Of a stretch of 64,000 nucleotides of DNA, positions 1-64,000 are shown in pieces (positions within the stretch are counted from its first letter, which is position 1; each line of letters starts with the position of its first letter). This stretch comes from Gammaproteobacteria bacterium (GTDB lineage: Bacteria > Pseudomonadota > Gammaproteobacteria > Steroidobacterales > Rariloculaceae). A program made the position numbers and the translations under genes. Under the pieces are notes generated by a model. That model saw only the letters and a list, made by a program, of their open reading frames with translations, did not search any database and was not told the DNA's origin. The stretch covers positions 1 to 64,000 of the forward strand of contig JAJEFE010000141.1 of assembly GCA_022820625.1 (NCBI GenBank), in the 5' to 3' direction.

Positions 1-97
1 GGCCGGACCGATACCCCTGCACCGCACCGCGACCCATCGCCACAAGACTTCTGACAAAAGTCAGAGAATGTGAACAATCCGGCCCCGGTCCGAGTTA

Positions 98-127
98 ATT
101 AATCCAACACAACCACCACGGATTAAT
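98..127. repeat. 8-bp inverted repeat in the left flank
   Basis: Two perfect 8-base arms (98-105 ATTAATCC and 120-127 GGATTAAT) are separated by 14 bases. The surrounding sequence is more A/T-rich than the rest of the window. It could be an operator or the foot of a hairpin upstream of the broken reading frame that starts near 197. No function can be assigned. Nothing else was recognised in 1-196. Confidence 0.3.
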
Positions 128-196
128 CTGGCCGACAACACGCGGTGCTTCTTGAGTTGACGATAGGCAACGGCGACGAAATGGACCTTCGGATAA

Positions 197-673
197 AGCT
201 GCAACGTCTGCACCCTAAACTGCTCGCGAGTTTTCTGTCACGGCGATGACTGGGTGCATTTGCAGGTATCCGTTCTGTCTTCGGGGGATGACTTGGCACT
301 TGATGCCCGCAAGGCAATGCACGATGGCAAATATCCGCTGATCCTGCGCCGCGATCCCCCTAATGCCGAACAATTACGACAGAACCATCCCTTGAGGGGT
401 TTTGTATTGACGATGGTTGAGCCGACGGGAGAGCCGGAAGCCGAGCGCACGCGAATCTACACCGACTGCGGCAAGCACTTTCGGCGCATTCTACGGGCAG
501 ACGACGCCTGAAATCATAGAATCCATGCCTGCCGAGAGTGCAAGCAATTGTACTGGCCACGGCTTGATGTGGGTGACATGGTGACGGTCGATGCCAACAA
601 GCCGAAATACCCTGTCGTCAGGGTGGGTCAAGTTGTTCAAGTGGACCGCCAATGGACGCGGTTACGGCATTAG
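197..673 (+). pseudogene. Broken reading frame of unknown family, interrupted by one TGA
   Basis: One plus-strand frame is open from about 197 to the TAG at 671-673 except for a single in-frame TGA at 509-511. The part before the TGA encodes about 85 residues from a GTG at 254. The part after it reads on in the same frame for about 53 codons and includes a CxxC (HACRECK). Another Cys-Gly-Lys-His lies shortly before the TGA, so the whole could be a remnant of a small zinc-ribbon protein. No ATG with a ribosome site was found at the 5' end. The family is not recognised. A nonsense-mutated relic is the simplest reading; selenocysteine is possible but unsupported. Confidence 0.35.
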
Positions 674-794
674 CGCAGCTTCAGCCTTGGAATGCAGGCC
701 GCCACGATGGACCGAATCATGTTCCAGACAAGAGCGGAGCCTGAGGTCTACATTTAGTACACATCCCTGCGTCGCTCCGGCTATTCGGCGGGGG

Positions 795-1622
795 TCATTC
801 GCGGCCAGTACGCTCGCAAGAGTAAAGCTGGCTCGGACTCGTAGATTCGCCAGCCGCTACGCGTGAAAAGTCATAGTAGCTTCCGTCGCCGTTTGGCTCT
901 ATGACAATGGCGAAATCATAGGTGCCGTCCTCGTCAAGGCTGAAGTCCCAGCGTCGATTAAGGCCAGCGATCCCAAACCGCGCATCGTGTTCGACCAGAC
1001 CGACAAGCCGTACCGTACCTGGGCCGACGTTCGGAACTTCACTGTCCATCCTTAGCAACCCATCAAGCAGAACCAGCGGGGTTGCTCGGTCGCGCGAAAC
1101 CCTTTCATAGCATTCCCACGTCTCCGAGGCAGTTGTCACTGCCTGCAATGCGTCTACTCTCCGTTGTTCAACACACGCGCCGAATCCCTCTTCGGTGAGT
1201 TCACCGTGCTCTGCGTACACTTCGTCCACACAGGCATCGTACGAAGCCTGAATTTCTGCCAGTCGCTCTTGCACCTCAGGCGGCAACGCCTTTAAAGCGC
1301 GCGTTCGAATTCGCGTAAGAACGTCCGCCACCTCTTCACCGCACCCAAGGGAATCCTCTGCGTCGCCCCGATTAAATGCTGCATAGCAAGCCACGAGAAT
1401 CACGTCAAATCGTGTATCTTCCATCGCTAGCGGCAACCCACGGGGGTCCTGCATCATGGTCACCAACCGCTCGTAACACGCTTTGCGTTGTTCTGATGTG
1501 TCAGCCTCGGCTAGACAACTTTCAAATGAAAAATCCGCATCCGGTTCTTGGGCGACGAGCGGCATTGCGGAGACCAGAGTGAGACAAAGCGTGCCAGCCA
1601 GAGTGCGTGACGTGTTGGACAT
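795..1622 (-). CDS. Secreted cysteine-rich protein of unknown function
   Basis: A 275-residue exported protein. The start at 1622 is preferred over an upstream one at 1661 because GGGAG lies just before it and the protein then opens with a normal signal peptide ending in VAQ. The mature part is rich in Asp/Glu and has spaced cysteines (ESCLAEA, KACYERL, DACVDEV, GACVEQR), a layout that loosely recalls LprI-type lysozyme inhibitors; this is a guess from spacing only. The C-terminal third looks beta-rich. It has no same-strand partner and its codon use looks less GC-biased than its neighbours, which would fit acquisition from elsewhere. Confidence 0.6.
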   Translation of the reverse strand: MSNTSRTLAGTLCLTLVSAMPLVAQEPDADFSFESCLAEADTSEQRKACYERLVTMMQDPRGLPLAMEDTRFDVILVACYAAFNRGDAEDSLGCGEEVADVLTRIRTRALKALPPEVQERLAEIQASYDACVDEVYAEHGELTEEGFGACVEQRRVDALQAVTTASETWECYERVSRDRATPLVLLDGLLRMDSEVPNVGPGTVRLVGLVEHDARFGIAGLNRRWDFSLDEDGTYDFAIVIEPNGDGSYYDFSRVAAGESTSPSQLYSCERTGRE

Positions 1623-2171
1623 GCTCGATCTCCCGTGTAATGGATACGCCGATTGTGCCATGGGGGATCGCTTGGGGGCACCTCCTTACAGGGGGAAGGA
1701 AAAATTGCACATGGTGATTGATTCCCGTGACCAGTGGCATACTGTCGCGCGGCCCCGACCGGTGGTTTTCCGTTCGGTTCTTCGGGGATCGTCGCGCAGT
1801 GCCAGCGGAATTTTGGTGTAATTCCGCGTCTTATTGGGCACCATGTTTCGGTTCATCCCCCGGCCGCCGAACGACTACGTATTACATGTGCAATGCAGAG
1901 CCGCCGAGCAGAATTCCCGACAAGAATACGCCTGACTTTGAAAAAATTTGTATGCGGTTTGCTTACGGCTTATATCAGATCGAAATTAATTTTATAAATA
2001 TCAGTTAGTTAAGTGAAGGAAATCGACCAACGGCCGTTAGCGAGGAGCCGTCGATGCTCCCCCCGCCAGGGATGGCGGGGGGAGCTTGAGCGCACAAGGG
2101 CTGTCCGCGCACGCCCTCGCGGCAAGCTCCAGAATCACGCAAGGACGCCCACCCACGCCCCCGCGCCCACC
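1623..2171. other. 549-bp intergenic stretch
   Basis: It lies between the start of the minus-strand secreted protein and the end of the dctM gene, so it should hold the promoter of the former and the terminator of the latter. The part at about 1930-2015 is clearly A/T-rich. A very strong hairpin at 2056-2085 is listed separately. No convincing gene was found in it. Confidence 0.5.
2056..2085 (-). terminator. Perfect 13-bp hairpin downstream of dctM
   Basis: The arms 2056-2068 and 2073-2085 are perfectly complementary over 13 bases (GCTCCCCCCGCCA with its reverse complement) around a 4-base loop. It lies about 85 bases beyond the dctM stop on the minus strand. There is no T-run on either side, so it may be a processing or stabilising hairpin rather than a classic intrinsic terminator. 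Confidence 0.45.
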
Positions 2172-3491
2172 TCAAACAAGCACCAGACTCAACTGCGGAT
2201 AAACAATCAACAGAATCAACACGATCAGCATGATCACCGCAAACGGAAACGCCCCCGCAAAGATATCGAACAGCGAGATCCGATCTTCATCTGCAAGCGT
2301 CGCCTTGATCACATAGCACGCAATCCCCAGCGGCGGCGTCAACAACCCGATCTCCGCCCCCACGATCGTCACGATCCCGAACCACACCAGACTCACCCCG
2401 TAAGGCTCGATGATCGGCAGGAACAGCGGCACCATGATCAGGATGATCGAAGTCGTATCCAGGATCGTCCCCATCAGGATCAGGATCACCACGTAGATCG
2501 CCAGAATGCCGTAGAGCCCGATCTCCGCCTGGGCAATCCACTCCCCGAGATCGTTCGGCAGCCCCGACAGCGCCAGCATGCGGCTGTACATCGTCGCCGC
2601 AACGATGAGCATCAGTATCGACGCCGTGATGTGCCCCGTCTCCACCAGCACCCGCCAAAGCGTCGTGCGGTTCAGCTTGCGCTTGACCAGAGCGACAACC
2701 AGCGCCCCGGCAGCACCCACCGCACCCGCCTCCGTCGGCGTGAACAGCCCGCCGTAAATGCCTCCCAGCACCAGCAACACCAGCACCACGATGGGCACAG
2801 TCTTGGAAGTGGCTTCCCTGGCCGACATCCCCGCGGCGGCGGCAGCCGCCTTCGCACTGTCCTGCCCACCCACATAGGCCGGAATGAACTGCGCCATCGC
2901 AATGATCGCCACCGTATACGCCAGCGACAGCAGAATGCCCGGAACGATGCCCGCCGTGAACAGGTCCGCCACCGACTGCTCCGTGATCAGCGCGTAGATG
3001 ATCAGCATCACGCTCGGCGGAATCAGCATCCCCAGCACCGAACTCCCGGCCACCACGCCCACCGCAAATCGCGGCCGATACCCGAACCGCAGCATCTCCG
3101 GCACCGACACCCGCGTAAACACCGCCGCCGAGGCAATACTCACACCGGTGATCGCCGCAAAGGCCGCATTCGCCGCCACCGTAGCCACGCCCAGCCCCCC
3201 CTTGAGCCTGCGCAACGCCGCATTGGCCACCTGGTAGATGTCCCGGCCGAGTTCCGCCTGACTGACCAGCAACCCCATGAGCACGAACAGCGGGATCACA
3301 CCGAAGATGTAGTCCTCCAGACTATTGGACGCCGCCAGCGTCAGCAGGTAGATGGGCGCCTCCAGCGAACCGCGCAGCAACCACACGCTGATGAAGGACA
3401 CCAGGCCCAGGGCCACCGGCACGTACATGCCGGAGTAGATCAGGATCAGGATGGCCAGCACCGAAAGCAGGCCGATTTCAAAGCCCGTCAT
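2172..3491 (-). CDS. dctM: TRAP transporter large permease, DctM type
   Basis: A 439-residue inner-membrane protein, the usual length for DctM. It carries about a dozen hydrophobic helices and typical family stretches (GMLIPPSVMLIIYA near residue 155, GGIYGGLFTPTEAGAVG near 240, a C-terminal LLTPPLGIACYVIK). In TRAP systems this subunit forms the sodium-coupled path for an organic acid delivered by the periplasmic binding protein. Its ATG overlaps the dctQ stop by 4 bases (ATGA), so the two are translationally coupled. It is the last gene of the minus-strand dctP-dctQ-dctM operon. The substrate cannot be read from the sequence. Confidence 0.95.
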   Translation of the reverse strand: MTGFEIGLLSVLAILILIYSGMYVPVALGLVSFISVWLLRGSLEAPIYLLTLAASNSLEDYIFGVIPLFVLMGLLVSQAELGRDIYQVANAALRRLKGGLGVATVAANAAFAAITGVSIASAAVFTRVSVPEMLRFGYRPRFAVGVVAGSSVLGMLIPPSVMLIIYALITEQSVADLFTAGIVPGILLSLAYTVAIIAMAQFIPAYVGGQDSAKAAAAAAGMSAREATSKTVPIVVLVLLVLGGIYGGLFTPTEAGAVGAAGALVVALVKRKLNRTTLWRVLVETGHITASILMLIVAATMYSRMLALSGLPNDLGEWIAQAEIGLYGILAIYVVILILMGTILDTTSIILIMVPLFLPIIEPYGVSLVWFGIVTIVGAEIGLLTPPLGIACYVIKATLADEDRISLFDIFAGAFPFAVIMLIVLILLIVYPQLSLVLV

Positions 3492-4042
3492 GAGGCCGGC
3501 CTGCGCAGCTTCTGAATCGTCTGGACGTTGCGCCAGGCCAGCAGCGCGAACTGCATCGCCACCACGATGCAGCCGATGACCAGGATCAGGCGGATCGGCC
3601 AGACCGGCACCACGAAGAGACCCTCGTTGCCCGCGAAATAGCCCCGCTCATAGGCCTCGATCAGCCGCGGCACCGCCCCGAACAGGATCGAGATGAAGAA
3701 CAACGTGCCCGCAACGTCGAACGCCGCGCCCATCGAGTGCCCCAGCACCGGCCGGCGCTTCACGATCTGCTGAAACAGCCCGTCCGACCGCGTCAGCCGC
3801 CCAGCCCGCACCGCATCGCTGATCTGCAGAAAGACGATGCCCACGATGGACAGTTCCACGATTTCTGCCACGCCCTGGATGGGTGCGTTGAACAGGTAAC
3901 GGGACAGCACGTCCACGTTGATGATCAGCATCAGGGCGAAGATCCAGGCGGTACCCACGCTGTTGAGCCCGGCCACGAGGCCGGAGAACGCGCGAATCAA
4001 GGGGTTGCCGGGCCCGGGCCCGGCGCCGGTTTCTGCGTTCAC
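3488..4042 (-). CDS. dctQ: TRAP transporter small permease, DctQ type
   Basis: A 184-residue membrane protein with four hydrophobic helices, the normal size for DctQ. It contains the family signature region around SRYLFNAPIQGVAEIVE. I chose a GTG start at 4042 because it overlaps the dctP stop as GTGA; a longer frame reaching 4156 would add a low-complexity, charged N-terminus and overlap dctP by over 100 bases. DctQ pairs with DctM to form the membrane unit. Translational coupling on both sides implies one polycistronic message for binding protein and both permeases. Confidence 0.93.
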   Translation of the reverse strand: MNAETGAGPGPGNPLIRAFSGLVAGLNSVGTAWIFALMLIINVDVLSRYLFNAPIQGVAEIVELSIVGIVFLQISDAVRAGRLTRSDGLFQQIVKRRPVLGHSMGAAFDVAGTLFFISILFGAVPRLIEAYERGYFAGNEGLFVVPVWPIRLILVIGCIVVAMQFALLAWRNVQTIQKLRRPAS

Positions 4043-5139
4043 AGTTCCCGATCCCAGTGCCGGACGATGGGCTGGTTGTTGGCGCGCATGATGTCCATGT
4101 AGTCGCGCAGGATCTGCTTGCCCGGCAGTCCCCTCTCTTCCAGGTCCTCGGCCCATTCCTGCGCCATGTTGGGCAGGCTCTCCGCCCAGACCCGGCGCTG
4201 CTCGTCCGTCAGCGGCTGGATCGTCCCGCCCTGCTCGACGAATTCGTGGCGGCTGGACTCGGCCCGCCGGTCCGTCTCCAGCGCCAGTTCGTCACGGTAG
4301 TCGACGGCCGTCTCGGCGAGCACGCGGCGAACTTCCTCGGGCAGCCTTTCCCAGGAGCGCCGGTTCATGGTGATGACCTTGGAAGTGACCGCTCCAAGGC
4401 GAATGTCGATCATGTAGGGGGCGACCTCGTAAAGCTTGTAGGCCACGGCGGACTCCGCCCAGGCCACCGTGCCGTCGGTCAATCCGGTGGCGATGTTGTT
4501 GTAGAAGTCACCCAGGTTGCTGCTCACGGCCGCCGAACCGAGCCCCTGTACGTAGCGCAGGTTCAACCCGACGCCGCAGATCTTTGTGCCCCTGAAGTCC
4601 TCCAGCGTTTCAATGGGTTCGTTCATCAGTACCTGATAGGTGTCGATTGCTCCCGCTGCAGTGAGAAAAATCTGGTTGTAGTCATCCCACTGCTCCTGCA
4701 GCTCCGGGTAGCGTCCCACCAGTTCATCCACGGTTCGGGCCACCAGGCCGATATCCGCGGTGACCAGCGGCGTCACATAGCTGATGTTGAAGAACGGGAT
4801 CTTGTCCGGATGGAACGGCGACGTGATGATGCCGATATCCGCCAGCCCGTACTGCAGGGCCTCGAGCACGCCGCCCGTCTTGGCCACGGTGCCGCCGAAC
4901 GCACGGTTCCAGTCGATCTCGTAGTTGCCGGTCTCCGCCAGCCGGCGGTCGACCTCGGGCATGTAGTAGTCGAGGAACACCCGGACCCACAACGCAGTCG
5001 GCGCATAGGCATCGATGACGGTGAGCGGCACGGCCTCCTGCGCGCGTACCGGTTTGGCGCCAAGGAATGCGGCGCAGAGACCGGCCAGCATCAGCAGGCG
5101 GGCGCGGCGGAGCGGCTTCGGGGGACGAATTGGATTCAT
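4039..5139 (-). CDS. dctP: TRAP transporter periplasmic binding protein, DctP family
   Basis: A 366-residue exported solute receptor. The ATG at 5139 gives a signal peptide (LLMLAGLCAAFLGAKPVRA) ending in AQE. A longer frame reaches 5379 but would run through the divergent promoter region. DctP features include the region where the conserved substrate-carboxylate arginine sits (FRGTKICGVG, near residue 180) and the late MNRRSWERLPEEVRRVLAE helix. It captures a small organic acid in the periplasm and hands it to DctQM. A second, related binding protein is encoded at 9555-10685. The gene is divergent from a GntR regulator that probably controls it. Confidence 0.92.
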   Translation of the reverse strand: MNPIRPPKPLRRARLLMLAGLCAAFLGAKPVRAQEAVPLTVIDAYAPTALWVRVFLDYYMPEVDRRLAETGNYEIDWNRAFGGTVAKTGGVLEALQYGLADIGIITSPFHPDKIPFFNISYVTPLVTADIGLVARTVDELVGRYPELQEQWDDYNQIFLTAAGAIDTYQVLMNEPIETLEDFRGTKICGVGLNLRYVQGLGSAAVSSNLGDFYNNIATGLTDGTVAWAESAVAYKLYEVAPYMIDIRLGAVTSKVITMNRRSWERLPEEVRRVLAETAVDYRDELALETDRRAESSRHEFVEQGGTIQPLTDEQRRVWAESLPNMAQEWAEDLEERGLPGKQILRDYMDIMRANNQPIVRHWDREL

Positions 5140-5271
5140 GGGAGCTCTCTTTTCCGTTTGGACCGGCTGCGAATGCCAGTCTACAGTCTTTGAAACCATT
5201 CGCGTGTTTCGGCTGGCTGGTTTCCCACGTATACTCGCGAAATCAGGATACGGGGCGAATTTTAGCGATAA

Positions 5272-5288
5272 TTTCCTCTGCAAGGAAA
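5272..5288. promoter_or_regulatory. Candidate GntR operator
   Basis: A perfect 6-bp inverted repeat with a 5-base spacer (TTTCCT, five bases, AGGAAA) lies about 45 bases before the gntR start and about 130 bases before the divergent dctP start. Short dyads of this kind are usual for FadR/FCD-type GntR proteins, so I infer that the regulator binds here and controls both divergent operons. No strong -35 box was seen; TATACT near 5231-5236 is a possible plus-strand -10 element. Confidence 0.4.
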
Positions 5289-5332
5289 CAATTTCGAAAA
5301 CTGCGCCCCTTGATCCGGACCAGGGAAGTTCA

Positions 5333-6016
5333 ATGCCAAGCGCAACTGCCACCAACGGCCGCGAAACCCTCGCGTCCATCGCCTACCAGCGGCTGCTGGA
5401 CGATATCGTCGGCGGGCGGCTGCAACCCGGTACCAAACTACGGCTTCAGTTTCTCACCGAACGATATGAAGTGGGTAACAGCCCGTTGCGCGAAGCCCTC
5501 AACCGGCTTTCCGCAATCGGCATGGTGCAGCGCGAGGAGAACCGGGGTTTCCGGGTCTCCCCGGCATCGGCGGACGAGCTGTCGGAACTGATCCGGACCC
5601 GTTGCTGGCTGGAAGAAACCGCGCTGCGCGAATCCATCCGCCGTGGCGATGCGGCATGGGAAGAAGGCGTGCTGGTGGCATACCACCGGCTCTCGAAGAG
5701 AAACCGCCTGTCCGACGAACAATATGTCAGTTTCGACGGCACCTGGGAGGATCTGCACCGCGCCTATCACTTGTCGCTGCTGTCGGCCTGCGATTCGAGT
5801 ATTCTGCTGGGGTTTTGCGCGCAACTGCACGAACAGACGCTCCGCTACCGCAATCTCAGTTCCATGAAGGATTATCGGGACCGCCACGAACTGGACGAGC
5901 ATCGCACGATTCGCGACGCGGTACTGGACCGCGACGCCGACGCGGCGGTGGAGTTGCTGCGGTCGCACTACCGGGTCACCGGCGAAATCGTTCTCGCCAG
6001 CGGCAGCCTTTCCTGA
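5333..6016 (+). CDS. GntR-family transcriptional regulator (FadR/FCD type)
   Basis: A 227-residue regulator. The N-terminal 75 residues form a winged helix-turn-helix typical of GntR (AYQRLLDDIVGGRLQPGTKL, then SPLREALNRLSAIGMV). The C-terminal part is an all-helical FCD ligand domain, with HRAYHLSLL and DEHRTIRDAVLDRDADAA matching the family's metal/ligand-binding histidine positions. The start at 5333 follows AGGGA at proper spacing; the frame stays open further upstream but without support. It heads a plus-strand operon with a dehydrogenase, a TauE exporter, a sulfatase and TRAP genes, so its effector is probably the substrate of those genes. Confidence 0.92.
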   Translation: MPSATATNGRETLASIAYQRLLDDIVGGRLQPGTKLRLQFLTERYEVGNSPLREALNRLSAIGMVQREENRGFRVSPASADELSELIRTRCWLEETALRESIRRGDAAWEEGVLVAYHRLSKRNRLSDEQYVSFDGTWEDLHRAYHLSLLSACDSSILLGFCAQLHEQTLRYRNLSSMKDYRDRHELDEHRTIRDAVLDRDADAAVELLRSHYRVTGEIVLASGSLS

Positions 6017-6072
6017 ACGAAGCCCGGTCGGCCTGGCTCGCACCTGACACAAACCACACTCGGAGACACGTG

Positions 6073-6954
6073 ATGAAAGTCGGTTTCATCGGCCTGGGAC
6101 GCATGGGCCACGGGATGGCATCGAGAATCCTCAAGCACGGACACGATCTGGCAATATTCGATCTGGTGCCCGCCCTGCTCGAAGACCTGGGCGCCGCCGG
6201 AGCCACCGTTGCCGACAGCGTTGCGGACGTCTCCGCCGGCCGTGACGTGGTGATCTCGATGCTGCCCCACGACGAAGCGCTGAACGCGCTGGTCTGTTCT
6301 CCCGGCGGGCTGCTGGAATGCCTGCCCGAGGGGGCGATTCACATGGTCAGCGGCACCCATGGCGTGCGGGTCATTCGCAAGCTCACGGCGGCGCATGCCG
6401 AAGCCGGCCAGATTCTCGTCGCCGGCCACGTCCTCGGCCGGCCGGACCTCGCCGCGGAGGGCGAGCTGACCCTGGTACCGGGCGGTCCGCCGGAGGCATT
6501 GCAGCGGCTCAAGCCCATTTTCGACGTGCTCGGAAAGAGGACGTTCATCACCGGCGACGAGCCCCAGTCCTCCACGGCCGTCAAGATCGCCAACAATTTC
6601 GTGCTCGGCAGCGTCATCGAGATCATCGGCGAGAGCATGTCGCTGGTGCGCAAGTTCGGCGTGGAGCCGGCGCTGTTCCAGCAGGTCATGACCGAGGGGC
6701 TGTTCGGGGCGCCCGCCTTCCATGTCTACGGGCAGATCATCGTGGACGAGGCCTACGACAAGGTCGGCGCATCCGTGGAGATCGGTCTCAAGGATGCCAA
6801 CCTGGCGCTGGCCGCCGGCGAAGCCGTGGACGTGCCCCTGCCCAGCGCCAATGTCTGGCGGGACCGGCTCCTGGGCGCCAGGGCGCACGGCGACGGCGAC
6901 CTCGACTGGGCGGTGATGGCGCGGGAACAAGCCCGGGCCAGCGGCATCGAATAG
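6073..6954 (+). CDS. 3-hydroxyisobutyrate dehydrogenase-family NAD(P)-dependent oxidoreductase
   Basis: A 293-residue soluble enzyme. The N-terminal Rossmann fold has GLGRMGHGMA (residues 7-16), and the C-terminal helical domain holds the catalytic lysine motif VKIANNF. The usual substrate-binding Ser-Gly-Gly of the family is replaced: the sequence reads VSGTHGV at the first substrate motif and LGRPDLAAEGEL at the second. Arg in the second motif also occurs in other subgroups, including the sulfolactaldehyde reductase YihU as I recall it, so a sulfonate or other short hydroxyacid substrate is possible. It sits 56 bases after gntR and 44 before a TauE-type exporter, consistent with one operon. 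Confidence 0.88.
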   Translation: MKVGFIGLGRMGHGMASRILKHGHDLAIFDLVPALLEDLGAAGATVADSVADVSAGRDVVISMLPHDEALNALVCSPGGLLECLPEGAIHMVSGTHGVRVIRKLTAAHAEAGQILVAGHVLGRPDLAAEGELTLVPGGPPEALQRLKPIFDVLGKRTFITGDEPQSSTAVKIANNFVLGSVIEIIGESMSLVRKFGVEPALFQQVMTEGLFGAPAFHVYGQIIVDEAYDKVGASVEIGLKDANLALAAGEAVDVPLPSANVWRDRLLGARAHGDGDLDWAVMAREQARASGIE

Positions 6955-6998
6955 GATCGATTGACGCCGTTCCGGACAGCAACTCCCGAGATTGACCG

Positions 6999-7784
6999 AT
7001 GCCCGAACTGCTGACCGATCCCGCGTTTGTCGCCATTGCGATCGTCGCGGTTCTCGTTACCGGTATTTCCAAGGGGGGATTCGGGGGCGTCGCCCTGCTG
7101 GCCGTCCCGCTGATGTCGCTGGTCATATCGCCCATACAGGCGGCGGGCATCATGCTGCCGATCATGATTCCCATGGACTTTCTCAGTATCTGGATGTACC
7201 GGAAACGCTGGGACGCGCGCAACCTGGCCCTGCTGATACCGGCGGCCACGGTGGGCATCACCATCGGCGGGCTGACCGCCGGCTGGGTCAACGACCAGAT
7301 CGTGCGCCTGCTGGTGGGCATCATCGCCGTGGTGTTCACGATTCACCGCGTCAACGAACTGTACCGGCACCGGGCGGCCGGGCAACCGCAGCCCCGCAGG
7401 GTTCCCAGCAAGCCCTGGGGCGTGTTCTGGGGCACCTGTGCGGGGTTCACCAGCTTCCTGGCCCACGCCGGGTCGCCGCCCTACCAGGTCTATGTCATTC
7501 CACAGGGCCTGAAGAAGGAGATCTACGCCGGCACGAGCGTGATGTTCTTTGCCGCCGCCAATGCCATCAAGCTCATCCCCTACGGGATGCTGGGCCAGCT
7601 TTCGGTGACCAACCTGTCGGTGTCCGCGGCACTCTTGCCGCTGGTACCCATCGGCGTCTTTCTGGGCGTGTGGATCAACCGCCGCCTGCCCGAAAAGACC
7701 TTTTTCGCGATCGTTCTGGCCTCCATCTTCCTTGTGGGCCTGAAGCTGATATGGGATGGTGTGTCGAATCTGGCCGGGGTGTAG
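6999..7784 (+). CDS. TauE/SafE (TSUP) family membrane exporter
   Basis: A 261-residue protein with about eight membrane helices and the TSUP signature GISKGGFGG near residue 22. A second, related repeat begins around VFWGTCAGFTSFLAHAGSPP (the TSFLAHAG motif). Members export sulfite, sulfoacetate or similar anions, commonly in gene sets that strip sulfur from organosulfonates. Its place between a dehydrogenase and a sulfatase supports a role in removing inorganic sulfur released in catabolism. The exact anion is inferred, not visible. Confidence 0.88.
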   Translation: MPELLTDPAFVAIAIVAVLVTGISKGGFGGVALLAVPLMSLVISPIQAAGIMLPIMIPMDFLSIWMYRKRWDARNLALLIPAATVGITIGGLTAGWVNDQIVRLLVGIIAVVFTIHRVNELYRHRAAGQPQPRRVPSKPWGVFWGTCAGFTSFLAHAGSPPYQVYVIPQGLKKEIYAGTSVMFFAAANAIKLIPYGMLGQLSVTNLSVSAALLPLVPIGVFLGVWINRRLPEKTFFAIVLASIFLVGLKLIWDGVSNLAGV

Positions 7785-7815
7785 CCGGCCAAGTGAAACC
7801 CGGGAAAATCTAGCA

Positions 7816-9558
7816 ATGAAAGCAATTCGCGCAGTGGTTCTGACGGCCGTATTCTCTCTTGCCGCCTGCGGACCGCAACCGCCTCCTCCCGAACCCGGCA
7901 CGGCATCGCCCGAACCCGAAACGGCATCGCCCGTACAACCGAATTTTCTGCTCATCGTCGCCGATGACCTGGGCTATACCGACATCGGCGCGTACGGCGG
8001 CGAAATCCGAACGCCGGTCCTGGACGATCTGGCATCGCGGTCCGTGACGTTCACGAATTTTCACGTCCTGCCCATGTGTGCGCCGACCCGCGCGATGCTG
8101 CTCGCGGGAACCGACCACCATGTCGCCGGGCTTGGCTCCATGTTCCCGCACAATTGGTTCTCGGGTCTGGAAGAAGGTCAACCCGGCTACGAGACCTTCC
8201 TTTCCCAGCGGGTGGCATCGCTGCCGGAACGCCTTGCCGAAGTGGGTTACCGCTCCTACATGGCCGGCAAGTGGCACCTTGGCCCCGACCCCGGGCAATG
8301 GCCCGTCGACCGCGGGTTCGACCGCTCGTTCGCGCTGCTGCCGGGCTCGGACAGCCACATGGTCATTCCCGAACGTCGGTACGTGGAAGACGGCGAATGG
8401 GTCGAACCGACGCAGGAAGGTTTCTATTCCACCCGCGCGCATACCGACAAGCTCATCGGATTCATCGACGAAAATCACGGCGACGGACGGCCCTTTTTCG
8501 TCTTCGCCGCCTACACGTCTCCCCACTGGCCGCTGCAGGTCCCGCCCGACTTCATCGACCGGTACGCCGGCGTCTACGACGATGGGTACGACGCGCTGCG
8601 CGTCGCGCGCATGGAGCGGGCCGAGGCGCTCGGCGTCATCCCGGAAACCGACGCAGGCGACTTCGAGCCCCTCGGGCCGGCCTGGGACGAGCTGAACGCC
8701 GAGACCCAGGCCCACTACGCCCGGCGCATGGAAATCTACGCCGCCATGGTGGAGAACCTGGATTATCACGTGGGCCGGCTGATCGACCACCTGGAAGACA
8801 TCGGCGAACTGGAAAACACCGTCATTCTGTTCATGTCGGATAACGGCGCGGCAACCGAGAACATGGAGTACAGCCCCACCTTTTCCCAGCGAATCGAGCG
8901 GGATAACAGCGACAATTCCCTGGAGAACCTGGGCGCGGCCAATTCCTACATCAGCTACGGTGCGAGCTGGGCCCAGGCGGCCACGGCGCCCTTCAGCCGC
9001 TTCAAGGGGTACGCGACCGAAGGCGGGACCCTGGTGCCCGCGTTCATCCTCCGCGGTGACGGGACGAATCCCGCAGGGCTCGACGGCCAGTACCTCGGCG
9101 CCATCGATATCGCTCCGACCCTGCTGGAGCTTGCGGGCGCGTCCATCGACAGCACCTCGGTCCAGGGCCGTGAAGTGGCCGCCATTACCGGCCGATCCTT
9201 TGCCGGCGTGCTCGGCGCCGATTCGGCTCCGGTCTATTCGGAAGACCACGTCTTCGCGACTGAATTGCACGGCAGCCGCTGGGTGCGCCAGGGGCGCTAC
9301 AAGCTGATTTGGGAGCAGCCTGCCGTCAACACCTGGTGGCCGTTCGAGGTTCCGGAGAGCTGGTATCGCTGGCAGCTCTACGATCTGCAGACCGACCCCG
9401 GAGAACGAACTGACATCAGCGCGGAACATCCGGAAGTGATGGACCGGCTGATCGCGGCGTGGGAGGACTACGCCGACACCAACCAGGTGGTGCGCGAGGT
9501 GCGGATCAATCAATTCGAACGATGGCAGGTACTTCCCGAAAACTACCCGAACCGGTGA
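7816..9558 (+). CDS. Arylsulfatase-family lipoprotein (type I sulfatase)
   Basis: A 581-residue sulfatase. The start at 7816 yields a lipoprotein signal with lipobox SLAAC (Cys18), then a Pro-rich linker with the repeated segment TASPEPETASP. The core begins with LLIVADDLGY, whose Asp pair binds calcium. The active-site motif is C88-A-P-T-R followed by AMLLAG, matching the CxPxR formylglycine signal. GKWHLG and the later DNG motif complete the site. The protein should hydrolyse organic sulfate esters in the periplasm and needs formylglycine maturation encoded elsewhere. Its TGA overlaps a GTG of the next gene, tying it to a TRAP transporter that may take up the desulfated product. Confidence 0.95.
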   Translation: MKAIRAVVLTAVFSLAACGPQPPPPEPGTASPEPETASPVQPNFLLIVADDLGYTDIGAYGGEIRTPVLDDLASRSVTFTNFHVLPMCAPTRAMLLAGTDHHVAGLGSMFPHNWFSGLEEGQPGYETFLSQRVASLPERLAEVGYRSYMAGKWHLGPDPGQWPVDRGFDRSFALLPGSDSHMVIPERRYVEDGEWVEPTQEGFYSTRAHTDKLIGFIDENHGDGRPFFVFAAYTSPHWPLQVPPDFIDRYAGVYDDGYDALRVARMERAEALGVIPETDAGDFEPLGPAWDELNAETQAHYARRMEIYAAMVENLDYHVGRLIDHLEDIGELENTVILFMSDNGAATENMEYSPTFSQRIERDNSDNSLENLGAANSYISYGASWAQAATAPFSRFKGYATEGGTLVPAFILRGDGTNPAGLDGQYLGAIDIAPTLLELAGASIDSTSVQGREVAAITGRSFAGVLGADSAPVYSEDHVFATELHGSRWVRQGRYKLIWEQPAVNTWWPFEVPESWYRWQLYDLQTDPGERTDISAEHPEVMDRLIAAWEDYADTNQVVREVRINQFERWQVLPENYPNR

Positions 9559-10685
9559 CGGCGTCCAGGCGCCCGCGGATCGCGGCTGCCAGCCGGGTAG
9601 CCGGTCCCGGCGCCATCCGGGGCTCAGGCCGCGGCCTGCTTGCCGTCACGGTCTGCGTTGTGACGCTGGCGCTGCCGGCGTGGGGCGAAACCTGGCGCCT
9701 GACCGCGGGAGGCCCCCAGTCCGCCAGCCTCCCCTGGATCGGCATCATCGGCACCCTGGTGGTACCGGAGTCCAACGTCCGGCTGGAAGCCATGGGCAGC
9801 GAGCACCGCATCGTCTGGCGCCAAGCCTACGGCGGCTCCCTCTACAAGTGGCAGAACTCGCTGGAGGCCATCGAGATCGGCCTGACCGACATCGGCTGGG
9901 TGGGCGCGCTGTGGGAAACATCGAAGATGCCGCTGCAGAACGTGACCTACTACACGCCCTTCGTCACGGACGATCTCCGGCTGCTGCTGGACCTCTTCAA
10001 CGACCTCCACGAGACGTTGCCCGCACTGGCCGACGCGTGGGAGGAACAGAACCAGATCCTGCTGGGCGCCAGCGGAGTCGACACCTATCACCTCATGTCG
10101 ACGTTTCCGGCGACGCGGGTGGAAGACCTGCAGGGCCGGAAAATTCTGGCTCCGGGACCCTCGGCGACGTGGCTCGAAGGCACCGGCGCCGTGCCGGTCA
10201 ACGGTGGGCTTTCGACCTACTACACGCAGATCAGTACCGGCGTCGCCGACGGCGTGCTGACCATTCTCAGCGGCGCCTATCCGTACCGGATCCACGAAGT
10301 GGCGCCGTACATCACCCTGGTGGGTATCGGCGCCCAGTTCAACGGCGGCGTGGCCATCAACAGGGATACCTGGGAGCGCCTGCCGGCCGATGTGCAGGCC
10401 GTCATGTCAGAGCTTGGCCGCGACTACAGCCACGCTCTGGCGGACGAGGTGAACCGGCGCTACGAGGAGGCGCTCGCGGCGGTCCGACGCGAAGGCGCGC
10501 AGGTCACCACCCTGCCGGACGCCGAGAAGCGCAGGTGGATCGACGGGCTGCCGGACATTGCCGGTCAGTGGGTACGGTCCGCCGAGGCCCGGGGGCATCC
10601 CGCGGGCGAAACCCTGCGTGCCTACCTGGCGGCCCTGCGCGCCCGCGGCGGGGAGCCGCTGCGCAATTGGGACGAGCCGCGCTGA
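9555..10685 (+). CDS. dctP: TRAP transporter periplasmic binding protein, DctP family (second copy)
   Basis: A 376-residue receptor related throughout to the one at 4039-5139; both end in a similar segment (LPDIAGQWV here, LPNMAQEWA there). The GTG at 9555 is chosen because it forms a GTGA overlap with the sulfatase stop and gives a clear signal peptide (LAVTVCVVTLALPAWGE); an ATG at 9522 is the alternative. The periplasmic domain has the paired substrate-contact regions of DctP proteins (EDLQGRKILAPG and a late INRDTWERLPADVQ helix). It probably binds the product of the neighbouring sulfatase, an inference from gene order. Confidence 0.9.
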   Translation: MTASRRPRIAAASRVAGPGAIRGSGRGLLAVTVCVVTLALPAWGETWRLTAGGPQSASLPWIGIIGTLVVPESNVRLEAMGSEHRIVWRQAYGGSLYKWQNSLEAIEIGLTDIGWVGALWETSKMPLQNVTYYTPFVTDDLRLLLDLFNDLHETLPALADAWEEQNQILLGASGVDTYHLMSTFPATRVEDLQGRKILAPGPSATWLEGTGAVPVNGGLSTYYTQISTGVADGVLTILSGAYPYRIHEVAPYITLVGIGAQFNGGVAINRDTWERLPADVQAVMSELGRDYSHALADEVNRRYEEALAAVRREGAQVTTLPDAEKRRWIDGLPDIAGQWVRSAEARGHPAGETLRAYLAALRARGGEPLRNWDEPR

Positions 10686-10788
10686 ACGCTTCCGCGGCGA
10701 TATTCGGCAAGCTCCTCCAATGGACGACCGGCGGATGAACACGGTGGCTGCGATCTTTCGCAGGCTCATCCAGTGGATGAACGGCGCC
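10683..10788 (+). repeat. Imperfect 53-bp tandem duplication at a gene start
   Basis: Bases 10683-10735 and 10736-10788 align without gaps at roughly two thirds identity. Translated in their own frames, the first copy reads NASAAIFGKLLQWTTGG and the second, which is the true start of the fused TRAP permease, reads NTVAAIFRRLIQWMNGA. The first copy begins inside the stop codon of dctP and ends at the permease start codon. It looks like an old duplication of the permease N-terminus in which the upstream copy decayed. Confidence 0.6.
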
Positions 10789-12624
10789 GGCGTGGTCTGG
10801 GTGTTCGCGCTGACGTTCCTGATCTGCGCGGACATAACGGGGCGCACGCTTTTCGACCGCCCGCTTCAGGCCGTGCCCGAGATCGTCGCCCTGTCGCTGA
10901 TCGCCTGTGTCTTCCTGCAACTGGCATTCGCCGTGGACGGCGGACGGCTGACGCGGGCCGACATCCTGCTGAGCCAGATACGGCGGCGCAACGCCGGGAT
11001 GGCGGCCGGCCTCGAACGGTTCTTCGCCATCGCCGGTGCGCTGGTGCTGCTGGCCATGACGGCCGGGGCCTGGCCGGACTTCCTGCGGGCGTTTCGCACG
11101 AGCGAATTTGTCGGCGTGGAAGGGATTTACACACTGCCCATCACGCCCATCAAGTTCATCGTAGTGCTGGGGGCCGCAACCGCGGCGTTGAGCTTCTTGT
11201 CCTTCCTGGTCCGACGGCCCGAGGAGCGATCGCGCACCGGCGGCACGTGGTCTACTGCCGCGATTGCCATGGCGGTCGCCGCGGCGGTCGCGGCGGCGGC
11301 CTGGAGCCTCCAACTCAGCGACCGGGCCATCGGCGCCCTCGCCATTTTCACGGTACTGACCTTCATCGCGCTGGGCATGCCCATCGCCATCGCCCTGCTC
11401 GGGGTCGGGTTCGCCGGACTCGGCCTTCTCAAGCGCGACTTCGGTATCGCCACCGACACGCTGTCGCTGGCGGCACAGGGCACTATCTCGGAATACGTCT
11501 TCGCCACGGTTCCGCTGTTCGTACTGATGGGACTCTTCGTGAGCGTCTCGGCGATCGGGCGGGACAGCTTCAGGGCGGCGCAGCAGGTCTTTGGCCGGAT
11601 CCGCGGAGGGCTGGGCGTCGCCACGGTCGCCGCGAACTCGGTGTTTGCCGCGATCACCGGCATCTCCATCGCCTCGGCCGCCATCTTCTCCAAGATCGCC
11701 GTCCCGGAAATGGTCGAGCGCGGCTATACGCCGAAGTTCGCCGTGGGATTGACCGCCGGCTCGTCCGTGCTCGGCATGCTGATACCGCCCAGCCTGCTGC
11801 TGATCATCTACGGGGTGATCGCGGAGGTGTCCATCGGCGGACTGTTTCTCGCCGCCATCGTGCCGGGGGTGATCCTGGCCGCCGCGTTTGCCATCGCCGT
11901 GCTCGTCATGGCGCGGTTCTGGCCGGGCTTCGTGGGGCACATCCAACCCGGAGAAGCGAGCGGTCTGGGGTCGGGGCGATGGGATTCGCTGCTCGCCGTA
12001 TTCCCGGTTGCAGCCCTCATCCTGCTCGTTCTCGGCGGCATCTACGGCGGCATCTTCACGCCCACGGAGGCCGGCGCCGCCGGCGCTTTCGCGGCCCTGT
12101 GCATCGCCCTCCTGCGCCGGCGGTTGACATGGCCCGGCCTGTGGGACGTCATGCGGGAGACGGGCCAGGTCACGGTCACCATCCTGTTCCTCATCATCAG
12201 CGCCAGCACCTTCAGCCGCATGCTGGCGCTGACGGGGCTGCCGAGTGACATGGCCGGCTACCTTGCCGGACTGGGACTGGGACTGGCGGGATTCCTGAGC
12301 GGGTACCTGGTGCTGTTGATCGTGCTCGGCACCGTGCTGGATTCCACGTCGATCCTGCTTATCCTGCTGCCGCTCGCGCTGCCGGTGGTCACCGAACTGG
12401 GCGGCAACCTGATCTGGTTCGGCGTGGTCACGGTCATCGGCGTGGAGATCGGCCTGATGACGCCGCCGCTCGGACTGAGCGTCTACGTGATCAAGTCCAG
12501 CCTGAACGATCCCGACATCAGCCTGGGCGCGATATTCGCGGGATCCTTCCCGTTCGTGGTCATCACCTTCGTGGTGACGGTCTTGCTGATGGCCTTCCCG
12601 GGGTTGAGCCTGCTGTTCCTGTAG
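10735..12624 (+). CDS. Fused TRAP small/large permease (DctQ-DctM)
   Basis: A 629-residue membrane protein. Residues 1 to about 165 are DctQ-like (four helices, GRTLFDRPLQAVPEIVALS). A helix-rich linker follows, and the rest is DctM-like with GMLIPPSLLLIIYG, GGIYGGIFTPTEAGAAG and MTPPLGLSVYVIK, almost the same landmarks as the separate DctM at 2172-3491. Fused QM permeases are known in TRAP systems, while the neighbouring operon keeps the subunits apart. An in-frame ATG at 10720 is an alternative start. It works with the binding protein just upstream. A GC-rich hairpin follows its stop. Confidence 0.93.
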   Translation: MNTVAAIFRRLIQWMNGAGVVWVFALTFLICADITGRTLFDRPLQAVPEIVALSLIACVFLQLAFAVDGGRLTRADILLSQIRRRNAGMAAGLERFFAIAGALVLLAMTAGAWPDFLRAFRTSEFVGVEGIYTLPITPIKFIVVLGAATAALSFLSFLVRRPEERSRTGGTWSTAAIAMAVAAAVAAAAWSLQLSDRAIGALAIFTVLTFIALGMPIAIALLGVGFAGLGLLKRDFGIATDTLSLAAQGTISEYVFATVPLFVLMGLFVSVSAIGRDSFRAAQQVFGRIRGGLGVATVAANSVFAAITGISIASAAIFSKIAVPEMVERGYTPKFAVGLTAGSSVLGMLIPPSLLLIIYGVIAEVSIGGLFLAAIVPGVILAAAFAIAVLVMARFWPGFVGHIQPGEASGLGSGRWDSLLAVFPVAALILLVLGGIYGGIFTPTEAGAAGAFAALCIALLRRRLTWPGLWDVMRETGQVTVTILFLIISASTFSRMLALTGLPSDMAGYLAGLGLGLAGFLSGYLVLLIVLGTVLDSTSILLILLPLALPVVTELGGNLIWFGVVTVIGVEIGLMTPPLGLSVYVIKSSLNDPDISLGAIFAGSFPFVVITFVVTVLLMAFPGLSLLFL

Positions 12625-12631
12625 TCAGGAG

Positions 12632-13024
12632 TCAGGGACCGACTGCGGTCCCGTCTTCGTGTGTCAGCGAATCCCAGCCGATGGTGTTGGAACCATCTCG
12701 TGAGGGGTTCCCCACGATGGTCAATCTCGTTCCCGGCAGAATGGTTTCGTCGGTCCAGCCACGGCGGAACAGGACGTTGCGCCCGCCGCCCTCCGCCATC
12801 CACTCCTCGACCTCACCGTCTTCATTGGTGACTTCGAGATAGATTCGCGTGTGCGGATTCTGAAACCACCACTCGGTGACGACGCCCTCGATGGTGACGG
12901 TCTCGTCGATGTCGAAGTGGGCCGCGAAGGAATGGTGAGCGGAAGCCTGGCCAACCAGAAGTAGCAGAACGGCCGCCAGGAGAGCGGTGAGACCACTTCG
13001 TATTCTGTCTGTGTTGTCAATCAT
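12632..13024 (-). CDS. DUF6152-type secreted protein (N module alone)
   Basis: A 130-residue exported protein. The ATG at 13024 overlaps the previous stop as ATGA. The signal peptide ends GQASA and the mature chain would start HHSFAAHFD. Family landmarks are TIEGVVTEWWFQNPH, with the NPH histidine 28 residues after the first His, and FRRGWTDETI. It is predicted to be a small beta-rich periplasmic protein. It is the third gene in a C, N+C, N series downstream of a TAXI transporter. Its function is unknown; the N-terminal His pair suggests a metal site, which is inference. Confidence 0.8.
   Translation of the reverse strand: MIDNTDRIRSGLTALLAAVLLLLVGQASAHHSFAAHFDIDETVTIEGVVTEWWFQNPHTRIYLEVTNEDGEVEEWMAEGGGRNVLFRRGWTDETILPGTRLTIVGNPSRDGSNTIGWDSLTHEDGTAVGP
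12635..12652 (+). terminator. Candidate terminator hairpin after dctQM
   Basis: A perfect 7-bp stem (GGGACCG with CGGTCCC) and a 4-base loop start 11 bases after the dctQM stop, between convergent genes. The hairpin also covers the last codons of the convergent minus-strand gene. The following bases (GTCTTCG) contain only a weak T-rich stretch, so termination efficiency is uncertain. Confidence 0.4.
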
Positions 13025-14058
13025 CGGTTTGAAAGCTCCGGTGTGCAGTCGTAGCTGCTGACGGAATACAGCGACGGCATGTAGTAGTTGGTGCCCGAAA
13101 ACGGCTCGGTAAAGTACTCTGGATCCTCGGCGGTCCAATCCAGCGTAATCGACATCTCATCGGGTTCCACGGTCAGCCGCTCCGTCACATGCAGCGCCGC
13201 GCTATGGAGGATTCCCGGGTGGGGCGTCAACACGCCAGGGGCAAACCCGATCGTGTCGATCACCAGCGTGGAGCCTTCGTACCAGCCGATGGAATGCCCG
13301 TACGGTTGCGGGACCGGCGACGGTTCATGTTCCCGGGCCAGACGAATGGTCCGCACGGTGTCCATGTACTCGTGGCGGATCACCACGCGATCCTCGTGCT
13401 GCTCGATGTCCGTGGGCGTACCGGGCTCGCTCCAGGCGCGGGTGATGCTGGAGGCGCTGCATTCGAAGGACGGATCGTCGAACCGCTCGTCATAACCTTC
13501 GGCGGCCTCAAGGCCCGCGGGCGTGAGACGGTCGGCGCCGGGCCGTGCCGAACCGGGGCCGGGGCCGCGTTGCCCGCGACTTCTGTCGCGCATCCAGGGA
13601 CCGGCCAGATTGGGAATGCCCCCATCGAGAAATGCCGCCCTGGGCGCGTCGCCCGTCGCGGACTCGGGGGGCGGCACGACCGCGCCGGAGCGGGCGATGG
13701 CGGTTCCGTCGGTCAACTCCGCAGAGGTGAAGGAGCAACCCAGCGGATCGCGCCGTGCCGCGATGCCCTGGACGGTCACCACCTGACCGACGGTAAATCG
13801 ATCCTCGGTCCACCCCTGCCGCCGCAGCGTGTTGGCAGTCTGCATCTCGCAGGCCCAGACCACCGGCTCGCCGCTCTCGTTCTCCGCGCGGATGTGCAGG
13901 AATGCGTGGGGATTGACGAATTCGAATTCCTCCACCACGCCCTCGATGGTGATCGGCCGTTCCCGATCGTAGTGCGGCGCATTGGAGTGGTGGGCACCGG
14001 CCGTGGCCCATGCAAACCAGAGTGCCGCCCCGCTTGATAGGACGAAGATTTTTCTCAT
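13021..14058 (-). CDS. Secreted protein with DUF6152-type N module and C module
   Basis: A 345-residue exported protein. ATG 14058 is favoured because GGAGGAG lies 10 bases upstream; a GTG at 14067 sits almost on that site. After a signal peptide ending TAGA the chain starts HHSNAPHYD, followed by FEFVNPH and LRRQGWTEDRF. The second half is the C module: a GPW motif, FECSAS, GHSIGWYEGSTLV and a C-terminal YDC. The C-module motifs match the stand-alone protein encoded just upstream, so the domains probably act together. No enzymatic motif is recognised. Confidence 0.8.
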   Translation of the reverse strand: MRKIFVLSSGAALWFAWATAGAHHSNAPHYDRERPITIEGVVEEFEFVNPHAFLHIRAENESGEPVVWACEMQTANTLRRQGWTEDRFTVGQVVTVQGIAARRDPLGCSFTSAELTDGTAIARSGAVVPPPESATGDAPRAAFLDGGIPNLAGPWMRDRSRGQRGPGPGSARPGADRLTPAGLEAAEGYDERFDDPSFECSASSITRAWSEPGTPTDIEQHEDRVVIRHEYMDTVRTIRLAREHEPSPVPQPYGHSIGWYEGSTLVIDTIGFAPGVLTPHPGILHSAALHVTERLTVEPDEMSITLDWTAEDPEYFTEPFSGTNYYMPSLYSVSSYDCTPELSNR

Positions 14059-14140
14059 GATATGCACACTCCTCCGTGCGCCGTCGCGCCGGGGACTCGC
14101 GCGCTATCCAACCGGCAAGATGCGTAACGGTTGGATAGCG

Positions 14141-14851
14141 CTAGAGTCTCTCGCGCAGAATACAGTCAAACGTCAGCAATTCCTGATCGTAGGGATTCCA
14201 GGTTTTTTGCAGCCGCCAGGGCTCGCTCAACATCACCGGATCGGTCAACTCCAGGTCCATCACCAGTTGCCCCCGATCCGTCAGCGAAAAGGTTTCAAGC
14301 AAGCTCGCTCCATCGCCCGTCCAGAAGAACCCCCGGTTCATATTGAGACCCGGCGAGAAACCGGTGGTGCGTACGATCAGCCTTTCCTGGTCCAGTTCGC
14401 CCATGGAATGGCCCATCGGACTGGGTTCGTGCCCGTCCGGCGGCGGTGCATCCAGATGCACCAATCGCTCAACCTCCCATTCCTCGTAGCGAATGCTCAC
14501 GACATCGCCGCGATACTCGATTTCCACGGGATAGGGGCTGAGGACCTGCCTTACCAGTCCCGGCTGCTCGCAGCGCACGGCCGGATCGTCCGCCGGATCG
14601 AAATCCGCCATCAACGCCTGACCGTGTTCGTTCAGCGCGGGCGGCGATCCCGTGATGCCCAGGATGCCCATGCCCCCGGCCATACCCATTCCCGGAGGCT
14701 GGGACTCGCCGGGCAACAGCGGCACCGGCGCACCCTGCCACCAGATGCCCGTCAGGTCCACGGCCGCATCCTGGGCGACGGCCGGCGCGCCAACCAGGAG
14801 TGCGGCCATGACACCGGCGACTACCGGGCGGGTTCGGGGAAGATCGTTCAT
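14141..14851 (-). CDS. Secreted C-module protein
   Basis: A 236-residue exported protein with an excellent ribosome site (GGAGG, 5 bases before the ATG at 14851). After the signal peptide it begins with the DLTGIW motif. It continues through a Gly/Met-rich patch (PPGMGMAGGMGILG), CEQPGLVRQVLSPYP, GHSMGELDQERLIV and ends near FDCILRERL. The two conserved cysteines suggest a disulfide. It lies 28 bases downstream of the TAXI permease and 82 before a fused N+C protein, so all appear to be one operon. Possible roles are a ligand-binding or periplasmic helper protein; none is shown. Confidence 0.78.
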   Translation of the reverse strand: MNDLPRTRPVVAGVMAALLVGAPAVAQDAAVDLTGIWWQGAPVPLLPGESQPPGMGMAGGMGILGITGSPPALNEHGQALMADFDPADDPAVRCEQPGLVRQVLSPYPVEIEYRGDVVSIRYEEWEVERLVHLDAPPPDGHEPSPMGHSMGELDQERLIVRTTGFSPGLNMNRGFFWTGDGASLLETFSLTDRGQLVMDLELTDPVMLSEPWRLQKTWNPYDQELLTFDCILRERL

Positions 14852-14879
14852 TGCAGCCTCCAGTCTCCTCCCTGACAGT

Positions 14880-16736
14880 CTATACCAGTTCACCGGAGCG
14901 GCTGGCGAACCGGCTGTATAGCAACCACAGTCCCGCCGCGGCGAGGCCCATGAGATCCGTCATCCAGCCCTGGCCGAGCAACCCGATGCCGGCCAGCGCG
15001 ATCCACAGGCGCCCCACCAACGTGAGGTCGCCCCGCAAATACCCGACGATCGCTGCCGCCAGCAAGAACACGCCAAGTACGCCGGTTACCGCGGTGAATC
15101 CGATATCCAGAAATGATCCATCGGCGAGCAGCGCCGGCCCGAAGAAGAACGCGAACGGCAGCAGGTAGCAGACCAGGCCGTAGCGGAACGCCGTCCACCC
15201 GACCCGGTTGACGTCCGCGTCGGCGACTCCGGCGGCGACGTAGGATGCCAGCGCCACGGGCGGGGTTATGGTCGACACGCAGCCGAAGAAGAATACGAAC
15301 ATGTGCGCCGTCAGCAACGGAACGCCCATTTCTGCCAGCGCCGGAGCCACCACGGTGGCCAGAATCAGGTAGGCCGCCGTGGTCGGCAGACCCATGCCCA
15401 GGATGATGGCCGCCACCATGGTGAGCAGCAGGCCGATCAGGGGAATGCCTCCGGACATGGAAATGATGAAGATGGAGAGCTTGGATCCCAGACCCGTGAC
15501 GGACAGAATTCCCGAGATGATGCCGGCGGCGGCGCACGCTGCGGAAATCGGTACGGCGCTTCTGACGCCGGCGACGATGGCCCGGCCGATCTTCCTGAAC
15601 AGCTCCATCGAGAGCGCTCTCGTCCAGAGCAGGTGCAGTCCGAGCAGCAGCGCGATGGCGTAGAAGGAAGCCTTCACCGGCGAATAGCCGGCGATCATCA
15701 TGCCCACCAGGGCGATGAAGGGAACCACGTAGGGGACACCGCTCAGCAGCGTCTTCGACAGGCGCTCGCCGCCGGCTTCCGGCTCGGCCGGACGGATTCC
15801 GCTCTTCAACGCCTGCAGATGCACCACCACCAGCACCGAGACGAAGAACAGCAGCGCGGGCATCAGCCCCGCCTTCATGATGTTCACGTAGGGCGTGCCG
15901 ACGATCTCCGCCATGATGAAGGCCGCCGCGCCCATGACCGGCGGCATGATCTGCCCCCCGGTGGACACCACCGCCTCGATGGCCCCGGCCTGGTGCGGCC
16001 GATAGCCTTCCCGCTTCATCACCGGGATCGTGAATGAGCCGGTGACCGCGACGTTGCCCGCCGCCGAGCCGGAGATCATTCCCAGCAGCGTGCTGAAGAT
16101 GACCGCGGTCTTGGCCGAAGCGGCCGTCATGCCGCGCGTCAACACGTCGGAGAACCGGAAAAAGAAACCGCCCGCGCCGAATTCCGAGAGAAAGGCGCCG
16201 AAGATGGTGAACAGGATGATGTAGGTGGACGCTACTCCGATCGGAATTCCGTAGATGCCCTGGCCCGAGAGCGACAGGAACGAAATCACGCTCTCAAGAC
16301 GCACGCCCCGCCCGTACAGCACACCGGGCAGATACGGAGAGACCATGGGGTAGGCAAGAAACACCGCCGTGATCACGGCGAGGAAATTGCCGGTTGCCCG
16401 CCGGGCCGCCTCCACCACCAGGAGGATGATCATGACGCCCACCGCGATGTCCGTGGTCGTCGTGGCGCCACCGCTGAACGCGATGTCCTCCCAGCGGGCC
16501 AGCAGGTAGATGCCGGTGCCCATCGCCGCAAGAAAGAGCAGCGCAATCAACCAGAGGCCGCCACGCCGCCGACCCGACTTCGCGGAATCGCCGGCAAGCA
16601 AAAAGATCAGCCCCAGCATCACCGTCAGGTGAACGGCTCGCACGACCATGGTGGACAGCACCAGCAGCCCGGACACGTTGGCCAGGTGGAACAGCCCGAG
16701 CGCCAGGGCCAGCGCGCCGATCAACCGCGTGCGCAA
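14880..16736 (-). CDS. TRAP-TAXI fused permease (4TM/12TM type)
   Basis: A membrane protein of about 618 residues with some 16-18 hydrophobic helices, typical of the fused permeases that pair with TAXI binding proteins. Landmarks are GRGVRLESVISFLSLSGQGI, GSAAGNVAVTGSFTIPVMK, GGQIMPPVMGAAAFIMAE and LGMGLPTTAAYLI. The start is uncertain: no ATG lies at the right place, and a TTG at 16736 gives the full first helix, just after the stop of the binding-protein gene. An in-frame ATG at 16823 would overlap that gene by about 70 bases. It imports an unidentified organic acid. Confidence 0.9.
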   Translation of the reverse strand: MRTRLIGALALALGLFHLANVSGLLVLSTMVVRAVHLTVMLGLIFLLAGDSAKSGRRRGGLWLIALLFLAAMGTGIYLLARWEDIAFSGGATTTTDIAVGVMIILLVVEAARRATGNFLAVITAVFLAYPMVSPYLPGVLYGRGVRLESVISFLSLSGQGIYGIPIGVASTYIILFTIFGAFLSEFGAGGFFFRFSDVLTRGMTAASAKTAVIFSTLLGMISGSAAGNVAVTGSFTIPVMKREGYRPHQAGAIEAVVSTGGQIMPPVMGAAAFIMAEIVGTPYVNIMKAGLMPALLFFVSVLVVVHLQALKSGIRPAEPEAGGERLSKTLLSGVPYVVPFIALVGMMIAGYSPVKASFYAIALLLGLHLLWTRALSMELFRKIGRAIVAGVRSAVPISAACAAAGIISGILSVTGLGSKLSIFIISMSGGIPLIGLLLTMVAAIILGMGLPTTAAYLILATVVAPALAEMGVPLLTAHMFVFFFGCVSTITPPVALASYVAAGVADADVNRVGWTAFRYGLVCYLLPFAFFFGPALLADGSFLDIGFTAVTGVLGVFLLAAAIVGYLRGDLTLVGRLWIALAGIGLLGQGWMTDLMGLAAAGLWLLYSRFASRSGELV

Positions 16737-16752
16737 TGTGTCCAGGGGGCTG

Positions 16753-17679
16753 CTACCGTTCGGCGAAGTATCGGGCCGCGCCGGGATGCAGCGGCAGGGG
16801 CAGATCAACCGATCGTGCTGCATCGATCTGCCCCGCGATCGCGTTGGACTCGCTCAGCTCGGCGAGATTGTCGTAGATCGACGCCACAACTTCGTAGACT
16901 GTATCGGCGGATTCGCTGCCGCGCACGATCAGGACGTTGGCGATTGCGAGTACCGTCGCACCGGACTCTGTGTCGTAAACGGCGGGTGGTATTTCCACCG
17001 GATAGTAGTAGGGATTGTCTGCCACGAACTGTGCGATGACGGGCGCTTCCACGTGGATGAAGGCCAGCTCCTGGGTGGCGCGTGTCTGCATCACCGCCGC
17101 CGCCGGATATCCCGCGAGCGCGAACGAGGCATCCACGTTGCCGTCACCCAACTGGGTGAAGCCATCGGAGTACGACAGAAAGCTCGGTACGACGTCGTCC
17201 ATCGTCATCCCGTGGGACTGAAGGAGCAGGTCCGTGAGCGTGACGGTAGGCCCCCCGGCCGGCCCGATCGCCAGCCGTCTGCCGCGCAAGTCGCCAAACG
17301 TCGCCACGCTGCCGCCGGCCCTTGCAACCAGGTGCAATACGCTGGGATGCAGCGCGCCGGCTGCAAGCACATCGAGCGGCGCCTCGAACGGCCCTTCGCC
17401 CCGGTAGGCGAAGTACGCCAGATCGGCGTTGGTCAGGGCCATCTCCAGTTCGCCGGCAGAGACCAGCCTGGGGTTTTCCAGGGCGCCGCGGGTGACGATG
17501 GGCACCATGGAAATGCCGTCCGCGTACCGGGTCACCAGGCTGGCAAGCCCCTGCCCGAGCGGGTAGTAGGCGCCGCCCAGCGCGGCCGTTCCCAGACGGT
17601 ATTCCTGCCGGTCGGTGGGCGGCGCACAGGAGGCGACAACCGCCGCAGCGGCGATAACAATGAGCCGATCCACTCTCAC
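16753..17679 (-). CDS. TAXI-family TRAP binding lipoprotein
   Basis: A 308-residue receptor. The GTG at 17679 lies 10 bases after GGAAGG and gives a lipoprotein signal with VVASC. TAXI features are the opening YRLGTAALGGAYYPLGQGLA, the RGALENPRLVSAGELEMALT region and DLRGRRLAIGPAGGPTVTL, with the conserved GG-AYYP and GxxGGPT ligand contacts. A longer frame to 17997 was rejected because it runs through the divergent toxin-antitoxin promoter. It delivers substrate to the permease directly downstream; glutamate-like or other dicarboxylates are usual for the family. Confidence 0.9.
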   Translation of the reverse strand: MRVDRLIVIAAAAVVASCAPPTDRQEYRLGTAALGGAYYPLGQGLASLVTRYADGISMVPIVTRGALENPRLVSAGELEMALTNADLAYFAYRGEGPFEAPLDVLAAGALHPSVLHLVARAGGSVATFGDLRGRRLAIGPAGGPTVTLTDLLLQSHGMTMDDVVPSFLSYSDGFTQLGDGNVDASFALAGYPAAAVMQTRATQELAFIHVEAPVIAQFVADNPYYYPVEIPPAVYDTESGATVLAIANVLIVRGSESADTVYEVVASIYDNLAELSESNAIAGQIDAARSVDLPLPLHPGAARYFAER

Positions 17680-17844
17680 GATAGTTGGGCCTTCCGGAAA
17701 AGCGCGCTGCCACAAGGCTACGCCAAAGGAAACCAGTGGGACAATTGTGTAGCAGTTTGGGAGAGATTGCGATTCCGGCCGGATGGCTGCCACGACCCAC
17801 TGCCAACGACCCAGCCGGGTTGACTCGAACACGGAAAGGGAGTA

Positions 17845-17860
17845 TATCTCATATGAGATA
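17845..17860. promoter_or_regulatory. Perfect 16-bp palindrome, likely antitoxin operator
   Basis: TATCTCATATGAGATA is fully self-complementary and ends 12 bases before the antitoxin ATG. Ribbon-helix-helix antitoxins of the RelB/DinJ group bind palindromes overlapping their own promoters, so this is the probable autoregulatory site. It also overlaps the region from which the divergent TAXI operon is transcribed. Confidence 0.7.
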
Positions 17861-17872
17861 CAGGAGACGCCG

Positions 17873-18154
17873 ATGACCACGCAAAGCTCAATGCTCCATG
17901 TCCGCATGGATAGCGGACTGAAGAGAAAAGCGACCCAGGCGCTGGCGGCGATGGGCCTCACGGCCTCGGAAGCCGTGCGCCTGCTGTTCCACCGCATCGC
18001 GGTCGATCAGGCCTTCCCCCTGGAACTGAAGGTTCCCAACGCGCAAACGAGAAGGGCCATGGCCGAGTCGGAAGAGATGATGAAGCGGGGCAAGGCGCGT
18101 TTCACCGATCCGCAGGACATGTTCGCGGAACTTGAAGAAGCCAGCCGCAAGTAA
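17873..18154 (+). CDS. RelB/DinJ-family antitoxin
   Basis: A 93-residue antitoxin. The ATG at 17873 has AGGAG six bases upstream. The N-terminus (MLHVRMDSGLKRKATQALAAM) is a ribbon-helix-helix DNA-binding segment, followed by LTASEAVRLLFHRIAVD, typical of RelB/DinJ. The acidic, helical C-terminus (FTDPQDMFAELEEASRK) should neutralise the toxin. It overlaps the toxin gene by 23 bases and is preceded by a perfect palindrome, giving the normal layout of an autoregulated type II toxin-antitoxin operon. Confidence 0.92.
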   Translation: MTTQSSMLHVRMDSGLKRKATQALAAMGLTASEAVRLLFHRIAVDQAFPLELKVPNAQTRRAMAESEEMMKRGKARFTDPQDMFAELEEASRK

Positions 18155-18458
18155 ACGGACCCGCCCACCGCGCCGAACCGACTACACGCGAGCTTTCGTC
18201 AAGGACTGGGAACGGCTTTCGCGTTCCGGTCGATACGACATGAAGCGCCTGAAGGCGGTCATGCTGCGGCTGATTGCGAACGACGCCCCGCCTGGTCCCG
18301 AACGGAAAGATCACGCGCTGAAAGGCGCATGGGCAAACCATCGTGAATGTCATGTGGGCGGCGATTTCCTGCTGATCTATCAGGTTGACGACTCTGTCGG
18401 CCCTGGCGGTTCGATCAACTTTGTCCGAATCGGCACCCACGCGAAGCTGTTCAAATGA
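18132..18458 (+). CDS. YafQ-family mRNA-interferase toxin
   Basis: A 108-residue basic protein of the RelE/YafQ fold, which cleaves mRNA on the ribosome. Residues at YafQ catalytic positions are visible: H61 in DHALKG, H70 and H74 in NHRECHVGGDF, D78, and H103 with F107 in THAKLF. All key histidines are intact, so it is probably active. The only start that fits is a TTG at 18132 inside the antitoxin gene; the next ATG would remove the first 36 residues. A TTG start would keep toxin levels low relative to antitoxin. Confidence 0.88.
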   Translation: MKKPAASKRTRPPRRTDYTRAFVKDWERLSRSGRYDMKRLKAVMLRLIANDAPPGPERKDHALKGAWANHRECHVGGDFLLIYQVDDSVGPGGSINFVRIGTHAKLFK

Positions 18459-18479
18459 TGGTCTCCAGGATCGACTTAA

Positions 18480-21400
18480 ATGAGTAGGAAGAGACGCAAG
18501 CGGGCCAGGGCTCAGTCCCTCGCACGCGCCAGCACGCCTGCGACGGCTCCCGCCTCCCAGCCGTCGGCCGCCGGCACGTTGCTCGGCGTGAGCGCCTGCT
18601 TCGTGCTCTCCGGCTTTGCCGCCCTGCTCTACCAGACGGCCTGGATGCGCCAGTTTTCGGTGGTTTTCGGCACTTCCGAGCTTGCGGTCGCCACCGTGCT
18701 GTCGGCCTACATGGCGGGACTGGCGGTGGGCGCCGGCATTGCCGGGCGCTACGTCAACCGGATCACGCGTCCCGTTCTTGTGTATGGAATCCTGGAGGCC
18801 GGCGTCGCGCTGTCTGCCCTGGCGGTACCGCTGTTGTTGGCCCTCGCAAACCTCCTCTACGGCGGAATCCTGGGCGGGCAGCCGGAGCCTGCCGATGCCA
18901 GCGGCCTGGGCCAATCCATGTTCTACCTCGTGGTGGCCTTCATCGTGCTGGCGATCCCCACCGGCTGCATGGGCGCCACGCTGCCCATGCTGACCCGGTA
19001 CGTGGTCCGTTCCGAAGATCAGATCGGGCCGCGGGTGGGATGGCTCTATGCTTTGAACACCGTGGGCGCGGTGGGCGGCACAGTGACCGCGGGATTCCTG
19101 TTGCTGCCGGCCCTCGGTTTGTCGGGAACGGTCTGGGTGGGGGTTTTCATCAACTTCCTGGTGTTCCTGATCGCAGCCTGGATCGCGCGGAGCCTCGCGC
19201 CGTTGCAATCCGCCGACGGCGCTTTCCCGTCCCCCGCCGTCGCGGCAGAGGCGGCATCATCGCCCGCGGCGCGGTCGCCCGCCGCCATCGAGCCGGGCGC
19301 GGCAACGTCGCCCGCAGCCGCCAAGCGGGCCGCGGCATCTTTGCCCTCCTCCGCAGGGGCCGAGGCTGCCGGAACCGCCACCGCAACGCCCTCCCCGTTT
19401 GCCACGAGCCCTTTCCGCCGTCTCGTCGGCTCGTTCTGGATTCTCCCGCTCATGTTGATCTCCGGCGCCAACACGTTTACCTACGAGGTGCTCTGGACCC
19501 GGTTGCTGGGACACATTCTCGGCGGCAGCATCGTGGCGTTCTCCACCATGCTCGCCGCCTTCCTGAGCGGCATCGCCATTGGCAGCGCGCTGGCCGCGCG
19601 TTACGCCCGCAGCGCCAGTACCGCACTCACGGGATTCGTCGTAACCCAGTTCGGGATCGCGATTACGTCGATCGTCATATACGAGAGCCTTCACCTGCTG
19701 ATTCCCGAGGCGGCAGGACTTCGGGGCAACGCTTCCATCGCCATGATCGTCCTGTTGCCGTCGACACTGTTCATCGGCGCGACTTTCCCGTTCGCCGTGC
19801 GAATCCTCGCAACCGGAGAAGCCGATGCCGCACCGGCGTCCGCCCGGGTATACGCGTGGAATACCTTCGGCGCCATCGTCGGCGCCGCCGTCGCCGGATT
19901 CGTTCTCATCCCCTTGCTGAAATACGAGGGCGCGATTCAGATGGCGGTGATCCTCAACGCCGCCCTCGCGGTTGCCGCCAGCCTGCTCGTACTCCAGCAC
20001 CGGTATCGGACCGCAGTGGCCGCGGTTGTGGGCCTGATCGCCATTGCGCTGGTCTACCGGCCGGAGCTTCCGGAACAGGTCCTGCGCACCTCGCCGATGA
20101 CCGACTACGGCCAGGGGGAGATCCGCTACTACGAAGTGGGCCGTTCCGCGACGGTCCTGGTGCTGGAGGAAGACGGTTTTCTGAATCTGCGAACCAACGG
20201 GCTGCCGGAAGCCTCCACCAACCTGCGCGGAGCGCCGCCCTACCAGCACAACCAGCACCTGCTCTCCACGGTCCCGGTGCTGGCGCGGCCCGACACCCGG
20301 GACATGCTCATCATCGGATTCGGCGGCGGTGTGGCCGTGGAGGGCGTGCCGCCGTCGGTGGAAGCCGTGGACGTGGTGGAACTGGAACCGAAAGTCATCG
20401 AAGCGAACCGGATTCTGAGCGAGGAGCGCGCGATCGATCCCCTCCAGGACCCGCGGGTCGAGGTGTTCATCAACGATGCCAGAAGCGCCATGCGGCTGAC
20501 CTCGAAGCGCTACGACGCCATCGTTTCGCAGCCGTCGCACCCGTGGACCGCCGGCGCATCGCACCTGTACACCCACGAATTCATGCAGTTGGCAAAGGAC
20601 CGCCTGAATCCCGGCGGCGTATTTCTCCAGTGGATGAACAGCCAGTTCGTTACCGAATCGCTGCTCAGAAGCCTGTGCGCCACGATCCTGGAAGTCTATG
20701 ACTACGTGCGCGTCTACCAGTGGACCACCGAAGTCCTGTTCTTCCTGGGTTCCGACGAACCCCTGGACATCGAGCTGAACCTGAGCACGACGGGCCGGCC
20801 GCTGATCGACGAGCCGGTTCACTACCTGGAGAAAGGGATCGGTTCGGTGGAGGACGTGCTCACGGCCCTGGCCATGGACGAGGCGAACATCCGGCGCTTT
20901 GCCGACGGCGCGCCGCTGTTGACCGACAATTTCAATCGCATGGCGACCGAGTCGGCGGTCGCGATGGAAAGGGAAGAAACGCTGGTCTTCGGAGAACTGA
21001 TCGAGCTTTCGCTGCCCTACGATCCGCGTTTACAGGCCGGAAGCTGGGTGCATCGGAACTTCCCCATCGATCTCAACTTCGGCTACATCTCGGAACGGCT
21101 GGAACGCGGCGGATACAAGCGGCATGCGGTGGAACTGGCGGAAACGCTGGAAGAGCTGAACTCCCCCGAATCCCTGTTGCTCATCGGCATGGGGCTCGAG
21201 CGGCAGGGGGAGGCATTAGAGTCGCAGCGCGTGCTGCTGTCGGCCCTGCTGGCGGATCCCCGGGACGACCAGGCCCGCTTCGCCCTGCTTCGGCCCTGGC
21301 TGAATCGGCTGGAGCTAGCGGATACGCCGGGGTATGTCACCGATCTCGCGGGCCGGCTTACGGGGTCCCAGGCGGCTGTCGTGGAAGGCTGGCGCGCCGC

Positions 21401-21905
21401 GGCCCAACAGGACTGGCAGCGGCTGGTGGAACTCGACCCCGACCTGGCCCTCACGCGCCCCACCGACCAGTGGTACCTGGAGTCCGTCAAGCTGCGCGCC
21501 GACTGGCGCATCAAGGTCACGAATCCGGAGTACCAGCCCCAACTTGCGCGTGAAGCCAAGCGGCTCATCGACAACGCCATCGCGATTTTCCAGGATCCGG
21601 AGTTTTACAGCATGCGGGTGGCGGCTGCGTTCGTGGCCGACGATGCCATCGACGTGATCGAGACCGGCCGGCGCCTGCTGTACGTATTCGACAACGAAGT
21701 CAACAACGCCGAGGAAGGCCGCCTCGACCTGACGCCCGCAGCGGTCGACCAGAAGCTGCTCCAGATCGAGACTGTGCGCCTGGTGGTGGACCAGGTACGA
21801 CGCGATCACGACATCCCAGGCTACAAGACCGAGCAGCTCGACCGGGAACTCGGCAACATCATCCGCCGCCTGGAGCAGTTGCGGGCGTCCATCGCTACCG
21901 GATAG
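18480..21905 (+). CDS. Large membrane spermidine-synthase-like protein
   Basis: A 1141-residue protein. The N-terminal half carries about 14 membrane helices in two blocks resembling transporter-like spermidine-synthase fusions (SGFAALLYQTAWMRQF; PTGCMGATLPMLTRYV). The blocks are split by an Ala/Pro/Ser-rich linker at about residues 245-305. A methyltransferase-like Rossmann domain follows (LIIGFGGGVAVEG near 610, VVELEPKVIEANR, YDAIVSQPSHPW). The last 300 residues are helical and resemble degenerate TPR repeats. The aminopropyl donor site seems only partly conserved, so polyamine synthesis is doubtful. It starts 21 bases after the toxin gene but is probably independent of it. Confidence 0.8.
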   Translation: MSRKRRKRARAQSLARASTPATAPASQPSAAGTLLGVSACFVLSGFAALLYQTAWMRQFSVVFGTSELAVATVLSAYMAGLAVGAGIAGRYVNRITRPVLVYGILEAGVALSALAVPLLLALANLLYGGILGGQPEPADASGLGQSMFYLVVAFIVLAIPTGCMGATLPMLTRYVVRSEDQIGPRVGWLYALNTVGAVGGTVTAGFLLLPALGLSGTVWVGVFINFLVFLIAAWIARSLAPLQSADGAFPSPAVAAEAASSPAARSPAAIEPGAATSPAAAKRAAASLPSSAGAEAAGTATATPSPFATSPFRRLVGSFWILPLMLISGANTFTYEVLWTRLLGHILGGSIVAFSTMLAAFLSGIAIGSALAARYARSASTALTGFVVTQFGIAITSIVIYESLHLLIPEAAGLRGNASIAMIVLLPSTLFIGATFPFAVRILATGEADAAPASARVYAWNTFGAIVGAAVAGFVLIPLLKYEGAIQMAVILNAALAVAASLLVLQHRYRTAVAAVVGLIAIALVYRPELPEQVLRTSPMTDYGQGEIRYYEVGRSATVLVLEEDGFLNLRTNGLPEASTNLRGAPPYQHNQHLLSTVPVLARPDTRDMLIIGFGGGVAVEGVPPSVEAVDVVELEPKVIEANRILSEERAIDPLQDPRVEVFINDARSAMRLTSKRYDAIVSQPSHPWTAGASHLYTHEFMQLAKDRLNPGGVFLQWMNSQFVTESLLRSLCATILEVYDYVRVYQWTTEVLFFLGSDEPLDIELNLSTTGRPLIDEPVHYLEKGIGSVEDVLTALAMDEANIRRFADGAPLLTDNFNRMATESAVAMEREETLVFGELIELSLPYDPRLQAGSWVHRNFPIDLNFGYISERLERGGYKRHAVELAETLEELNSPESLLLIGMGLERQGEALESQRVLLSALLADPRDDQARFALLRPWLNRLELADTPGYVTDLAGRLTGSQAAVVEGWRAAAQQDWQRLVELDPDLALTRPTDQWYLESVKLRADWRIKVTNPEYQPQLAREAKRLIDNAIAIFQDPEFYSMRVAAAFVADDAIDVIETGRRLLYVFDNEVNNAEEGRLDLTPAAVDQKLLQIETVRLVVDQVRRDHDIPGYKTEQLDRELGNIIRRLEQLRASIATG

Positions 21906-21917
21906 TCCAGCCTCCGT

Positions 21918-21933
21918 GGCCGGCTTGCCGGCC
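21918..21933. terminator. Candidate bidirectional hairpin between convergent genes
   Basis: GGCCGGC and GCCGGCC form a perfect 7-bp stem separated by only TT, 12 bases after the plus-strand stop and 21 bases beyond the minus-strand stop at 21955. Symmetric placement between convergent genes fits a shared terminator, but there is no T-run. Confidence 0.35.
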
Positions 21934-21954
21934 GTCCCAGCGTGTTGACTCTTG

Positions 21955-22599
21955 TCAGCGGCGCATGCCGCCTGCACCTGCCAGCGGACCCGCACCGCGG
22001 CAGGGATGCTCTTCGCGTTCGGGGTCGCAGACGTAAACGCGGTTCATGTAGTTCGTCCACTGGTTCCAGGCACGATTGGAAGGATTTTCCTTCCAGATCA
22101 TCGTGGCAATGTGAAGCCGTTCATTACCCAGCACGGTCTTGTTGAGGGACGACACCGTCTGCCCGCTGTCGAGTTCGCACACCTGGCGCCAAAGCACGCT
22201 GGAATATCCGTTCTCGGGTTCATCGGACAGTACTCGCGAATCGAACGATGCGCAGCTTCTCTCGTCACCCTGCGTACGCAGCTCGTAGACCCGTTCCGCC
22301 GCTGCAACGCCCGCCGTGGTGTGGTACGACTCCTGACGCAGAGCTTGCTGCCAATCGTTCAGGTCCTGCCCGCGGGGGAAGATATAACTCTCGTCCTTCT
22401 CCTCGGCCTGGCGCGAATACGGCGTCCAGTTATTGGGCACGGAAACCAACATGGTCTCGCCATCGGGGACACGAAGAACCAACTGACCGCCCATGCCCTG
22501 GGGCGCACCTCCGCCGCCCATGCCGCCCATTTGCGCAGCAACAGGCGAACAAATCGCCACACAGCAGAAACCCATTAGCGCCACGTGTTTCTTCTTCAT
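21955..22599 (-). CDS. Secreted protein of unknown function
   Basis: A 214-residue exported protein starting at the ATG 22599 (GGAT upstream), with a signal peptide ending PVAAQ. The mature chain opens with a Gly/Met-rich patch (MGGMGGGGAPQGMGG), followed by LVLRVPDGETMLVSVPNNW and a helical centre (DLNDWQQALRQESYHTTAG). Four cysteines (RSCASF, RQVCEL, VYVCDP, HPCRG) could form two disulfides. No family was recognised. It is divergent from a cupin gene. Confidence 0.65.
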   Translation of the reverse strand: MKKKHVALMGFCCVAICSPVAAQMGGMGGGGAPQGMGGQLVLRVPDGETMLVSVPNNWTPYSRQAEEKDESYIFPRGQDLNDWQQALRQESYHTTAGVAAAERVYELRTQGDERSCASFDSRVLSDEPENGYSSVLWRQVCELDSGQTVSSLNKTVLGNERLHIATMIWKENPSNRAWNQWTNYMNRVYVCDPEREEHPCRGAGPLAGAGGMRR

Positions 22600-22730
22600 G
22601 CTGCAATCCGTACCAGCGTGCTTGATCCGCAATCTTTTCGCTATGATACGCGGCCAGCGGCCGAGCTTGCCATTCCCCGGCTGATTTCGGGGGCAAATAT
22701 TGGCATTTCCCGGTAGTACAGAGGTTCGGT

Positions 22731-23288
22731 ATGGGCGTAAGACGAGTTGTCACGGGTCACGACGAGAACGGCAAGGCCATTGTGGTTTCGGACGGAGACG
22801 TCACCAATATTGTCCGGCCGGCCCACCGTCCGGGCGTTGCCATTCACAACGTCTGGCGTCTGGACAGTGCCCCGGCAAGGGTCTTTGGTCCGGAGGAAAC
22901 CACGACAGGCACCATCGGGTTGCTGCCGCCGGCCAACGGTTCGGTTTTCCGGGCGATCGAGTTTCCGCCGGAGAAGGGCTGGATTGACGACGTGGATTCC
23001 GATGCGGCGAAGGCGGCGTGGGACTCCGTCGGCGCCGGTCACGTGGGCGACAGCAGCGGCGCCGCGCCGCATCCCCTCATGCACCGAACCGAAACCGTGG
23101 ACTTCGCGCTCTGCCTGGAAGGCGAGATCTACCTGGTGCTGGACGACTCGGAGGTGTTGATCAAGGCCGGCGACACGGTCATCCAGCGCGGAACGAACCA
23201 CGCCTGGAGCAACCGCTCCGATGCGGTGTGCAAGATGATCTTCATACTCGTCGACGGGACCTTCGAGCAGGCATCCGGGGACGGCTGA
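22731..23288 (+). CDS. Cupin-domain protein
   Basis: A 185-residue cytoplasmic protein. The C-terminal half holds both cupin motifs: HPLMHRTETVDFALCLEGE, where His and Glu bind the metal, and GDTVIQRGTNHAWSN, which supplies the last His. The N-terminal half forms extra strands seen in small-molecule-binding cupins. Cupins of this layout are often dioxygenases, isomerases or ligand sensors for aromatic or sugar acids; the sequence does not decide which. AGAGG sits six bases before the ATG. Confidence 0.85.
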   Translation: MGVRRVVTGHDENGKAIVVSDGDVTNIVRPAHRPGVAIHNVWRLDSAPARVFGPEETTTGTIGLLPPANGSVFRAIEFPPEKGWIDDVDSDAAKAAWDSVGAGHVGDSSGAAPHPLMHRTETVDFALCLEGEIYLVLDDSEVLIKAGDTVIQRGTNHAWSNRSDAVCKMIFILVDGTFEQASGDG

Positions 23289-23369
23289 TTCGGTTCCTTG
23301 TCCGCTGATGTGCCGGATCCGGTCCTTCGCCATACCGGCTCCATACCGGCTATGCCAACGACTTTCCCG

Positions 23370-24854
23370 CTAGCCCTCGCTGCCGTGTAACGCGTCGATC
23401 TGCGCCCGCAGCGCGTCGAGTTGCGCCTGTTCCTCCTCGGAGAGATCGCCGGCCATCAGGTCGTTGTGCTCGTACGGATCCGCCTGCAGATCGAAGAAAT
23501 GCTCGACGCCCTGGTCCACCAGCAATTTGTAACGCTGGTTGCGCATCGTGTACCCACCGCTTTCGAGACCCGCGTCGGTAGTAAAGGAATCGGCATAGAC
23601 CCATTGTCGAATCGACTCGCGGCCGGGGTCCGAGAGATAGGGCACCAGACTCACCGAGTCCACGGTGATTCCTTCGGGCACTGCCTCTGCGCTGTCGATG
23701 CCCGCCAGTTCGAGCAGCGTGGCAAACAGGTCCGCCGAGTTTACGAGCGCATCGGACACGGCGCCGCTCGCCACGCCGGGTCCCGCAATCATGAAGGGGA
23801 CATGAATGCCGCCGTTGTAGAGCGACCCTTTCGCGTACCCCGGTCGAAACGGCGCACGGACCGCGTTATCGCCGGTGCCGTTGTCGCCGATGAACAGGAC
23901 GTAGGTGTTCTCGAGCACCTCCGGGCCGATGTGATCGAGCAGCCGGCCGATCTCCGTGTCCATGGCCTCCATCATGGCATCGAAGAAGCGTGGATCCTGC
24001 TGCTCGGCATCCGCCACGCCAAAATCCGAAAAATCGGATTGCAGCAGATCCCGGGGCGGCATGTGAATGGGCGTATGCGGTGAATTGAACGCGAGCCAGA
24101 GAAACCAGGGCGCGTCACGCTCGGATGGGGCGCCCAGCCATTCAATGGCCTCATCCACCTTGTCGGTGACCGCGTAGCCGCTTCGAGTCGAGAACTCGCC
24201 ATTTTCCAGGTGCACCCAGGCGAAATAGCTCTCGGGACAGCAGCGGATCAGACCCGAGAAGTGGTCGAAACCCACGAGATTGGGATGATCCTGCCAACCG
24301 TTGCGAACGTCGGCGAGGTGCCACTTGCCGAACGCCGCCTTGTCATAACCCGGATCCGGACCGGCGGAGAGCGCCTGAGTCAACGCAAACTCGTCCCGGC
24401 CGATGCCCCACCGGGCACCGTCGGCGATGCCGGTGAATGTGAAGCCCATGCCCATGCCCATGCCCATGCCCGTTCCCGCACCCATGCCGAATTCAACGAC
24501 CCCGGCGGGGACCGGCGGCGGCTCGGGCATCGGTCCTCGCGCCTCGCCGTCGCCGGTGGGGCCGCCCACGCCGGTACGAAAGCCGTAACGGCCCGTCAGA
24601 ATCGTCGCCCGGGTCGGCGAACACATCGACTGGGACCACATGTTGGTAAAGCGAACGCCGCGCTCGGCCAGCGCATCCAGGGTCGCCGTCCTCGGCGTCT
24701 GCGTTCCCACGCCGAAGCTCGCCAGCGTTTCCACGCCCATATCATCGCCCAGGATGACCAGGATGTTGGGACGCGATCCGTCGGGCCCCTGCGCGTTGGC
24801 GGCGGAGGCCGCAACGAGCAGGCAAAAAGCCGCCTTCGCAATGTTATTGCCCAT
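23370..24854 (-). CDS. Type I sulfatase
   Basis: A 494-residue exported sulfatase with a signal peptide ending ANA. It has ILVILGDDMG with the calcium-binding Asp pair, the formylglycine motif C78-S-P-T-R with ATILTGRYGFRTG, FGKWHLA, and GDNGTGDN at the metal site. Between the active site and GKWH there is an insert with a Gly-Met run coded by a hexanucleotide repeat (24445-24486). It is closely related to the sulfatase at 58910-60379. It is the last gene of a five-gene minus operon; its start lies within a 13-bp tandem repeat directly after the preceding stop. Confidence 0.95.
   Translation of the reverse strand: MGNNIAKAAFCLLVAASAANAQGPDGSRPNILVILGDDMGVETLASFGVGTQTPRTATLDALAERGVRFTNMWSQSMCSPTRATILTGRYGFRTGVGGPTGDGEARGPMPEPPPVPAGVVEFGMGAGTGMGMGMGMGFTFTGIADGARWGIGRDEFALTQALSAGPDPGYDKAAFGKWHLADVRNGWQDHPNLVGFDHFSGLIRCCPESYFAWVHLENGEFSTRSGYAVTDKVDEAIEWLGAPSERDAPWFLWLAFNSPHTPIHMPPRDLLQSDFSDFGVADAEQQDPRFFDAMMEAMDTEIGRLLDHIGPEVLENTYVLFIGDNGTGDNAVRAPFRPGYAKGSLYNGGIHVPFMIAGPGVASGAVSDALVNSADLFATLLELAGIDSAEAVPEGITVDSVSLVPYLSDPGRESIRQWVYADSFTTDAGLESGGYTMRNQRYKLLVDQGVEHFFDLQADPYEHNDLMAGDLSEEEQAQLDALRAQIDALHGSEG
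24445..24486. repeat. Hexanucleotide repeat inside a sulfatase gene
   Basis: Seven six-base units: four perfect CCCATG (24445-24468), then CCCGTT, CCCGCA and CCCATG. On the coding minus strand it encodes alternating Gly-Met with Gly-Thr/Gly-Ala variants. The unit length keeps the frame, so slippage would change only the number of Gly-Met pairs. Confidence 0.85.
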
Positions 24855-24868
24855 TATTGTTGCCCATT
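24843..24868 (-). repeat. 13-bp tandem repeat at a stop/start junction
   Basis: Two 13-base units (AATGGGCAACAAT and AATGGGCAATAAC, 11 of 13 identical) cover the junction between the two-domain secreted protein and the sulfatase. The first copy supplies an ATG overlapping the upstream stop (TAATG at 24869-24865) that opens a seven-codon frame, MGNNNGQ. The second copy supplies the real sulfatase ATG at 24854. Confidence 0.7.
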
Positions 24869-25895
24869 ACCTGTATATCGAAATATCGGTGTCCCGAAGT
24901 TCGCACTCGAAACGTTCGCCGGGCTCTATACCCGGCAGCATCTCATCGCCGGGCTTGTAGAACCAGGTGTGATCCCAGATTGCAGGTTCCACCAGGTACT
25001 CCGGATCCGTGATGATGATCTCGTACGCAAGCTCGGTCTCGTCCTCGCTCATCGTGTAGCGTTCGAGCATCGAAACGTCCTCGCTCATCGGCCTGCCGTC
25101 CTGATCGAGGTACGGCCAGTTGAACTGTGTTGTTTCAACGACGAGCGTCCTGTCCCCCTCCCAGCGCCCGACCGAATACCCGAGATGACTGGGTGCCCGA
25201 GTCTGCCCGCGCACCTCTTCACTCATGTGAAACACGCGCTGCTGACCCCATTCCTCGATCCGCTGGACGATCCGGTCGCCCTCGTCGATCAGCTCGATGG
25301 GATAGGGATTAAGGATGGCGTTCGGCATACCCGGCGGTATGCACTTGAGACTCGGATCGTCGGTTCTCGCGTCGTAACCGTCCAGCGCTTCCTGGGCTGC
25401 AGGCGTGAGCACGAACGGGTTGCGGAGCTGATATCGAGTCTCAAAACTCCATACCTTGAAAATTCCGGTGCCGGCAGCATCGGCCGCGCTGGCCAGCGCC
25501 ACCTCGTTTTCCGATGAAGCGGTTCGTCGCACCGGTACCTCCTCACCGTCAGGCAAGAGCACATGAGAAGGGCCGCCGAATATCATGCGATCGCCTCGCC
25601 GGGAAACTCTCCCGCCTGCCCTGACGCGGTCGCCGACCTTCACGGAGTCCCTGGAAAATCCCCTTCGTATCAGTTCGCTCGTGGTATTGCCTTCCGTTAC
25701 CCATTCTTCGACTACGCCGTCGGCATTCACCACTTCGATGGTGAAACCGGTATGGGGATTTCTCCAGAAGACTTCGGTGACGGTACCCTCGATTTGCACT
25801 CTCCTGTCTTGATCGTAGAACGCCACAACCGAATGGTGTCCCAGCACCGGCCAGGAGAGCGTCAGGAGCGCTAGTAAAACGGTAATTGATCTCAT
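24867..25895 (-). CDS. Secreted protein with DUF6152-type N module and C module
   Basis: A 342-residue exported protein (ATG 25895, GGGGA upstream). The signal peptide ends WPVLG and the mature chain starts HHSVVAFYD. N-module landmarks are VFWRNPH, with His 28 residues after the first His, and LIRRGFSRDSV. The C module has KCIPPGMPNAILNPYP, LGYSVGRWEGDRTLVV, where Tyr replaces the usual His, and a final FECELRD. It lies between sulfatase genes in one operon, the strongest contextual link between this family and sulfate-ester breakdown. Its function is unknown. Confidence 0.8.
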   Translation of the reverse strand: MRSITVLLALLTLSWPVLGHHSVVAFYDQDRRVQIEGTVTEVFWRNPHTGFTIEVVNADGVVEEWVTEGNTTSELIRRGFSRDSVKVGDRVRAGGRVSRRGDRMIFGGPSHVLLPDGEEVPVRRTASSENEVALASAADAAGTGIFKVWSFETRYQLRNPFVLTPAAQEALDGYDARTDDPSLKCIPPGMPNAILNPYPIELIDEGDRIVQRIEEWGQQRVFHMSEEVRGQTRAPSHLGYSVGRWEGDRTLVVETTQFNWPYLDQDGRPMSEDVSMLERYTMSEDETELAYEIIITDPEYLVEPAIWDHTWFYKPGDEMLPGIEPGERFECELRDTDISIYR

Positions 25896-26020
25896 GGTCG
25901 TCCCCGGGGGTTGTCGAACCCGACAAATATACCTGATCGGGAGAGTTCCCGATGCACGGCTCTGCAGGCCCGATCCGGTTGGTCTTGCAATGCCGGCCAC
26001 TGGATGTTTCGGGCGAGGCC

Positions 26021-27628
26021 TCAGCGAGCCGTCGGCATCGCAGCCGAAACGGACTCGCGCCAGGCGTGAAGCCGGGCACGCAGTTCGGCAGCTTGCTCAG
26101 GCTGCTCGGCAGCCAGATCGCGCTGTTCGCCGGGATCGTTCTGAAGATCGAAGAGTTGCACGGTGCCGTTTTCGAAGTACTCCAGCAGCTTGTAGGCGCC
26201 ATCCCGGACCGCACCGCCGGGACTCTGCATGCCGTGATTGCTGTAGTGCGGGAAGTGCCAGAAGATCGCTCCGCGCTCGAATGCGCCGCCTTCGAGAGCG
26301 GCGGCAAAGCTCACGCCGTCGACGTGCTGTTCCGGCCTGGACGGCAAGCCGGCCATCTCGAGCAGGGTCGGATAGAAGTCGGTGCTGATCACGGCTTCGT
26401 CGCGAACCGCGCCGGCCTGGCCCACGCCCGGCCACCGCACGATCAGCGGCACGCGTATGCCGCCTTCGTACAACCAGCCCTTCGCGCCGCGCAGGGGCAG
26501 ACTGGACGTTGCGTAAGCGACGTCCAGCTCGCCGGGGTCCACCACCCGCTCCGGATTGCCGAAGTTGGCTGCCGCCATGCCTCCGTTGTCGGAGTAAAAG
26601 ACGACGATCGTATGCTCCGTCAGTCCCAGTTCCTCAAGCATTCGGAGCACACGCCCCATGCTTTCGTCGACGGTGGTGACCATCGCGGCGAACTGGACAT
26701 TGTCCTGATGCTGCTTGATCTTGACCGTGCGCCGGGGCAACACCCGGTATTCCCCATGCGAGGGCTCCTGCCCCAGGGCATCCAGTTGGGCGGGCGAAAG
26801 CGGCTCGGGATCGTCCGGGTTACCCTCCAGTCTGTATGCGGGACCAGCCGGCACTTCCGCCGATTTCAGCTTCTCCCGGTACCGTAATACCAGGTCCGGA
26901 CGCCCCTCGATCGGGTCGTGTACGGCGAAGTGCGACAGATAGAGGAAGAAGGGCGACACCCGGCTCTGCTCCATGAACTCCAGAGCCAGGTCGGTGATCC
27001 GGTCGGTGAGGTAGGTGTCCTCCTCTCCCTCGACCGTCAGGCCTTCCATCCTGTACGGCGGGAAGTAGCCGCCCCGAGGGGTCGATCCGTAGAATCGAGG
27101 CGCCTGGACGTCGAATCCCTGGTGGAGGGGGCCGGCTTCGCCTTCGCCGAGGTGCCACTTGCCGAAGATCCCCGTCCGGTAGCCGTGCTCCTGCAACGCT
27201 TCGGCCAGGGTGAGTTCCCCAAGCGGCAGGGCCGCCAGCTTCTCGCCGCTCAGCAAGCGTTCGAAGTCACGCCCGGGGCGCCCCGGCAACCAGTCCGTCA
27301 GGCGTAGCCGCGCCGGGTACTTGCCGGTCAGCAGCGCCGCGCGCGTTGGCGAGCAGACGTGGGCGGCGGCGTAGGCGTTGGTGAAGCGTACGCCCTGTTC
27401 GGCCAGCCGGTCGATGTTCGGCGTCTCGTGGAACGTGCTGCCGAAGACGCCGATGTCACTCCAGCCCAGGTCGTCGACCATGAAGAAGACGATGTTCGGC
27501 GGCCTTTCCGTCGCTGCCGGAGCATCGGGCACGCTCTGCGCGAAGACAAACGCGGCGAACAGACAGAAAGGCACGGCAACGAGAGCGCTGCCGATTTTTG
27601 TGACCGGGAAATTTGGCATGGAATTCAT
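26021..27628 (-). CDS. Type I sulfatase
   Basis: A 535-residue exported sulfatase. The ATG at 27628 has GGGAGG four bases upstream and yields a signal peptide ending FVFAQ. Motifs: IVFFMVDDLGWSD (calcium Asp pair), C92-S-P-T-R followed by AALLTGKYPARLRLTDW, FGKWHLGEGEAG, and YSDNGGM at the metal site. The ARLRLTDW region and overall length recall the sulfatases acting on glycosaminoglycan-like or other polysaccharide sulfates, but the substrate is unproven. It is the middle gene of a sulfatase operon with a quinoprotein dehydrogenase at its head. Confidence 0.95.
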   Translation of the reverse strand: MNSMPNFPVTKIGSALVAVPFCLFAAFVFAQSVPDAPAATERPPNIVFFMVDDLGWSDIGVFGSTFHETPNIDRLAEQGVRFTNAYAAAHVCSPTRAALLTGKYPARLRLTDWLPGRPGRDFERLLSGEKLAALPLGELTLAEALQEHGYRTGIFGKWHLGEGEAGPLHQGFDVQAPRFYGSTPRGGYFPPYRMEGLTVEGEEDTYLTDRITDLALEFMEQSRVSPFFLYLSHFAVHDPIEGRPDLVLRYREKLKSAEVPAGPAYRLEGNPDDPEPLSPAQLDALGQEPSHGEYRVLPRRTVKIKQHQDNVQFAAMVTTVDESMGRVLRMLEELGLTEHTIVVFYSDNGGMAAANFGNPERVVDPGELDVAYATSSLPLRGAKGWLYEGGIRVPLIVRWPGVGQAGAVRDEAVISTDFYPTLLEMAGLPSRPEQHVDGVSFAAALEGGAFERGAIFWHFPHYSNHGMQSPGGAVRDGAYKLLEYFENGTVQLFDLQNDPGEQRDLAAEQPEQAAELRARLHAWRESVSAAMPTAR

Positions 27629-27711
27629 TGCGCCTCCCTGGTTGTGTGATGTCCCTTCATGGTTCGACCATAGACTAGTCGAGTCCTCCGGCACAGAGCT
27701 TCTTTCCGTGT

Positions 27712-29127
27712 TCAACGAGAGTCAAAGAGCGACGGGCGCGTTTCCATGGCTGCCTGATGCTCTCGCACGGCCTCGAGCATCTCCGCCAGGATCTCGGGGC
27801 GCTCGGCCGCCAGGTCCCAGGATTCGCCCGGGTCTTCACCGAGATGATAGAGAAGCGGCGTCTCATGCTCGTTCCGCTCCGGTCCGATTCCGTACGCCTT
27901 TTCGGTGATCAGGTGAATCTTGTACGGCCCCTTGCGAAGTGCATACAGCTCACCGGCGCGGTAGTGGGCCAGGACCTCGCGTGTTCCCGGCTCGCCCCGC
28001 AGCAGTGTGCCGCTCAGGTCGACGCCATCCAGAATGTCTTCGGTCGTACCGCCGGCGAGTGCGAGCAGGGTCGGGAAGAGATCCATCGCGGAGCCGATAT
28101 CGCGTACCACGCCCGGCTGTATGCTGCCGGGCCACCACATGACGCCCGGTACCCGGATTCCACCCTCGAAGGTTGTCCCCTTGCCGTTTCGCAACGGACC
28201 CGCGGTGCCCTTGTCGGTGCGCATGGAGAGCCAGGGGCCATTATCGCTCGTGAATACGACCAGCGTGTCTTCCGCCACGCCCGCGCGCTCAAGGCTTCGG
28301 CGTATCTCTCCCGCGCTCCAGTCGATTTCCTCGATGACATCTCCATAGCGTCCCGCAAGGCTCGTACCCGCGAACTCGGGTGCCGGAAAGAGGGGCGTGT
28401 GCGGCATGGTGTAGGGGACGAAAAGAAAAAAGGGCCGATCCGAGTGACGGTCGATGAATTCCTGCGCCTGTTGCGTATAACGGCGCGTGATCGTCTCCTG
28501 GCGGGCTGGCCGTTCGAGGATCTGGTCATGATATTCCTGACCCACCGATTGGCTCTGCATCAGCGGGACGTTCCAGTACTCGATTCTCGGAGAGAAATAG
28601 GCACCGGGGACACGTTCATCAGTCCCGTCCATGTCGTTCGAATAAGGGATTCCGAACCAGTAGTCGAAACCGTGCCGCGTCGGCAGGTGTTCGGGCCGGG
28701 CCCCGAGGTGCCACTTCCCGACGATCCCGGTGGCGTAACCCAATTCCCGCAAGGCCTCGGCGATCGTGGTGTTCTCTTCGGAGATGCCGCCCGCCTGATT
28801 GGGAAAGAGCACGCGTGACCTGTGGCCATACAGTCCGCTGCGGTTTGGCTGCTTGCCGGTGAGCAGGGCACCGCGGCTGGGCGAGCACACCGCCGAGGCC
28901 ACGTAGAAGTCGGTCCACCTCTGGCCTTCCGCCGCCATGGCGTCCAGATTCGGCGTGCGGATGGAAGGGTGCCCATAGCTTGAGAGGTCGCCATAGCCGA
29001 GATCGTCGGCGAACAGGATGACGAAGTTGGGCATGCGCCGTGGAGGCGATTCCGCGGGCTGGGCTGCAAGAGCAAGCGGCAGCAGAGCCAGGCAAATGAG
29101 GAAGCAGAGGTTTCTTGTACCGGTCAC
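27712..29127 (-). CDS. Type I sulfatase (arylsulfatase A-like)
   Basis: A 471-residue exported sulfatase, GTG start at 29127 with AGGAG six bases upstream. Motifs: FVILFADDLGYGD, the canonical formylglycine site C81-S-P-S-R with GALLTGKQPNRSG, VGKWHLGARPEHLP and TSDNGPW. Its length and the HTPLFPAPEF segment are closest to the arylsulfatase A group. It shares an operon with two other sulfatases of different subgroups, suggesting the set removes several sulfates from one complex substrate rather than being simple duplicates. Confidence 0.95.
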   Translation of the reverse strand: MTGTRNLCFLICLALLPLALAAQPAESPPRRMPNFVILFADDLGYGDLSSYGHPSIRTPNLDAMAAEGQRWTDFYVASAVCSPSRGALLTGKQPNRSGLYGHRSRVLFPNQAGGISEENTTIAEALRELGYATGIVGKWHLGARPEHLPTRHGFDYWFGIPYSNDMDGTDERVPGAYFSPRIEYWNVPLMQSQSVGQEYHDQILERPARQETITRRYTQQAQEFIDRHSDRPFFLFVPYTMPHTPLFPAPEFAGTSLAGRYGDVIEEIDWSAGEIRRSLERAGVAEDTLVVFTSDNGPWLSMRTDKGTAGPLRNGKGTTFEGGIRVPGVMWWPGSIQPGVVRDIGSAMDLFPTLLALAGGTTEDILDGVDLSGTLLRGEPGTREVLAHYRAGELYALRKGPYKIHLITEKAYGIGPERNEHETPLLYHLGEDPGESWDLAAERPEILAEMLEAVREHQAAMETRPSLFDSR

Positions 29128-29214
29128 TTTGTGCTCCTGCAGGTCAATTTCTTTCCAGCATCACCAGGATGCGCTGACGACCCGGGTCCGGCGATCGTCG
29201 AGTTTGAACATACA

Positions 29215-31377
29215 CTATTCGGGCAGGGCGAAGGCAATGTAGGCATCGCCCGATTTCGTGCCGATCTTGCCGCCGCCCGCGGCCTGCACAACGAACTGCC
29301 GCCCGTTCACGCTGTAGGTGACAGGCGTGGCGTATCCGGCCGCGGGTAGTCTGGTCTCCCACAGGAGATCGCCATTGGCCATGTCGAAAGCGCGGAAGTG
29401 CTCGTCCCGGGTCGCGCCGATGAAGATGACGCCGCCGGCGGTGACGATCGGGCCGCCGTAGGACTCGGCGCCGGTTGGCGGACTGCCGGGCGCAACCGCT
29501 TCCGGCCAGTCGCCAAGCGTGACTTTCCAGAGAATCTCGCCGGCGTTCAGATCGATGGCGTTCAGGGTCGCCCAGGGCGGCTTGACTGCGGGGTAGCCGT
29601 CCGGGTCGAGGAAGCGGCGGTAACCGGCAAAGGCGTAAACCGGATCGCCGGTACTCCCGGCGGACCCCGCCTCCGACCCGGACGCCGGGTCATCCACCTC
29701 GAACAGGTAAGAGGCCAGCGCCTCCATGTCGTTGTCCGTCAGATAGGCAACTGGCGGCATGGTGCCGCTGCCCTCTCGTATGATCGTGATCGCTTCGGTC
29801 ACCGTCATCCGCTCCGCAAGACCTACGAGGCCGGGAAAGACGCCCAGGGTATCGCCGCTTCGGTCCGTTCCATGGCATTGCTGGCAGTGCTGGGCATACA
29901 GTCGATGCCCGGTTGCGGCGGCGCGGCTGGCGCCGGGGTCGACTTCGACGATTGCGCCGATCCAGGGGATGTCATTGCCGTTGACGTACATGATTCCGGT
30001 ACCCGGATCCACTGCTGCGCCACCCCATTCGCCCCCGCCGTCGAAACCGGGAAAAACGATCGTGCCCTCCAGACTGAAGGGAACGAATTGCCCGCCGCTG
30101 CGCATGCGCGCCAGTTGTTCGCCGACGATGCGTTGCGCTTCCGGGGTTCTGTCGGTGACGTCGCTTGCCGAAAGCGTCTGCCGGGTGAACGGGGGTGGCC
30201 TGACCGGCAGCGGCTGAGTCGGCCACGCTCGTTCGCCGGGTATGTCGGACGGCGGATAGGGCCGTTCCTCGATGGGAAACAAGGGTTCGCCGGAATCGCG
30301 ATCGAACAGAAAAACGTGGGCGGTCTTGGTGATCTGGGCGACGGCATCTCGCCGCACGCCGTCCCGCGTCACGGTGACCAGATTGGGGGGCGCCGGGAAG
30401 TCCCGGTCCCAGATGTCGTGGTGGACGGCCTGAAAGTGCCAGATCCGCTCGCCGGTGGCGGCATTCAGAGCGAGTAACGTGTTTGCGAACAGGTTGGCGC
30501 CCTGCCGGTCCCGGCCGAAGAAGTCCGGCGTGGCGGATCCGGTGGGCACGTAGACGATGCCCCGCTCCCGGTCGACGGACATGCCCGCCCAGTTGTTGGC
30601 TCCGCCGACACGCAGGTAGGCATCCTCCGGCCAGGTGTCGTAGCCGAATTCACCGGGGCGCGGGATGGTGTAGAAGGTCCACCGGACGGCGCCGGTCCGT
30701 GCATCGTAGGCACGAATGTGGCCGGGCGCCGCCGGCTGGCCCTCGGAGACCCGCACGGGCAGTATCAGGAGGTCCTCGTAAATCACCCCGGGCGTGTTGG
30801 AAACCAGGTACAGGTCGCTGACATCGCGCCCGAGTCCCGCCTTGAGATCGACACGGCCGTCATGCCCGAATTCGCTGATCGGATCGCCGCTCCGCGCATT
30901 CACGGCAAACAGACTTGCCCCGCCGGTCAGGAAAATGCGGCCGTCCGCACCGTCGTCCCAATAGGTCACGCCGCGGGCAAAATCGCCGCCGGTGGCGGTC
31001 GCTCCATTCTGAAACGGATCGAATCGCCACAGCTCTCTGCCCGTTGCGGCGTCCAGGGCGAAATGGTGCAACTGGGGCGATGCGCCATAGAGGATGCCGC
31101 CGACCACGATCGGACTGGTCTGCATCTGCGAATAGTTGTTCGGATCTGTCCCGCCTGCGTGGTAGACCCAGGCTGTTTCCAGGCGATGGGCGTTTGCCGG
31201 CGTGATCTGATCGAGGGTGGAGTGCTGACTGCTGCCGTCGCCGAGATAGGTTGGCCAGTCGACGTCTTCGGATACGTTATTGCAGGCGGCGACCGACAGT
31301 GCGCATATCAGCGCAGAGGCGTACCCTGCCCGTTGGCTGCCACACATTCCGTGTTCAATTGATACCGGTACCCGCAT
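29215..31377 (-). CDS. PQQ-type quinoprotein dehydrogenase with inserted cytochrome c domain
   Basis: A lipoprotein of about 720 residues (SVAAC lipobox). The first two thirds form a beta-propeller with repeats such as DAATGRELWRF and NAATGERIWHFQ, and the HHDIWDRDFPAPP segment typical of PQQ dehydrogenases. A cytochrome c domain (CQQCH at about 498-502, Met ligand region GSGTMPP) is inserted before the last blade (ETRLPAAGY). It would oxidise an alcohol or sugar in the periplasm and pass electrons through its own haem. The start is uncertain: ATG 31377 is used; GTG 31401 and ATG 31347 are alternatives. It heads the sulfatase operon. Confidence 0.9.
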   Translation of the reverse strand: MRVPVSIEHGMCGSQRAGYASALICALSVAACNNVSEDVDWPTYLGDGSSQHSTLDQITPANAHRLETAWVYHAGGTDPNNYSQMQTSPIVVGGILYGASPQLHHFALDAATGRELWRFDPFQNGATATGGDFARGVTYWDDGADGRIFLTGGASLFAVNARSGDPISEFGHDGRVDLKAGLGRDVSDLYLVSNTPGVIYEDLLILPVRVSEGQPAAPGHIRAYDARTGAVRWTFYTIPRPGEFGYDTWPEDAYLRVGGANNWAGMSVDRERGIVYVPTGSATPDFFGRDRQGANLFANTLLALNAATGERIWHFQAVHHDIWDRDFPAPPNLVTVTRDGVRRDAVAQITKTAHVFLFDRDSGEPLFPIEERPYPPSDIPGERAWPTQPLPVRPPPFTRQTLSASDVTDRTPEAQRIVGEQLARMRSGGQFVPFSLEGTIVFPGFDGGGEWGGAAVDPGTGIMYVNGNDIPWIGAIVEVDPGASRAAATGHRLYAQHCQQCHGTDRSGDTLGVFPGLVGLAERMTVTEAITIIREGSGTMPPVAYLTDNDMEALASYLFEVDDPASGSEAGSAGSTGDPVYAFAGYRRFLDPDGYPAVKPPWATLNAIDLNAGEILWKVTLGDWPEAVAPGSPPTGAESYGGPIVTAGGVIFIGATRDEHFRAFDMANGDLLWETRLPAAGYATPVTYSVNGRQFVVQAAGGGKIGTKSGDAYIAFALPE

Positions 31378-31533
31378 GCCCCTGCAACAATTGGGATTCA
31401 CTTGACCAGTCGGATAGTATCACCGACAAGCGATTGGGCACGGCACGGCTTGGGGGAAGCACACAATTTCATGAAACGCTACTCCGCCTGCTGGCACTTC
31501 ATGCGGATAAGAGAATTAAATTCAGGTAATACA

Positions 31534-32076
31534 ATGAATAAAGAGATACTTTTAACTTCATTTATTAGCACTTTGCTGATGTCTGTCGGCATCTTCGCCG
31601 AGACTCCCGCCGAGGTCACACTGGTGGACAGACTGGACGAACCGCGAGGATTCTGCCTCGACACCCTCGGTTTCCAGGCCAATGCCCGGCCCGAGGACGG
31701 TCTGCAGACGCACAGTTGCTACAGCTACCAGGGTCAATTGGGGGTCGACCAGGCGTTCGACGCAGACGGTATTCCCGACCATGTGTTTCGCCTGATCGAA
31801 TTCGATCTGTGCATGACGGCGACGGGCCTGTCTGCCGGAAGCGAGTTTGCGCTGGAACCCTGCGACGGTAACGACAATCAGCGGTTCGAACACCGCCCCA
31901 ACGGCAAGATCATGTCGCTGGCGGCGCCCGGAAACTGCGTGACGGCCGGCGAAGGACCGAGCCGGCATGGCGGCGGAGGCGACCCGGTGCACCTGATCCG
32001 CGACCTCACGCTGGAAGTTTGTGACGGCAGCCGCGACGACCGCCAGCAATGGCGGCTCCGCGAGACGTTCGATTAA
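31534..32076 (+). CDS. Secreted ricin-type beta-trefoil-like protein
   Basis: A 180-residue exported protein (ATG 31534, signal peptide ending IFAE). Spaced motifs RGFCLD, THSCYSY, FDLCMTA, LTLEVCDG and RQQW resemble degenerate QxW repeats of carbohydrate-binding beta-trefoils. The same series (RGYCLD, THACKYG, ISLETC, RQQF) forms the N-terminal half of the esterase at 51116-52588, so the two are paralogous. The first 60 bases of the gene and its leader are A/T-rich, unlike the rest. It is divergent from the quinoprotein-sulfatase operon and may bind sugars, which is inferred. Confidence 0.65.
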   Translation: MNKEILLTSFISTLLMSVGIFAETPAEVTLVDRLDEPRGFCLDTLGFQANARPEDGLQTHSCYSYQGQLGVDQAFDADGIPDHVFRLIEFDLCMTATGLSAGSEFALEPCDGNDNQRFEHRPNGKIMSLAAPGNCVTAGEGPSRHGGGGDPVHLIRDLTLEVCDGSRDDRQQWRLRETFD

Positions 32077-32139
32077 TTCCTACAGTGGAATCATTCGGCG
32101 AGCCGGCAATATCGCGCCGGAGTGCGCCGGCGACGAAAC

Positions 32140-32613
32140 TTACAGGTAGGCGATCAACCGCCCGCAGACTACGGCGAGCGTCCAGAACGCGATCGAACTG
32201 ACCGCGAGCGCGGTTCCCATCTGCGATACCGTGCCTGACTCCTGCCAGGCATCCGCTTCCTGCCGCAGGACTCGCTGAGTCAGGTGCAAATTGGCGATGC
32301 CGAGGATGACGAAAGTGATTTTCACCAGGAATGGCGCGCTCGTCACGTAGAACGTCGCCTGCGCCATGAAAAGCGAGAGTCCCGAAAAGGCGTTGACGGT
32401 AATGCCTACCCACCCAAAAGCCAGCAGCGGGCCCAGACCGGCATACGGGATCGGCTTGAAGAATCCGAGCATGCGCAGGTTGATCGCGAACATGATGCCG
32501 ACGACGGCAGCCAGCCCGAGCGCGTGCATGGACAGCATCAGCGGCCAACCCAGCAACCCGGCGACGATCCACTCGGAATAGGCCGTGCCCTCCAACCAGC
32601 TTAACAAGCCCAT
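32140..32613 (-). CDS. Small multi-helix membrane protein, paralog of its neighbour's C-terminal half
   Basis: A 157-residue protein with four hydrophobic helices; GGAG five bases before the ATG. The stretch from MHALGLAAVVGIMFAINLRM to the end aligns with the second half of the 311-residue protein at 32737-33672, and both end in W-x2-V-V/L-x-GRL-x2-Y. The histidine in MHALG corresponds to the one in AHFVG there and could hold a haem. It may belong to a DUF6644-like family (named from memory). It forms a three-gene unit with a 35-residue protein and that paralog. Confidence 0.7.
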   Translation of the reverse strand: MGLLSWLEGTAYSEWIVAGLLGWPLMLSMHALGLAAVVGIMFAINLRMLGFFKPIPYAGLGPLLAFGWVGITVNAFSGLSLFMAQATFYVTSAPFLVKITFVILGIANLHLTQRVLRQEADAWQESGTVSQMGTALAVSSIAFWTLAVVCGRLIAYL

Positions 32614-32625
32614 AACTTCTCCAGC

Positions 32626-32733
32626 TTAACCGCTATCGTTGGCGTCGGCTTCTCTGTCGATGACATACGCGAGAACCACGACGACCACGAAAGTCGAGAC
32701 GACGATAGATAGAGCGAACAGGAAACCGCCCAT
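32626..32733 (-). CDS. 35-residue single-helix membrane protein
   Basis: A short frame encoding 35 residues: MGGFLFALSIVVSTF, then a Val-rich stretch through LAYVI and a polar end DREADANDSG. That is one membrane helix with a charged tail. Support for translation: a GA-rich Shine-Dalgarno run (GAGGGGGG) seven bases before the ATG, a start three bases after the stop of the upstream membrane gene, and a stop 13 bases before the downstream membrane gene. Such tiny subunits accompany respiratory complexes (CydX/CcoQ type), but sequence homology to them is not evident. Confidence 0.65.
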   Translation of the reverse strand: MGGFLFALSIVVSTFVVVVVLAYVIDREADANDSG

Positions 32734-32736
32734 GGT

Positions 32737-33672
32737 CTAGCCCCCCTCACCGTAGTAGGGCAACAGCCGGCCGAATACCAGCACGGCAGCCCATGAAACC
32801 ATTGTCAATGCCGCCATCACCTTGGCCCGCGGGGGTGCGTCCTGATCCGACTTCACATCCCAGATATCGTCGAAGATCGTGAAGTAGATGATGGCGAGAC
32901 CGCCCACCATCAGCCAGATGATCTTCGGGGGAAACCCGTCCATGGCGACGTAGCGTCCCGAGTCGGCGATGAAGAAGAACATGCCGGTGACGATGTTCAC
33001 CAGCAGGGCCAGCGCCCCGAGCGGCAGCAACCGATGCACCGCCGAATACGGCACATTCCTGGCGACGCCGAGAACGCGAAGCCCCACCAGCAGCACGACG
33101 CCGAATAGCACCGCCATGCCCACAAAGTGCGCCGCCTCCATGGACGGCCAGGCCCAGATGATGCTCTGAATGGCCGCTTCGATCCCGGCAGTAAGACCGA
33201 TGGGTTCGGCCATCGCACCCTCGCGCAGATCCGGCCGAATTACGGTGCCGCCGAGGCTACCGGCTTCGACGATCGTCAGCAATGCGACAATGCCCAGCGC
33301 CAGCACGGCATAAAATCCCGCGGTGGAAGCACGCCCGTAGCGGCGCTCCCGCCACAATACGAGCCACGACACGAGGCCCGTGAGCCCGATGAAAACGAAG
33401 GCAAGCAACGCGGCATCGCGATGGGCATCCAGAATCTGGGCCGACATTTCCGGCCGCCCCTGGTAGGCCCAGCCGGCCGCCGCGCCGGTAATGTAGGTGG
33501 GAATCGCCAGCAGGCCCAGAACCACGAACAGGATCAGGCTGACCCTGCGCATGTCGTCGTTCTTCATGTAAGCCGAAGCGATCAGCAACCCCAGGACGAA
33601 AACGCTCCCGATCAGCGGGAAATGATTCAGCACGATGTGCAGGTGCGGGCCGGTACTGGGGAATACGTCCAT
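32737..33672 (-). CDS. Membrane protein with DUF2231-like first half
   Basis: A 311-residue protein with about eight helices. The first half (HLHIVLNHFPLIGSVFVLG) matches the DUF2231 type, with closely placed histidines on the first helix and another in DAHRDAALLAF. The second half (EAAHFVGMAVLFGVVLLVG to GRLLPYY) is homologous to the separate 157-residue protein downstream. Repeated membrane histidines suggest b-type haem binding and a redox role; this is inference. It begins the three-gene membrane cluster and is divergent from the GAPDH gene. Confidence 0.7.
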   Translation of the reverse strand: MDVFPSTGPHLHIVLNHFPLIGSVFVLGLLIASAYMKNDDMRRVSLILFVVLGLLAIPTYITGAAAGWAYQGRPEMSAQILDAHRDAALLAFVFIGLTGLVSWLVLWRERRYGRASTAGFYAVLALGIVALLTIVEAGSLGGTVIRPDLREGAMAEPIGLTAGIEAAIQSIIWAWPSMEAAHFVGMAVLFGVVLLVGLRVLGVARNVPYSAVHRLLPLGALALLVNIVTGMFFFIADSGRYVAMDGFPPKIIWLMVGGLAIIYFTIFDDIWDVKSDQDAPPRAKVMAALTMVSWAAVLVFGRLLPYYGEGG

Positions 33673-33794
33673 GGGGATTTTATCTCTTGATGAACGGCAA
33701 GGGACGGCGAAGGACTCTACAGCACATTTGGTGAGTATTGCAATGTATCATTCGCCCTTCTCATACGGTTTAGCGCATTAGGAAAGGGTCAGGA

Positions 33795-34817
33795 ATGGTC
33801 AAGGTACTGGTAGCGGGATTTGGCGTCATCGGGCAGCGACTCGCCGACGGGGTGGCGCTGCAGGAGGACATGGAACTGGTGGGTGTCGTGGATGCGGCGC
33901 CGACCCTTACAGTGCAGGCTCTGCGCGACCGGGGCATGCCGTACAGGCTGTTTGCGGCCTATGACGACGCCCGCGCACCGCTGGAAGCCGCCGGCGTCGC
34001 GGTCTCCGGAACGATGGAGGAAATCCTGCCCGAAGTGGATGTGGTTCTGGACGCGGCCCCCGGCGGAATCGGCGCGAAAAACAAGGAGTTCTACATCAAG
34101 CACGGTAACAAGGCCGTCTTCCAGGGCGGCGAGAAGGACGAGGTTGCCGATGTCTTCTTCCACGGCTATGCGAACTACGAGGAGGGGCTGAATGCCCAGT
34201 TCCTCAAGTTGACGTCGTGCAACACGACCGGGCTGATCCGCGCGGTCGACTGCCTGGACCGCGGTCCCGGCGTGGAGCGTGTCGCCATCACGATCGTCCG
34301 GCGCGTGGCCGACCCCGGCGACTACCACCGGGGCATCGTCAACGCGCTGAAAGTGGACAAGGCCCCGAACCATCAGGCGGTGGACCTGATGGCCATCATG
34401 CCCCACGTGGACGCCACGGGGCTGCTGGTGCATACGCCCGTCACCCACGGCCACTTCATCTCCGTCCTCGCCACGCCGAAGGACGACCTCTCGGTGGACG
34501 AGGCCAGGGACCTGTTCGAGGCGCACGACCGCATCCGCGTCGTTTCCACCGACCAGGGGTTCCTGGGCAACGCCTCGATCTTCAAGTACGCGCGCGACAT
34601 GGGCTTCCCCCGCGGAGACATCTACGAGTTGCCCGTCTGGGAAGACACCCTGGTGAAGTCCGGACGGGACATCATGTTCGGAATCCATATTCCGCAGGAA
34701 TCGGTGACCATTCCCGAGTCCATCGATGGCATTCGTGCGTCCATGGCCATGGAGACGGACCGGCTCAAGGCAGTCGGCGATACCAACCGTTACCTGGGCC
34801 TGCCCTACTGGAAATAG
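33795..34817 (+). CDS. Archaeal-type (type II) glyceraldehyde-3-phosphate dehydrogenase
   Basis: A 340-residue enzyme of the archaeal GAPDH branch, not the usual bacterial GapA. VKVLVAGFGVIGQRLAD is the nucleotide-binding start. The active-site motif is S-C142-N-T-T-G, where bacterial GapA has SCTT. VADPGDYHRGIVNAL and a C-terminal IPES-x-D-x-IR-A segment also fit the type II group. It interconverts glyceraldehyde 3-phosphate and 1,3-bisphosphoglycerate with NAD(P). AGGA precedes the ATG. It is followed after 151 bases by phosphoglycerate kinase, so the two consecutive steps are encoded together. Confidence 0.93.
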   Translation: MVKVLVAGFGVIGQRLADGVALQEDMELVGVVDAAPTLTVQALRDRGMPYRLFAAYDDARAPLEAAGVAVSGTMEEILPEVDVVLDAAPGGIGAKNKEFYIKHGNKAVFQGGEKDEVADVFFHGYANYEEGLNAQFLKLTSCNTTGLIRAVDCLDRGPGVERVAITIVRRVADPGDYHRGIVNALKVDKAPNHQAVDLMAIMPHVDATGLLVHTPVTHGHFISVLATPKDDLSVDEARDLFEAHDRIRVVSTDQGFLGNASIFKYARDMGFPRGDIYELPVWEDTLVKSGRDIMFGIHIPQESVTIPESIDGIRASMAMETDRLKAVGDTNRYLGLPYWK

Positions 34818-34968
34818 CCTGCGCCGAAGCCGGCCGGGGAGGCTCGCCGATGAGTGGACGGCACGTCGTGCGGAGGCGCTGTTTCCGTGGCATGCGCATG
34901 TTTCCATCCCGCAGCCCGAAGTTGCGCCCGGCGGCGGCGATCTGCCTCAGACGCATCGGGAGACGCCC

Positions 34969-36216
34969 ATGGCGAGCATGACCCGTCTCGACCGTTTCGA
35001 CTACGGCGGCAAGACCGTGCTGCTGCGGGTGGACATCAATTCGCCCATCGATGTCGACACGAAGCGCATCGTCAATGAAAACCGCATTCGGAAAAGTCTC
35101 CCGACGATTCGGCATCTGCTCGAAGGCGGCGCCCGCCTCGCCCTGATCGCACACCAGGGCGACACGCTGGACTATCAGAACCTGATACCTCTCGAGGAAC
35201 ACGCCGAAAAGCTGACCGGGCACCTGGGCCGGCGCGTGGCCTACATCGATGACGTGGCCGGGCCCGCGGCCCGGGAAGCGGTAAAGGCCCTCGGGCCCGG
35301 AGAAGCCGTTCTGCTCGGCAACCTCCGCTATCTGAGCGAGGAAATCTCGACCTTCGAAACTGCCGTGAAACTGGCGCCCGGGGAAATGCTCGACACGTAT
35401 CTGATCCGCGGGCTGGCACCGCTGATCGATTACTACGTGAACGATGCCTTCGCGGCCGCTCACCGAAACGCTCCGTCCATGGTGGCTTTCCAGGAACTGA
35501 AGCCCACCGCTGCCGGTATTCTGCTGGCGGATGAGGTTGCGGCTCTGGACCGGGTGATGCACGCACCCGAGCACCCCTGCGTGTTCGTGCTCGGCGGTGC
35601 AAAGATTTCCGATGCCTTCGGCATGATGGAGCCGGTTCTCGCATCAGGTACGGCCGACCGGATCCTGGCGTGCGGCATTACCGGTGTCGTGATGCTGCTG
35701 GCCAGCGGCTTCCGACTCGGGCGCAAGCAGGAGCAGTTTCTGGAGGACCGCGGACTGAACGTCTTCGTTCCCCAGGCCGCGGAATACCTGCAACAGTACC
35801 CCGGCCGGATTGCCATGCCCCTGGACCTGGCCTATGCCGAGTCCGGCGAGCGACGCGAGATCGCCATCGAAGACCTGCCCGCGGAGCACCTGTTCCTGGA
35901 TATCGGCGAGCGCACGATTGCCGCATACGAAGCCGAACTCCGCGGGGCGAATACCATCTTCGTCAACGGCCCGCCCGGCGTTTACGAGCAAGCGGAGTTT
36001 GCCGCCGGGACACGTGCCATCTGGCGGGCGATAGCCGCCTCGCCGGGCTACTCGGTGATCGGCGGCGGCGACACGGTCACGGCGGCGGCGAGCTTCGTCG
36101 ATACGGCGGATATCGACTACGTGTGTACGGCAGGGGGCGCGATGGTGCGGTATCTCTCCGGTATCCGGCTGCCCCTCATCGAGGCCATGGAAAAGGCCCA
36201 CGCCCGGGACGGCTGA
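34969..36216 (+). CDS. pgk: Phosphoglycerate kinase, archaeal-like
   Basis: A 415-residue kinase. The ATG at 34969 follows GGGAG by six bases. N-terminal substrate site: TVLLRVDINSPID and ALIAHQGD, where most bacteria have LRVDFNVP and SHLGRP. Later come LLGNLRYLSEE, YYVNDAFAAAHRNAPS, LGGAKISDAFGMM and the nucleotide-binding end GYSVIGGGDTVTAAA. Departures at the first motifs resemble archaeal enzymes and match the archaeal-type GAPDH upstream, so the pair may have been acquired together. It transfers phosphate between 1,3-bisphosphoglycerate and ADP. Confidence 0.93.
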   Translation: MASMTRLDRFDYGGKTVLLRVDINSPIDVDTKRIVNENRIRKSLPTIRHLLEGGARLALIAHQGDTLDYQNLIPLEEHAEKLTGHLGRRVAYIDDVAGPAAREAVKALGPGEAVLLGNLRYLSEEISTFETAVKLAPGEMLDTYLIRGLAPLIDYYVNDAFAAAHRNAPSMVAFQELKPTAAGILLADEVAALDRVMHAPEHPCVFVLGGAKISDAFGMMEPVLASGTADRILACGITGVVMLLASGFRLGRKQEQFLEDRGLNVFVPQAAEYLQQYPGRIAMPLDLAYAESGERREIAIEDLPAEHLFLDIGERTIAAYEAELRGANTIFVNGPPGVYEQAEFAAGTRAIWRAIAASPGYSVIGGGDTVTAAASFVDTADIDYVCTAGGAMVRYLSGIRLPLIEAMEKAHARDG

Positions 36217-36223
36217 GCCAGAT

Positions 36224-36922
36224 TCACTCCAGCTTGTAGCCCACGCCGTAGACGGTGCGAATCACTTCCTCATCTGGAATAAACTCTCGAACTTTACGCC
36301 GCAAGTTCTTGATATGACTGTCCATAGTTCGGTCGCTAACCGTGCGGCTGTCCTTGTAGACACGATCCATCAACTGGTTGCGGGAGAATACGCGGCCCGG
36401 GTTTCCCAATAATACGCCGAGCAGCCGAAGCTCGACCGGCGTGAGGTCCAGGACATGTCCGTTTACCTGCGCCCTGTGCTGTACCCGGTCAACGACGATC
36501 CCCAGATACTCGCCACCCGGGGCATTCTGCGAAGCCACGCGCCGCATGATGGCATGCACCCTCGCAACTACTTCGCGGGGACTGAACGGCTTGCAGATGT
36601 AGTCGTCGGCGCCGAGTTCCAGGCCCAGCAACCGGTCGATTTCTTCCACCCGGGCCGTCACCATGACGATGGGAACATCCGAAAACCCCCGTATCTCGCG
36701 GCAGATGGACATGCCGTCCCTGCCGGGCAACGTGATGTCGAGCAGGATCAGCCGGGGATCGTGGTCACGCACCCAGGGTACGACCTCCTCCCCGTTGACG
36801 ATATGGTGCGTCGGATACCTGGCCTGTACCAGATAGTCGACGAGCAGCTGCGCGATCTTCGGCTCGTCCTCGACCACCAGGATCGGCGAGCCGTTCACCG
36901 CCGTGGCCCGCGTGACGGTCAC
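36224..36922 (-). CDS. baeR: OmpR-family response regulator, BaeR-like
   Basis: A 232-residue regulator. The receiver domain has the acidic pocket VVEDE, phospho-acceptor Asp62 in LILLDITLPG and Lys111 in YICKPFSPREVVARV. The DNA-binding winged helix ends in DSHIKNLRRKVREF and VIRTVYGVGYKLE. Similarity to E. coli BaeR is strong over the receiver (SDVPIVMVTARVEEIDRLLG). The GTG start overlaps the sensor stop as GTGA, so sensor and regulator are co-translated. BaeR controls envelope-stress and drug-efflux genes in E. coli; the regulon here is not visible. Confidence 0.92.
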   Translation of the reverse strand: MTVTRATAVNGSPILVVEDEPKIAQLLVDYLVQARYPTHHIVNGEEVVPWVRDHDPRLILLDITLPGRDGMSICREIRGFSDVPIVMVTARVEEIDRLLGLELGADDYICKPFSPREVVARVHAIMRRVASQNAPGGEYLGIVVDRVQHRAQVNGHVLDLTPVELRLLGVLLGNPGRVFSRNQLMDRVYKDSRTVSDRTMDSHIKNLRRKVREFIPDEEVIRTVYGVGYKLE

Positions 36923-38352
36923 CCTCCGGCGTGGGCAGCCGCCGGCAGCCGGACGACCATTTTCAGACCGCCCAGTCCTGAAGGCGATGCGCTGATACTC
37001 CCGCCCAGCGCGTGCGCGATCCGCTTGCAGATGGCGAGCCCCAACCCCGCACCGCCCGTCTGGCGCCCCCTCGAACTCTCCACCCGGTAAAGCCGCCTGA
37101 ACAGGCGAGGCATCGCATCCGCCGGCACATTCGGTGCGGAATCCTCGATACTGACTTCAATGTCCTTGCCCTGCTGCACGCAGGCGACCCGTACACGTCC
37201 GCCCCGATCGGTGTACCGAATCGAATTTTCCAGTACGTTGGTAAAGAGCTGCCCAAGGCGGTTGACGTCGACCAACGCTTCCAGCGGCCCCTCCGAATAA
37301 CGGGTTTCCAATTCGAGGCCCGCATCGCGAATCCGCACCTCGAACAGATCCACCGTATCTTCCAGCACCTGGCCGACGTCGGCGACCTCCTTGCGATAGC
37401 GAAGCGCCCCCACATCCGCGACGGAGAGCTGGTAGATGTCATTGACGAGTTTGGTGAGCCGATCGACCTCGCCGCTGAGGGACTTGCGCGTCGTTTCATC
37501 GAATGGCCGCACACCGTCTTCCACCGCTTGCAGTTCGCCCCTCAACACGGACAGGGGCGTACGCAACTCGTGGGAAATATCGGCGATCCACTGACGCTGG
37601 GCCTGCTGGTTTCGTTCCAGCGTCTCGGCGAGGACGTTGAAGTTTCTCGCCAGGCCGCCCAGTTCATCGGAAGACCGCACGCTGAGCCGTTCCGTGAAGC
37701 GGCCGTCGGCGAGCGCCTGCGTGCCGCGAGTCAGTTGGGCGATGGGCGAGACGAGCTGACGGGAGAACGCCACCGCAAGTACGCCCGCCAAAAGAAGCGC
37801 GAATACCGCCGTACCGTAGATCCAGCGAACCTGCTGCTGCGAAAACTGCTGATCCAGTTCCCGGGCCAGCGTCACCAGCGGATTGAGATGCAGGTTGCCC
37901 ACTACTTCGCCGACGACGACGATGGGCTCGATGCGCAGCGGCGCATCCCCGGCGGGCGGGCCGAACAACCGGTTCCCGGCGGCGTCAAGCACGGTGATGC
38001 GCGGCGATATGGCGAGCGGGTCCCTGGAAACGGCGGTGCCGTCGTGCGAAGCCACGATCCTTCCCGGGATACCCCTGACCGGGAGACCGCCAGGGCGAGT
38101 CGATCCAGGTGGAGCCATGAGTTCCAGCCACCGGTCCCGATCTCTCCCCACGGATTCCCAACCGCCTTCCTCCCGGTAGACCTCGGAGAGTCTCAGGGCG
38201 AAGTAGCGAAGCGCTTCTGCCTCGTTCTCGTTAACGTAGTTCAGGAACCCGCGCTCGAAGCTCCAGCGGGTGACACCAGTGGTCAGTGCAAGCACCACCA
38301 GGGCCGCAAGCAGGAATCCCAGGAAGATTTTCTGTCCGATGCCGATGCGCAT
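36919..38352 (-). CDS. baeS: Sensor histidine kinase, BaeS-like
   Basis: A 477-residue inner-membrane kinase with helices near residues 8-28 and 178-198 flanking a periplasmic sensor domain of about 150 residues. A HAMP segment follows (SPIAQLTRGTQALADGRF), then the phospho-acceptor His261 in ADISHELRTPLS, the N box LFTNVLENSIRYT and the G box GGAGLGLAICKRI. Normal for the BaeS group. No ribosome site lies close to the ATG, but its leader holds an inverted repeat (38389-38422). It signals to the response regulator immediately downstream. Confidence 0.92.
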   Translation of the reverse strand: MRIGIGQKIFLGFLLAALVVLALTTGVTRWSFERGFLNYVNENEAEALRYFALRLSEVYREEGGWESVGRDRDRWLELMAPPGSTRPGGLPVRGIPGRIVASHDGTAVSRDPLAISPRITVLDAAGNRLFGPPAGDAPLRIEPIVVVGEVVGNLHLNPLVTLARELDQQFSQQQVRWIYGTAVFALLLAGVLAVAFSRQLVSPIAQLTRGTQALADGRFTERLSVRSSDELGGLARNFNVLAETLERNQQAQRQWIADISHELRTPLSVLRGELQAVEDGVRPFDETTRKSLSGEVDRLTKLVNDIYQLSVADVGALRYRKEVADVGQVLEDTVDLFEVRIRDAGLELETRYSEGPLEALVDVNRLGQLFTNVLENSIRYTDRGGRVRVACVQQGKDIEVSIEDSAPNVPADAMPRLFRRLYRVESSRGRQTGGAGLGLAICKRIAHALGGSISASPSGLGGLKMVVRLPAAAHAGG

Positions 38353-38388
38353 GAAAATGTTCGATTCACTCCAATGAGCAGAGCCGGT

Positions 38389-38422
38389 GGCGCCCTCGAA
38401 TCACAGGTAATTCGAGAGCGCC
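38389..38422 (-). promoter_or_regulatory. Inverted repeat in the leader of the sensor-kinase operon
   Basis: Arms 38389-38401 and 38410-38422 pair over 12 of 13 positions (GGCGC-C-CTCGAAT with ATTCGAG-A-GCGCC) around 8 bases. A TATACT box on the minus strand at 38440-38435 would place the transcript start just before it, making it a leader hairpin, or it may be an operator for the two-component or TonB genes. The rest of the 240-base divergent region shows no strong promoter. Confidence 0.45.
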
Positions 38423-38592
38423 CTGCTGCAACATAGTATAGGCAAAATCGAAATTCGCGCATAACACCGCAAATCGGGAATTCCTCCATAATCCCTGCAC
38501 ATTTCTTGGTTATGTTGTGCAGATGGGGGAAGGTGTGCCTGTTGCGTCCTTGCAACGAGCGCAGCAGAAATGGCGATAACAGGGGATATGCA

Positions 38593-41301
38593 ATGATCCG
38601 ATTCAATCATTTGTTCGTGATGGGTATTGTCGCGACGTTGGCGGTGGGCGAACCCGTCTACGCCCAGACAGAGCAGGACTTTGCGCTCGAGGAAATCATT
38701 GTCACTGCACGTAAGCGTGAAGAAAGCCTTCAGGAAGTCCCCGTATCCATCACGGTATTGAGCGACAACCTGATCGAAGATACGGGCATCTTGACTCAGG
38801 ACGAACTGTTTCAGCTGGTGCCTGGCATTCACTATGACGAAGGCCCCGACCGAAACGCGGCATTTCCAAGCGTGCGCGGGGTTCAGTCCAACGAAATTGC
38901 AACCAACCGAACCAAGGTAACGCAGTTTGTCGACGGCATGCCGATCCTGGGATCCCAGGGTTCCACGACCTTCGGCAACCTGCAGCAGGTTGAGGTCTAT
39001 CGCGGTCCCCAGAGCGCGGCCTTCGGCCGTTCGACGTTCGGTGGCGCGGTCAATTACGTCACACGCGATCCGGGCGACACCTTCGAAGGCAATATCCGCG
39101 CGGATGTGAATGGCTACGGACGCCGGCTTGTGCGTGGTGGGGTTTCCGGTCCAATCAGCGATTCTGTCGGCTTCATGCTGCACGCTGAAATCGAAGACAG
39201 CACGGCCCCGGACGACTACCTGGCGAGCGACGGTACCCAGTACGGCGAGCGTACTACGGACTCCATTTCCGGCAAGCTGGTCTTCAGTCCTTCGGACAAT
39301 CTGGAAATAGAGCTGACATACAGCAAGGTCGCTACCTTCGATATGCCGGGCGTGTCCTACTACGTCAGCCAGGAAACCCGCGATGCCTGCTTTGCCCAGC
39401 ACGGGCTCGTTTTCCTGGGCATGGGTACCGGACTTTATATCGATGGCGACTATGACTGTATCGATTGGACCCAGGCTGCTCCGCTTTTCGCGCAAAACGA
39501 TCGGCGAGTGGTCCTGGAGCAAGCCTTCGACAACCCGGCGTATGCCCGGCAGTTCCCTCAGTATCAGGGCCTGACGCAGCAGGAACAGGATGATCTGCTT
39601 TTCCTGGCGCGGTCCCAGTCCGTGTTCGGCGATTACTTTTCTGCGCACGATGAACGCGACCGCTTATCCATTCAGACCGATTACCTGATGGACAGTGGCC
39701 ACGCACTTCAATTCACGGCCTTCTCCAGTGAGGAGAACTACATCCGGGGCGCCGACGGCAGCCGTGATCCCGACACGCCTATCAACATCATCAGGCCCAT
39801 GGCCATGGGGATGGGTCCGCCCATGGGTCCTGTTTTTCCGTGGGAAGTGGTTGGCAGGGGGCCGGCGGCCACCATCGGCGTCATCATGTCGGATCCAACC
39901 GATATAAGCGAGACCTATGCGGAGGTCCGATGGGTTTCGCCGGCGGAAAACCGCCTTCGCTATGTCGTTGGCGCGTCCCACTACAGCTACGACTTCCTGA
40001 CCACGATTTACTTTGGCGGATATGACGCCATCGTCCGCGGTCCGGAAGCGATTCAACGCTACTTCGACCTTACCGGCGTTGACCTGTTGTTCGACCCGCA
40101 ACTTCTCGGTGAGTCGGCATCGAACACAGGCGTTTTCTTCAACGCCACCTACGACGCAACGGATCGATTGGCCGTTACCGTGGAGGGCCGTTACCAGAAC
40201 GATGAAGTGTCGGGTACGGACACCACTTCAGGAAACTCAGGCTCCGTCCTGACCAAGGCGTTTGTTCCCCGATTGTCCTTCAACTACAACGTCAACGATT
40301 CCACTTCTGTCTACGGTCAATTCGCCAGGGGAAACAACCCTGCGGGCGTGAATGTCGGATTCTTCAACCCGGCTATCGCGGCAACCCTGCGTCGGGCAAC
40401 TCAATTGTGGGAAGACACGAATGGCGCCGAAGGCGTACCGTACTCGGTGGAGACCGTCATCAACTTCGACGAAGAGCAACTGACCAATCTGGAGTTCGGC
40501 ATCAAGGGCGCCGCCCTGGACGGGCGCCTGCAGTACGCTTCGGCGATCTACTTCATGGAATGGGAAGGCAATGTCCAGCCAATCAACCTGTATTGGGGGG
40601 ATCAGTCGCTCACGGGCCGACAACGAGATCCCCTGGAAACCAACCGTACCTTCCTGAACAACGGAGACCAGGAAATGAAGGGTGTGGAGTTCGAAGGCAA
40701 CTTCTTCGTCACGGACAACTTCAGCGTACGTGGAACGCTTGGCCTTCTCGACTCCAAGTACACGAACTTCTGCGATGTGAATATTGCCGCCCAACCGGCA
40801 ATGGGCGGGCCTGGTGGATTGGGTCACTACGCTGCATCAGAGGGTCGCCCGGTGGAACTGGAACGCGGCGGAAGATACGCTGCCTGCTATCGTGTGGACG
40901 GCAATGAGCAAAGAGGACAACCCGACTTGACCTATTCGTTGAGCCCGAGTTATCGCGGCGTTCTGGGCGAATCCGGATTGAGCTGGAATGCGCGTGCCGA
41001 TTTGCGTCATGAATCGGCAGAGTGGCTGGATTCGGCGAATATCGCGATCCTTCCGGCGGTGACGACCGTGAACGTTTCCGCGGGTCTGATCGGCCAGAAC
41101 TGGAGTGCGACCCTGTATGTCAACAATCTGACCGACAACGATACGCCTCGCAGGATTACGTCAGGCGAAGACATAACGATCGACCCCTTGAGTCCAGGTA
41201 GTCTTGCAATCGTAGCTGCTGGCGGCGATGCGCTGGAAAACTGGCGGGTGACTCCGCGTGCGCCGCGTACTGTCGGCCTCAGAATGAACTACAACTTCTG
41301 A
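38593..41301 (+). CDS. TonB-dependent outer-membrane receptor
   Basis: A 902-residue receptor. The ATG at 38593 follows AGGGGA by about eight bases; signal peptide ends VYAQ. The TonB box region EEIIVTARKREES is followed by the plug (VPVSITVLSDN to GGAVNYVTRD) and a 22-strand barrel ending in a terminal Phe (LRMNYNF) for barrel assembly. The VTARKREESLQEVPVS opening is shared by receptors for complex organic nutrients rather than classic siderophores. A Met/Gly/Pro patch (AMGMGPPMGP) sits in a loop. It lies 11 bases before a two-domain secreted protein, suggesting joint expression. Confidence 0.93.
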   Translation: MIRFNHLFVMGIVATLAVGEPVYAQTEQDFALEEIIVTARKREESLQEVPVSITVLSDNLIEDTGILTQDELFQLVPGIHYDEGPDRNAAFPSVRGVQSNEIATNRTKVTQFVDGMPILGSQGSTTFGNLQQVEVYRGPQSAAFGRSTFGGAVNYVTRDPGDTFEGNIRADVNGYGRRLVRGGVSGPISDSVGFMLHAEIEDSTAPDDYLASDGTQYGERTTDSISGKLVFSPSDNLEIELTYSKVATFDMPGVSYYVSQETRDACFAQHGLVFLGMGTGLYIDGDYDCIDWTQAAPLFAQNDRRVVLEQAFDNPAYARQFPQYQGLTQQEQDDLLFLARSQSVFGDYFSAHDERDRLSIQTDYLMDSGHALQFTAFSSEENYIRGADGSRDPDTPINIIRPMAMGMGPPMGPVFPWEVVGRGPAATIGVIMSDPTDISETYAEVRWVSPAENRLRYVVGASHYSYDFLTTIYFGGYDAIVRGPEAIQRYFDLTGVDLLFDPQLLGESASNTGVFFNATYDATDRLAVTVEGRYQNDEVSGTDTTSGNSGSVLTKAFVPRLSFNYNVNDSTSVYGQFARGNNPAGVNVGFFNPAIAATLRRATQLWEDTNGAEGVPYSVETVINFDEEQLTNLEFGIKGAALDGRLQYASAIYFMEWEGNVQPINLYWGDQSLTGRQRDPLETNRTFLNNGDQEMKGVEFEGNFFVTDNFSVRGTLGLLDSKYTNFCDVNIAAQPAMGGPGGLGHYAASEGRPVELERGGRYAACYRVDGNEQRGQPDLTYSLSPSYRGVLGESGLSWNARADLRHESAEWLDSANIAILPAVTTVNVSAGLIGQNWSATLYVNNLTDNDTPRRITSGEDITIDPLSPGSLAIVAAGGDALENWRVTPRAPRTVGLRMNYNF

Positions 41302-41312
41302 GGCATAGGCAA

Positions 41313-42383
41313 ATGAGGCACTGTGCAGTCGCGTTCCTGGCGTCGGCTGCGGCGTTGGCAGGCGGAGTGGTCAATGCGCACCACTCCGCCAACGCCGCCT
41401 TCACCACGAACATCATCGAGGTCGAGGGAACGGTCACGGATTTCAACTTTACCAATCCCCACATCGATGTCTTCTTGGATGTGGTCGGCGAAGACGGCGA
41501 GGTGACCGAGTGGCGGGCCAGCGGCTCGGCCGCCAACCTGATGCGGCGGCGCGGATGGACCGCCCAGACCGTGCAGCCGGGCCAGTACATGCGGATCAGC
41601 GGCAGGGAAGCCCGCAATGGCGTGCCCATGGTGTTGCTGGGCAACATGTCCGAACTGGACCCGGCAGACGGTTCCCTGATTCGGGTCGTGGAAGGCGAGA
41701 GCGACTATGTCGAACCTGTAGGCGCCTCCCCCCTGGCGCTGACCCTGGATGACGGCCGTCCGAACTTCACCGGCGCCTGGACCATGGGCCCCGGCGGCGG
41801 CAGCATGGGGGCGGGCGGAATGGGGATGGGTGGCGGCCCGGGCGACCGCACACCGCCTCCCTACAACGAGGCGGGCACAGCCGCGGCAGCGGCGTTCGAT
41901 CCCGTCAGCGACCCGGTCGTGGCCTGCGAACCGCCAGGCCTGGTCCGTCAGGCGGCGTTTACGCCCCATCCCGTGCGGATGACGCAACTGGAAGACCGGA
42001 TCATCCTGGAGTACGAAGAGTACGGCGGGCGGCGCGAGATCCTGCTGGACGCGCGGCAGCCCGGCGATATCGAACACACTCATCTGGGTTACTCGACGGC
42101 GCGATACGAGGGCGACACACTGGTCATCGAGTCAAGCCGGCTGCTGGAGAACTACACCAGTCCTCTCGGCAATCCCGTGAGCGACCGGACCACCATGGTA
42201 GAGACCTTCAGCCGCATGGACGATCCCGACATCGGCGCGGCGCTGGCGTTGGAAACGGTGATCACGGACCCGGCCTATATGACGGGACCCTGGACGCTTC
42301 GCTGGCTCAAGTACTACACACCGGAATACGAGTTCATTCCAAACGATTGCCGCGTGCCGCCGGTGTACCAACCGCCCGGGTAA
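41313..42383 (+). CDS. Secreted protein with DUF6152-type N module and C module
   Basis: A 356-residue exported protein. The signal peptide ends VVNA and the mature chain starts HHSANAAFT. N-module landmarks: EVEGTVTDFNFTNPH, with His 27 residues after the first His, and LMRRRGWTAQTV. C-module landmarks: NFTGAW, a Gly/Met-rich insert (GGGSMGAGGMGMGGGPG), CEPPGLVRQAAFTPHP, LGYSTARYEGDTLVI, where Tyr replaces His, and NDCRVPP. It directly follows a TonB receptor and is probably co-transcribed, placing this family in the envelope path of an imported compound. Confidence 0.8.
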   Translation: MRHCAVAFLASAAALAGGVVNAHHSANAAFTTNIIEVEGTVTDFNFTNPHIDVFLDVVGEDGEVTEWRASGSAANLMRRRGWTAQTVQPGQYMRISGREARNGVPMVLLGNMSELDPADGSLIRVVEGESDYVEPVGASPLALTLDDGRPNFTGAWTMGPGGGSMGAGGMGMGGGPGDRTPPPYNEAGTAAAAAFDPVSDPVVACEPPGLVRQAAFTPHPVRMTQLEDRIILEYEEYGGRREILLDARQPGDIEHTHLGYSTARYEGDTLVIESSRLLENYTSPLGNPVSDRTTMVETFSRMDDPDIGAALALETVITDPAYMTGPWTLRWLKYYTPEYEFIPNDCRVPPVYQPPG

Positions 42384-42529
42384 CCGGCCCGCACCGGCAG
42401 GCTACGTCCTGCGAACACTCGCGCCATCGGATATCGAGGTGCAACCGGCCTTCAGCGCGATCCTGCGCGCCCGTGCCCGCAGGCCGCGTCTTCAGTTACG
42501 CCGCGTGCTATCCCGTCAAGCGTTGACGC

Positions 42530-43570
42530 CTACTCGGCAACGGAATTGACCCGGACAGGTGTCCAGGCCATGCCGTCGGGGTCGCCGACGCCGGAAACCA
42601 GCACGTCGCGATCGCTCAGACCGTCGAGGCTGAACGTCAGTACTTCACCGGCACCGCGGTCGCCGACAAAGGCCAAGCCATCATGGATCAGGACGCCGAA
42701 GGCGGTACCCCGGGGCTCGTCGCCCAGCGAAACCTCGGTCAACAGCGACCTCGACCCGACATCCCACAGGCGCAGGTACTGCGGCACCGGTCCACCGCCG
42801 CCGCCACCGTTGGGCGAAATGGCGAATCCGTCCGGTCCCATCTCGATGCGTCCGGTAAAGCGCCTGGAATCCAGCGTCTCGACAATCTCCAATGATTCCG
42901 CGTCGATGACGGAGATGGTTTCCACCTGTCGGTTGGCGACCCATATTTCGCTGCCGTCGGCGGAAACGTCGATACCCTCGGCGCCCGGCCCGGTCTCGAT
43001 CACGACCGGGGCACGATCCTCGTTGAGGAAAATGACCGAAAGAGTGCCGTCGCCGAGGCGGCTGCTGACGTAGGCTCGCGACCCATCGGGGCTGAGGCGC
43101 ACCATGTGGCCTTCGCGCCCGCCGGTGGCGTAGGTCCGCACCACCGCTTCAGCATCAAGGTCGACCAGCGCCAACTGGTCGGAATCCTGCATCGTCGCCA
43201 CGGCATGGCGCCCATCCGGGAGAAACAGCGCGGTATGGGGTCGTGAATCCGGTCCAAGATCGATCCTCGCCACGGTACTGGCCGAGGCCACGTCGATCAG
43301 GATGATGTGTTGTCCGGGTTGATCGTTCGGCCCGTATTCGGAAGTGAGCGCCATTTGCCCATCCGGCGATACTGCAACCTCGTGAGGAATGACCTCCCCA
43401 ACCGGTACCCTGGCGACCTCGGTGCGGGTCGCGAGATCGATGAAGGCAATGCTGCCGCTCGCGCGGTCGGTCACGAGCAACGTGCCGTCCAGCGCCGGGC
43501 CACCGTCCGAACAGCCGGCCAGCCAAATGGCAACCGACAAAAAGAGTACAGACCGCCCTTCAAAGCGCAT
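42530..43570 (-). CDS. YncE-like beta-propeller lipoprotein
   Basis: A 346-residue lipoprotein (LAGC lipobox). ATG 43570 is favoured because GGGAG lies nine bases upstream; the ATG at 43579 would touch it. Repeats of about 45 residues (VSPDGQMALTSEY, SPDGSRAYVSSRL, VSADGSEIWVANR, ISPNGGGGGG) form a seven-bladed propeller of the YncE/lactonase-like kind. Such proteins bind ligands or act as lactonases; no catalytic set is evident. It is divergent from a quinoprotein gene with which it may share a promoter region. Confidence 0.85.
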   Translation of the reverse strand: MRFEGRSVLFLSVAIWLAGCSDGGPALDGTLLVTDRASGSIAFIDLATRTEVARVPVGEVIPHEVAVSPDGQMALTSEYGPNDQPGQHIILIDVASASTVARIDLGPDSRPHTALFLPDGRHAVATMQDSDQLALVDLDAEAVVRTYATGGREGHMVRLSPDGSRAYVSSRLGDGTLSVIFLNEDRAPVVIETGPGAEGIDVSADGSEIWVANRQVETISVIDAESLEIVETLDSRRFTGRIEMGPDGFAISPNGGGGGGPVPQYLRLWDVGSRSLLTEVSLGDEPRGTAFGVLIHDGLAFVGDRGAGEVLTFSLDGLSDRDVLVSGVGDPDGMAWTPVRVNSVAE

Positions 43571-43750
43571 GCCAAGCATCTCCCTCTCCCATCACGAATA
43601 CGTCACGCAATCAAAACACGGGACGATTTCCCTGCGCAAGAACGCACAAGCATGTTTCTTCGCCAGCGCGGCGAATTTGGTAAGGTCCTGCTGCAATCTG
43701 AAAAGAGGAATGCTGACTTGCGAGCGGTGAGCGCGGACAGAGCGGATTCC

Positions 43751-45631
43751 ATGATCGGACCCGGGAATTGTGCCTGGAGATTACTGGCGCTGGCGCTGCT
43801 GGCCTCTCCGGCGGTAGCCCAGGTCGGGTCCGAGCCTGGCGACTGGCCCAGTTACAATCGCGATCTTGCCGGCACCCGGTACTCTCCCTTGACCGAGATC
43901 AATACCGGAAACGTCAACGATCTGCGAGAAGTCTGGTCCTACCCGCTCGGACGCAATGTCACCACTGGCGATCTCGGGGGCGGCTCGCAATTCGTTCCCC
44001 TGGTCATCGACGGCATCATGTACCTGGCGGGCGCCGATCGCGTGGCCGCGCTCGAGGCGGACACAGGCGAGGAGCTCTGGCGGTACGACATGCGCGTGCC
44101 GCCATCGCGGCGCGGGCTCGCCTGGCGTCCCGGCGACGATACGCTCCCGCCGATGTTGTTCATCACGGTGGGAGCGCAACTTCTGGCCATCTTTCCGGAA
44201 GCGCTCGATACCACTTCGCGCACCATGCCGGTGGCTTATCTCGGGGCGCCCGTGATTTTCGAGGACCTCCTGCTGGTCGGCTCCAATACAAGCCCCGGCA
44301 GCGTCCGCGCATTCGACGTGCGGACAGGATCGCAGGCCTGGGTTTTTCACTCGACGCCGGGACCCGGCGAGTTCGGCCACGACTCCTGGGAAAACGACGC
44401 CTGGCAAGACCAGCCCAACCTGTTCCACTGGGCGTTTTCCCTGACCGTGGATGAAGAACGGGAACTGGTGTTCGCCGCCTTCGAGAGCGCCGGCCCGTCG
44501 GACTACTACGGCGGCGACCGCCCCGGGGACAACCTGTTCAGCGATTCCATCGTTGCGCTGGACGTGCGCACCGGCGAGCGCCGCTGGCACTTCCAGACCA
44601 TTCACCACGACATCTGGGACTTCGATCTGCCCGCCGCTCCCGGCCTGCTGGACGTCGAGATCGACGGAGAGACCGTGCCGATCCTGGCTCTGGCCGGAAA
44701 AACCGGCTACATGTACATACTGAATCGGGAAACCGGCGAGCCCGTATTCGGTATCGAAGAGCGCCCGGTGCCCCGAAGCAATGCGCCGGGCGAGCGCAGT
44801 TCGCCAACCCAGCCCATCCCCGTGAAACCGCCTCCCATCGCCAAGGTCGCATTTTCTCCCGAAGACATCGTCAGCGCCGAAGACACCACCGAAGAGCACG
44901 CGCAATTCTGCCGGCGCGTCTTCGAGCAGAGCGGTGGATTCCTCAACGACGGACCCTTTACGCCCTATGGATTCAGGCCGCCTGGAAACGAAGGACCATC
45001 GACCATCGTCTTTCCCGGTTCCATCGGCGGCGCCAATTGGGGCGGCACGGCGGCCGACCCGACGCTGGGCTACATTTTCGTGAACACCATGAACGAGGGC
45101 AGCTTCGGCTGGATCGAGGAAGACCCCATCTACCCCGGCTCTTACTGGCGCAACAGCATCCACGGCCCCCTCTCCCGGTTCTGGTGGAACGAGACGCCCC
45201 CGGAATCGCGAGGCAGCGCGTTGAGCGGCGGCGAGTCCGCCTGGCCGTGCAACAAGCCGCCCTGGGCCAACCTGGTCGCGGTCGATGCCGCCACGGGGGA
45301 TATCGCCTGGAACGTTCCGCTGGGAATCACGGAAGAACTGCCGGAAGGCAAGCGGCGGACCGGGCGGCTGGGCATGGGCGGACCCATGGTGACCGCAGGC
45401 GGGCTCGTCTTCATCGGCGCCACCAACGACCGGCGGTTCCGCGCCTTCGACTCGCGGACCGGGGAGGAACTCTGGGAAACCCGGCTGGAGATGAGCGCCT
45501 TCGCCAACCCGATCACCTACCTGGGACGCGACGGCAGACAGTATGTGGCCATCGTCGCAGCGGCCGCGTCCGCCCTGGACGATCCCAGCCCGGACGACGC
45601 CCAGAAGCTGGTGGTGTTCGCCCTGCCCTGA
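43751..45631 (+). CDS. PQQ-type quinoprotein dehydrogenase without haem domain
   Basis: A 626-residue exported protein with a signal peptide ending AVAQ. The propeller repeats include DTGEELWRYD, DVRTGERRWHFQ and DSRTGEELWETRL. The HHDIWDFDLPAAPGLL segment and WGGTAADPTLGYIFVN are typical of PQQ-dependent alcohol/sugar dehydrogenases. It is clearly related to the enzyme at 29215-31377 but lacks the inserted CxxCH domain, so an external electron acceptor is needed. The start is set at the ATG giving the signal peptide; the frame is open further upstream. The convergent haem/FG-GAP protein could be a partner. Confidence 0.9.
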   Translation: MIGPGNCAWRLLALALLASPAVAQVGSEPGDWPSYNRDLAGTRYSPLTEINTGNVNDLREVWSYPLGRNVTTGDLGGGSQFVPLVIDGIMYLAGADRVAALEADTGEELWRYDMRVPPSRRGLAWRPGDDTLPPMLFITVGAQLLAIFPEALDTTSRTMPVAYLGAPVIFEDLLLVGSNTSPGSVRAFDVRTGSQAWVFHSTPGPGEFGHDSWENDAWQDQPNLFHWAFSLTVDEERELVFAAFESAGPSDYYGGDRPGDNLFSDSIVALDVRTGERRWHFQTIHHDIWDFDLPAAPGLLDVEIDGETVPILALAGKTGYMYILNRETGEPVFGIEERPVPRSNAPGERSSPTQPIPVKPPPIAKVAFSPEDIVSAEDTTEEHAQFCRRVFEQSGGFLNDGPFTPYGFRPPGNEGPSTIVFPGSIGGANWGGTAADPTLGYIFVNTMNEGSFGWIEEDPIYPGSYWRNSIHGPLSRFWWNETPPESRGSALSGGESAWPCNKPPWANLVAVDAATGDIAWNVPLGITEELPEGKRRTGRLGMGGPMVTAGGLVFIGATNDRRFRAFDSRTGEELWETRLEMSAFANPITYLGRDGRQYVAIVAAAASALDDPSPDDAQKLVVFALP

Positions 45632-45658
45632 TGCCCGGCGTACCTGGCTGGAGTGCGA

Positions 45659-47239
45659 TCAGTTCAGGGTGTTCTTCAGGATCAGCACCGACTCCCCCGA
45701 CTCGACCAATGCGTCGTACAGCTCCGGGTCGCCGAACAGGCCGATTTCCAGGTAGCTGCCGCCAAGCACCACATCCACGTCGGCATCGCCGTCCACGTCG
45801 CCGATGTCCATGGTCATCCAGCGGCCATTGTTCAATTCATCGCTGGTTGAGGGCGCAAACTCCAGCCCGCCCTGATTTTCCAGGTAGGCGAAGGATTCCC
45901 GGAGTGGATCCGTGAAGTCGGGGTAGAACGACACCGCGGCGATGTCCAGGTCGCCGTCGGCGTCGAAGTCAGCGGCCCTGGCGATGAAGGCGCCGTACAT
46001 GGGATAGAACCAGGCTTCCTCGAACTGCAGGTCGCCCCGATTCAGGTAGATGCGCAGACCGTGGTAGTTCTTCGACGTGTTGTAGGGATCCGAATCCACG
46101 TTGTCACCGTTGACCGCCAGTGCGTCCATCAGGCCATCGCCGTTGAAGTCATGCAGTTCCAGGAAGGTGTGTCCGTAGGCGGAGTGCGTCTCGAAGATCG
46201 TTTGCAGATCGAAGTCGCCACCGCCCCGGTTGACCAGGACATGCAACCCCTCCCGGGCATCGGATACCAGGACCATGATGTCCAGCAGGCCGTCATCGTT
46301 GAAATCGTGGGTTCTGGCCTTGACCGCGCCGGGCAGCGGCAGCAGCACATGTTCCCTGTAGTCCCCGCCTTCGAGGGCCTCGTACCACGCCACGCTGCCG
46401 GTGATGGATCCGAAACCGCAGACGATGAAATCCAGACGCCCGTCGCCGTTGAGATCTGCCACTTCGATATCGGCCATGCGGAAGAGATCCTCAAGAACGA
46501 CCTCCGAGGTTGCGTCGGCGATGCTCCCGTCCACCAGCGTCAACGCGCTGATATGCGCCGGACGGGCGCTGGCTTCCTGCTGCGCCAACAGGTCGCCGAT
46601 GGAACCGAGATAGGCGGTCTCGCCGACGAACTGAATGTCTACGGGAGAGATCGCCGGGCGAAACTGCCGGGATGTGCGTATCTGACCATTGCCGTCAAGT
46701 ACCGTCAGCAATTGCGCCAGGCTGTCGCCGATGTAGATCTCCTGCGCCGGCGGCCGCACATGGACCATGGTGGTGATGGCGAGAGGCTGACGGTAGCTGG
46801 TCCTGAAAACCTGGAAGCGCTCCAGGTTCCGGTTCAGGGCGGGCTTGCCGACCTGGGGCAACGGCTCGGAGGGCGCGGCCCGCATGTAGTAGCGGCGCAG
46901 CAGCGCCCACTCCCCGTCGTTCAGCAAAGGGGCGGCCGGATAGACGCCGTCGCGCTCCAGGACCTCAAGGCGGCTGCTAACATTGAGGCGGACGAATTCG
47001 GGCGCGTCGTCCAGGTAGTCGATATTGTCGATCCCGAGCCAGTAACCCATGTAGCCCAGGGCCGCGGCCCAACTGCGCCGGGGCAGAATATCCGGCGACG
47101 GCTCGACGTGGCAGGTGGAGCAGTACAACGCCGACAGCTCCGCGCCGCGTTGAAGCCCGCGACGATCCTGCACTTGCCAGACAATAACCGCGGTGGCCAC
47201 GAACACGCCCACGGCGATCAGGACAACTTTCTTGGGCAT
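45659..47239 (-). CDS. Membrane-anchored haem c protein with FG-GAP/VCBS repeats
   Basis: A 526-residue protein. An N-terminal anchor helix (residues 5-21) is followed at once by a c-type haem site C40-S-T-C-H44. The rest is a beta-propeller with calcium-binding FG-GAP repeats: DLNGDGRLD, DFNDDGLLD, DFNGDGLMD, DFDADGDLD and DVDGDADVD. A mono-haem motif joined to such a propeller would place a redox centre on a ligand-binding scaffold facing the periplasm. It is convergent with the haem-less quinoprotein gene. Function unknown; electron transfer is inferred from the haem motif alone. Confidence 0.82.
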   Translation of the reverse strand: MPKKVVLIAVGVFVATAVIVWQVQDRRGLQRGAELSALYCSTCHVEPSPDILPRRSWAAALGYMGYWLGIDNIDYLDDAPEFVRLNVSSRLEVLERDGVYPAAPLLNDGEWALLRRYYMRAAPSEPLPQVGKPALNRNLERFQVFRTSYRQPLAITTMVHVRPPAQEIYIGDSLAQLLTVLDGNGQIRTSRQFRPAISPVDIQFVGETAYLGSIGDLLAQQEASARPAHISALTLVDGSIADATSEVVLEDLFRMADIEVADLNGDGRLDFIVCGFGSITGSVAWYEALEGGDYREHVLLPLPGAVKARTHDFNDDGLLDIMVLVSDAREGLHVLVNRGGGDFDLQTIFETHSAYGHTFLELHDFNGDGLMDALAVNGDNVDSDPYNTSKNYHGLRIYLNRGDLQFEEAWFYPMYGAFIARAADFDADGDLDIAAVSFYPDFTDPLRESFAYLENQGGLEFAPSTSDELNNGRWMTMDIGDVDGDADVDVVLGGSYLEIGLFGDPELYDALVESGESVLILKNTLN

Positions 47240-47378
47240 TTTCTGATGTTTACTCGGCCACCGGCTGAAACGAACACGACAATTCTAGACAATTCCATTG
47301 TCACTGGCCGCACTCATGCATCTGCGTTCAGCGCCGAGAACCATCGGCCGGCTCACGCCCGGAAGCTGCCCTTGGACG

Positions 47379-47399
47379 GGGCCCGCTCACCGCGGGCCC
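47379..47399. terminator. GC-rich hairpin downstream of the amidohydrolase
   Basis: GGGCCCGC and GCGGGCCC form a perfect 8-bp stem around a 5-base loop, about 34 bases beyond the stop of the minus-strand amidohydrolase gene. A short T-rich stretch (TTTCCTGTT) follows on the plus strand only, so the terminator shape fits plus-strand transcripts better than the gene it follows. Otherwise the 193-base gap holds nothing recognised. Confidence 0.45.
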
Positions 47400-47432
47400 T
47401 TTCCTGTTGGAGGGCTTGTCCTGTCGCCCCAG

Positions 47433-49163
47433 CTAAAGCGCCTCGTAAACGACGCGGCCGTCCACCATGGTCAGCACCGAGTTGAGATCGCGGATCTCGT
47501 CCGCCGGGATCGTCATGTAGTCCCTGTCGAGCACGACGAAATCAGCCAGCTTGCCGACCTCCAACGTGCCGAGCAGATCTTCCTTGTGCATCAACCAGGC
47601 GTTGGAACGGGTGTGCGCTATCAGGGCTTCCTCACGAGTCAGGGTGCCGTGTCTGAAATACTGCTGACCCGAGGTGTCCTTCCCGGAGACGACCCAGTAC
47701 AGCGTGAAGAACGGCGAGTCGTGAGCCACCACCTGGGCATCGGAGCCGAGTCCGAACGGAATCCCGCTCTCCTGGTACCAGCGGAGCGGCGGCGCATCCT
47801 GCTTCGCGAGCAACGCGGCGCGGGTCGGATTGCCGTTGCGTGTTTCCGGTGAACTCATGGCGGCCGAGCTGTGCAGCGCAACGGCCATGCCCAGTGCCTT
47901 GGCCCGCTCGATGGTGGCCTGCGAGAGCCCCTGGGCGTGCTCGAAGCGCCAACGAAGATGGGTGATGGGCCAGGTCTCGTTGATCTCCTCGTAAATGTCC
48001 AGCATCTGGTTGACGGTAATGTCCCGATTCACGTGTTCGTTCACCTGCCAGCCGTGCTGCGCCGCGGCGGTTGCTATCGCCCGAAACTGTTCCATCATGT
48101 CGTCGGGATAGGGCCGGTCGCCCATGCCGTAGGTGTCGGACACGGGCAGGTAGACATGTTCGCCGAAATGGAGCATCTGGTACATCTCCGGCCCCGAGAA
48201 CGGCTCGTGGATCCCGAGTCCTTCGACGATTCCCGGAACCTCCTCCGGTGTCCAGGCGCTCACGTTCCTGTCGAAATGCGGCGGGTAGTAGATGCGCATG
48301 TCCAGTTCGCCGGTTTCCACCAAGTGCTCTCTTATGTATTCCAGGCCCGCCTCCGGAAACTCGGGCCCGTTGTAGGTCATCGACGTGGTGACGCCGAGCT
48401 TGAGGTAGTCCGCGATCTCGGCCTTGAGCCCCGCAACGGCCGTCTCGCCGGTGACCTCGGGGAACAGCGGCCGCAATTGCCACTTGAGAAAGATGCTACC
48501 CGTGAATTTGCCGGTGACGTTACCGTCGGCGTCGCGCCAGATCCGTCCGCCCGTCTCCGGTCCCGGTTCCGGCATGTCGTTGGTGATGCCGCCCAGTTCC
48601 ATGGCCTTGGTGTTCAGCACGGCCGTGCCCCAGCTGATCTGGGTATAGACCGGATTGTCCGGCGCCACCGCGTCGAGCTCCTCGCGGGTGAACTCGCGCT
48701 GGTCGTCCGTGAACTGCACCGGATTCCAGCCGCCGATGGCGAAAACGATGTGCTCCGGCCCGTCTCCGGGGCCCAGTTCCTCAGCCTTGTCTGCAATGCG
48801 CTCCAGCGCCTCCGCCCGGGTCCGCACGCGGCCCAGCCGCACGCCGTTCGGCCAGGTCGGGGCATTGAAGATGAGATGGTTGTGGTTGTCGATCAGGCCG
48901 GGGATGGCTGTGCGGCCCTCCAGATCGATGACCCGCGTGCCGTCTCCCGCAAGCGACCCAACCTCCTCGTTGCTGCCGACAGCAGAGATACGGTTACCCG
49001 TCACCGCCAACGCCTGCACGACCGAGAAGTCTTCGTCGACCGTCAGGATCTTGCCGTTCACGAAAACCGTGTCCGCGCTTTCCTGCGCCACGGATTGCAA
49101 GGCCCAGAGTCCGCCTGCCAGCACGACGATCCTGAGCCAATTCAGGTGACGGGATGAATTCAT
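47433..49163 (-). CDS. Secreted amidohydrolase (YtcJ-like)
   Basis: A 576-residue exported metal-dependent hydrolase; GGAGGG six bases before the ATG and a signal peptide ending SVAQ. Family motifs: LIDNHNHL (first metal histidines), QVNEHVNRD, RWRFEHAQGLS, LGSDAQVVAHDSPF with the catalytic Asp, and the C-terminal DFVVLDRDYMTIP strand. YtcJ-type enzymes hydrolyse amide or imide bonds in varied small molecules. It is followed by a hairpin and has the haem/FG-GAP gene downstream on the same strand. Confidence 0.9.
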   Translation of the reverse strand: MNSSRHLNWLRIVVLAGGLWALQSVAQESADTVFVNGKILTVDEDFSVVQALAVTGNRISAVGSNEEVGSLAGDGTRVIDLEGRTAIPGLIDNHNHLIFNAPTWPNGVRLGRVRTRAEALERIADKAEELGPGDGPEHIVFAIGGWNPVQFTDDQREFTREELDAVAPDNPVYTQISWGTAVLNTKAMELGGITNDMPEPGPETGGRIWRDADGNVTGKFTGSIFLKWQLRPLFPEVTGETAVAGLKAEIADYLKLGVTTSMTYNGPEFPEAGLEYIREHLVETGELDMRIYYPPHFDRNVSAWTPEEVPGIVEGLGIHEPFSGPEMYQMLHFGEHVYLPVSDTYGMGDRPYPDDMMEQFRAIATAAAQHGWQVNEHVNRDITVNQMLDIYEEINETWPITHLRWRFEHAQGLSQATIERAKALGMAVALHSSAAMSSPETRNGNPTRAALLAKQDAPPLRWYQESGIPFGLGSDAQVVAHDSPFFTLYWVVSGKDTSGQQYFRHGTLTREEALIAHTRSNAWLMHKEDLLGTLEVGKLADFVVLDRDYMTIPADEIRDLNSVLTMVDGRVVYEAL

Positions 49164-49242
49164 GGGTTTCCCTCCGGATTCGAAATGAACTCTCGGCTAC
49201 AGCTTAACCCGAATTTGCGGCCGGCATTGGTACCATGATGCC

Positions 49243-50304
49243 GTGAAGCGATCGCAACTGTTCCGTCTGTCCAGCTTGTCTGCCGCCGCAGCGTTCTCCC
49301 TGATGCTGGCCGCCGCGCTTATTCTGGCCGGCTGTGGCAAAGGCCCGGAGACTTTCGAGTTGCGCGGCCAGGCCATGGGGACCACCTGGTCGATTCGGGT
49401 AATTGCGCCCGCCGACGGCTCCGGTGTTGCACTGGAGCCCCTTCGGGAACGCGTGACGGCACGGCTCGAAGAATTCGAGAACGTGTTCTCGACCTGGCGG
49501 CCGGATTCGGAAGTCAGTCGATTCAACGCTCGCGAGGGGGAGGAATGGTTCGCTGTCTCGCCGCTGTTCCTGGACGTTCTCGAAGAGGCCGTCAGGGTGA
49601 GCGAACTCACTGGGGGCGCGTTCGATGTCACGGCAGGCCCGCTGGTGGAGTTGTGGGGATTCGGCTCCGGCGGCGCGGCAGAACGCATCCCGGACCGAGC
49701 GGCGTTGGACCGGCTGCTGCCGGCCACGGGTGGCGAGCACCTGCAGTGGCGCGAATCGCCGCCGGCGGTGCGGCGCACGCGCCCCGGCATGCAACTGGAC
49801 TTCTCCGCCATCGCCAAGGGGTACGCCGCCGACGAGATCTGCGACCTGCTGTTCGAGGCGGGCCTGTCCGACTACCTGGTCGAGATCGGCGGCGAAGTCA
49901 GTGCCCGGGGCATGCGGGCCGACGGTCAAGCCTGGTCCATCGGCATCGAGAGTCCGGATCGAACCGGAGTGACCGAAGCCGTGCCGTTGTGGGATGCTGC
50001 CATCGCCACATCGGGCGACTACCGCAACTACTTCGAGCACGACGGGCGGCGCTACTCGCATGTCCTCGATCCCCGCACCGGCTGGCCCGTCTACCACGGC
50101 CTCACGTCGGTCACGGTGATCGCTTCCTCCGCGGCCACGGCCGACGCGCTGGCAACTGCGTTGCTGGTGCTGGGGCCGGAAACAGGGCTGCAACTGGCGG
50201 TGGACCACGGCATGGCGGCGCGCCTTGCGGTAAGGACGGAGGATGGCCTGACGGTATTGCGTACACCAGCGTTCGAAGCCACGCTCACCGGCGATCGCCT
50301 ATAA
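49243..50304 (+). CDS. apbE: FAD:protein FMN transferase lipoprotein
   Basis: A 353-residue periplasmic lipoprotein (ILAGC lipobox), GTG start at 49243. ApbE motifs: MGTTWSIRV, ATSGDYRNYFEHDGRRYSH (FAD binding), DPRTGWPV and the late DALATALLVLG with the magnesium-binding Asp and Thr. It attaches FMN to Thr/Ser of target proteins such as RnfG/NqrC or flavin-linked periplasmic reductases. No target protein is encoded next to it. It is followed after 40 bases by a glutathione transferase on the same strand. Confidence 0.93.
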   Translation: MKRSQLFRLSSLSAAAAFSLMLAAALILAGCGKGPETFELRGQAMGTTWSIRVIAPADGSGVALEPLRERVTARLEEFENVFSTWRPDSEVSRFNAREGEEWFAVSPLFLDVLEEAVRVSELTGGAFDVTAGPLVELWGFGSGGAAERIPDRAALDRLLPATGGEHLQWRESPPAVRRTRPGMQLDFSAIAKGYAADEICDLLFEAGLSDYLVEIGGEVSARGMRADGQAWSIGIESPDRTGVTEAVPLWDAAIATSGDYRNYFEHDGRRYSHVLDPRTGWPVYHGLTSVTVIASSAATADALATALLVLGPETGLQLAVDHGMAARLAVRTEDGLTVLRTPAFEATLTGDRL

Positions 50305-50343
50305 TCCCGGCGCCTGCCGCCTCCGCTTCGAACATTACCGCTC

Positions 50344-51108
50344 ATGGGAATCATCACACCGACCAATAAAACCGTCACCGGACACCGGGGCCTTCATCTC
50401 TACCACTTCAGCCATTCGAATTGCTCGATGCGGGTGCGCATGACCCTGGAGGAAAAGGGCCTTGAGTGGATCAGCCATCACGTGAATCTGCACAAGGGCG
50501 AAAACGTCACGCCGGAGTATTTCGGCATCCACCCCAAGGGCCTGGTGCCGGTCCTGGTCCACGACGGCGTGACGATCATCGAATCCACCGACATCATCGA
50601 CCACCTGGACAGGCAATTTCCCGACCCACCGCTGAAACCGCCGGATGACTCGGGACGGGCCGATGCCGTGTCACGCTGGATGCGCACTGCGGCCGACAAC
50701 CACATCCACGTCAAGACCTACATGTTCGCCCACCGCCTCGGCGACATCATGTCCAAGAGCGACACGGAACTCGCCGACTACCGCGAACTGCAGGACAACG
50801 AGGAACTGCTGCAATTCCACGAGGAGAACTCTTCTCCGGAAGGACTCTCCCGCGAACGGATATCCCGGTCCACACGGGTACTTTCGGACTGCTTCGCCGA
50901 TATCGATCAAGCACTGGGCGGTCAGCCCTGGCTGGCAGGCGACGCATTCACACTTGCCGACATCACCTGGATCCCGTTGCACGTCACGCTGGAAAAGGCC
51001 GGATTCCCGTTTCACCGCTACGATAACGTAGCGCGCTGGAAGGACGCCGTGCGCGCCCGTGCGAGCTTTGAGCGTGCCGTACGCGATTGGACCGGCGGGG
51101 ACGGCTGA
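50344..51108 (+). CDS. Glutathione S-transferase family protein
   Basis: A 254-residue cytosolic protein. The N-terminal thioredoxin-like domain has LYHFSHSNCSMRVRMTLEEK, with a Ser/Cys-rich active-site turn, the cis-proline in GLVPVLVHDG, and ESTDIIDHLD for the glutathione gamma-glutamyl group. The helical C-terminal domain includes LAGDAFTLADITWIP, the normal N-capping box. The length is slightly above the usual 200-230 because of an extra helical insert around residues 110-165. The substrate is unknown. Confidence 0.9.
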   Translation: MGIITPTNKTVTGHRGLHLYHFSHSNCSMRVRMTLEEKGLEWISHHVNLHKGENVTPEYFGIHPKGLVPVLVHDGVTIIESTDIIDHLDRQFPDPPLKPPDDSGRADAVSRWMRTAADNHIHVKTYMFAHRLGDIMSKSDTELADYRELQDNEELLQFHEENSSPEGLSRERISRSTRVLSDCFADIDQALGGQPWLAGDAFTLADITWIPLHVTLEKAGFPFHRYDNVARWKDAVRARASFERAVRDWTGGDG

Positions 51109-51115
51109 GCCTGCG

Positions 51116-52588
51116 CTAACGAGCTGTCATCTGCTTGCGGCCAGCCACGGTCGCACGAATGAACTGCAGGAGCGTCGCGCTCAGCTGTGTATCCTGAGTC
51201 CCGATGCTCGGATTCGGCGAGTAGTGATTGTGACCGATGAGCTGCACCACCCGGGGCATGCCGCCCTGCTTCGCGCTGAGCTCGCTGATGATCGCCACCA
51301 GCGACTCCTGCGTTCCCGGGTTGTCGAACTCCGAGATCGTGAACATCACCGGTATGTCGGTGCGCTCGATATTGCCGATGGTGGAGATCTCCGGCCAGCG
51401 CGACAAATCGTCGCCGAAGTAGGCGATCCGGTTCTCGGAAGCGTTCTCGGGATCCGCGCCGTACCCGCCTGAGATCATGATCACGCCCGCGACTGCCGGC
51501 GTGCCCGGCTCGAGGACATCGGGTCTGAACGCGTAGGTGGCCGCGTGGCTGGCAGCTGCCGACTTGCCTATGACGAAGATTTGATCCGGGTCGCCGCCAT
51601 ACCCGGCGATGTTGTCCTTCACCCAGGCAACGGCTGCGCCGATGTCGTTGGCGCCGTCGGGGAACTTCGCTTCCGGCGCGAGCCGGTACGTCGCGTTGAC
51701 GCCGACGAGTCCGAGGCTCGCGAAGTAATCCGCCACGTTGCGGTTGCCGTCCTTGTTGCCGCGGACGAAGCCGCCGCCATGGAAATACATGACCACGGGC
51801 ATGGGCTCGGCCGAGCGGCGGCGACTGCCCGTGTGCACGTCGAGGAGGTGGCGCTCGTGAGGTCCGTATGAGAGATTGCTCGCAACCTCGACTTCCTCCA
51901 GCGCGTAGATTCGCGGTTGGTCGGCATAGAGCGGTCCCGTTTCAGCGGCGGCGACGCCCTGTTCGGAGACTCGGCGAATGGCGGCCCTGAGGTCGGCCGG
52001 CATGGTGTCTCCGGTCTGGCGCGCGATCGCCAGGGGCTGATCGGTGACGTGCGAGAAGCGAAACTGCTGACGCGCAAGCGCGGTATCCGCGCAGGTTTCA
52101 AGCGAAATGTCCCGGGCGTGAAAGACTGGCGAGATCCAGCTCGGAGTACTCGCCACACGTTGGTCTGCCGAGAGCGTCATGCAGAGGTCCGGTCGCGACG
52201 TGGGCGTGATTCTGCCGTCGGAGTTCATCACCCAGGACTGCTGTTCGGTATCGTCGCAGCTTCGCGCGAACAGCTCCGCGCCCATGTCGAAACCAGCCGC
52301 GGCGAGGCACCTGTCGTACTCCGGCAGGTAGATCTGGTCCGGGGCTCTCCACTCGAACTGCTGGTCCACGTTTTCCAGGCCATACTTGCAGGCGTGGGTC
52401 CCGAGCCTCCCCTCCAGATCGACGTTCGGAGGAGCACGGCGCACGTCCAGGCAGTAGCCGCGGATCTCGTCGTCCAGTGGTTGAAGGTTTTTCAGAAAAG
52501 CGCCCTGTGAGAGCGCCGCGGAAGGCAGGCCGAGGCTGATCAGCACCAGCGCTCCGATGGATGCAAAGGAATTATTCTGACTCGACAT
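51116..52588 (-). CDS. Secreted esterase with N-terminal ricin-like domain
   Basis: A 490-residue exported protein. ATG 52588 is chosen (GGGGA seven bases upstream) over an in-frame TTG at 52606; signal peptide ends ALSQ. Residues about 25-190 form a beta-trefoil-like domain (RGYCLD, THACKYG, EQQSWVM, ISLETC) paralogous to the protein at 31534-32076. The rest is an alpha/beta hydrolase of the hormone-sensitive-lipase type: FHGGGFVRG oxyanion loop, nucleophile Ser in VIGKSAAASH, Asp near SEFDNP and His in LIGHNHYSP. Likely a carbohydrate-directed ester hydrolase. It is divergent from a TonB receptor. Confidence 0.85.
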   Translation of the reverse strand: MSSQNNSFASIGALVLISLGLPSAALSQGAFLKNLQPLDDEIRGYCLDVRRAPPNVDLEGRLGTHACKYGLENVDQQFEWRAPDQIYLPEYDRCLAAAGFDMGAELFARSCDDTEQQSWVMNSDGRITPTSRPDLCMTLSADQRVASTPSWISPVFHARDISLETCADTALARQQFRFSHVTDQPLAIARQTGDTMPADLRAAIRRVSEQGVAAAETGPLYADQPRIYALEEVEVASNLSYGPHERHLLDVHTGSRRRSAEPMPVVMYFHGGGFVRGNKDGNRNVADYFASLGLVGVNATYRLAPEAKFPDGANDIGAAVAWVKDNIAGYGGDPDQIFVIGKSAAASHAATYAFRPDVLEPGTPAVAGVIMISGGYGADPENASENRIAYFGDDLSRWPEISTIGNIERTDIPVMFTISEFDNPGTQESLVAIISELSAKQGGMPRVVQLIGHNHYSPNPSIGTQDTQLSATLLQFIRATVAGRKQMTAR

Positions 52589-52692
52589 TCCGGTATCCCC
52601 GTACAATTCATTGTGAGATCAATAATAGACAAACCGCAGGGTAAATTGCTGATATATTCGCAGCCCAATACCCTACGAGCCCAAATCTCCGT

Positions 52693-55299
52693 TTGCTCCC
52701 AGCGTTCTCCAACCTGCGTTGTTCGCACACTGTTCTCACAGCCGCGCTGACCGTCGCGGCGTCCAACGGAACGGCGCAAACCAGTACGATCGAAGAAGTC
52801 GTGGTCACGGCGGCCACCGGCAGCCGGATCGTCCGCCAGGGAAACTCGCCCTCCCCGATTTCGAGCTACGACGGCCAGATGTTGCTCGATTCCGGGCTGA
52901 AGGACATCCGCGACCTCGTCGGCGTTCTCTCCATCAACGCCGGAGCGGAAAACAACTCCGACAACCTGACCCAGAACTACACGGTCGGTACCGCCAACAT
53001 CAATTTGCGTGGGCTCGGCGTCGCATCCACGCTGGTCCTGCTGAACGGCCGGCGGCAGGTGCTGTCCGCCGCGCAGACCGACGACGGTTCGAGTTTCGTG
53101 GACCTCGCCGGCCTGGTCCCCATGCTGGCCGTCGAGCGGGTTGAAATCCTCAAGGACGGCGCCGCGGCCATCTACGGCTCCGAAGCGGTCGCGGGGGTCG
53201 CCAACTTCATCACCCGACGGGGATTCCGGGGCATCGAGTTGCAGGCCGAATACCGCAGCCGGGTCAGCAACGGCTCACAGGACGACCTCACGCTGGACGG
53301 CGTGGTCGGGGGCGAATTCGGCGGTGGAGACTTTCTGGTCGCGGCAAGTTATCTCGACCGCACCAGCCTTGTACTGACCGAAGTGGACTGGCGGCGCCCG
53401 TCCACCAGCGGTTTCGGCAATCCCGCCAGCTTCAACATCCCGTCGCTGGAGCGGACGCTGGCCGATCCCGATTGCGAGCGTTACGAAGGGCTGTTGCAGG
53501 CGTTGCCCGGCGACAGCTCGATCTGCCGCTTCGACTACGGCCCGCAGATCACCGCGATCCCCAACGAGCAACGCCTGCAGACCTGGGGCCGGGTGGACTG
53601 GGACCGCGGCGATACCGGCAACTTTTGGGCCGAGCTTGGCTACGCGAGCAACGACATCAACCGCGACGTCTCGCCCAGCTTTCCCGTTTTGAACACCCCG
53701 GTCGTCCCCTCGTATCACCCGGGGAACCCCTACGGCGAGGACGTCTTTTTCCAGGGCCGTCCCTACGGTTACGGACAACCGCCCGAAGTGAACTACTATG
53801 AGCACGACACCGCCCGGCTGGCGGCCGGTTTCGAAGGCCGGTTCACCGACACGGCTTCCTGGAACGTCTCGCTGGTGCGGGCGCAGAACGACACGCTTCA
53901 AAATCCGCGCGATGTGATCGTGGCGAACTTTCAGGCGGCCCTTCTGGGATTCGGCGGCAGCGACTGCGACGTGAACCCGCTGGACGCCGGGCCGGAACGG
54001 GCCGGCACGGGCGGTTGTCTGTTCTTCAACCCCTTCAGTTCCAACTTTGCGGCAGGCCCGGGCGATGCGTTGCACAACTCGATGGCACTGCGCCCGTTCA
54101 TCATCGGCGATTACTTCGGCGACGGACGCTCGCGACTCACCACGCTTGAAGCGAATGTCACCGGTTTTCTGCCCTGGCGCGATGCAGGGTACGCCGCGGG
54201 CGTGCAGTATCGCGACCAGTCGCTGGACTTCGCCTACGACGACATCACCCGCAACGACGGCTTCGCGTTCCTCATCGGCAACCCCGACTTCACCGCGCAC
54301 GATGACGTGACGGCAGGCTACGGCGAAGTCTGGCTACCGCTCTCGGAGCACCTCGAAATCACCGGCGCCCTGCGCTACGAGGACTACCGCGGGGGCGTCC
54401 GGGACACCCTCGACCCGAAAATCACGATACTCGTTCGCGCCACCGACGCCGTCTCGATCCGTGGCTCCTACAGCACATCGTTTCGAGCGCCGTCGCCGTT
54501 CCAGACCCGCGGCGCGCAGACCAACTTCACCAACATCGTCGATCACGACGGCTCGAGAACGTTTGCCGGCCGCCGCACGCAGGGCGACCCGAACCTGCAA
54601 CCGGAGACGTCCAGCGCGTTCAATGCCGGGATCACCTGGCAGGATGCCGGCAACTGGACATTCAATGCCGACTACTGGCGCTATTCGTTCAAGGACGTGC
54701 TACGCAAGGAGAACGCCCAGGCCATCGTCAACGCCGACCCGTTCGACCCGCGCATCGAACGCACGCCTGCGGGCACGATTTCCATCGTCAACGTGGCCTT
54801 CATCAACGCCGACCGCATCGAGACTTCCGGGATCGACTTGTCCGCAAACGCGGTCCTGAATACCCGCGGCGGGACAATCGAAGCCTGGGCGGAGGCGACG
54901 TGGCTGCTCGAGTACGACGTTACGAACGCAGGGGTGGCTGTCGACGCGCTCGGCAAGCTCAACCGCGCCAACCTCGGCGCCCCGAATCAACGCCTCAGGG
55001 TGGCCGCCGGCGCCGGTTGGTCGAGAAACGCCCTGCGGATCACGGGCCTGCTGCGGCACGTGGGCGGTTATGAGGACGACGCCGGCGGGTCGATCGACAG
55101 CTTCACCACCCTGGACGCCAACGCCACCTGGGCGCTCGGGGGGCGGTTGGGGGACCGCCTGGACGCTTCCGTCACGCTGGGCGCCGCCAACCTGCTGGCC
55201 GAAGACCCACCCTTCGTGAATATCGGGGGCAGCTACGATCCGCGTTCATCCGACCCGCGCGGACGACGATTGTTCGTGTCGTTCGGGCTCAGGCGGTAG
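52693..55299 (+). CDS. TonB-dependent outer-membrane receptor
   Basis: An 868-residue receptor. The signal peptide ends NGTAQ, then the TonB-box-like TIEEVVVTAATGSRI and a plug with LRGLGVASTLVLLNGRR, ERVEILKDGAAAIYGSEAV and GVANFITRR. This is the iron/vitamin-sugar type common for complex organic nutrients. Barrel strands continue to the end (RGRRLFVSFGLRR), whose last residues are Arg rather than the usual aromatic; the stop lies inside a 12-bp repeat, so the tail may have changed. The start is a TTG at 52693, because an in-frame stop at 52642-52644 leaves no ATG. Confidence 0.9.
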   Translation: MLPAFSNLRCSHTVLTAALTVAASNGTAQTSTIEEVVVTAATGSRIVRQGNSPSPISSYDGQMLLDSGLKDIRDLVGVLSINAGAENNSDNLTQNYTVGTANINLRGLGVASTLVLLNGRRQVLSAAQTDDGSSFVDLAGLVPMLAVERVEILKDGAAAIYGSEAVAGVANFITRRGFRGIELQAEYRSRVSNGSQDDLTLDGVVGGEFGGGDFLVAASYLDRTSLVLTEVDWRRPSTSGFGNPASFNIPSLERTLADPDCERYEGLLQALPGDSSICRFDYGPQITAIPNEQRLQTWGRVDWDRGDTGNFWAELGYASNDINRDVSPSFPVLNTPVVPSYHPGNPYGEDVFFQGRPYGYGQPPEVNYYEHDTARLAAGFEGRFTDTASWNVSLVRAQNDTLQNPRDVIVANFQAALLGFGGSDCDVNPLDAGPERAGTGGCLFFNPFSSNFAAGPGDALHNSMALRPFIIGDYFGDGRSRLTTLEANVTGFLPWRDAGYAAGVQYRDQSLDFAYDDITRNDGFAFLIGNPDFTAHDDVTAGYGEVWLPLSEHLEITGALRYEDYRGGVRDTLDPKITILVRATDAVSIRGSYSTSFRAPSPFQTRGAQTNFTNIVDHDGSRTFAGRRTQGDPNLQPETSSAFNAGITWQDAGNWTFNADYWRYSFKDVLRKENAQAIVNADPFDPRIERTPAGTISIVNVAFINADRIETSGIDLSANAVLNTRGGTIEAWAEATWLLEYDVTNAGVAVDALGKLNRANLGAPNQRLRVAAGAGWSRNALRITGLLRHVGGYEDDAGGSIDSFTTLDANATWALGGRLGDRLDASVTLGAANLLAEDPPFVNIGGSYDPRSSDPRGRRLFVSFGLRR

Positions 55300-55364
55300 C
55301 TCGGGCTCGGGTGCAGACCCGGGCTCAGACCATGGCTCAGGCTATGGTTCGGGCCCAGGCGATC
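55281..55364. repeat. Degenerate 12-bp tandem repeat
   Basis: Seven 12-base units run from the last codons of the TonB receptor gene into the intergenic gap, with consensus close to GCTCGGGCTCAG (for example 55281-55292, 55305-55316 and 55317-55328). The first unit lies in coding sequence and includes the Phe-Gly-Leu-Arg end of the receptor. It fills most of the gap before the flavoprotein gene, so any promoter of that gene is within or after it. Confidence 0.7.
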
Positions 55365-55398
55365 GGCGAGCAGCAAGGCAGAGGCGGAAAAACACTCC

Positions 55399-56781
55399 AT
55401 GGCTACCAGCGAGACAACGACGGGGCCGCGGCGCATCGCCATCGTGGGCGGCGGCATTTCAGGACTCGGGGCGGCATGGACCCTGCATCACCATCCGGAT
55501 CGATTCGACTTCCGGCTGTTCGAGGCCCAGGGGCAGATCGGCGGCAACGCGTTCACGGCCGACATGCCGCAGGACGACGGCGGCTCGATTCCCTTCGACA
55601 TCTCCGTTACCGCCTGTATCCCTTCGGTCTACGACCACATCCTACTGCTGATGGAGAAGTTCGACATCGAACTCCTGAACACCCGTTTCAACTACAGCGT
55701 GAAGTACCGCGGCCGAATCTACGCCCACGACTTCGACTCCGACATCCGGGAAGAACTGCAACACGAGATCGCAAGGTTTCAGCGAGTCCTGAAGCGCATC
55801 CACTGGTTCAGTCCACTGACCCACGCCAGGTCGAAGTTTCTGAACGCGCTCAATCCCTTCAATTACATCAGCATGGGAACGGTCCTGAACCTGGCCGGCC
55901 TGTCCGGCGACTTCAGGTACATGATCCTCAAACCGATGTTCGTCAATTTCGTGATGGCGACCAACGTATTCGACATGCCGGCATCCCTGTTTGCGAGATA
56001 TCTCGAATTCTTCGACATCGAATCCGCCACGCCCATGCAGACGTGGGACCGGGGAACCAGGCGTATCTACGAAAACCTGTCCGCCGGCTTCCAGGACAGG
56101 ATTTACCTCAACCGGCCCGTGAGAAAGGTGTATCGGGAGTCGTCGGGTGTCGTGATCGAGGACGAAGGCGGAGAAAGGGAGACGTTCGACGAGGTGATAT
56201 TCGCATGCAACGCGAACCAGACGCTGATGATCCTCGACAAGCCCACGATGCTGGAACGGTACATTCTCTCGTCCGTACGTTACGACAGCGAACTGCACAA
56301 CCACGCCATCGTGCATTCGGACTCGTCAGTCCTTCCCGACAACGAAGTCAGACCGCTGGAAACGCGCAGCACGCATGTCGAACAATACGGCGCCAGGCCG
56401 GATAACTACGAAATCACCTACATCATGCACAACCAGCAGCCATGGGCCAATCGGTCCGACAAGCCCTGCCTGGTGACCTACAACCCGATCAGCCGGATCG
56501 ACGAAGAAAAGATCGTCGAAAAGCGGTGGTTTCAACACGTTGTGCATGACGTGCGGCATGTTGCACTGATCATCCACCTGTTCCGCTTCCTGCAGGGCAA
56601 GCGACGGACCTGGCACTGCGGCGCCCACACGCTGATCAACAGCCAGGAAACATGCCTCATCACCGGAATGGCCGCCGCGAGACAAATGGGCGCGGATTAT
56701 CCCTTCGACGATCCCGGGGCCCGGCGCTCCTTCAATGCGTACGGGAAGATCCTGTACGGCTGGCGTTTCAGGAAGGCGTAG
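55399..56781 (+). CDS. FAD-dependent oxidoreductase (amine-oxidase fold)
   Basis: A 460-residue flavoprotein. The N-terminus has the dinucleotide-binding motif AIVGGGISGLGAAWTL followed by FEAQGQIGGNA. A second nucleotide contact lies at DEVIFACNANQTLMIL, and HTLINSQETCLITGMAAARQ closes the FAD site at the C-terminus. In many bacteria a protein of this type begins a lipid-modification cluster with DUF1365 and cyclopropane-synthase-like genes; none is adjacent here. The electron acceptor and substrate are unknown. A short repeat tract precedes it. Confidence 0.85.
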   Translation: MATSETTTGPRRIAIVGGGISGLGAAWTLHHHPDRFDFRLFEAQGQIGGNAFTADMPQDDGGSIPFDISVTACIPSVYDHILLLMEKFDIELLNTRFNYSVKYRGRIYAHDFDSDIREELQHEIARFQRVLKRIHWFSPLTHARSKFLNALNPFNYISMGTVLNLAGLSGDFRYMILKPMFVNFVMATNVFDMPASLFARYLEFFDIESATPMQTWDRGTRRIYENLSAGFQDRIYLNRPVRKVYRESSGVVIEDEGGERETFDEVIFACNANQTLMILDKPTMLERYILSSVRYDSELHNHAIVHSDSSVLPDNEVRPLETRSTHVEQYGARPDNYEITYIMHNQQPWANRSDKPCLVTYNPISRIDEEKIVEKRWFQHVVHDVRHVALIIHLFRFLQGKRRTWHCGAHTLINSQETCLITGMAAARQMGADYPFDDPGARRSFNAYGKILYGWRFRKA

Positions 56782-56845
56782 CGGTCGCATGCCGTCAGCG
56801 TTGCAGAAGCATGGCGGCGCCGAACAAGCCCAAGGCTCGACGCCC

Positions 56846-56862
56846 GATCAGGTCCGCTGATC
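56846..56862. terminator. Candidate hairpin after the TctA-TctB gene
   Basis: GATCAG and CTGATC form a perfect 6-bp stem with a 5-base loop directly beside the stop of the minus-strand transporter gene and 65 bases beyond the convergent flavoprotein stop. There is no T-run, so this is a weak terminator candidate. Confidence 0.3.
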
Positions 56863-56863
56863 T

Positions 56864-58837
56864 TCAGCCAAACAGCACCGACGGATAGAACAACAACCCC
56901 ATGAGCTGTCCGTAAAAGGCCCAGAGTACGGCCAGCACAACCGCTCCGTAAAGGCACGCGACCCGCCAGCCGTAGCCGCCCCATGCCACCAGGTATCCGG
57001 CGACGAACAACGGCAGGGCCACCAGTTGGCCCGCAAGCCACGTGATCCCCACGATCGCGAGCATCAACGCGATGAACCGGGCACTGGGACCCAGTTCCGC
57101 CTTGTCCGTGGCCGCCCGCCACGCGTTTCCGAATCCATCGGCTCCGATGGCGCCCCGGGCCGCGAGCACGTCCCCGACAAGCACCCACGCTGCCAGCGGC
57201 AGCGCCACCAGCAGGATTGCGTTGGGGAACTGCGCGGTGGCTGCCTGTTCGAACCCGCGCGTAATCCCGTAGGCAACCGAGAAAGCAACCAGCAGCCCGC
57301 CTGCCAGGGGAACCGAGACAAGGGGGTTCCGCTTCGCGCCCTCCCCCGCCTCCGACACTTCTCCGGCGGGCCGCCGGCCCCGGATCGCGAACACGACGGT
57401 CGCGATGATGAGCAGTTCGATGACCACGACGATCGGGCGGTTGTAGAGCCATTCGTAGTCGCCGTAGATCTGCGTCGTGAGCTGGAAGTTGTTCTCCATC
57501 AACCCACCGAGCACCAGGGCGAGGATCAGCGGCGGACGCGGCCAGCCACCCTGCTTCATCCAGTATCCCAACACGCCGAAGCCGAGGCACACCCACCAGT
57601 CGCCCATGGAGTTCGTCGCCACCCAGGTACCCATCAACAGCACGGTGATCACGCCCGGGACGATGAGGTGGCCCGGCACGAATGCGATCTTGTGTACGTG
57701 GCGGGCCAGGAACATCAGCAGGGCCGCCGCCACCACGTTGGCGACCACGATGGCCCATACCATGCTGAAGGTCAGCGGGAGATTCACCGTGAGCATGTCC
57801 GGGCCGGGCCGCAGACCCTTGATCACCAGTGCGCCCAGCAGGATCGCCGTGCCGATGCTGCCGGGAATGCCGAACGCCACCGTCGGGATCAGCGCGCCGG
57901 CCTTGTGGGCGTTGTTCGCGGACTCGGGCGCGATCACGCCGCGGATATCGCCGCGGCCGAAGCGCGACTTGTCCCCGGCGCTCTGGACCGCGTGGCCGTA
58001 GGCGATCCAGTCCACGATCGCCGCGCCCAGCCCCGGCAGCATCCCGATATAGGTTCCCAGCAGGGTGCAGCGAAGCGTCAGCCAACGGTATCGGATCGCG
58101 TCCCTGATGCCGCGCATCAGTCCGCGGCCGGGACCTTCACCATCCGGCATACGAGCAATGGAGGTGTTCCTGACCGCCAGCTCCATCAATTCGGGTAATC
58201 CGAACAACCCGAGCACGATGGGAATCAGGGGTATGCCATCGAGCAGGTAGTTGATGCCGAAGTAAAACCTCGGAATTCCCGTTGCCTCGGCGTAACCCAC
58301 CGTGGTGATCAGCAGTCCCAGCAATGCCGCTACCAGGCCCTTGGCCAGCGAGCGCCCGGAAAGCACGCCCACCATGGTCAATCCAAGAACGGCCAGCATG
58401 AAGAACTCCGGCACCCCGAACGCGAATATCACGGGCATGATGATCGGCAGCGACACGGCAAGAAGCAGCGCGCCGAGCACCCCACCGAACGCCGAAACCG
58501 CGTAGGTGGCGCCGAAGGCGCGCGCCGCCTGGCCCTGCTTTGCCAGCGGGTAACCGTCCAGGATCGTGGCCTGGGAGGCCACGGTGCCGGGAATCCCCAG
58601 CATGATGGAGGCGACGCTGTCGCTGGTGGAGGTGACCGCGTACATGCCCAGCAGCAGGGCGAAAGCCGGTACGGGGTCCATGCCGAAGGTGAACGGCAGC
58701 ATCAGCGCCAGCCCCACCGCGCCGCCCAATCCGGGCACGGCGCCCACCCACAAACCCAGAAAAACGCCCAGAAGCAGATAACCGATCGCGGGCCAGGTCA
58801 GCGCCAGCACGAGACCCGAGAGCATGCCCTCAATCAT
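56864..58837 (-). CDS. Fused TctA-TctB tripartite tricarboxylate transporter permease
   Basis: A 657-residue membrane protein. The first 500 residues are TctA: GAVPGLGGAVGLALMLPFTF, SDSVASIMLGIPGTVASQAT, GMLPGLGAAIVDWIAYGHA and PESANNAHKAGALIPTVAFG (duplicated PGLG motifs). The last 140 residues (AQFPNAILLVALPLAAW onward, four helices) have the size and pattern of TctB, normally a separate protein. It imports a carboxylate using a TctC receptor, part of which is at 63190-64000. A sulfatase lies 72 bases upstream on the same strand, so the two are likely co-transcribed. Confidence 0.9.
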   Translation of the reverse strand: MIEGMLSGLVLALTWPAIGYLLLGVFLGLWVGAVPGLGGAVGLALMLPFTFGMDPVPAFALLLGMYAVTSTSDSVASIMLGIPGTVASQATILDGYPLAKQGQAARAFGATYAVSAFGGVLGALLLAVSLPIIMPVIFAFGVPEFFMLAVLGLTMVGVLSGRSLAKGLVAALLGLLITTVGYAEATGIPRFYFGINYLLDGIPLIPIVLGLFGLPELMELAVRNTSIARMPDGEGPGRGLMRGIRDAIRYRWLTLRCTLLGTYIGMLPGLGAAIVDWIAYGHAVQSAGDKSRFGRGDIRGVIAPESANNAHKAGALIPTVAFGIPGSIGTAILLGALVIKGLRPGPDMLTVNLPLTFSMVWAIVVANVVAAALLMFLARHVHKIAFVPGHLIVPGVITVLLMGTWVATNSMGDWWVCLGFGVLGYWMKQGGWPRPPLILALVLGGLMENNFQLTTQIYGDYEWLYNRPIVVVIELLIIATVVFAIRGRRPAGEVSEAGEGAKRNPLVSVPLAGGLLVAFSVAYGITRGFEQAATAQFPNAILLVALPLAAWVLVGDVLAARGAIGADGFGNAWRAATDKAELGPSARFIALMLAIVGITWLAGQLVALPLFVAGYLVAWGGYGWRVACLYGAVVLAVLWAFYGQLMGLLFYPSVLFG

Positions 58838-58909
58838 CCGGGCCGGTCCCTGTCCGGACGAGCCGAGGCCGTCCAGAATCCCGTCAAGTGCTGTGGCACG
58901 GCGATTTCG

Positions 58910-60379
58910 CTATCGGTGCGCGCGAAGCTCGCGCACCCGGTTCCTCAGAGCCTCGAATTCCGCCTGTTCCTGCTCGGTCAGATCACGGTCCAGGAGGTTG
59001 GAATGCTCGTAAGGGTCCTCCCGCAAGTCGTAGAATTCCTCCACCCCTTCGAAGCGAACCAATTTGTAGCGTTGGTTGCGCATCGCGTAGTCGGCTGTCT
59101 CCACCCCGTCGAAACCGCCGAAGAATTCGTCAACGTAGAGCCAATCCCGCGCGGATGGCGCCCCCGGATCCGAAAGCGCCTCGAGAAAGCTGACGGAATC
59201 GTGGGAGACGTGCTGCGGTACGGCCGCAACGGGGTCCACACCCGCCATCTCCATGATCGTCACGAAGAGATCCGTCGAATTGACCAGCGCCTCGGAGACT
59301 TCGCCCTGGGAAACTCCGGGTCCGGTCACGATCAGGGGTACGTTGACGCCTCCCTCGTAGACCGTACCCTTGGCGCGGTCGCGGCGGAACGGGGCGCTGA
59401 CAACCGGCCCCCAGGTGCCGTTGTCGCCCATGAAGATGACATAGGTGTTGTCGCGAACTTCCGGGCGCAGACCGGCCAGCAGCCGGCCGATCTGCGTATC
59501 CATGGCCTCGAGCATTGCCTCGAAGGCCGCCCGCCAGCGCTCCGGGGGCATGGCGTCCGCCGGCACGTGGGAGTAATCCGACTGCCGATACTCCACCGGC
59601 GGCACGTGCATCGGCGTGTGCGCAAGGTTGAATGCAAACCACAGGAACCAGGGTTCCTCTCCCCGTCGATCGAGCCATGCGATGGCGTCGTCAACCTTGT
59701 CCTGAGGTGCGTAGCCCACGGTGCCCGTGACCTGGCCGTTGACCACCTTTCTCCAGGCGAAATACGACTCGGGCCCGCCACCCATCAGCCCCGCGAAATG
59801 ATCGAACCCGGTCAGATTGGGGTGGTCGATCCAACCGTTTCCGTCACCCGCGAGATGCCACTTGCCAAAGGCCGCGGTGGCATAACCCGGATTCGCATGC
59901 GCCTTCAGCGCCATGGGCAGGGCGTATTCCTCCGGCAGAAGAAAGGGCCGCGGCAAGGCCCGGTCGGAAGCCAGGGCAGGATTCGGTTCGTTCCGTGACT
60001 CGGCAGGCGACCCGGTGGGAATTTCCGGAGGAGGCGGCATGGGGCCGGAGCCCACCGGCCGGCCGATGCCGGTCCGGAAACCGTAACGCCCGGTGATCAC
60101 CGTGGCGCGGGTTGGAGAACAGACCGGCTGCGCCCAGAAGTTGGTGAACCGAACGCCCTCCCTCGCCAGGCTATCCAGCGTGTCCGTGGCGGGAGCCTGC
60201 TCGCTGAGCCCATAGGACGCGAGTGTCTCCACGCCCATGTCGTCCCCGATGATGAGCAGGATATTCGGGGCGGCGCCGGCTCCATTCCACACCGTTGGAA
60301 GGATGCATACGCCTGCCGCCAGGACCGCCAGCCGGCGAAATGCCGTAATCCGTAAGCCATGTATTCCGGACGTATTCAT
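58910..60379 (-). CDS. Type I sulfatase
   Basis: A 489-residue exported sulfatase, signal peptide ending AGAAP. Motifs: ILLIIGDDMGVETLASYG, C87-S-P-T-R with ATVITGRYGFRTGIG, AFGKWHLAGDG and GDNGTWGP. It is closely related to the sulfatase at 23370-24854 along its length, but its insert after the active site is Pro/Ser-rich where the other has Gly-Met repeats. It probably works with the TctA-TctB transporter encoded just downstream, removing sulfate from a compound before uptake. It needs formylglycine formation by an enzyme not encoded here. Confidence 0.95.
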   Translation of the reverse strand: MNTSGIHGLRITAFRRLAVLAAGVCILPTVWNGAGAAPNILLIIGDDMGVETLASYGLSEQAPATDTLDSLAREGVRFTNFWAQPVCSPTRATVITGRYGFRTGIGRPVGSGPMPPPPEIPTGSPAESRNEPNPALASDRALPRPFLLPEEYALPMALKAHANPGYATAAFGKWHLAGDGNGWIDHPNLTGFDHFAGLMGGGPESYFAWRKVVNGQVTGTVGYAPQDKVDDAIAWLDRRGEEPWFLWFAFNLAHTPMHVPPVEYRQSDYSHVPADAMPPERWRAAFEAMLEAMDTQIGRLLAGLRPEVRDNTYVIFMGDNGTWGPVVSAPFRRDRAKGTVYEGGVNVPLIVTGPGVSQGEVSEALVNSTDLFVTIMEMAGVDPVAAVPQHVSHDSVSFLEALSDPGAPSARDWLYVDEFFGGFDGVETADYAMRNQRYKLVRFEGVEEFYDLREDPYEHSNLLDRDLTEQEQAEFEALRNRVRELRAHR

Positions 60380-60633
60380 GGGCGGCCAGTGTACTCCAAC
60401 TGGGAAACTGCGCGAGGGTTACCGATGTAAGGAATGCATAGGGTGAAGCCCCGATCAGATTTCGGTCAAGTAGCGGCAGCAGGGTCGACCCGATAGAATG
60501 ACAGCAGCGACTGAATCGGTATCTTGTGCGCGGGCCGCATATCCCCGGTTCATCCGATACATCTGGACAAGAATCGGGTGGAACTGCGAGTAGCGACGAC
60601 TGCGCAGGCACCTTACCACTGGAGTAGCGAATC

Positions 60634-61020
60634 ATGCTGAAAATCGCGACCTTTCTTCTCACCGTGGGGCTTGCCGTGTCAACCGCGTTTGCACATCACG
60701 GTCGGGCATCCTATTCGAACGAAATCATTTCGCTGGACGCAACCGTTACGGAGTTCAGGTTTGTCAACCCGCACGTTCAGATCTATTTCGACATTACCAA
60801 CGAGGACGGCGATATCGAACATTGGCAGGGCGAGCTGACCGCACCCAACAAACTGGCCCGGGGCGGCTGGTCAAAGAACACGCTGCAACCGGGGGACCGG
60901 ATCCGGATCACCGGCCGCGCCGGGAGGAACGAGGGGCACTCGGTGGCGATCAACGAAATCATAATGCCCGACGGACAGGCCATCCCGCTTTGGGAAGTGC
61001 TTGACGCACCCACACGCTAG
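60634..61020 (+). CDS. DUF6152-type secreted protein (N module alone)
   Basis: A 128-residue exported protein. The signal peptide ends TAFA and the mature chain starts HHGRASYSN. Landmarks: VTEFRFVNPH, with the NPH histidine 26 residues after the first His, and LARGGWSKNTL. It begins a four-gene plus-strand series N, C, C, N. The 254-base gap before it, shared with the divergent sulfatase, should hold both promoters, but none is obvious. Confidence 0.8.
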   Translation: MLKIATFLLTVGLAVSTAFAHHGRASYSNEIISLDATVTEFRFVNPHVQIYFDITNEDGDIEHWQGELTAPNKLARGGWSKNTLQPGDRIRITGRAGRNEGHSVAINEIIMPDGQAIPLWEVLDAPTR

Positions 61021-61047
61021 AACAACAACGCCCCCTGGAGGTAAGCC

Positions 61048-61842
61048 ATGGAACGGACAACCTGTTCGATCCTCGGAATGATCGTAATGCTGGGATTTTC
61101 GGGCGTTGCAAGCGCGCAATTCGGGACCGGCAGCCCGGTCTCAGCCGAGCCCCTGGAAAATGGCCCGGCGCCGGTTCGAGACCTTGCCGGTGTCTGGACC
61201 CGTATCAGGCCCGAGGGCACATTTCGCAGCGGCGCCACGTGGACTCCGGACCCACCTCAACTGACCGCCTGGGGCGAGGAACGCTTCGCCACGGCGAGGG
61301 ATTCCAATGCCGGCGGCTTCTCGCTTGCGGAAACCAACGATCCGGTCCTTACACGTTGTTATCCGCCAGGAACACCGCGTGTGTATTTCCATCCCTATCC
61401 CTTCGAAATCGTCTATACGGATACGCAGACGATCATGCTTTACGAGTACGATCACACGATCCGCAGAATCTTCACCGACGGGCGAGAGCATCCGGAGGAT
61501 CCGGTGGCCCTGTGGATGGGTCATTCCATCGGGCACTGGGAGGATGACACTACCTTCGTCGTCACGACGGTCGGAATTGACGAGCGCACCTGGATGGATC
61601 GGTCGGGCTACCAGCACAGCGACCAACTCAAGGTGACCGAAGTATTTCGCCGCATCGACTTGCTGAACATGGAAATCGACATCACCCTGGAGGACTCTGT
61701 CGCGCTGGCGGAACCGTGGGTCGCGGAAACACTCTACTACCGGCTGGCTCCGCTGCATTGGGAATTGAGCGAAATCAGCTGCTCGGGTGACTATCTCGAT
61801 TTCGGCGCCTTCGAAAGCTTTCTGGAAAACGGCCAGGAATAG
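61048..61842 (+). CDS. Secreted C-module protein
   Basis: A 264-residue exported protein with GGAGG five bases before the ATG and a signal peptide ending ASAQ. Module landmarks: DLAGVWTR, RCYPPGTPRVYFHPYPFEI, RRIFTDGREHPEDP, MGHSIGHWEDDTTFVV, HSDQLKVTEVFRR and a late ISCSG. The two conserved cysteines could pair. It follows a stand-alone N-module protein by 27 bases, so the fused proteins elsewhere are here split into two co-transcribed genes. Function unknown. Confidence 0.78.
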   Translation: MERTTCSILGMIVMLGFSGVASAQFGTGSPVSAEPLENGPAPVRDLAGVWTRIRPEGTFRSGATWTPDPPQLTAWGEERFATARDSNAGGFSLAETNDPVLTRCYPPGTPRVYFHPYPFEIVYTDTQTIMLYEYDHTIRRIFTDGREHPEDPVALWMGHSIGHWEDDTTFVVTTVGIDERTWMDRSGYQHSDQLKVTEVFRRIDLLNMEIDITLEDSVALAEPWVAETLYYRLAPLHWELSEISCSGDYLDFGAFESFLENGQE

Positions 61843-61865
61843 GCGCGAGCGTCGAGCGCAAAGGC

Positions 61866-62648
61866 ATGGCGAGCATCAAGTTCCCTTGGGCAGTCACGAT
61901 TCTTGCGGCGCTCGTTTTCCCCGCAACGGGTTCTGTGGCGCAGGCGCCGGAAGGAGCACCCGACCTCAGCGGCACGTGGAGCGATCCGCCCCCGAGGGCC
62001 GAGGATAATTTCTGTCACGTCGGCTGCACGGTCGCCGCCCGGGACTACCTTACCCAACTCCTTGACGACCCTGCCAACCTGGACCGTTCCTACGCCGAGT
62101 TGCGGCAGGTAGCCCAGCGCTTCAACTCTTCCGAGCACATCCCGAACCACCTTACGGAAGAGGCGCTTGCCAACTACCCCTTCGACCCCGCCACCAGTCC
62201 GTCGCTGACCCAATGCATGCCGTGGGGATTCACGCGCCAGATACTGGCGCCCCACGCCATGGAACTCACGCAGTTCGATGACCGCGTCACGCTGTACTAT
62301 TCCGAATGGACGGCGCTGCGCACCGTCTATACCGACGGCCGCGCGCTGCCTGCGAATCCCACGCCGAGATTGCTGGGACACTCGGTCGGGCACTACGAAG
62401 GCGATACCCTGGTGGTGGAGACGATCGGGGTGGCCGCGGATCACTCCAATGCAGGCTTCGCCCACAGCGATCAGCTTACGGCTGTCGAGCGTTTCACAAG
62501 ATCAGCCGATGGCAGCCGTCTTGATGTTGAAGTGACATTTTCGGACCCGGCAACGCTGATCACGCCGCTGGTCATGGCACGCGCCTGGGGCTGGGCTCCC
62601 GGTGAGGAAATCTATCCTTACGAAGACTGCGTCATACCGGGAGAGTAA
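61866..62648 (+). CDS. Secreted C-module protein
   Basis: A 260-residue exported protein, signal peptide ending SVAQ. Landmarks: DLSGTWSD, an extra FCHVGCTV pair of cysteines, QCMPWGFTRQILAPHAMEL, LRTVYTDGRALP, LGHSVGHYEGDTLVVETIG, HSDQLTAVERF and a final YEDCVIPGE. It is the second C-module protein in the series and differs from the first by about 60 extra residues after DLSGTW. It starts 23 bases after the previous stop. Confidence 0.78.
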   Translation: MASIKFPWAVTILAALVFPATGSVAQAPEGAPDLSGTWSDPPPRAEDNFCHVGCTVAARDYLTQLLDDPANLDRSYAELRQVAQRFNSSEHIPNHLTEEALANYPFDPATSPSLTQCMPWGFTRQILAPHAMELTQFDDRVTLYYSEWTALRTVYTDGRALPANPTPRLLGHSVGHYEGDTLVVETIGVAADHSNAGFAHSDQLTAVERFTRSADGSRLDVEVTFSDPATLITPLVMARAWGWAPGEEIYPYEDCVIPGE

Positions 62649-62654
62649 CGCCAC

Positions 62655-63131
62655 ATGCCATCCTCCATACGCCTGCAATTGCCAGCGTCAGTCTGCGCAG
62701 CCGTGCTGATGTGCGCGCTGCCGCCCCTGCGTGCACTTGCCCACCATGCCTTTGTCGCGGTTTACGACCCCCGGGAAACCGCGACCATAGAAGGTGAATT
62801 CGCGGGCCTGGAGTTGGTCAATCCCCACGCCCGGGTCTACATAGATGTCACGGCGGAAAACGGCCATATCGAGCAATGGACCGTTGAAGCGGCAGGCAAA
62901 CTGTCCCTGGCCCGGCGGGGATGGACGGACGACATGTTCCGGCAGGGCGAAGTCCTTACTGCTGTCGGTCATCCCGCGTTATCCGGGGCAAACGCGATGT
63001 GGATGGTGAGGATCGTCAGGTCGGACGGCAGCGAATACTATGCTCCGAACGTCGAGGATGCCAACGCCATTGAAGCGGAGCGCCGCGAACGCGCCCGCCG
63101 GGCTCAGGAGCAAGCTCTGGAACAACAATAG
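62655..63131 (+). CDS. DUF6152-type secreted protein (N module alone)
   Basis: A 158-residue exported protein, six bases after the previous stop. The signal peptide ends LRALA and the mature chain starts HHAFVAVYD. Landmarks: LELVNPH, with His 28 residues after the first His, and LARRGWTDDMF. It has a charged C-terminal tail (EAERRERARRAQEQALEQ), probably a helix, which the other members lack. It closes the series and is convergent with the TctC-like gene. Confidence 0.8.
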   Translation: MPSSIRLQLPASVCAAVLMCALPPLRALAHHAFVAVYDPRETATIEGEFAGLELVNPHARVYIDVTAENGHIEQWTVEAAGKLSLARRGWTDDMFRQGEVLTAVGHPALSGANAMWMVRIVRSDGSEYYAPNVEDANAIEAERRERARRAQEQALEQQ

Positions 63132-63189
63132 GACGCGTTGACGCGGTCCAGGAAAACGTCAACAAACCCTGGCGGCCGTTTCTGCAGCG

Positions 63190-64000
63190 TCACCGCACTT
63201 CGTCGACGTAATCGGCCAGAAAGGCCGCGATGGCTTCGGGCACGTCGTACAGGCTGTTGAGAATCTCGGTGCCCTCCTCCGCTCCGATCAGCGGCAGGCT
63301 GAAACCGTACATCGTCTGCTCTTCGGCCTGATATTCAGGGTCGAGCGTCACCCGTACGAAACTCTCCCGAAGGATGGTCACCCGCTCCTCCGGCGTTCCC
63401 GGCGGAAGCAGCGCCGCGTAGACGATGTTGTTCACCCTCGGAAGGATCCACTTGTACAACTCGAACACTTCACCCGAGGGTTCGTTGCCGGTCACCTGCC
63501 GGTAGAACTCCGTGAAGCTCGGAATGTCCGCGGCCACGTCCAGCGGCTTCAGGTTTCCGTCGATGTCCGCCGACGGGTTGTGCCAGAGAGGGATGGCCAG
63601 ACCTTCAGCCACCAGAGTCGGTTCGATTGAAAAGCGGTAGAGGCCCAGGGACGCTACCTGGATATCCACTTCCCTGCGGCGCACCGCATTGAAGACGTCG
63701 GCGGCTCCCTGAAAGCCCGTGATGTAGCGGTATTCCGCACCCAGAGCGTCCAGCGCCAACCGGCCCAGCAGATCGAAGCGCAGCGCCGGACTCTGACCGC
63801 CGAATCGCAGGCCTTCCGCAGTTAGCAAGTCCTCCGGACTCTGCACCTTGTCGGTACGCACGTAGGCCATATTGGGACTCAGCAGGCCGCCTACGAAGGG
63901 CATGGTGGAAAAGTCGGCCCGCAACCCGGGTTCCTTCAGCACGGCTGCCGCGCCGTTGGTGGGCGAAAAGACCACGTGCAATCCGTCGGCCGCAGCCACT
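63190..64000 (-). CDS. TctC/Bug-type binding protein, N-terminus beyond the window
   Basis: At least 269 residues of a periplasmic receptor; the frame stays open to the right edge, so the signal peptide and first strands are missing. Features of the tripartite tricarboxylate receptor family: PNMAYVRTDKVQSPEDLL, LRFGGQSPALRFDLLGRLALDALG, YITGFQGAADVFNAVRRREVDIQ and a helical C-terminal end. It could serve the TctA-TctB permease at 56864-58837, about 4.4 kb away on the same strand and separated by the plus-strand series. Confidence 0.75.
   Translation of the reverse strand, partial: VAAADGLHVVFSPTNGAAAVLKEPGLRADFSTMPFVGGLLSPNMAYVRTDKVQSPEDLLTAEGLRFGGQSPALRFDLLGRLALDALGAEYRYITGFQGAADVFNAVRRREVDIQVASLGLYRFSIEPTLVAEGLAIPLWHNPSADIDGNLKPLDVAADIPSFTEFYRQVTGNEPSGEVFELYKWILPRVNNIVYAALLPPGTPEERVTILRESFVRVTLDPEYQAEEQTMYGFSLPLIGAEEGTEILNSLYDVPEAIAAFLADYVDEVR

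Follow-up and report, generated by a model that had tools for sequence, protein, structure and literature searches.

An extra pair of archaeal-type GAPDH and phosphoglycerate kinase homologues in a marine gammaproteobacterium, most likely acquired from Firmicutes, and its possible link to malate semialdehyde

The gene pair and its surroundings

The window, by which the whole stretch of 64,000 nucleotides analysed here is meant (contig JAJEFE010000141.1 of a gammaproteobacterial assembly), carries two genes on the plus strand, separated by 151 bases, that encode homologues of type II (archaeal-type) glyceraldehyde-3-phosphate dehydrogenase (GAPDH) and of archaeal-type phosphoglycerate kinase (PGK), referred to as GAP2 and PGK2 (Table 1). 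GAP2 matches two protein family models over its full length, NF003251 at 379.3 bits (cut-off 185) and TIGR01546 at 275.2 bits (cut-off 232.9). Four solved structures were matched, 1cf2 (the best, at 237 bits), 2czc, 1b7g, and 2yyy, all of which we take, from the organisms indicated by the entry codes, to be archaeal GAPDHs. The initial annotation had called this protein an archaeal-type GAPDH on account of its SCNTTG motif, and these matches bear it out. The active-site Cys of GAP2, C142, lies inside the motif, and residues S141, C142, N143, T144, and T145 are invariant across 12 aligned sequences. The phosphorylating oxidation of glyceraldehyde-3-phosphate by GAP2 is putative only. PGK2 matches PF00162 at 344.2 bits (cut-off 27), and its top solved relative is Pyrococcus 2cun at 296 bits, followed by a runner-up at 191 bits. 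Its start was set by homologues at the ATG at 34969, the start in the list of open reading frames (34726) being too early. Comparison of the window's GAP2 with that of a sister genome (G001; dN 0.033, dS 0.56) and of its PGK2 with that of another (G005; dN 0.035, dS 0.28) indicates purifying selection on both genes. Antisense to GAP2 lies a frame of 372 aa that is open in G005 too; it is probably a mirror frame produced by codon bias.

Table 1. Features of the window (positions in the 64,000-nucleotide stretch)
Feature	Coordinates	Strand	Remarks
GAP2, type II (archaeal-type) GAPDH homologue, 340 aa	33795..34817	+	SCNTTG, Asp33, Gln194, Pro300
PGK2, archaeal-type phosphoglycerate kinase homologue, 415 aa	34969..36216	+	HQGD replacing HLGR
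Open frame antisense to GAP2, 372 aa	33789..34907	-	probably codon-bias mirror frame
Membrane protein, 311 aa, divergent from GAP2	32737..33672	-	weak DUF6644 match, E 0.013
Membrane protein, 157 aa	32140..32613	-	homologue in G012 passes DUF6644 cut-off
Cupin homologue (aligned stretch, not called gene)	22731..23270	+	66% identical to cupin of G012
Sulfatase-like genes	7756..9558; 23370..24854; 26021..29127; 58910..60379		27712..29127 confirmed by Pfam; the rest named by eye

At the gammaproteobacterial loci, scans against Pfam, NCBIfam, and PDB identified the conserved companions of the pair as two membrane proteins of DUF6644 type together with a cupin, an alpha/beta hydrolase, and an amidohydrolase resembling ACMSD, and these point to no pathway. 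The 311-aa membrane protein is found in six of the nine family loci, the other three stretches ending before its place, and the 157-aa one in seven. The cupin adjoins the pair in one family member (G012) and lies about 10.5 kb away from it in the window. Several sulfatase-like genes are also present in the window (Table 1).

Host genome and distribution in the family

The host, described as a marine bacterium, is represented by a draft genome of 169 contigs that total 4.56 Mb, with a completeness of 95.3% and an estimated contamination of 4.94%. A search of this genome for a standard gapA and pgk, as proposed in the initial annotation, found both on one contig (C126), where the type I GAPDH and canonical PGK genes are flanked by those of transketolase and pyruvate kinase (neighbours named by eye). 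Replacement of the glycolytic pair in this genome is thus ruled out and the type II pair is an addition; GAP2 is the only type II GAPDH encoded.

The cut-off for type II GAPDH was applied to 117 genomes of near relatives, the window's included, and was passed by nine, every one of them among the 22 genomes sampled from the window's family. The carriers comprise six of the seven genomes of the window's genus and three further family members; the genus member in which no type II GAPDH was matched (G002) is 76% complete. The claim of an archaeal-type PGK paired with the GAPDH, besides being in line with 2cun as best solved relative, holds for all nine carriers, in each of which such a PGK directly adjoins the type II GAPDH, a recurrence that is more than chance. 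Type I GAPDH is present in all nine (the match in G003 is partial) and canonical PGK in eight. The exception is G012, 98% complete and 1.6 Mb in size, which has kept type I gapA, flanked by genes resembling those of transketolase and pyruvate kinase, with only 26 bases where pgk is expected (L096 7739-10227, G012:C12), and in which PGK2 is the only PGK. This gammaproteobacterium can be regarded as a natural complementation experiment. An even sample of the class Gammaproteobacteria gave a type II GAPDH at 1e-40 in 2 of 369 genomes, the window's among them, and the other positive falls in a separate, plasmid-type clade.

Wider relatives and origin of the pair

At least 563 confirmed relatives of GAP2 were obtained in a wider scan with one genome per species, and the best 80 of these were analysed. 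They come from Firmicutes (Clostridia), spirochaetes, Chloroflexi, Synergistota, Planctomycetota, and Kiritimatiellota, and also include one Desulfovibrio, one actinomycete, and Gammaproteobacteria bacterium TMED78 (NHEF01000019.1). The GAP2 of the window is 61–74% identical to the best 80 of at least 563 relatives, except for that of TMED78, to which it is 77% identical. In 76 of the same best 80, PGK2 is encoded in the same stretch as GAP2, and a Dehalococcoidales genome carries a natural GAP2-PGK2 fusion in a single frame of 761 aa (L126 / L232 2278-4563). A second PGK and a type I GAPDH were each found in 40 of 41 genomes of relatives, and GAP2-PGK2 is therefore an extra pair there as well; in the Dehalococcoidales genome G132, PGK2 is the sole PGK and accompanies a type I GAPDH. 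Clostridium magnum carries the pair twice (L112 and L116), one copy adjoining Iol and transketolase genes and the other LarA, with malic enzyme near both. In the accessible part of an earlier report, type II GAPDH was called uncommon in bacteria, present in a handful of genomes and with no functional evidence (PMC6543838). Its bacterial spread is wider than that part of the report described.

Type II GAPDHs of another bacterial clade are found on 37 plasmid records, 17 of them conjugative. Members of this clade are about 32–36% identical to GAP2 and mostly 40–45% identical to the Pyrococcus enzyme. Two of these plasmid loci (L186 5992-7035 and L187 5986-7026) have Asp33 and no adjoining PGK, and both carry a gene of the cyclopropane-fatty-acyl-phospholipid synthase family and a SAM methyltransferase. 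Arsenate resistance together with ArsJ is a role of extra GAPDHs; such a role was rejected here, as no ars gene was seen among the window's translations (by eye) or in these two plasmid neighbourhoods.

In the tree of GAP2 (95 sequences, only four of them archaeal GAPDHs), the nine gammaproteobacterial proteins form one clade (support 100/99) nested in Firmicutes and adjoining Eubacteriales STD2, Sinanaerobacter, Bacilliculturomica, and Alkalibacter (100/96). Between all 88 sequences of the bacterial clade and the archaeal and plasmid ones lies a long branch with full support. The tree of PGK (100 sequences, a single archaeal PGK included) was built by a quick method with SH-aLRT support only; it groups the gammaproteobacterial PGK2 with STD2, Sinanaerobacter, Bacilliculturomica, and L132 (support 84) and keeps PGK2 and 2cun separate from the canonical PGKs. 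Neither protein is thus placed in the ordinary GapA or Pgk clades. As both trees nest the gammaproteobacterial family in Firmicutes, a Firmicutes bacterium is the most likely joint source of the two genes. Joint acquisition had been suggested in the initial annotation and is supported by both trees, with the donor on the side of Firmicutes; a direct archaeal donor is rejected by them, on an archaeal sample that is tiny (four GAPDHs, one PGK). An assembly artefact, in which the contig would be Firmicutes contamination, could be imagined for a draft genome with the contamination estimate given above. It is highly improbable, as the GC content is nearly even along the window and the pair recurs with the same flanking membrane proteins in sister genomes, whose GAP2 proteins form the single clade just described. 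Acquisition from Firmicutes and extra-copy status are well supported, and we hold them with high confidence.

Signature residues

The GAP2 clade is homologous over its full length to the archaeal type II GAPDHs (1cf2, 2czc, 1b7g, 2yyy) and has the SCNTTG motif in common with them, but the identity is 35–38% (the window's GAP2 versus three archaeal GAPDHs) and three positions differ. Position 33 is Lys in the four archaeal enzymes and Asp in 88 of 89 GAP2 sequences (Gly in one), whereas His194 and His300 of the four are replaced by Gln194 and Pro300 in 89 of 89 sequences each. Lys33 of the archaeal type II GAPDHs presumably helps NADP binding. According to the accessible part of one source, an Asp or Glu of β2 excludes NADP (PMC4777477), and position 33 was equated with this residue by reading the alignment. 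The presence of Asp33 instead of Lys33 predicts that GAP2 likely uses NAD rather than NADP. This contradicts the use of NADP proposed in the initial annotation and weighs against an archaeal NADP-dependent gluconeogenic pair comparable to haloarchaeal gapII. The precedent for such a pair is the division of labour between haloarchaeal gapI and gapII, as given in the accessible part of its source (PMC10817205), and the host genome does encode two GAPDHs as well as two PGKs. Both trees, however, indicate Firmicutes, and the conserved neighbours of the pair in relatives, presented in the next section, are catabolic, so the gluconeogenic direction finds no support either; we consider this explanation unlikely.

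PGK2 has the HQG motif in common with archaeal 2cun, but differs from it in the Glu preceding NxRF, which is Gly or Asp, in the Ser of STGGG, which is Cys in 82 of 85 PGK2 sequences, and in Lys65. No Arg or Lys is found at position 65 in any of the 85 PGK2 sequences (Asp in 44, Ser in 38, Gly in 3), whereas Arg or Lys occupies it in 60 of 60 canonical PGKs (58 by script; L044 and L213 by eye). In the accessible part of one source, R65, R122, and R170 of PGK are described as binding the 3-phosphate of the substrate (PMC7729029). N25, R38, H62, R122, and R170 are each kept in 85 of 85 PGK2 sequences, catalytic K197 (Thermotoga numbering) in 84 of 85, and D23 in 83 of 85. With the Arg or Lys of position 65 gone and nearly all other substrate residues kept, PGK2 looks intact as a kinase, with less positive charge at the phosphate site.

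Gene neighbourhoods in relatives

Neighbours were counted by tblastn in stretches of up to 6 kb on each side of GAP2 for the best 80 of at least 563 relatives, and the loci of canonical pgk from 20 of the 41 relative genomes served as control. As contigs end early in places, the counts for the 80 loci are lower bounds. LarA is found near GAP2 at no fewer than 44 of these best 80 loci, malic enzyme at 35 or more, the N-terminal part of transketolase at 33 or more, and its C-terminal part or a related E1 beta at 32 or more; IolD, IolE, and IolB occur at no fewer than 30, 28, and 25 loci, and a class III aminotransferase at four or more. At least one of these partners is present at 70 of the 80, and at the other 10 none was found within the stretch. 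Around canonical pgk, LarA, malic enzyme, transketolase, Iol, and aminotransferase genes were each found at 0 of 20 loci, while type I GAPDH was near it at 14 of 20. The conserved neighbours of GAP2 in relatives are catabolic.

Most of the LarA proteins can be assigned further, as NF052593, a model for malate racemase, is matched by 29 of 37 at E<=1e-137. The LarA beside the pair in Sinanaerobacter, one of the closest Firmicutes relatives among the matches listed, scores 557 (cut-off 500). Representative IolD, IolE, and IolG proteins pass the NCBIfam cut-offs; the IolB representative stays at 84 bits (cut-off 205), yet matches KduI/IolB in Pfam. Only 2 of 41 relative genomes have an IolC match over the cut-off, and weaker IolC-like matches (about 190–233 bits, cut-off 300) make its absence uncertain in several of them. 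In Carboxydocella (complete-genome record), one run consists of transporter-GAP2-PGK2-TktN-TktC-IolB-IolD-IolE-IolG, without the kinase and aldolase. Among the 38 of the best 80 loci having IolB, IolD, or IolE, the N-terminal part of transketolase was not seen within the stretch at 18. In close Firmicutes relatives, the pair is adjoined by an aminotransferase of the 4-aminobutyrate type, which in L108 is over the TIGR00700 cut-off. In Acetobacterium (L222, L224), GAP2-PGK2-malic enzyme-LarA follow genes resembling molybdenum hydroxylases and an E1-E2-E3 set (both named by eye) as well as one resembling 3-hydroxyacyl-CoA dehydrogenase.

A proposed malate-linked module

It is proposed that the pair was repurposed and, alongside the host's own glycolytic pair, acts on malate semialdehyde, a reading that we put close to an even chance. 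GAP2 would convert D-malate semialdehyde (3-hydroxy-4-oxobutanoate) with NAD and phosphate to malyl phosphate, and PGK2 would use malyl phosphate and ADP to form D-malate and ATP. D-malate semialdehyde is an analogue of glyceraldehyde-3-phosphate in which CH2-COO- replaces CH2-OPO3, and it is our best single guess of the substrate, with about the same near-even probability. In Firmicutes and spirochaetes, the aldehyde might have two sources. Transketolase cuts a ketose next to its carbonyl. It might thus cleave 2-deoxy-5-keto-gluconate, the inositol intermediate made by IolB; as derived from textbook stereochemistry, this would be a ketose of the D-threo form that transketolase requires, and the cleavage product would be D-configured, its acid, D-malate, being the analogue of 3-phosphoglycerate. 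The second source might be the 4-aminobutyrate-type aminotransferase, and the E1-E2-E3-like set of Acetobacterium could be a further upstream set fitting the malate-semialdehyde node. Malate racemase would then turn D-malate into L-malate, from which malic enzyme would give pyruvate. A D-malate product would require a racemase ahead of malic enzyme, and many of the operons carry both. For the pair in the window, the same substrate is argued from the signature residues and from descent from the malate-linked Firmicutes branch. The analysis shows the acquisition, the extra-copy status, the changed residues, and the gene neighbourhoods; cofactor, substrate, and direction are inferred.

The locus in the window has no malate or inositol neighbours, which is a point against the malate reading. 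Iol, transketolase, malate racemase, malic enzyme, and class III aminotransferase partners were not recognized in the window (by eye), no malate or inositol genes were found beside the pair in G012, and LarA was found in 0 of 22 genomes of the family. The pair might instead be a true GAPDH and PGK in an auxiliary role, NAD-linked and acting on glyceraldehyde-3-phosphate and 3-phosphoglycerate in the catabolic direction in the service of particular catabolic operons, which we regard as possible, although appreciably less than an even chance. This explanation agrees with the conservation of the catalytic Cys and of most substrate residues of PGK, and the status of PGK2 as sole PGK in G012 and G132, both with type I GAPDH, indirectly supports its putative 3-phosphoglycerate kinase activity. 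As canonical pgk was lost in G012, PGK2 would be able to serve glycolysis too, at least there, and it may well still use 3-phosphoglycerate. The uniform loss of Arg or Lys at position 65 speaks against a true pair, which also leaves the malate racemase and malic enzyme partners unexplained. In addition, the type II GAPDH of Pseudoclostridium thermosuccinogenes was inactive with NAD or NADP, according to the accessible part of the report, although this enzyme may fall outside the GAP2 clade (PMC6543838).

The proposed action on malate semialdehyde can be compared with several known systems. Aspartokinase and aspartate-semialdehyde dehydrogenase connect a four-carbon semialdehyde, an acyl phosphate, and a kinase in the biosynthetic direction; the chemistry is as proposed for GAP2 and PGK2, but the protein families differ. 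The Bacillus-type inositol pathway runs through IolG, IolE, IolD, and IolB and then takes the kinase and aldolase route IolC-IolJ-IolA. The proposed route would share the four upstream enzymes and differ in that the sugar acid would be split by transketolase. The carnitine pathway of Acinetobacter includes a malic semialdehyde dehydrogenase, which we take to be a member of the aldehyde dehydrogenase family. As described in the accessible part of its source, this enzyme has the substrate proposed for GAP2 and gives D-malate, but it does so without malyl phosphate and a kinase step (PMC11353897). Carnitine is a known source of malate semialdehyde, but its use as such was unsupported in the window's family: with E. 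coli YeaW as query, no match at 1e-40 was obtained in eight of the nine pair-bearing genomes, the window's included, and the only family match to CntA/YeaW was in G004, at 40% identity. Most LarA proteins beside the pair are of the type of LarAH6, a nickel-dependent malate racemase (PMC7583248, PMC11770544), and the words phosphoglycerate, glyceraldehyde, and transketolase do not occur in the accessible main texts of these two reports. The literature searched, with subscription journals outside reach, gave no description of the proposed reactions, and we are not aware of any measurement of malate-semialdehyde activity in the GAP2 clade.

Significance

ATP formation by substrate-level phosphorylation has its textbook example in the pair of GAPDH and PGK. 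It is tentatively proposed, at somewhat under an even chance for the proposal as a whole, that GAP2 and PGK2 form a new module of this kind derived from archaeal-type GAPDH and PGK, consisting of a phosphorylating malate-semialdehyde dehydrogenase and a malyl-phosphate kinase. In Firmicutes, spirochaetes, and Chloroflexi, the module would form the lower half of an inositol pathway that is based on transketolase and has malate racemase and malic enzyme as its last steps. It would have been exported to marine Gammaproteobacteria, with PGK2 taking over the glycolytic role in one streamlined lineage. If this is true, GAPDH-PGK chemistry would have a second use in nature, in a sister pair for a four-carbon acid, and a function would be found for bacterial type II GAPDHs of hitherto no known role. 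Anaerobes, many of them from guts, would have a new energy-conserving route for inositol, and the formation of ATP from a malate-like aldehyde, not a sugar phosphate, would be a new energy-conserving reaction.

Follow-up and report, generated by a model that had tools for sequence, protein, structure and literature searches.

In LPMOs and CopC-like proteins, copper is held by an N-terminal histidine together with a second histidine. The canonical histidine brace is a T-shaped N3 site made up of the amino group of His1, the ring of His1, and the ring of the second histidine. In CusF, the ligands are an internal histidine, two methionines, and a tryptophan. For other families, a 2025 paper (PMC12537917) put forward the general idea that a metalloprotein can be recognized by an N-terminal histidine following its signal peptide. 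In these signal-strapping families (DUF4198, DUF6702, Ang-1, and Ang-2), Ni or Cu binding has been shown for proteins with an N-terminal histidine, and the anglerases are linked to membrane permeases (PMC12537917). In YcnJ of Bacillus subtilis, the Cu(II)-binding histidine of CopC and the conserved histidine of CopD are both required for function (PMC13344008).

The stretch of DNA analyzed here (the window) is 64,000 nucleotides long and corresponds to positions 1 to 64,000 of the forward strand of contig JAJEFE010000141.1 from Gammaproteobacteria bacterium, assembly GCA_022820625.1 (GTDB lineage Pseudomonadota; Gammaproteobacteria; Steroidobacterales; Rariloculaceae). It is part of contig C3 of a 4.56-Mb draft genome, below called the host genome. 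Six window proteins carry an N module, and all six match DUF6152 (PF19649) with 64 to 99 bits versus a curated cut-off of 27. Some are fused to a second domain, the C module, which also occurs as a stand-alone protein. The features are as follows (a slash marks the predicted cleavage site).

12632..13024, minus strand: stand-alone DUF6152 protein (profile match); likely start at the ATG 29 codons before His-His; mature part 12635-12937
13021..14058, minus strand: fused N- and C-module protein with DUF6152 match; mature part 13024-13992; two-domain AlphaFold2 model, pLDDT 89.9
14141..14893, minus strand: stand-alone C module; C-module profile E 9.6e-44; no Pfam family
24867..25895, minus strand: fused N- and C-module protein; mature part 24870-25838; DUF6152 and C-module profile matches
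41313..42383, plus strand: fused N- and C-module protein; mature from 41379; DUF6152 and C-module profile matches
60634..61020, plus strand: stand-alone DUF6152 protein, 128 aa; signal peptide residues 1-20, mature from 60694; PF19649 E 6.5e-21; AlphaFold2 OB fold, pLDDT 88.9
60694..60699, plus strand: His1-His2 codons of the 60634 protein at its predicted mature N terminus (A-F-A/H-H, read from the DNA)
60766..60774, plus strand: Asn-Pro-His codons of the 60634 protein, mature residues 25-27, in loop L12 between strands 7-22 and 29-35
61048..61842, plus strand: stand-alone C module of the calycin/FABP-like barrel family; has its own signal peptide, which ends before Gln, and lacks HH; C-module profile match; no Pfam family
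61866..62648, plus strand: another stand-alone C module, also with its own signal peptide and lacking HH; C-module profile match; no Pfam family
62655..63131, plus strand: stand-alone DUF6152 protein, 158 aa; mature from 62742; PF19649 E 1.5e-17
62742..62747, plus strand: His1-His2 codons of the 62655 protein (A-L-A/H-H, read from the DNA)
62820..62828, plus strand: Asn-Pro-His codons of the 62655 protein, mature residues 27-29 (read from the DNA)

The genes at 60634-63131 form a tight four-gene row in the order N (60634), C (61048), C (61866), N (62655), separated by gaps of 27, 23, and 6 bases. The gene at 12632..13024 has a 4-base overlap with the stop of the adjoining gene. Five sulfatases are also encoded among the DUF6152 genes of the window (7756-9558, 23370-24854, 26021-27715, 27712-29127, and 58910-60379).

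The initial annotation had noted that the signal peptides of the six N-module proteins end in Ala or Gly directly before His-His and that Asn-Pro-His follows 26 to 28 residues downstream in each. Both observations hold for all six proteins, with A, A, G, A, A, A as the residue before His-His, and cleavage predicted from core hydrophobicity and the -3/-1 rule falls directly before His-His in every one. From the loci of the host genome we took 151 distinct DUF6152 frames, 149 of them full length. His-His directly follows the signal peptide in 149/149 of the full-length copies, the histidine of a PH or AH pair is present in 149/149, and the -3/-1 rule is obeyed in 148. These copies are highly divergent (median pairwise identity, 28%; 146 are mutually <75% identical), and the only columns that are 100% conserved among them are His1, His2, and the loop histidine. 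The strict motif is PH (99%) rather than NPH, as the Asn is only 85% conserved. A larger set of 269 sequences combines these 149 with 120 from other Pseudomonadota of several classes. HH is found in 269/269, the -3/-1 rule is obeyed in 267, and a hydrophobic core lies upstream of HH in 268. The loop histidine, at about mature position 27 to 32, is likewise found in 269/269 (266 PH and 3 AH). Copies on sphingomonad and rhizobial plasmids also have HH after a signal peptide, as well as PH.

As a control for bias, a profile was built solely from the residues that follow the HH and NPH motifs. This profile found 267 domains and no complete homologue without HH; HH is missing only from L056, which has lost its 5' end, from L082, a fragment lying at the edge of its locus, and from L158, an ORF judged spurious. 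The sequence [A/G/S/T/P]HH occurs upstream in 1 of 147 stand-alone C-module proteins, which are exported from the same loci, and the background frequency of histidine at position +1 of secreted proteins is 2.6% (PMC12537917). As a feature of the sequences, the His-His pattern of the window's N-module proteins is confirmed as real and beyond chance. One protein at locus L061 contains a weak, degenerate second OB match, internal to the chain, that lacks both HH and PH; this is what one would predict for a motif that has a role only when the N terminus is free. The DUF6152 frames at L061 (G000:C127) comprise 255 and 261 mature residues and have an extra C-terminal part.

AlphaFold2, run on 90 aligned mature DUF6152 domains, gave a confident OB fold (pLDDT 88.9) with strands at residues 7-22, 29-35, 41-47, 69-77, and 83-90 and a helix at 51-56; residues 1-10 are modeled with low confidence (mean, 74). 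The best matches of the model among solved structures are SSB/PriB (Foldseek E 5.8e-4; VIA Z 9.2 over 81 residues, 2.4 Angstrom), and by sequence the N module has no match below E 0.26 to the proteins of solved structure. The model places the third histidine (residue 27 of the 60634 protein) in loop L12 of the OB fold. Mean-field covariation was computed on the 269 sequences (effective number, 204) after near-invariant columns had been taken out, and it recovers the barrel pairs 74-84, 19-33, 33-43, and 15-71. Residues 3-7 couple most to L45 (75-79 and 83-87) and then to residues 28-31, just after the loop histidine, and 46-48. The signal near the loop histidine is moderate (7-29 at rank 48 and 6-30 at rank 66 of 3851). 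Couplings 1-27 and 2-27 appeared in a first covariation run and were discarded as an artifact of invariant columns. The N-terminal segment would thus sit at the end of the barrel, flanked by the loop that carries the third histidine, a placement for which the covariation is supportive and not proof.

Like an LPMO, DUF6152 has a histidine at predicted mature residue 1 (HH in 269/269) and a second conserved histidine elsewhere in the chain, that of loop L12 (269/269). It differs in its length of about 100 aa, its HH start, the lack of any sign of a polysaccharide substrate, and its fold: the confident model is an OB fold (SSB/PriB Z up to 9.2) and not an LPMO-type beta-sandwich. The resemblance to the CopC/CopD system (PF04234/PF05425; YcnJ, PMC13344008) lies in an extracytoplasmic protein with a candidate metal site at an N-terminal histidine, encoded beside a probable CopD-superfamily membrane protein with a conserved transmembrane histidine. 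Unlike CopC, however, DUF6152 has an OB fold, HH instead of a single histidine, and no CopC sequence match (PF04234 does not appear among the Pfam hits listed for 90 N modules and has no match in the host genome). Because its fold differs, we do not consider DUF6152 a member of the LPMO or CopC families. DUF4198, DUF6702, Ang-1, and Ang-2 are, like DUF6152, secreted domains of unknown function with a conserved N-terminal histidine, but theirs are beta-sandwiches with a single one. CusF-type chaperones resemble DUF6152 as small periplasmic OB-fold barrels (here, a signal peptide and a predicted OB fold) for which copper holding is proposed, whereas the candidate ligands of DUF6152 are N-terminal. 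Among the 149 copies there is no conserved Met column, and a CusF-like set of one His and two Met was not found. SSB and PriB, the closest matches in structure, are cytoplasmic nucleic-acid binders and have no motif in common with DUF6152.

The distribution of DUF6152 is very uneven. At least 148 domains occur in the host genome and at least 148 copies also in three relatives, and nine other genomes of the same family have 4 to 125. None was found in seven genomes from elsewhere in the order, outside this family, or in 14 well-known control genomes. In a sample of 299 other Pseudomonadota genomes, there is nearly always one copy per genome among the matches listed (31 rows, host included). In 80 of the 149 full-length host copies the domain is fused to a C module, giving proteins of 290 to 380 mature residues. 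The C module, taken from a fusion, was modeled confidently (pLDDT 89.9) as a calycin/FABP-like barrel (CRABP2, Z 10.3 over 130 residues, 4.0 Angstrom), and its invariant residues are Trp, Cys, Arg, Gly, Leu, and Glu. It has no credible match in Pfam, neither module has one in NCBIfam, and the C module has zero matches among solved-structure sequences. The host genome encodes 139 C modules, so that N and C modules stand at a ratio of at least 148:139, and a same-strand C module lies no more than 1.5 kb from 125 of 148 N modules, where chance would give about 9%. At L080 (6179-8014, minus strand), a 612-residue protein joins DUF6152 and a C module to a further C-terminal domain, about 270 residues long. 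This extension looked by eye like a hydratase, an assignment that we rejected since it has no Pfam match.

Other neighbors of DUF6152 in the host genome are sulfatases and metallo-beta-lactamase-fold proteins (7 each of the 85 proteins scanned), TonB receptors, and sugar-type dehydrogenases; sulfatases rank with the most frequent neighbors across the genome. In single-copy genomes, they are GMC oxidoreductases and aldehyde dehydrogenases. Given these neighbors, in the single-copy genomes as well as in the host, we rejected a copper-homeostasis neighborhood.

A membrane protein family, DUF6644, lies within 5 kb of the DUF6152 gene in 27 of the 30 other DUF6152-bearing genomes (not in G029, G260, and G278), mostly as the very next gene, and it is close to DUF6152 on two plasmids as well. 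The genus and family of the window have many DUF6152 genes, and DUF6644 adjoins one of them, most often as a tandem pair; in the host genome, such a pair was seen beside one of about 150 copies, on contig C130, in the order C-N-M-M (M, DUF6644). DUF6644 has four hydrophobic stretches, with an invariant TM1 histidine and invariant G, Lys, Trp, and Gly-Arg, and zero matches among solved-structure sequences. When 10 DUF6644 proteins were compared with the CopD Pfam model (PF05425), one exceeded the cut-off (E 7.8e-9) and one was below threshold (E 1.5e-4). In hhalign, DUF6644 aligned with CopD sequences at E 6.8e-5 and 63% probability, with the TM1 histidine aligned. We conclude that DUF6644 is probably a four-helix membrane protein and a distant relative of CopD, from which it differs in having 4 TM segments and in often occurring as tandem pairs. 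The host genome has neither a CopC match nor an ordinary CopD match. Tandem, divergent DUF6644 pairs near DUF6152 were often seen (L121, L122, L125, L127, L116, L118, and L119), and such a pair may form a heterodimer to which each partner contributes its invariant TM1 histidine.

We propose the following account, to which we give a probability of roughly 60% for the metal site, the DUF6644 partnership, and the barrel-ligand specificities taken together. Cleavage of the secreted OB-fold protein by signal peptidase would leave a free His1-His2 N terminus, as the sequences support. We infer, with good support, that this terminus and the invariant L12 histidine would form a mononuclear transition-metal site of the histidine-brace type. 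Copper is the likeliest metal because of the link to CopD. Judging from gene order and homology, the ancestral, usually single-copy DUF6152 protein would work beside DUF6644 as CopC does with CopD, its periplasmic site capturing or holding metal and exchanging metal or electrons with the membrane protein. Within the gammaproteobacterial family of the window, the domain has expanded to about 150 divergent copies in a genome, and most of these are fused to the FABP/calycin-like barrel or encoded beside it. As the least certain step, the likeliest reason why so many copies keep the same metal site while the rest of the protein varies would be that each site faces a different small hydrophobic ligand in its barrel, making a metal-dependent binding protein or enzyme. 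The copy number, the catabolic neighbors, and the ligand-barrel partner point to such a protein with many specificities and not to simple copper resistance.

A histidine-brace metal site is what the initial annotation had suggested, and this prediction is partly supported: invariance, loss of the motif in the internal L061 copy, the position of the loop histidine in L12, covariation, and the CopD-related neighbor favor it, but the invariance of His2 falls outside the canonical brace. It leaves room for an Xaa-His (GHK-like) or a three-His arrangement. That annotation knew of no metal proposal for the family, and in our search of the indexed open-access literature no paper names DUF6152 or DUF6644 and none brings together OB fold, histidine brace, and copper.

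The site could hold metal without being a brace, if the N-terminal amine, the first amide nitrogen, and the His2 imidazole bound Cu(II) or Ni(II) in Xaa-His fashion, with the loop histidine as fourth ligand and another role for the His1 ring. This would explain why His2 is as invariant as His1, beyond what a brace needs; GHK-type motifs bind Cu(II) and accept a further imidazole ligand (PMC7503498), and the signal-strapping authors rejected candidates with a second ligand at position 2 on steric grounds, which left such sites out of the published brace search (PMC12537917). The requirement for histidine at residue 1 is then left unexplained, however, and we consider this arrangement unlikely. 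It is possible, although we do not favor it, that the metal is Ni, Zn, Fe, or Co, serving uptake or a hydrolytic or non-copper redox reaction. DUF4198, another N-terminal-histidine family, prefers Ni (PMC12537917), and the host neighbors include sulfatases and metallo-beta-lactamase-fold proteins (the same 7 of 85 each) and no copper genes. Against this, the sole membrane partner found is probably related to CopD.

OB folds usually bind ligands across the face of strands 2 and 3, with loops L12 and L45. The histidine region of DUF6152 lies at this L12/L45 face and the C module has a ligand-barrel fold, so the histidines, with no role as metal ligands, might instead be the binding site for a haem, or for a ligand of anionic or aromatic nature, within the OB cleft. 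We find this quite improbable, since histidine in 100% of sequences exactly at the mature N terminus is readily explained only by chelation through a free alpha-amine, and since the loss of the motif in the internal L061 copy and the CopD-like partner also argue for metal. HH does sit at the cleavage site, and one might see in it a signature of processing or export with no role in the mature protein. Yet just 1 of 147 partner proteins exported from the same operons has it, and the third histidine, at least 25 residues away, is equally invariant; such a signature is very hard to reconcile with these data.

Returning to the metal site as the preferred reading, a more far-reaching version is that DUF6152 and its calycin-barrel partner constitute a new superfamily of secreted mono-copper enzymes on an OB fold (oxidases, monooxygenases, or peroxygenases of small hydrophobic molecules). 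In one gammaproteobacterial lineage these would have been amplified until a genome holds about 150 specificities, and DUF6644 would be their ancestral partner in the membrane, for redox or metal. We regard this version as speculative and rather doubtful. If the site does hold metal, the OB fold would join the scaffolds of known N-terminal-histidine metal sites, and a first function would be available for the un-named Pfam families DUF6152 and DUF6644 and for the C module, which is absent from Pfam. A metal site would also matter for understanding a very large expansion of paralogues (about 150 copies in 4.6 Mb) and would suggest that these bacteria have a metal-dependent toolkit for degrading organic matter. 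Going by their sequences, the approximately 150 different host copies suggest a large uncharted set of metal-dependent proteins. Two decayed DUF6152 copies were also seen (L056, G000:C124:14376-14588, and G000:C166:54195-54398); in one the 5' end is missing, and the other has an in-frame TAG. Finally, a contig labeled Chloroflexi bacterium (L085, VXPS01000100.1) carries a copy that is 90% identical to the window's 12632 protein, and this contig is probably mis-binned.
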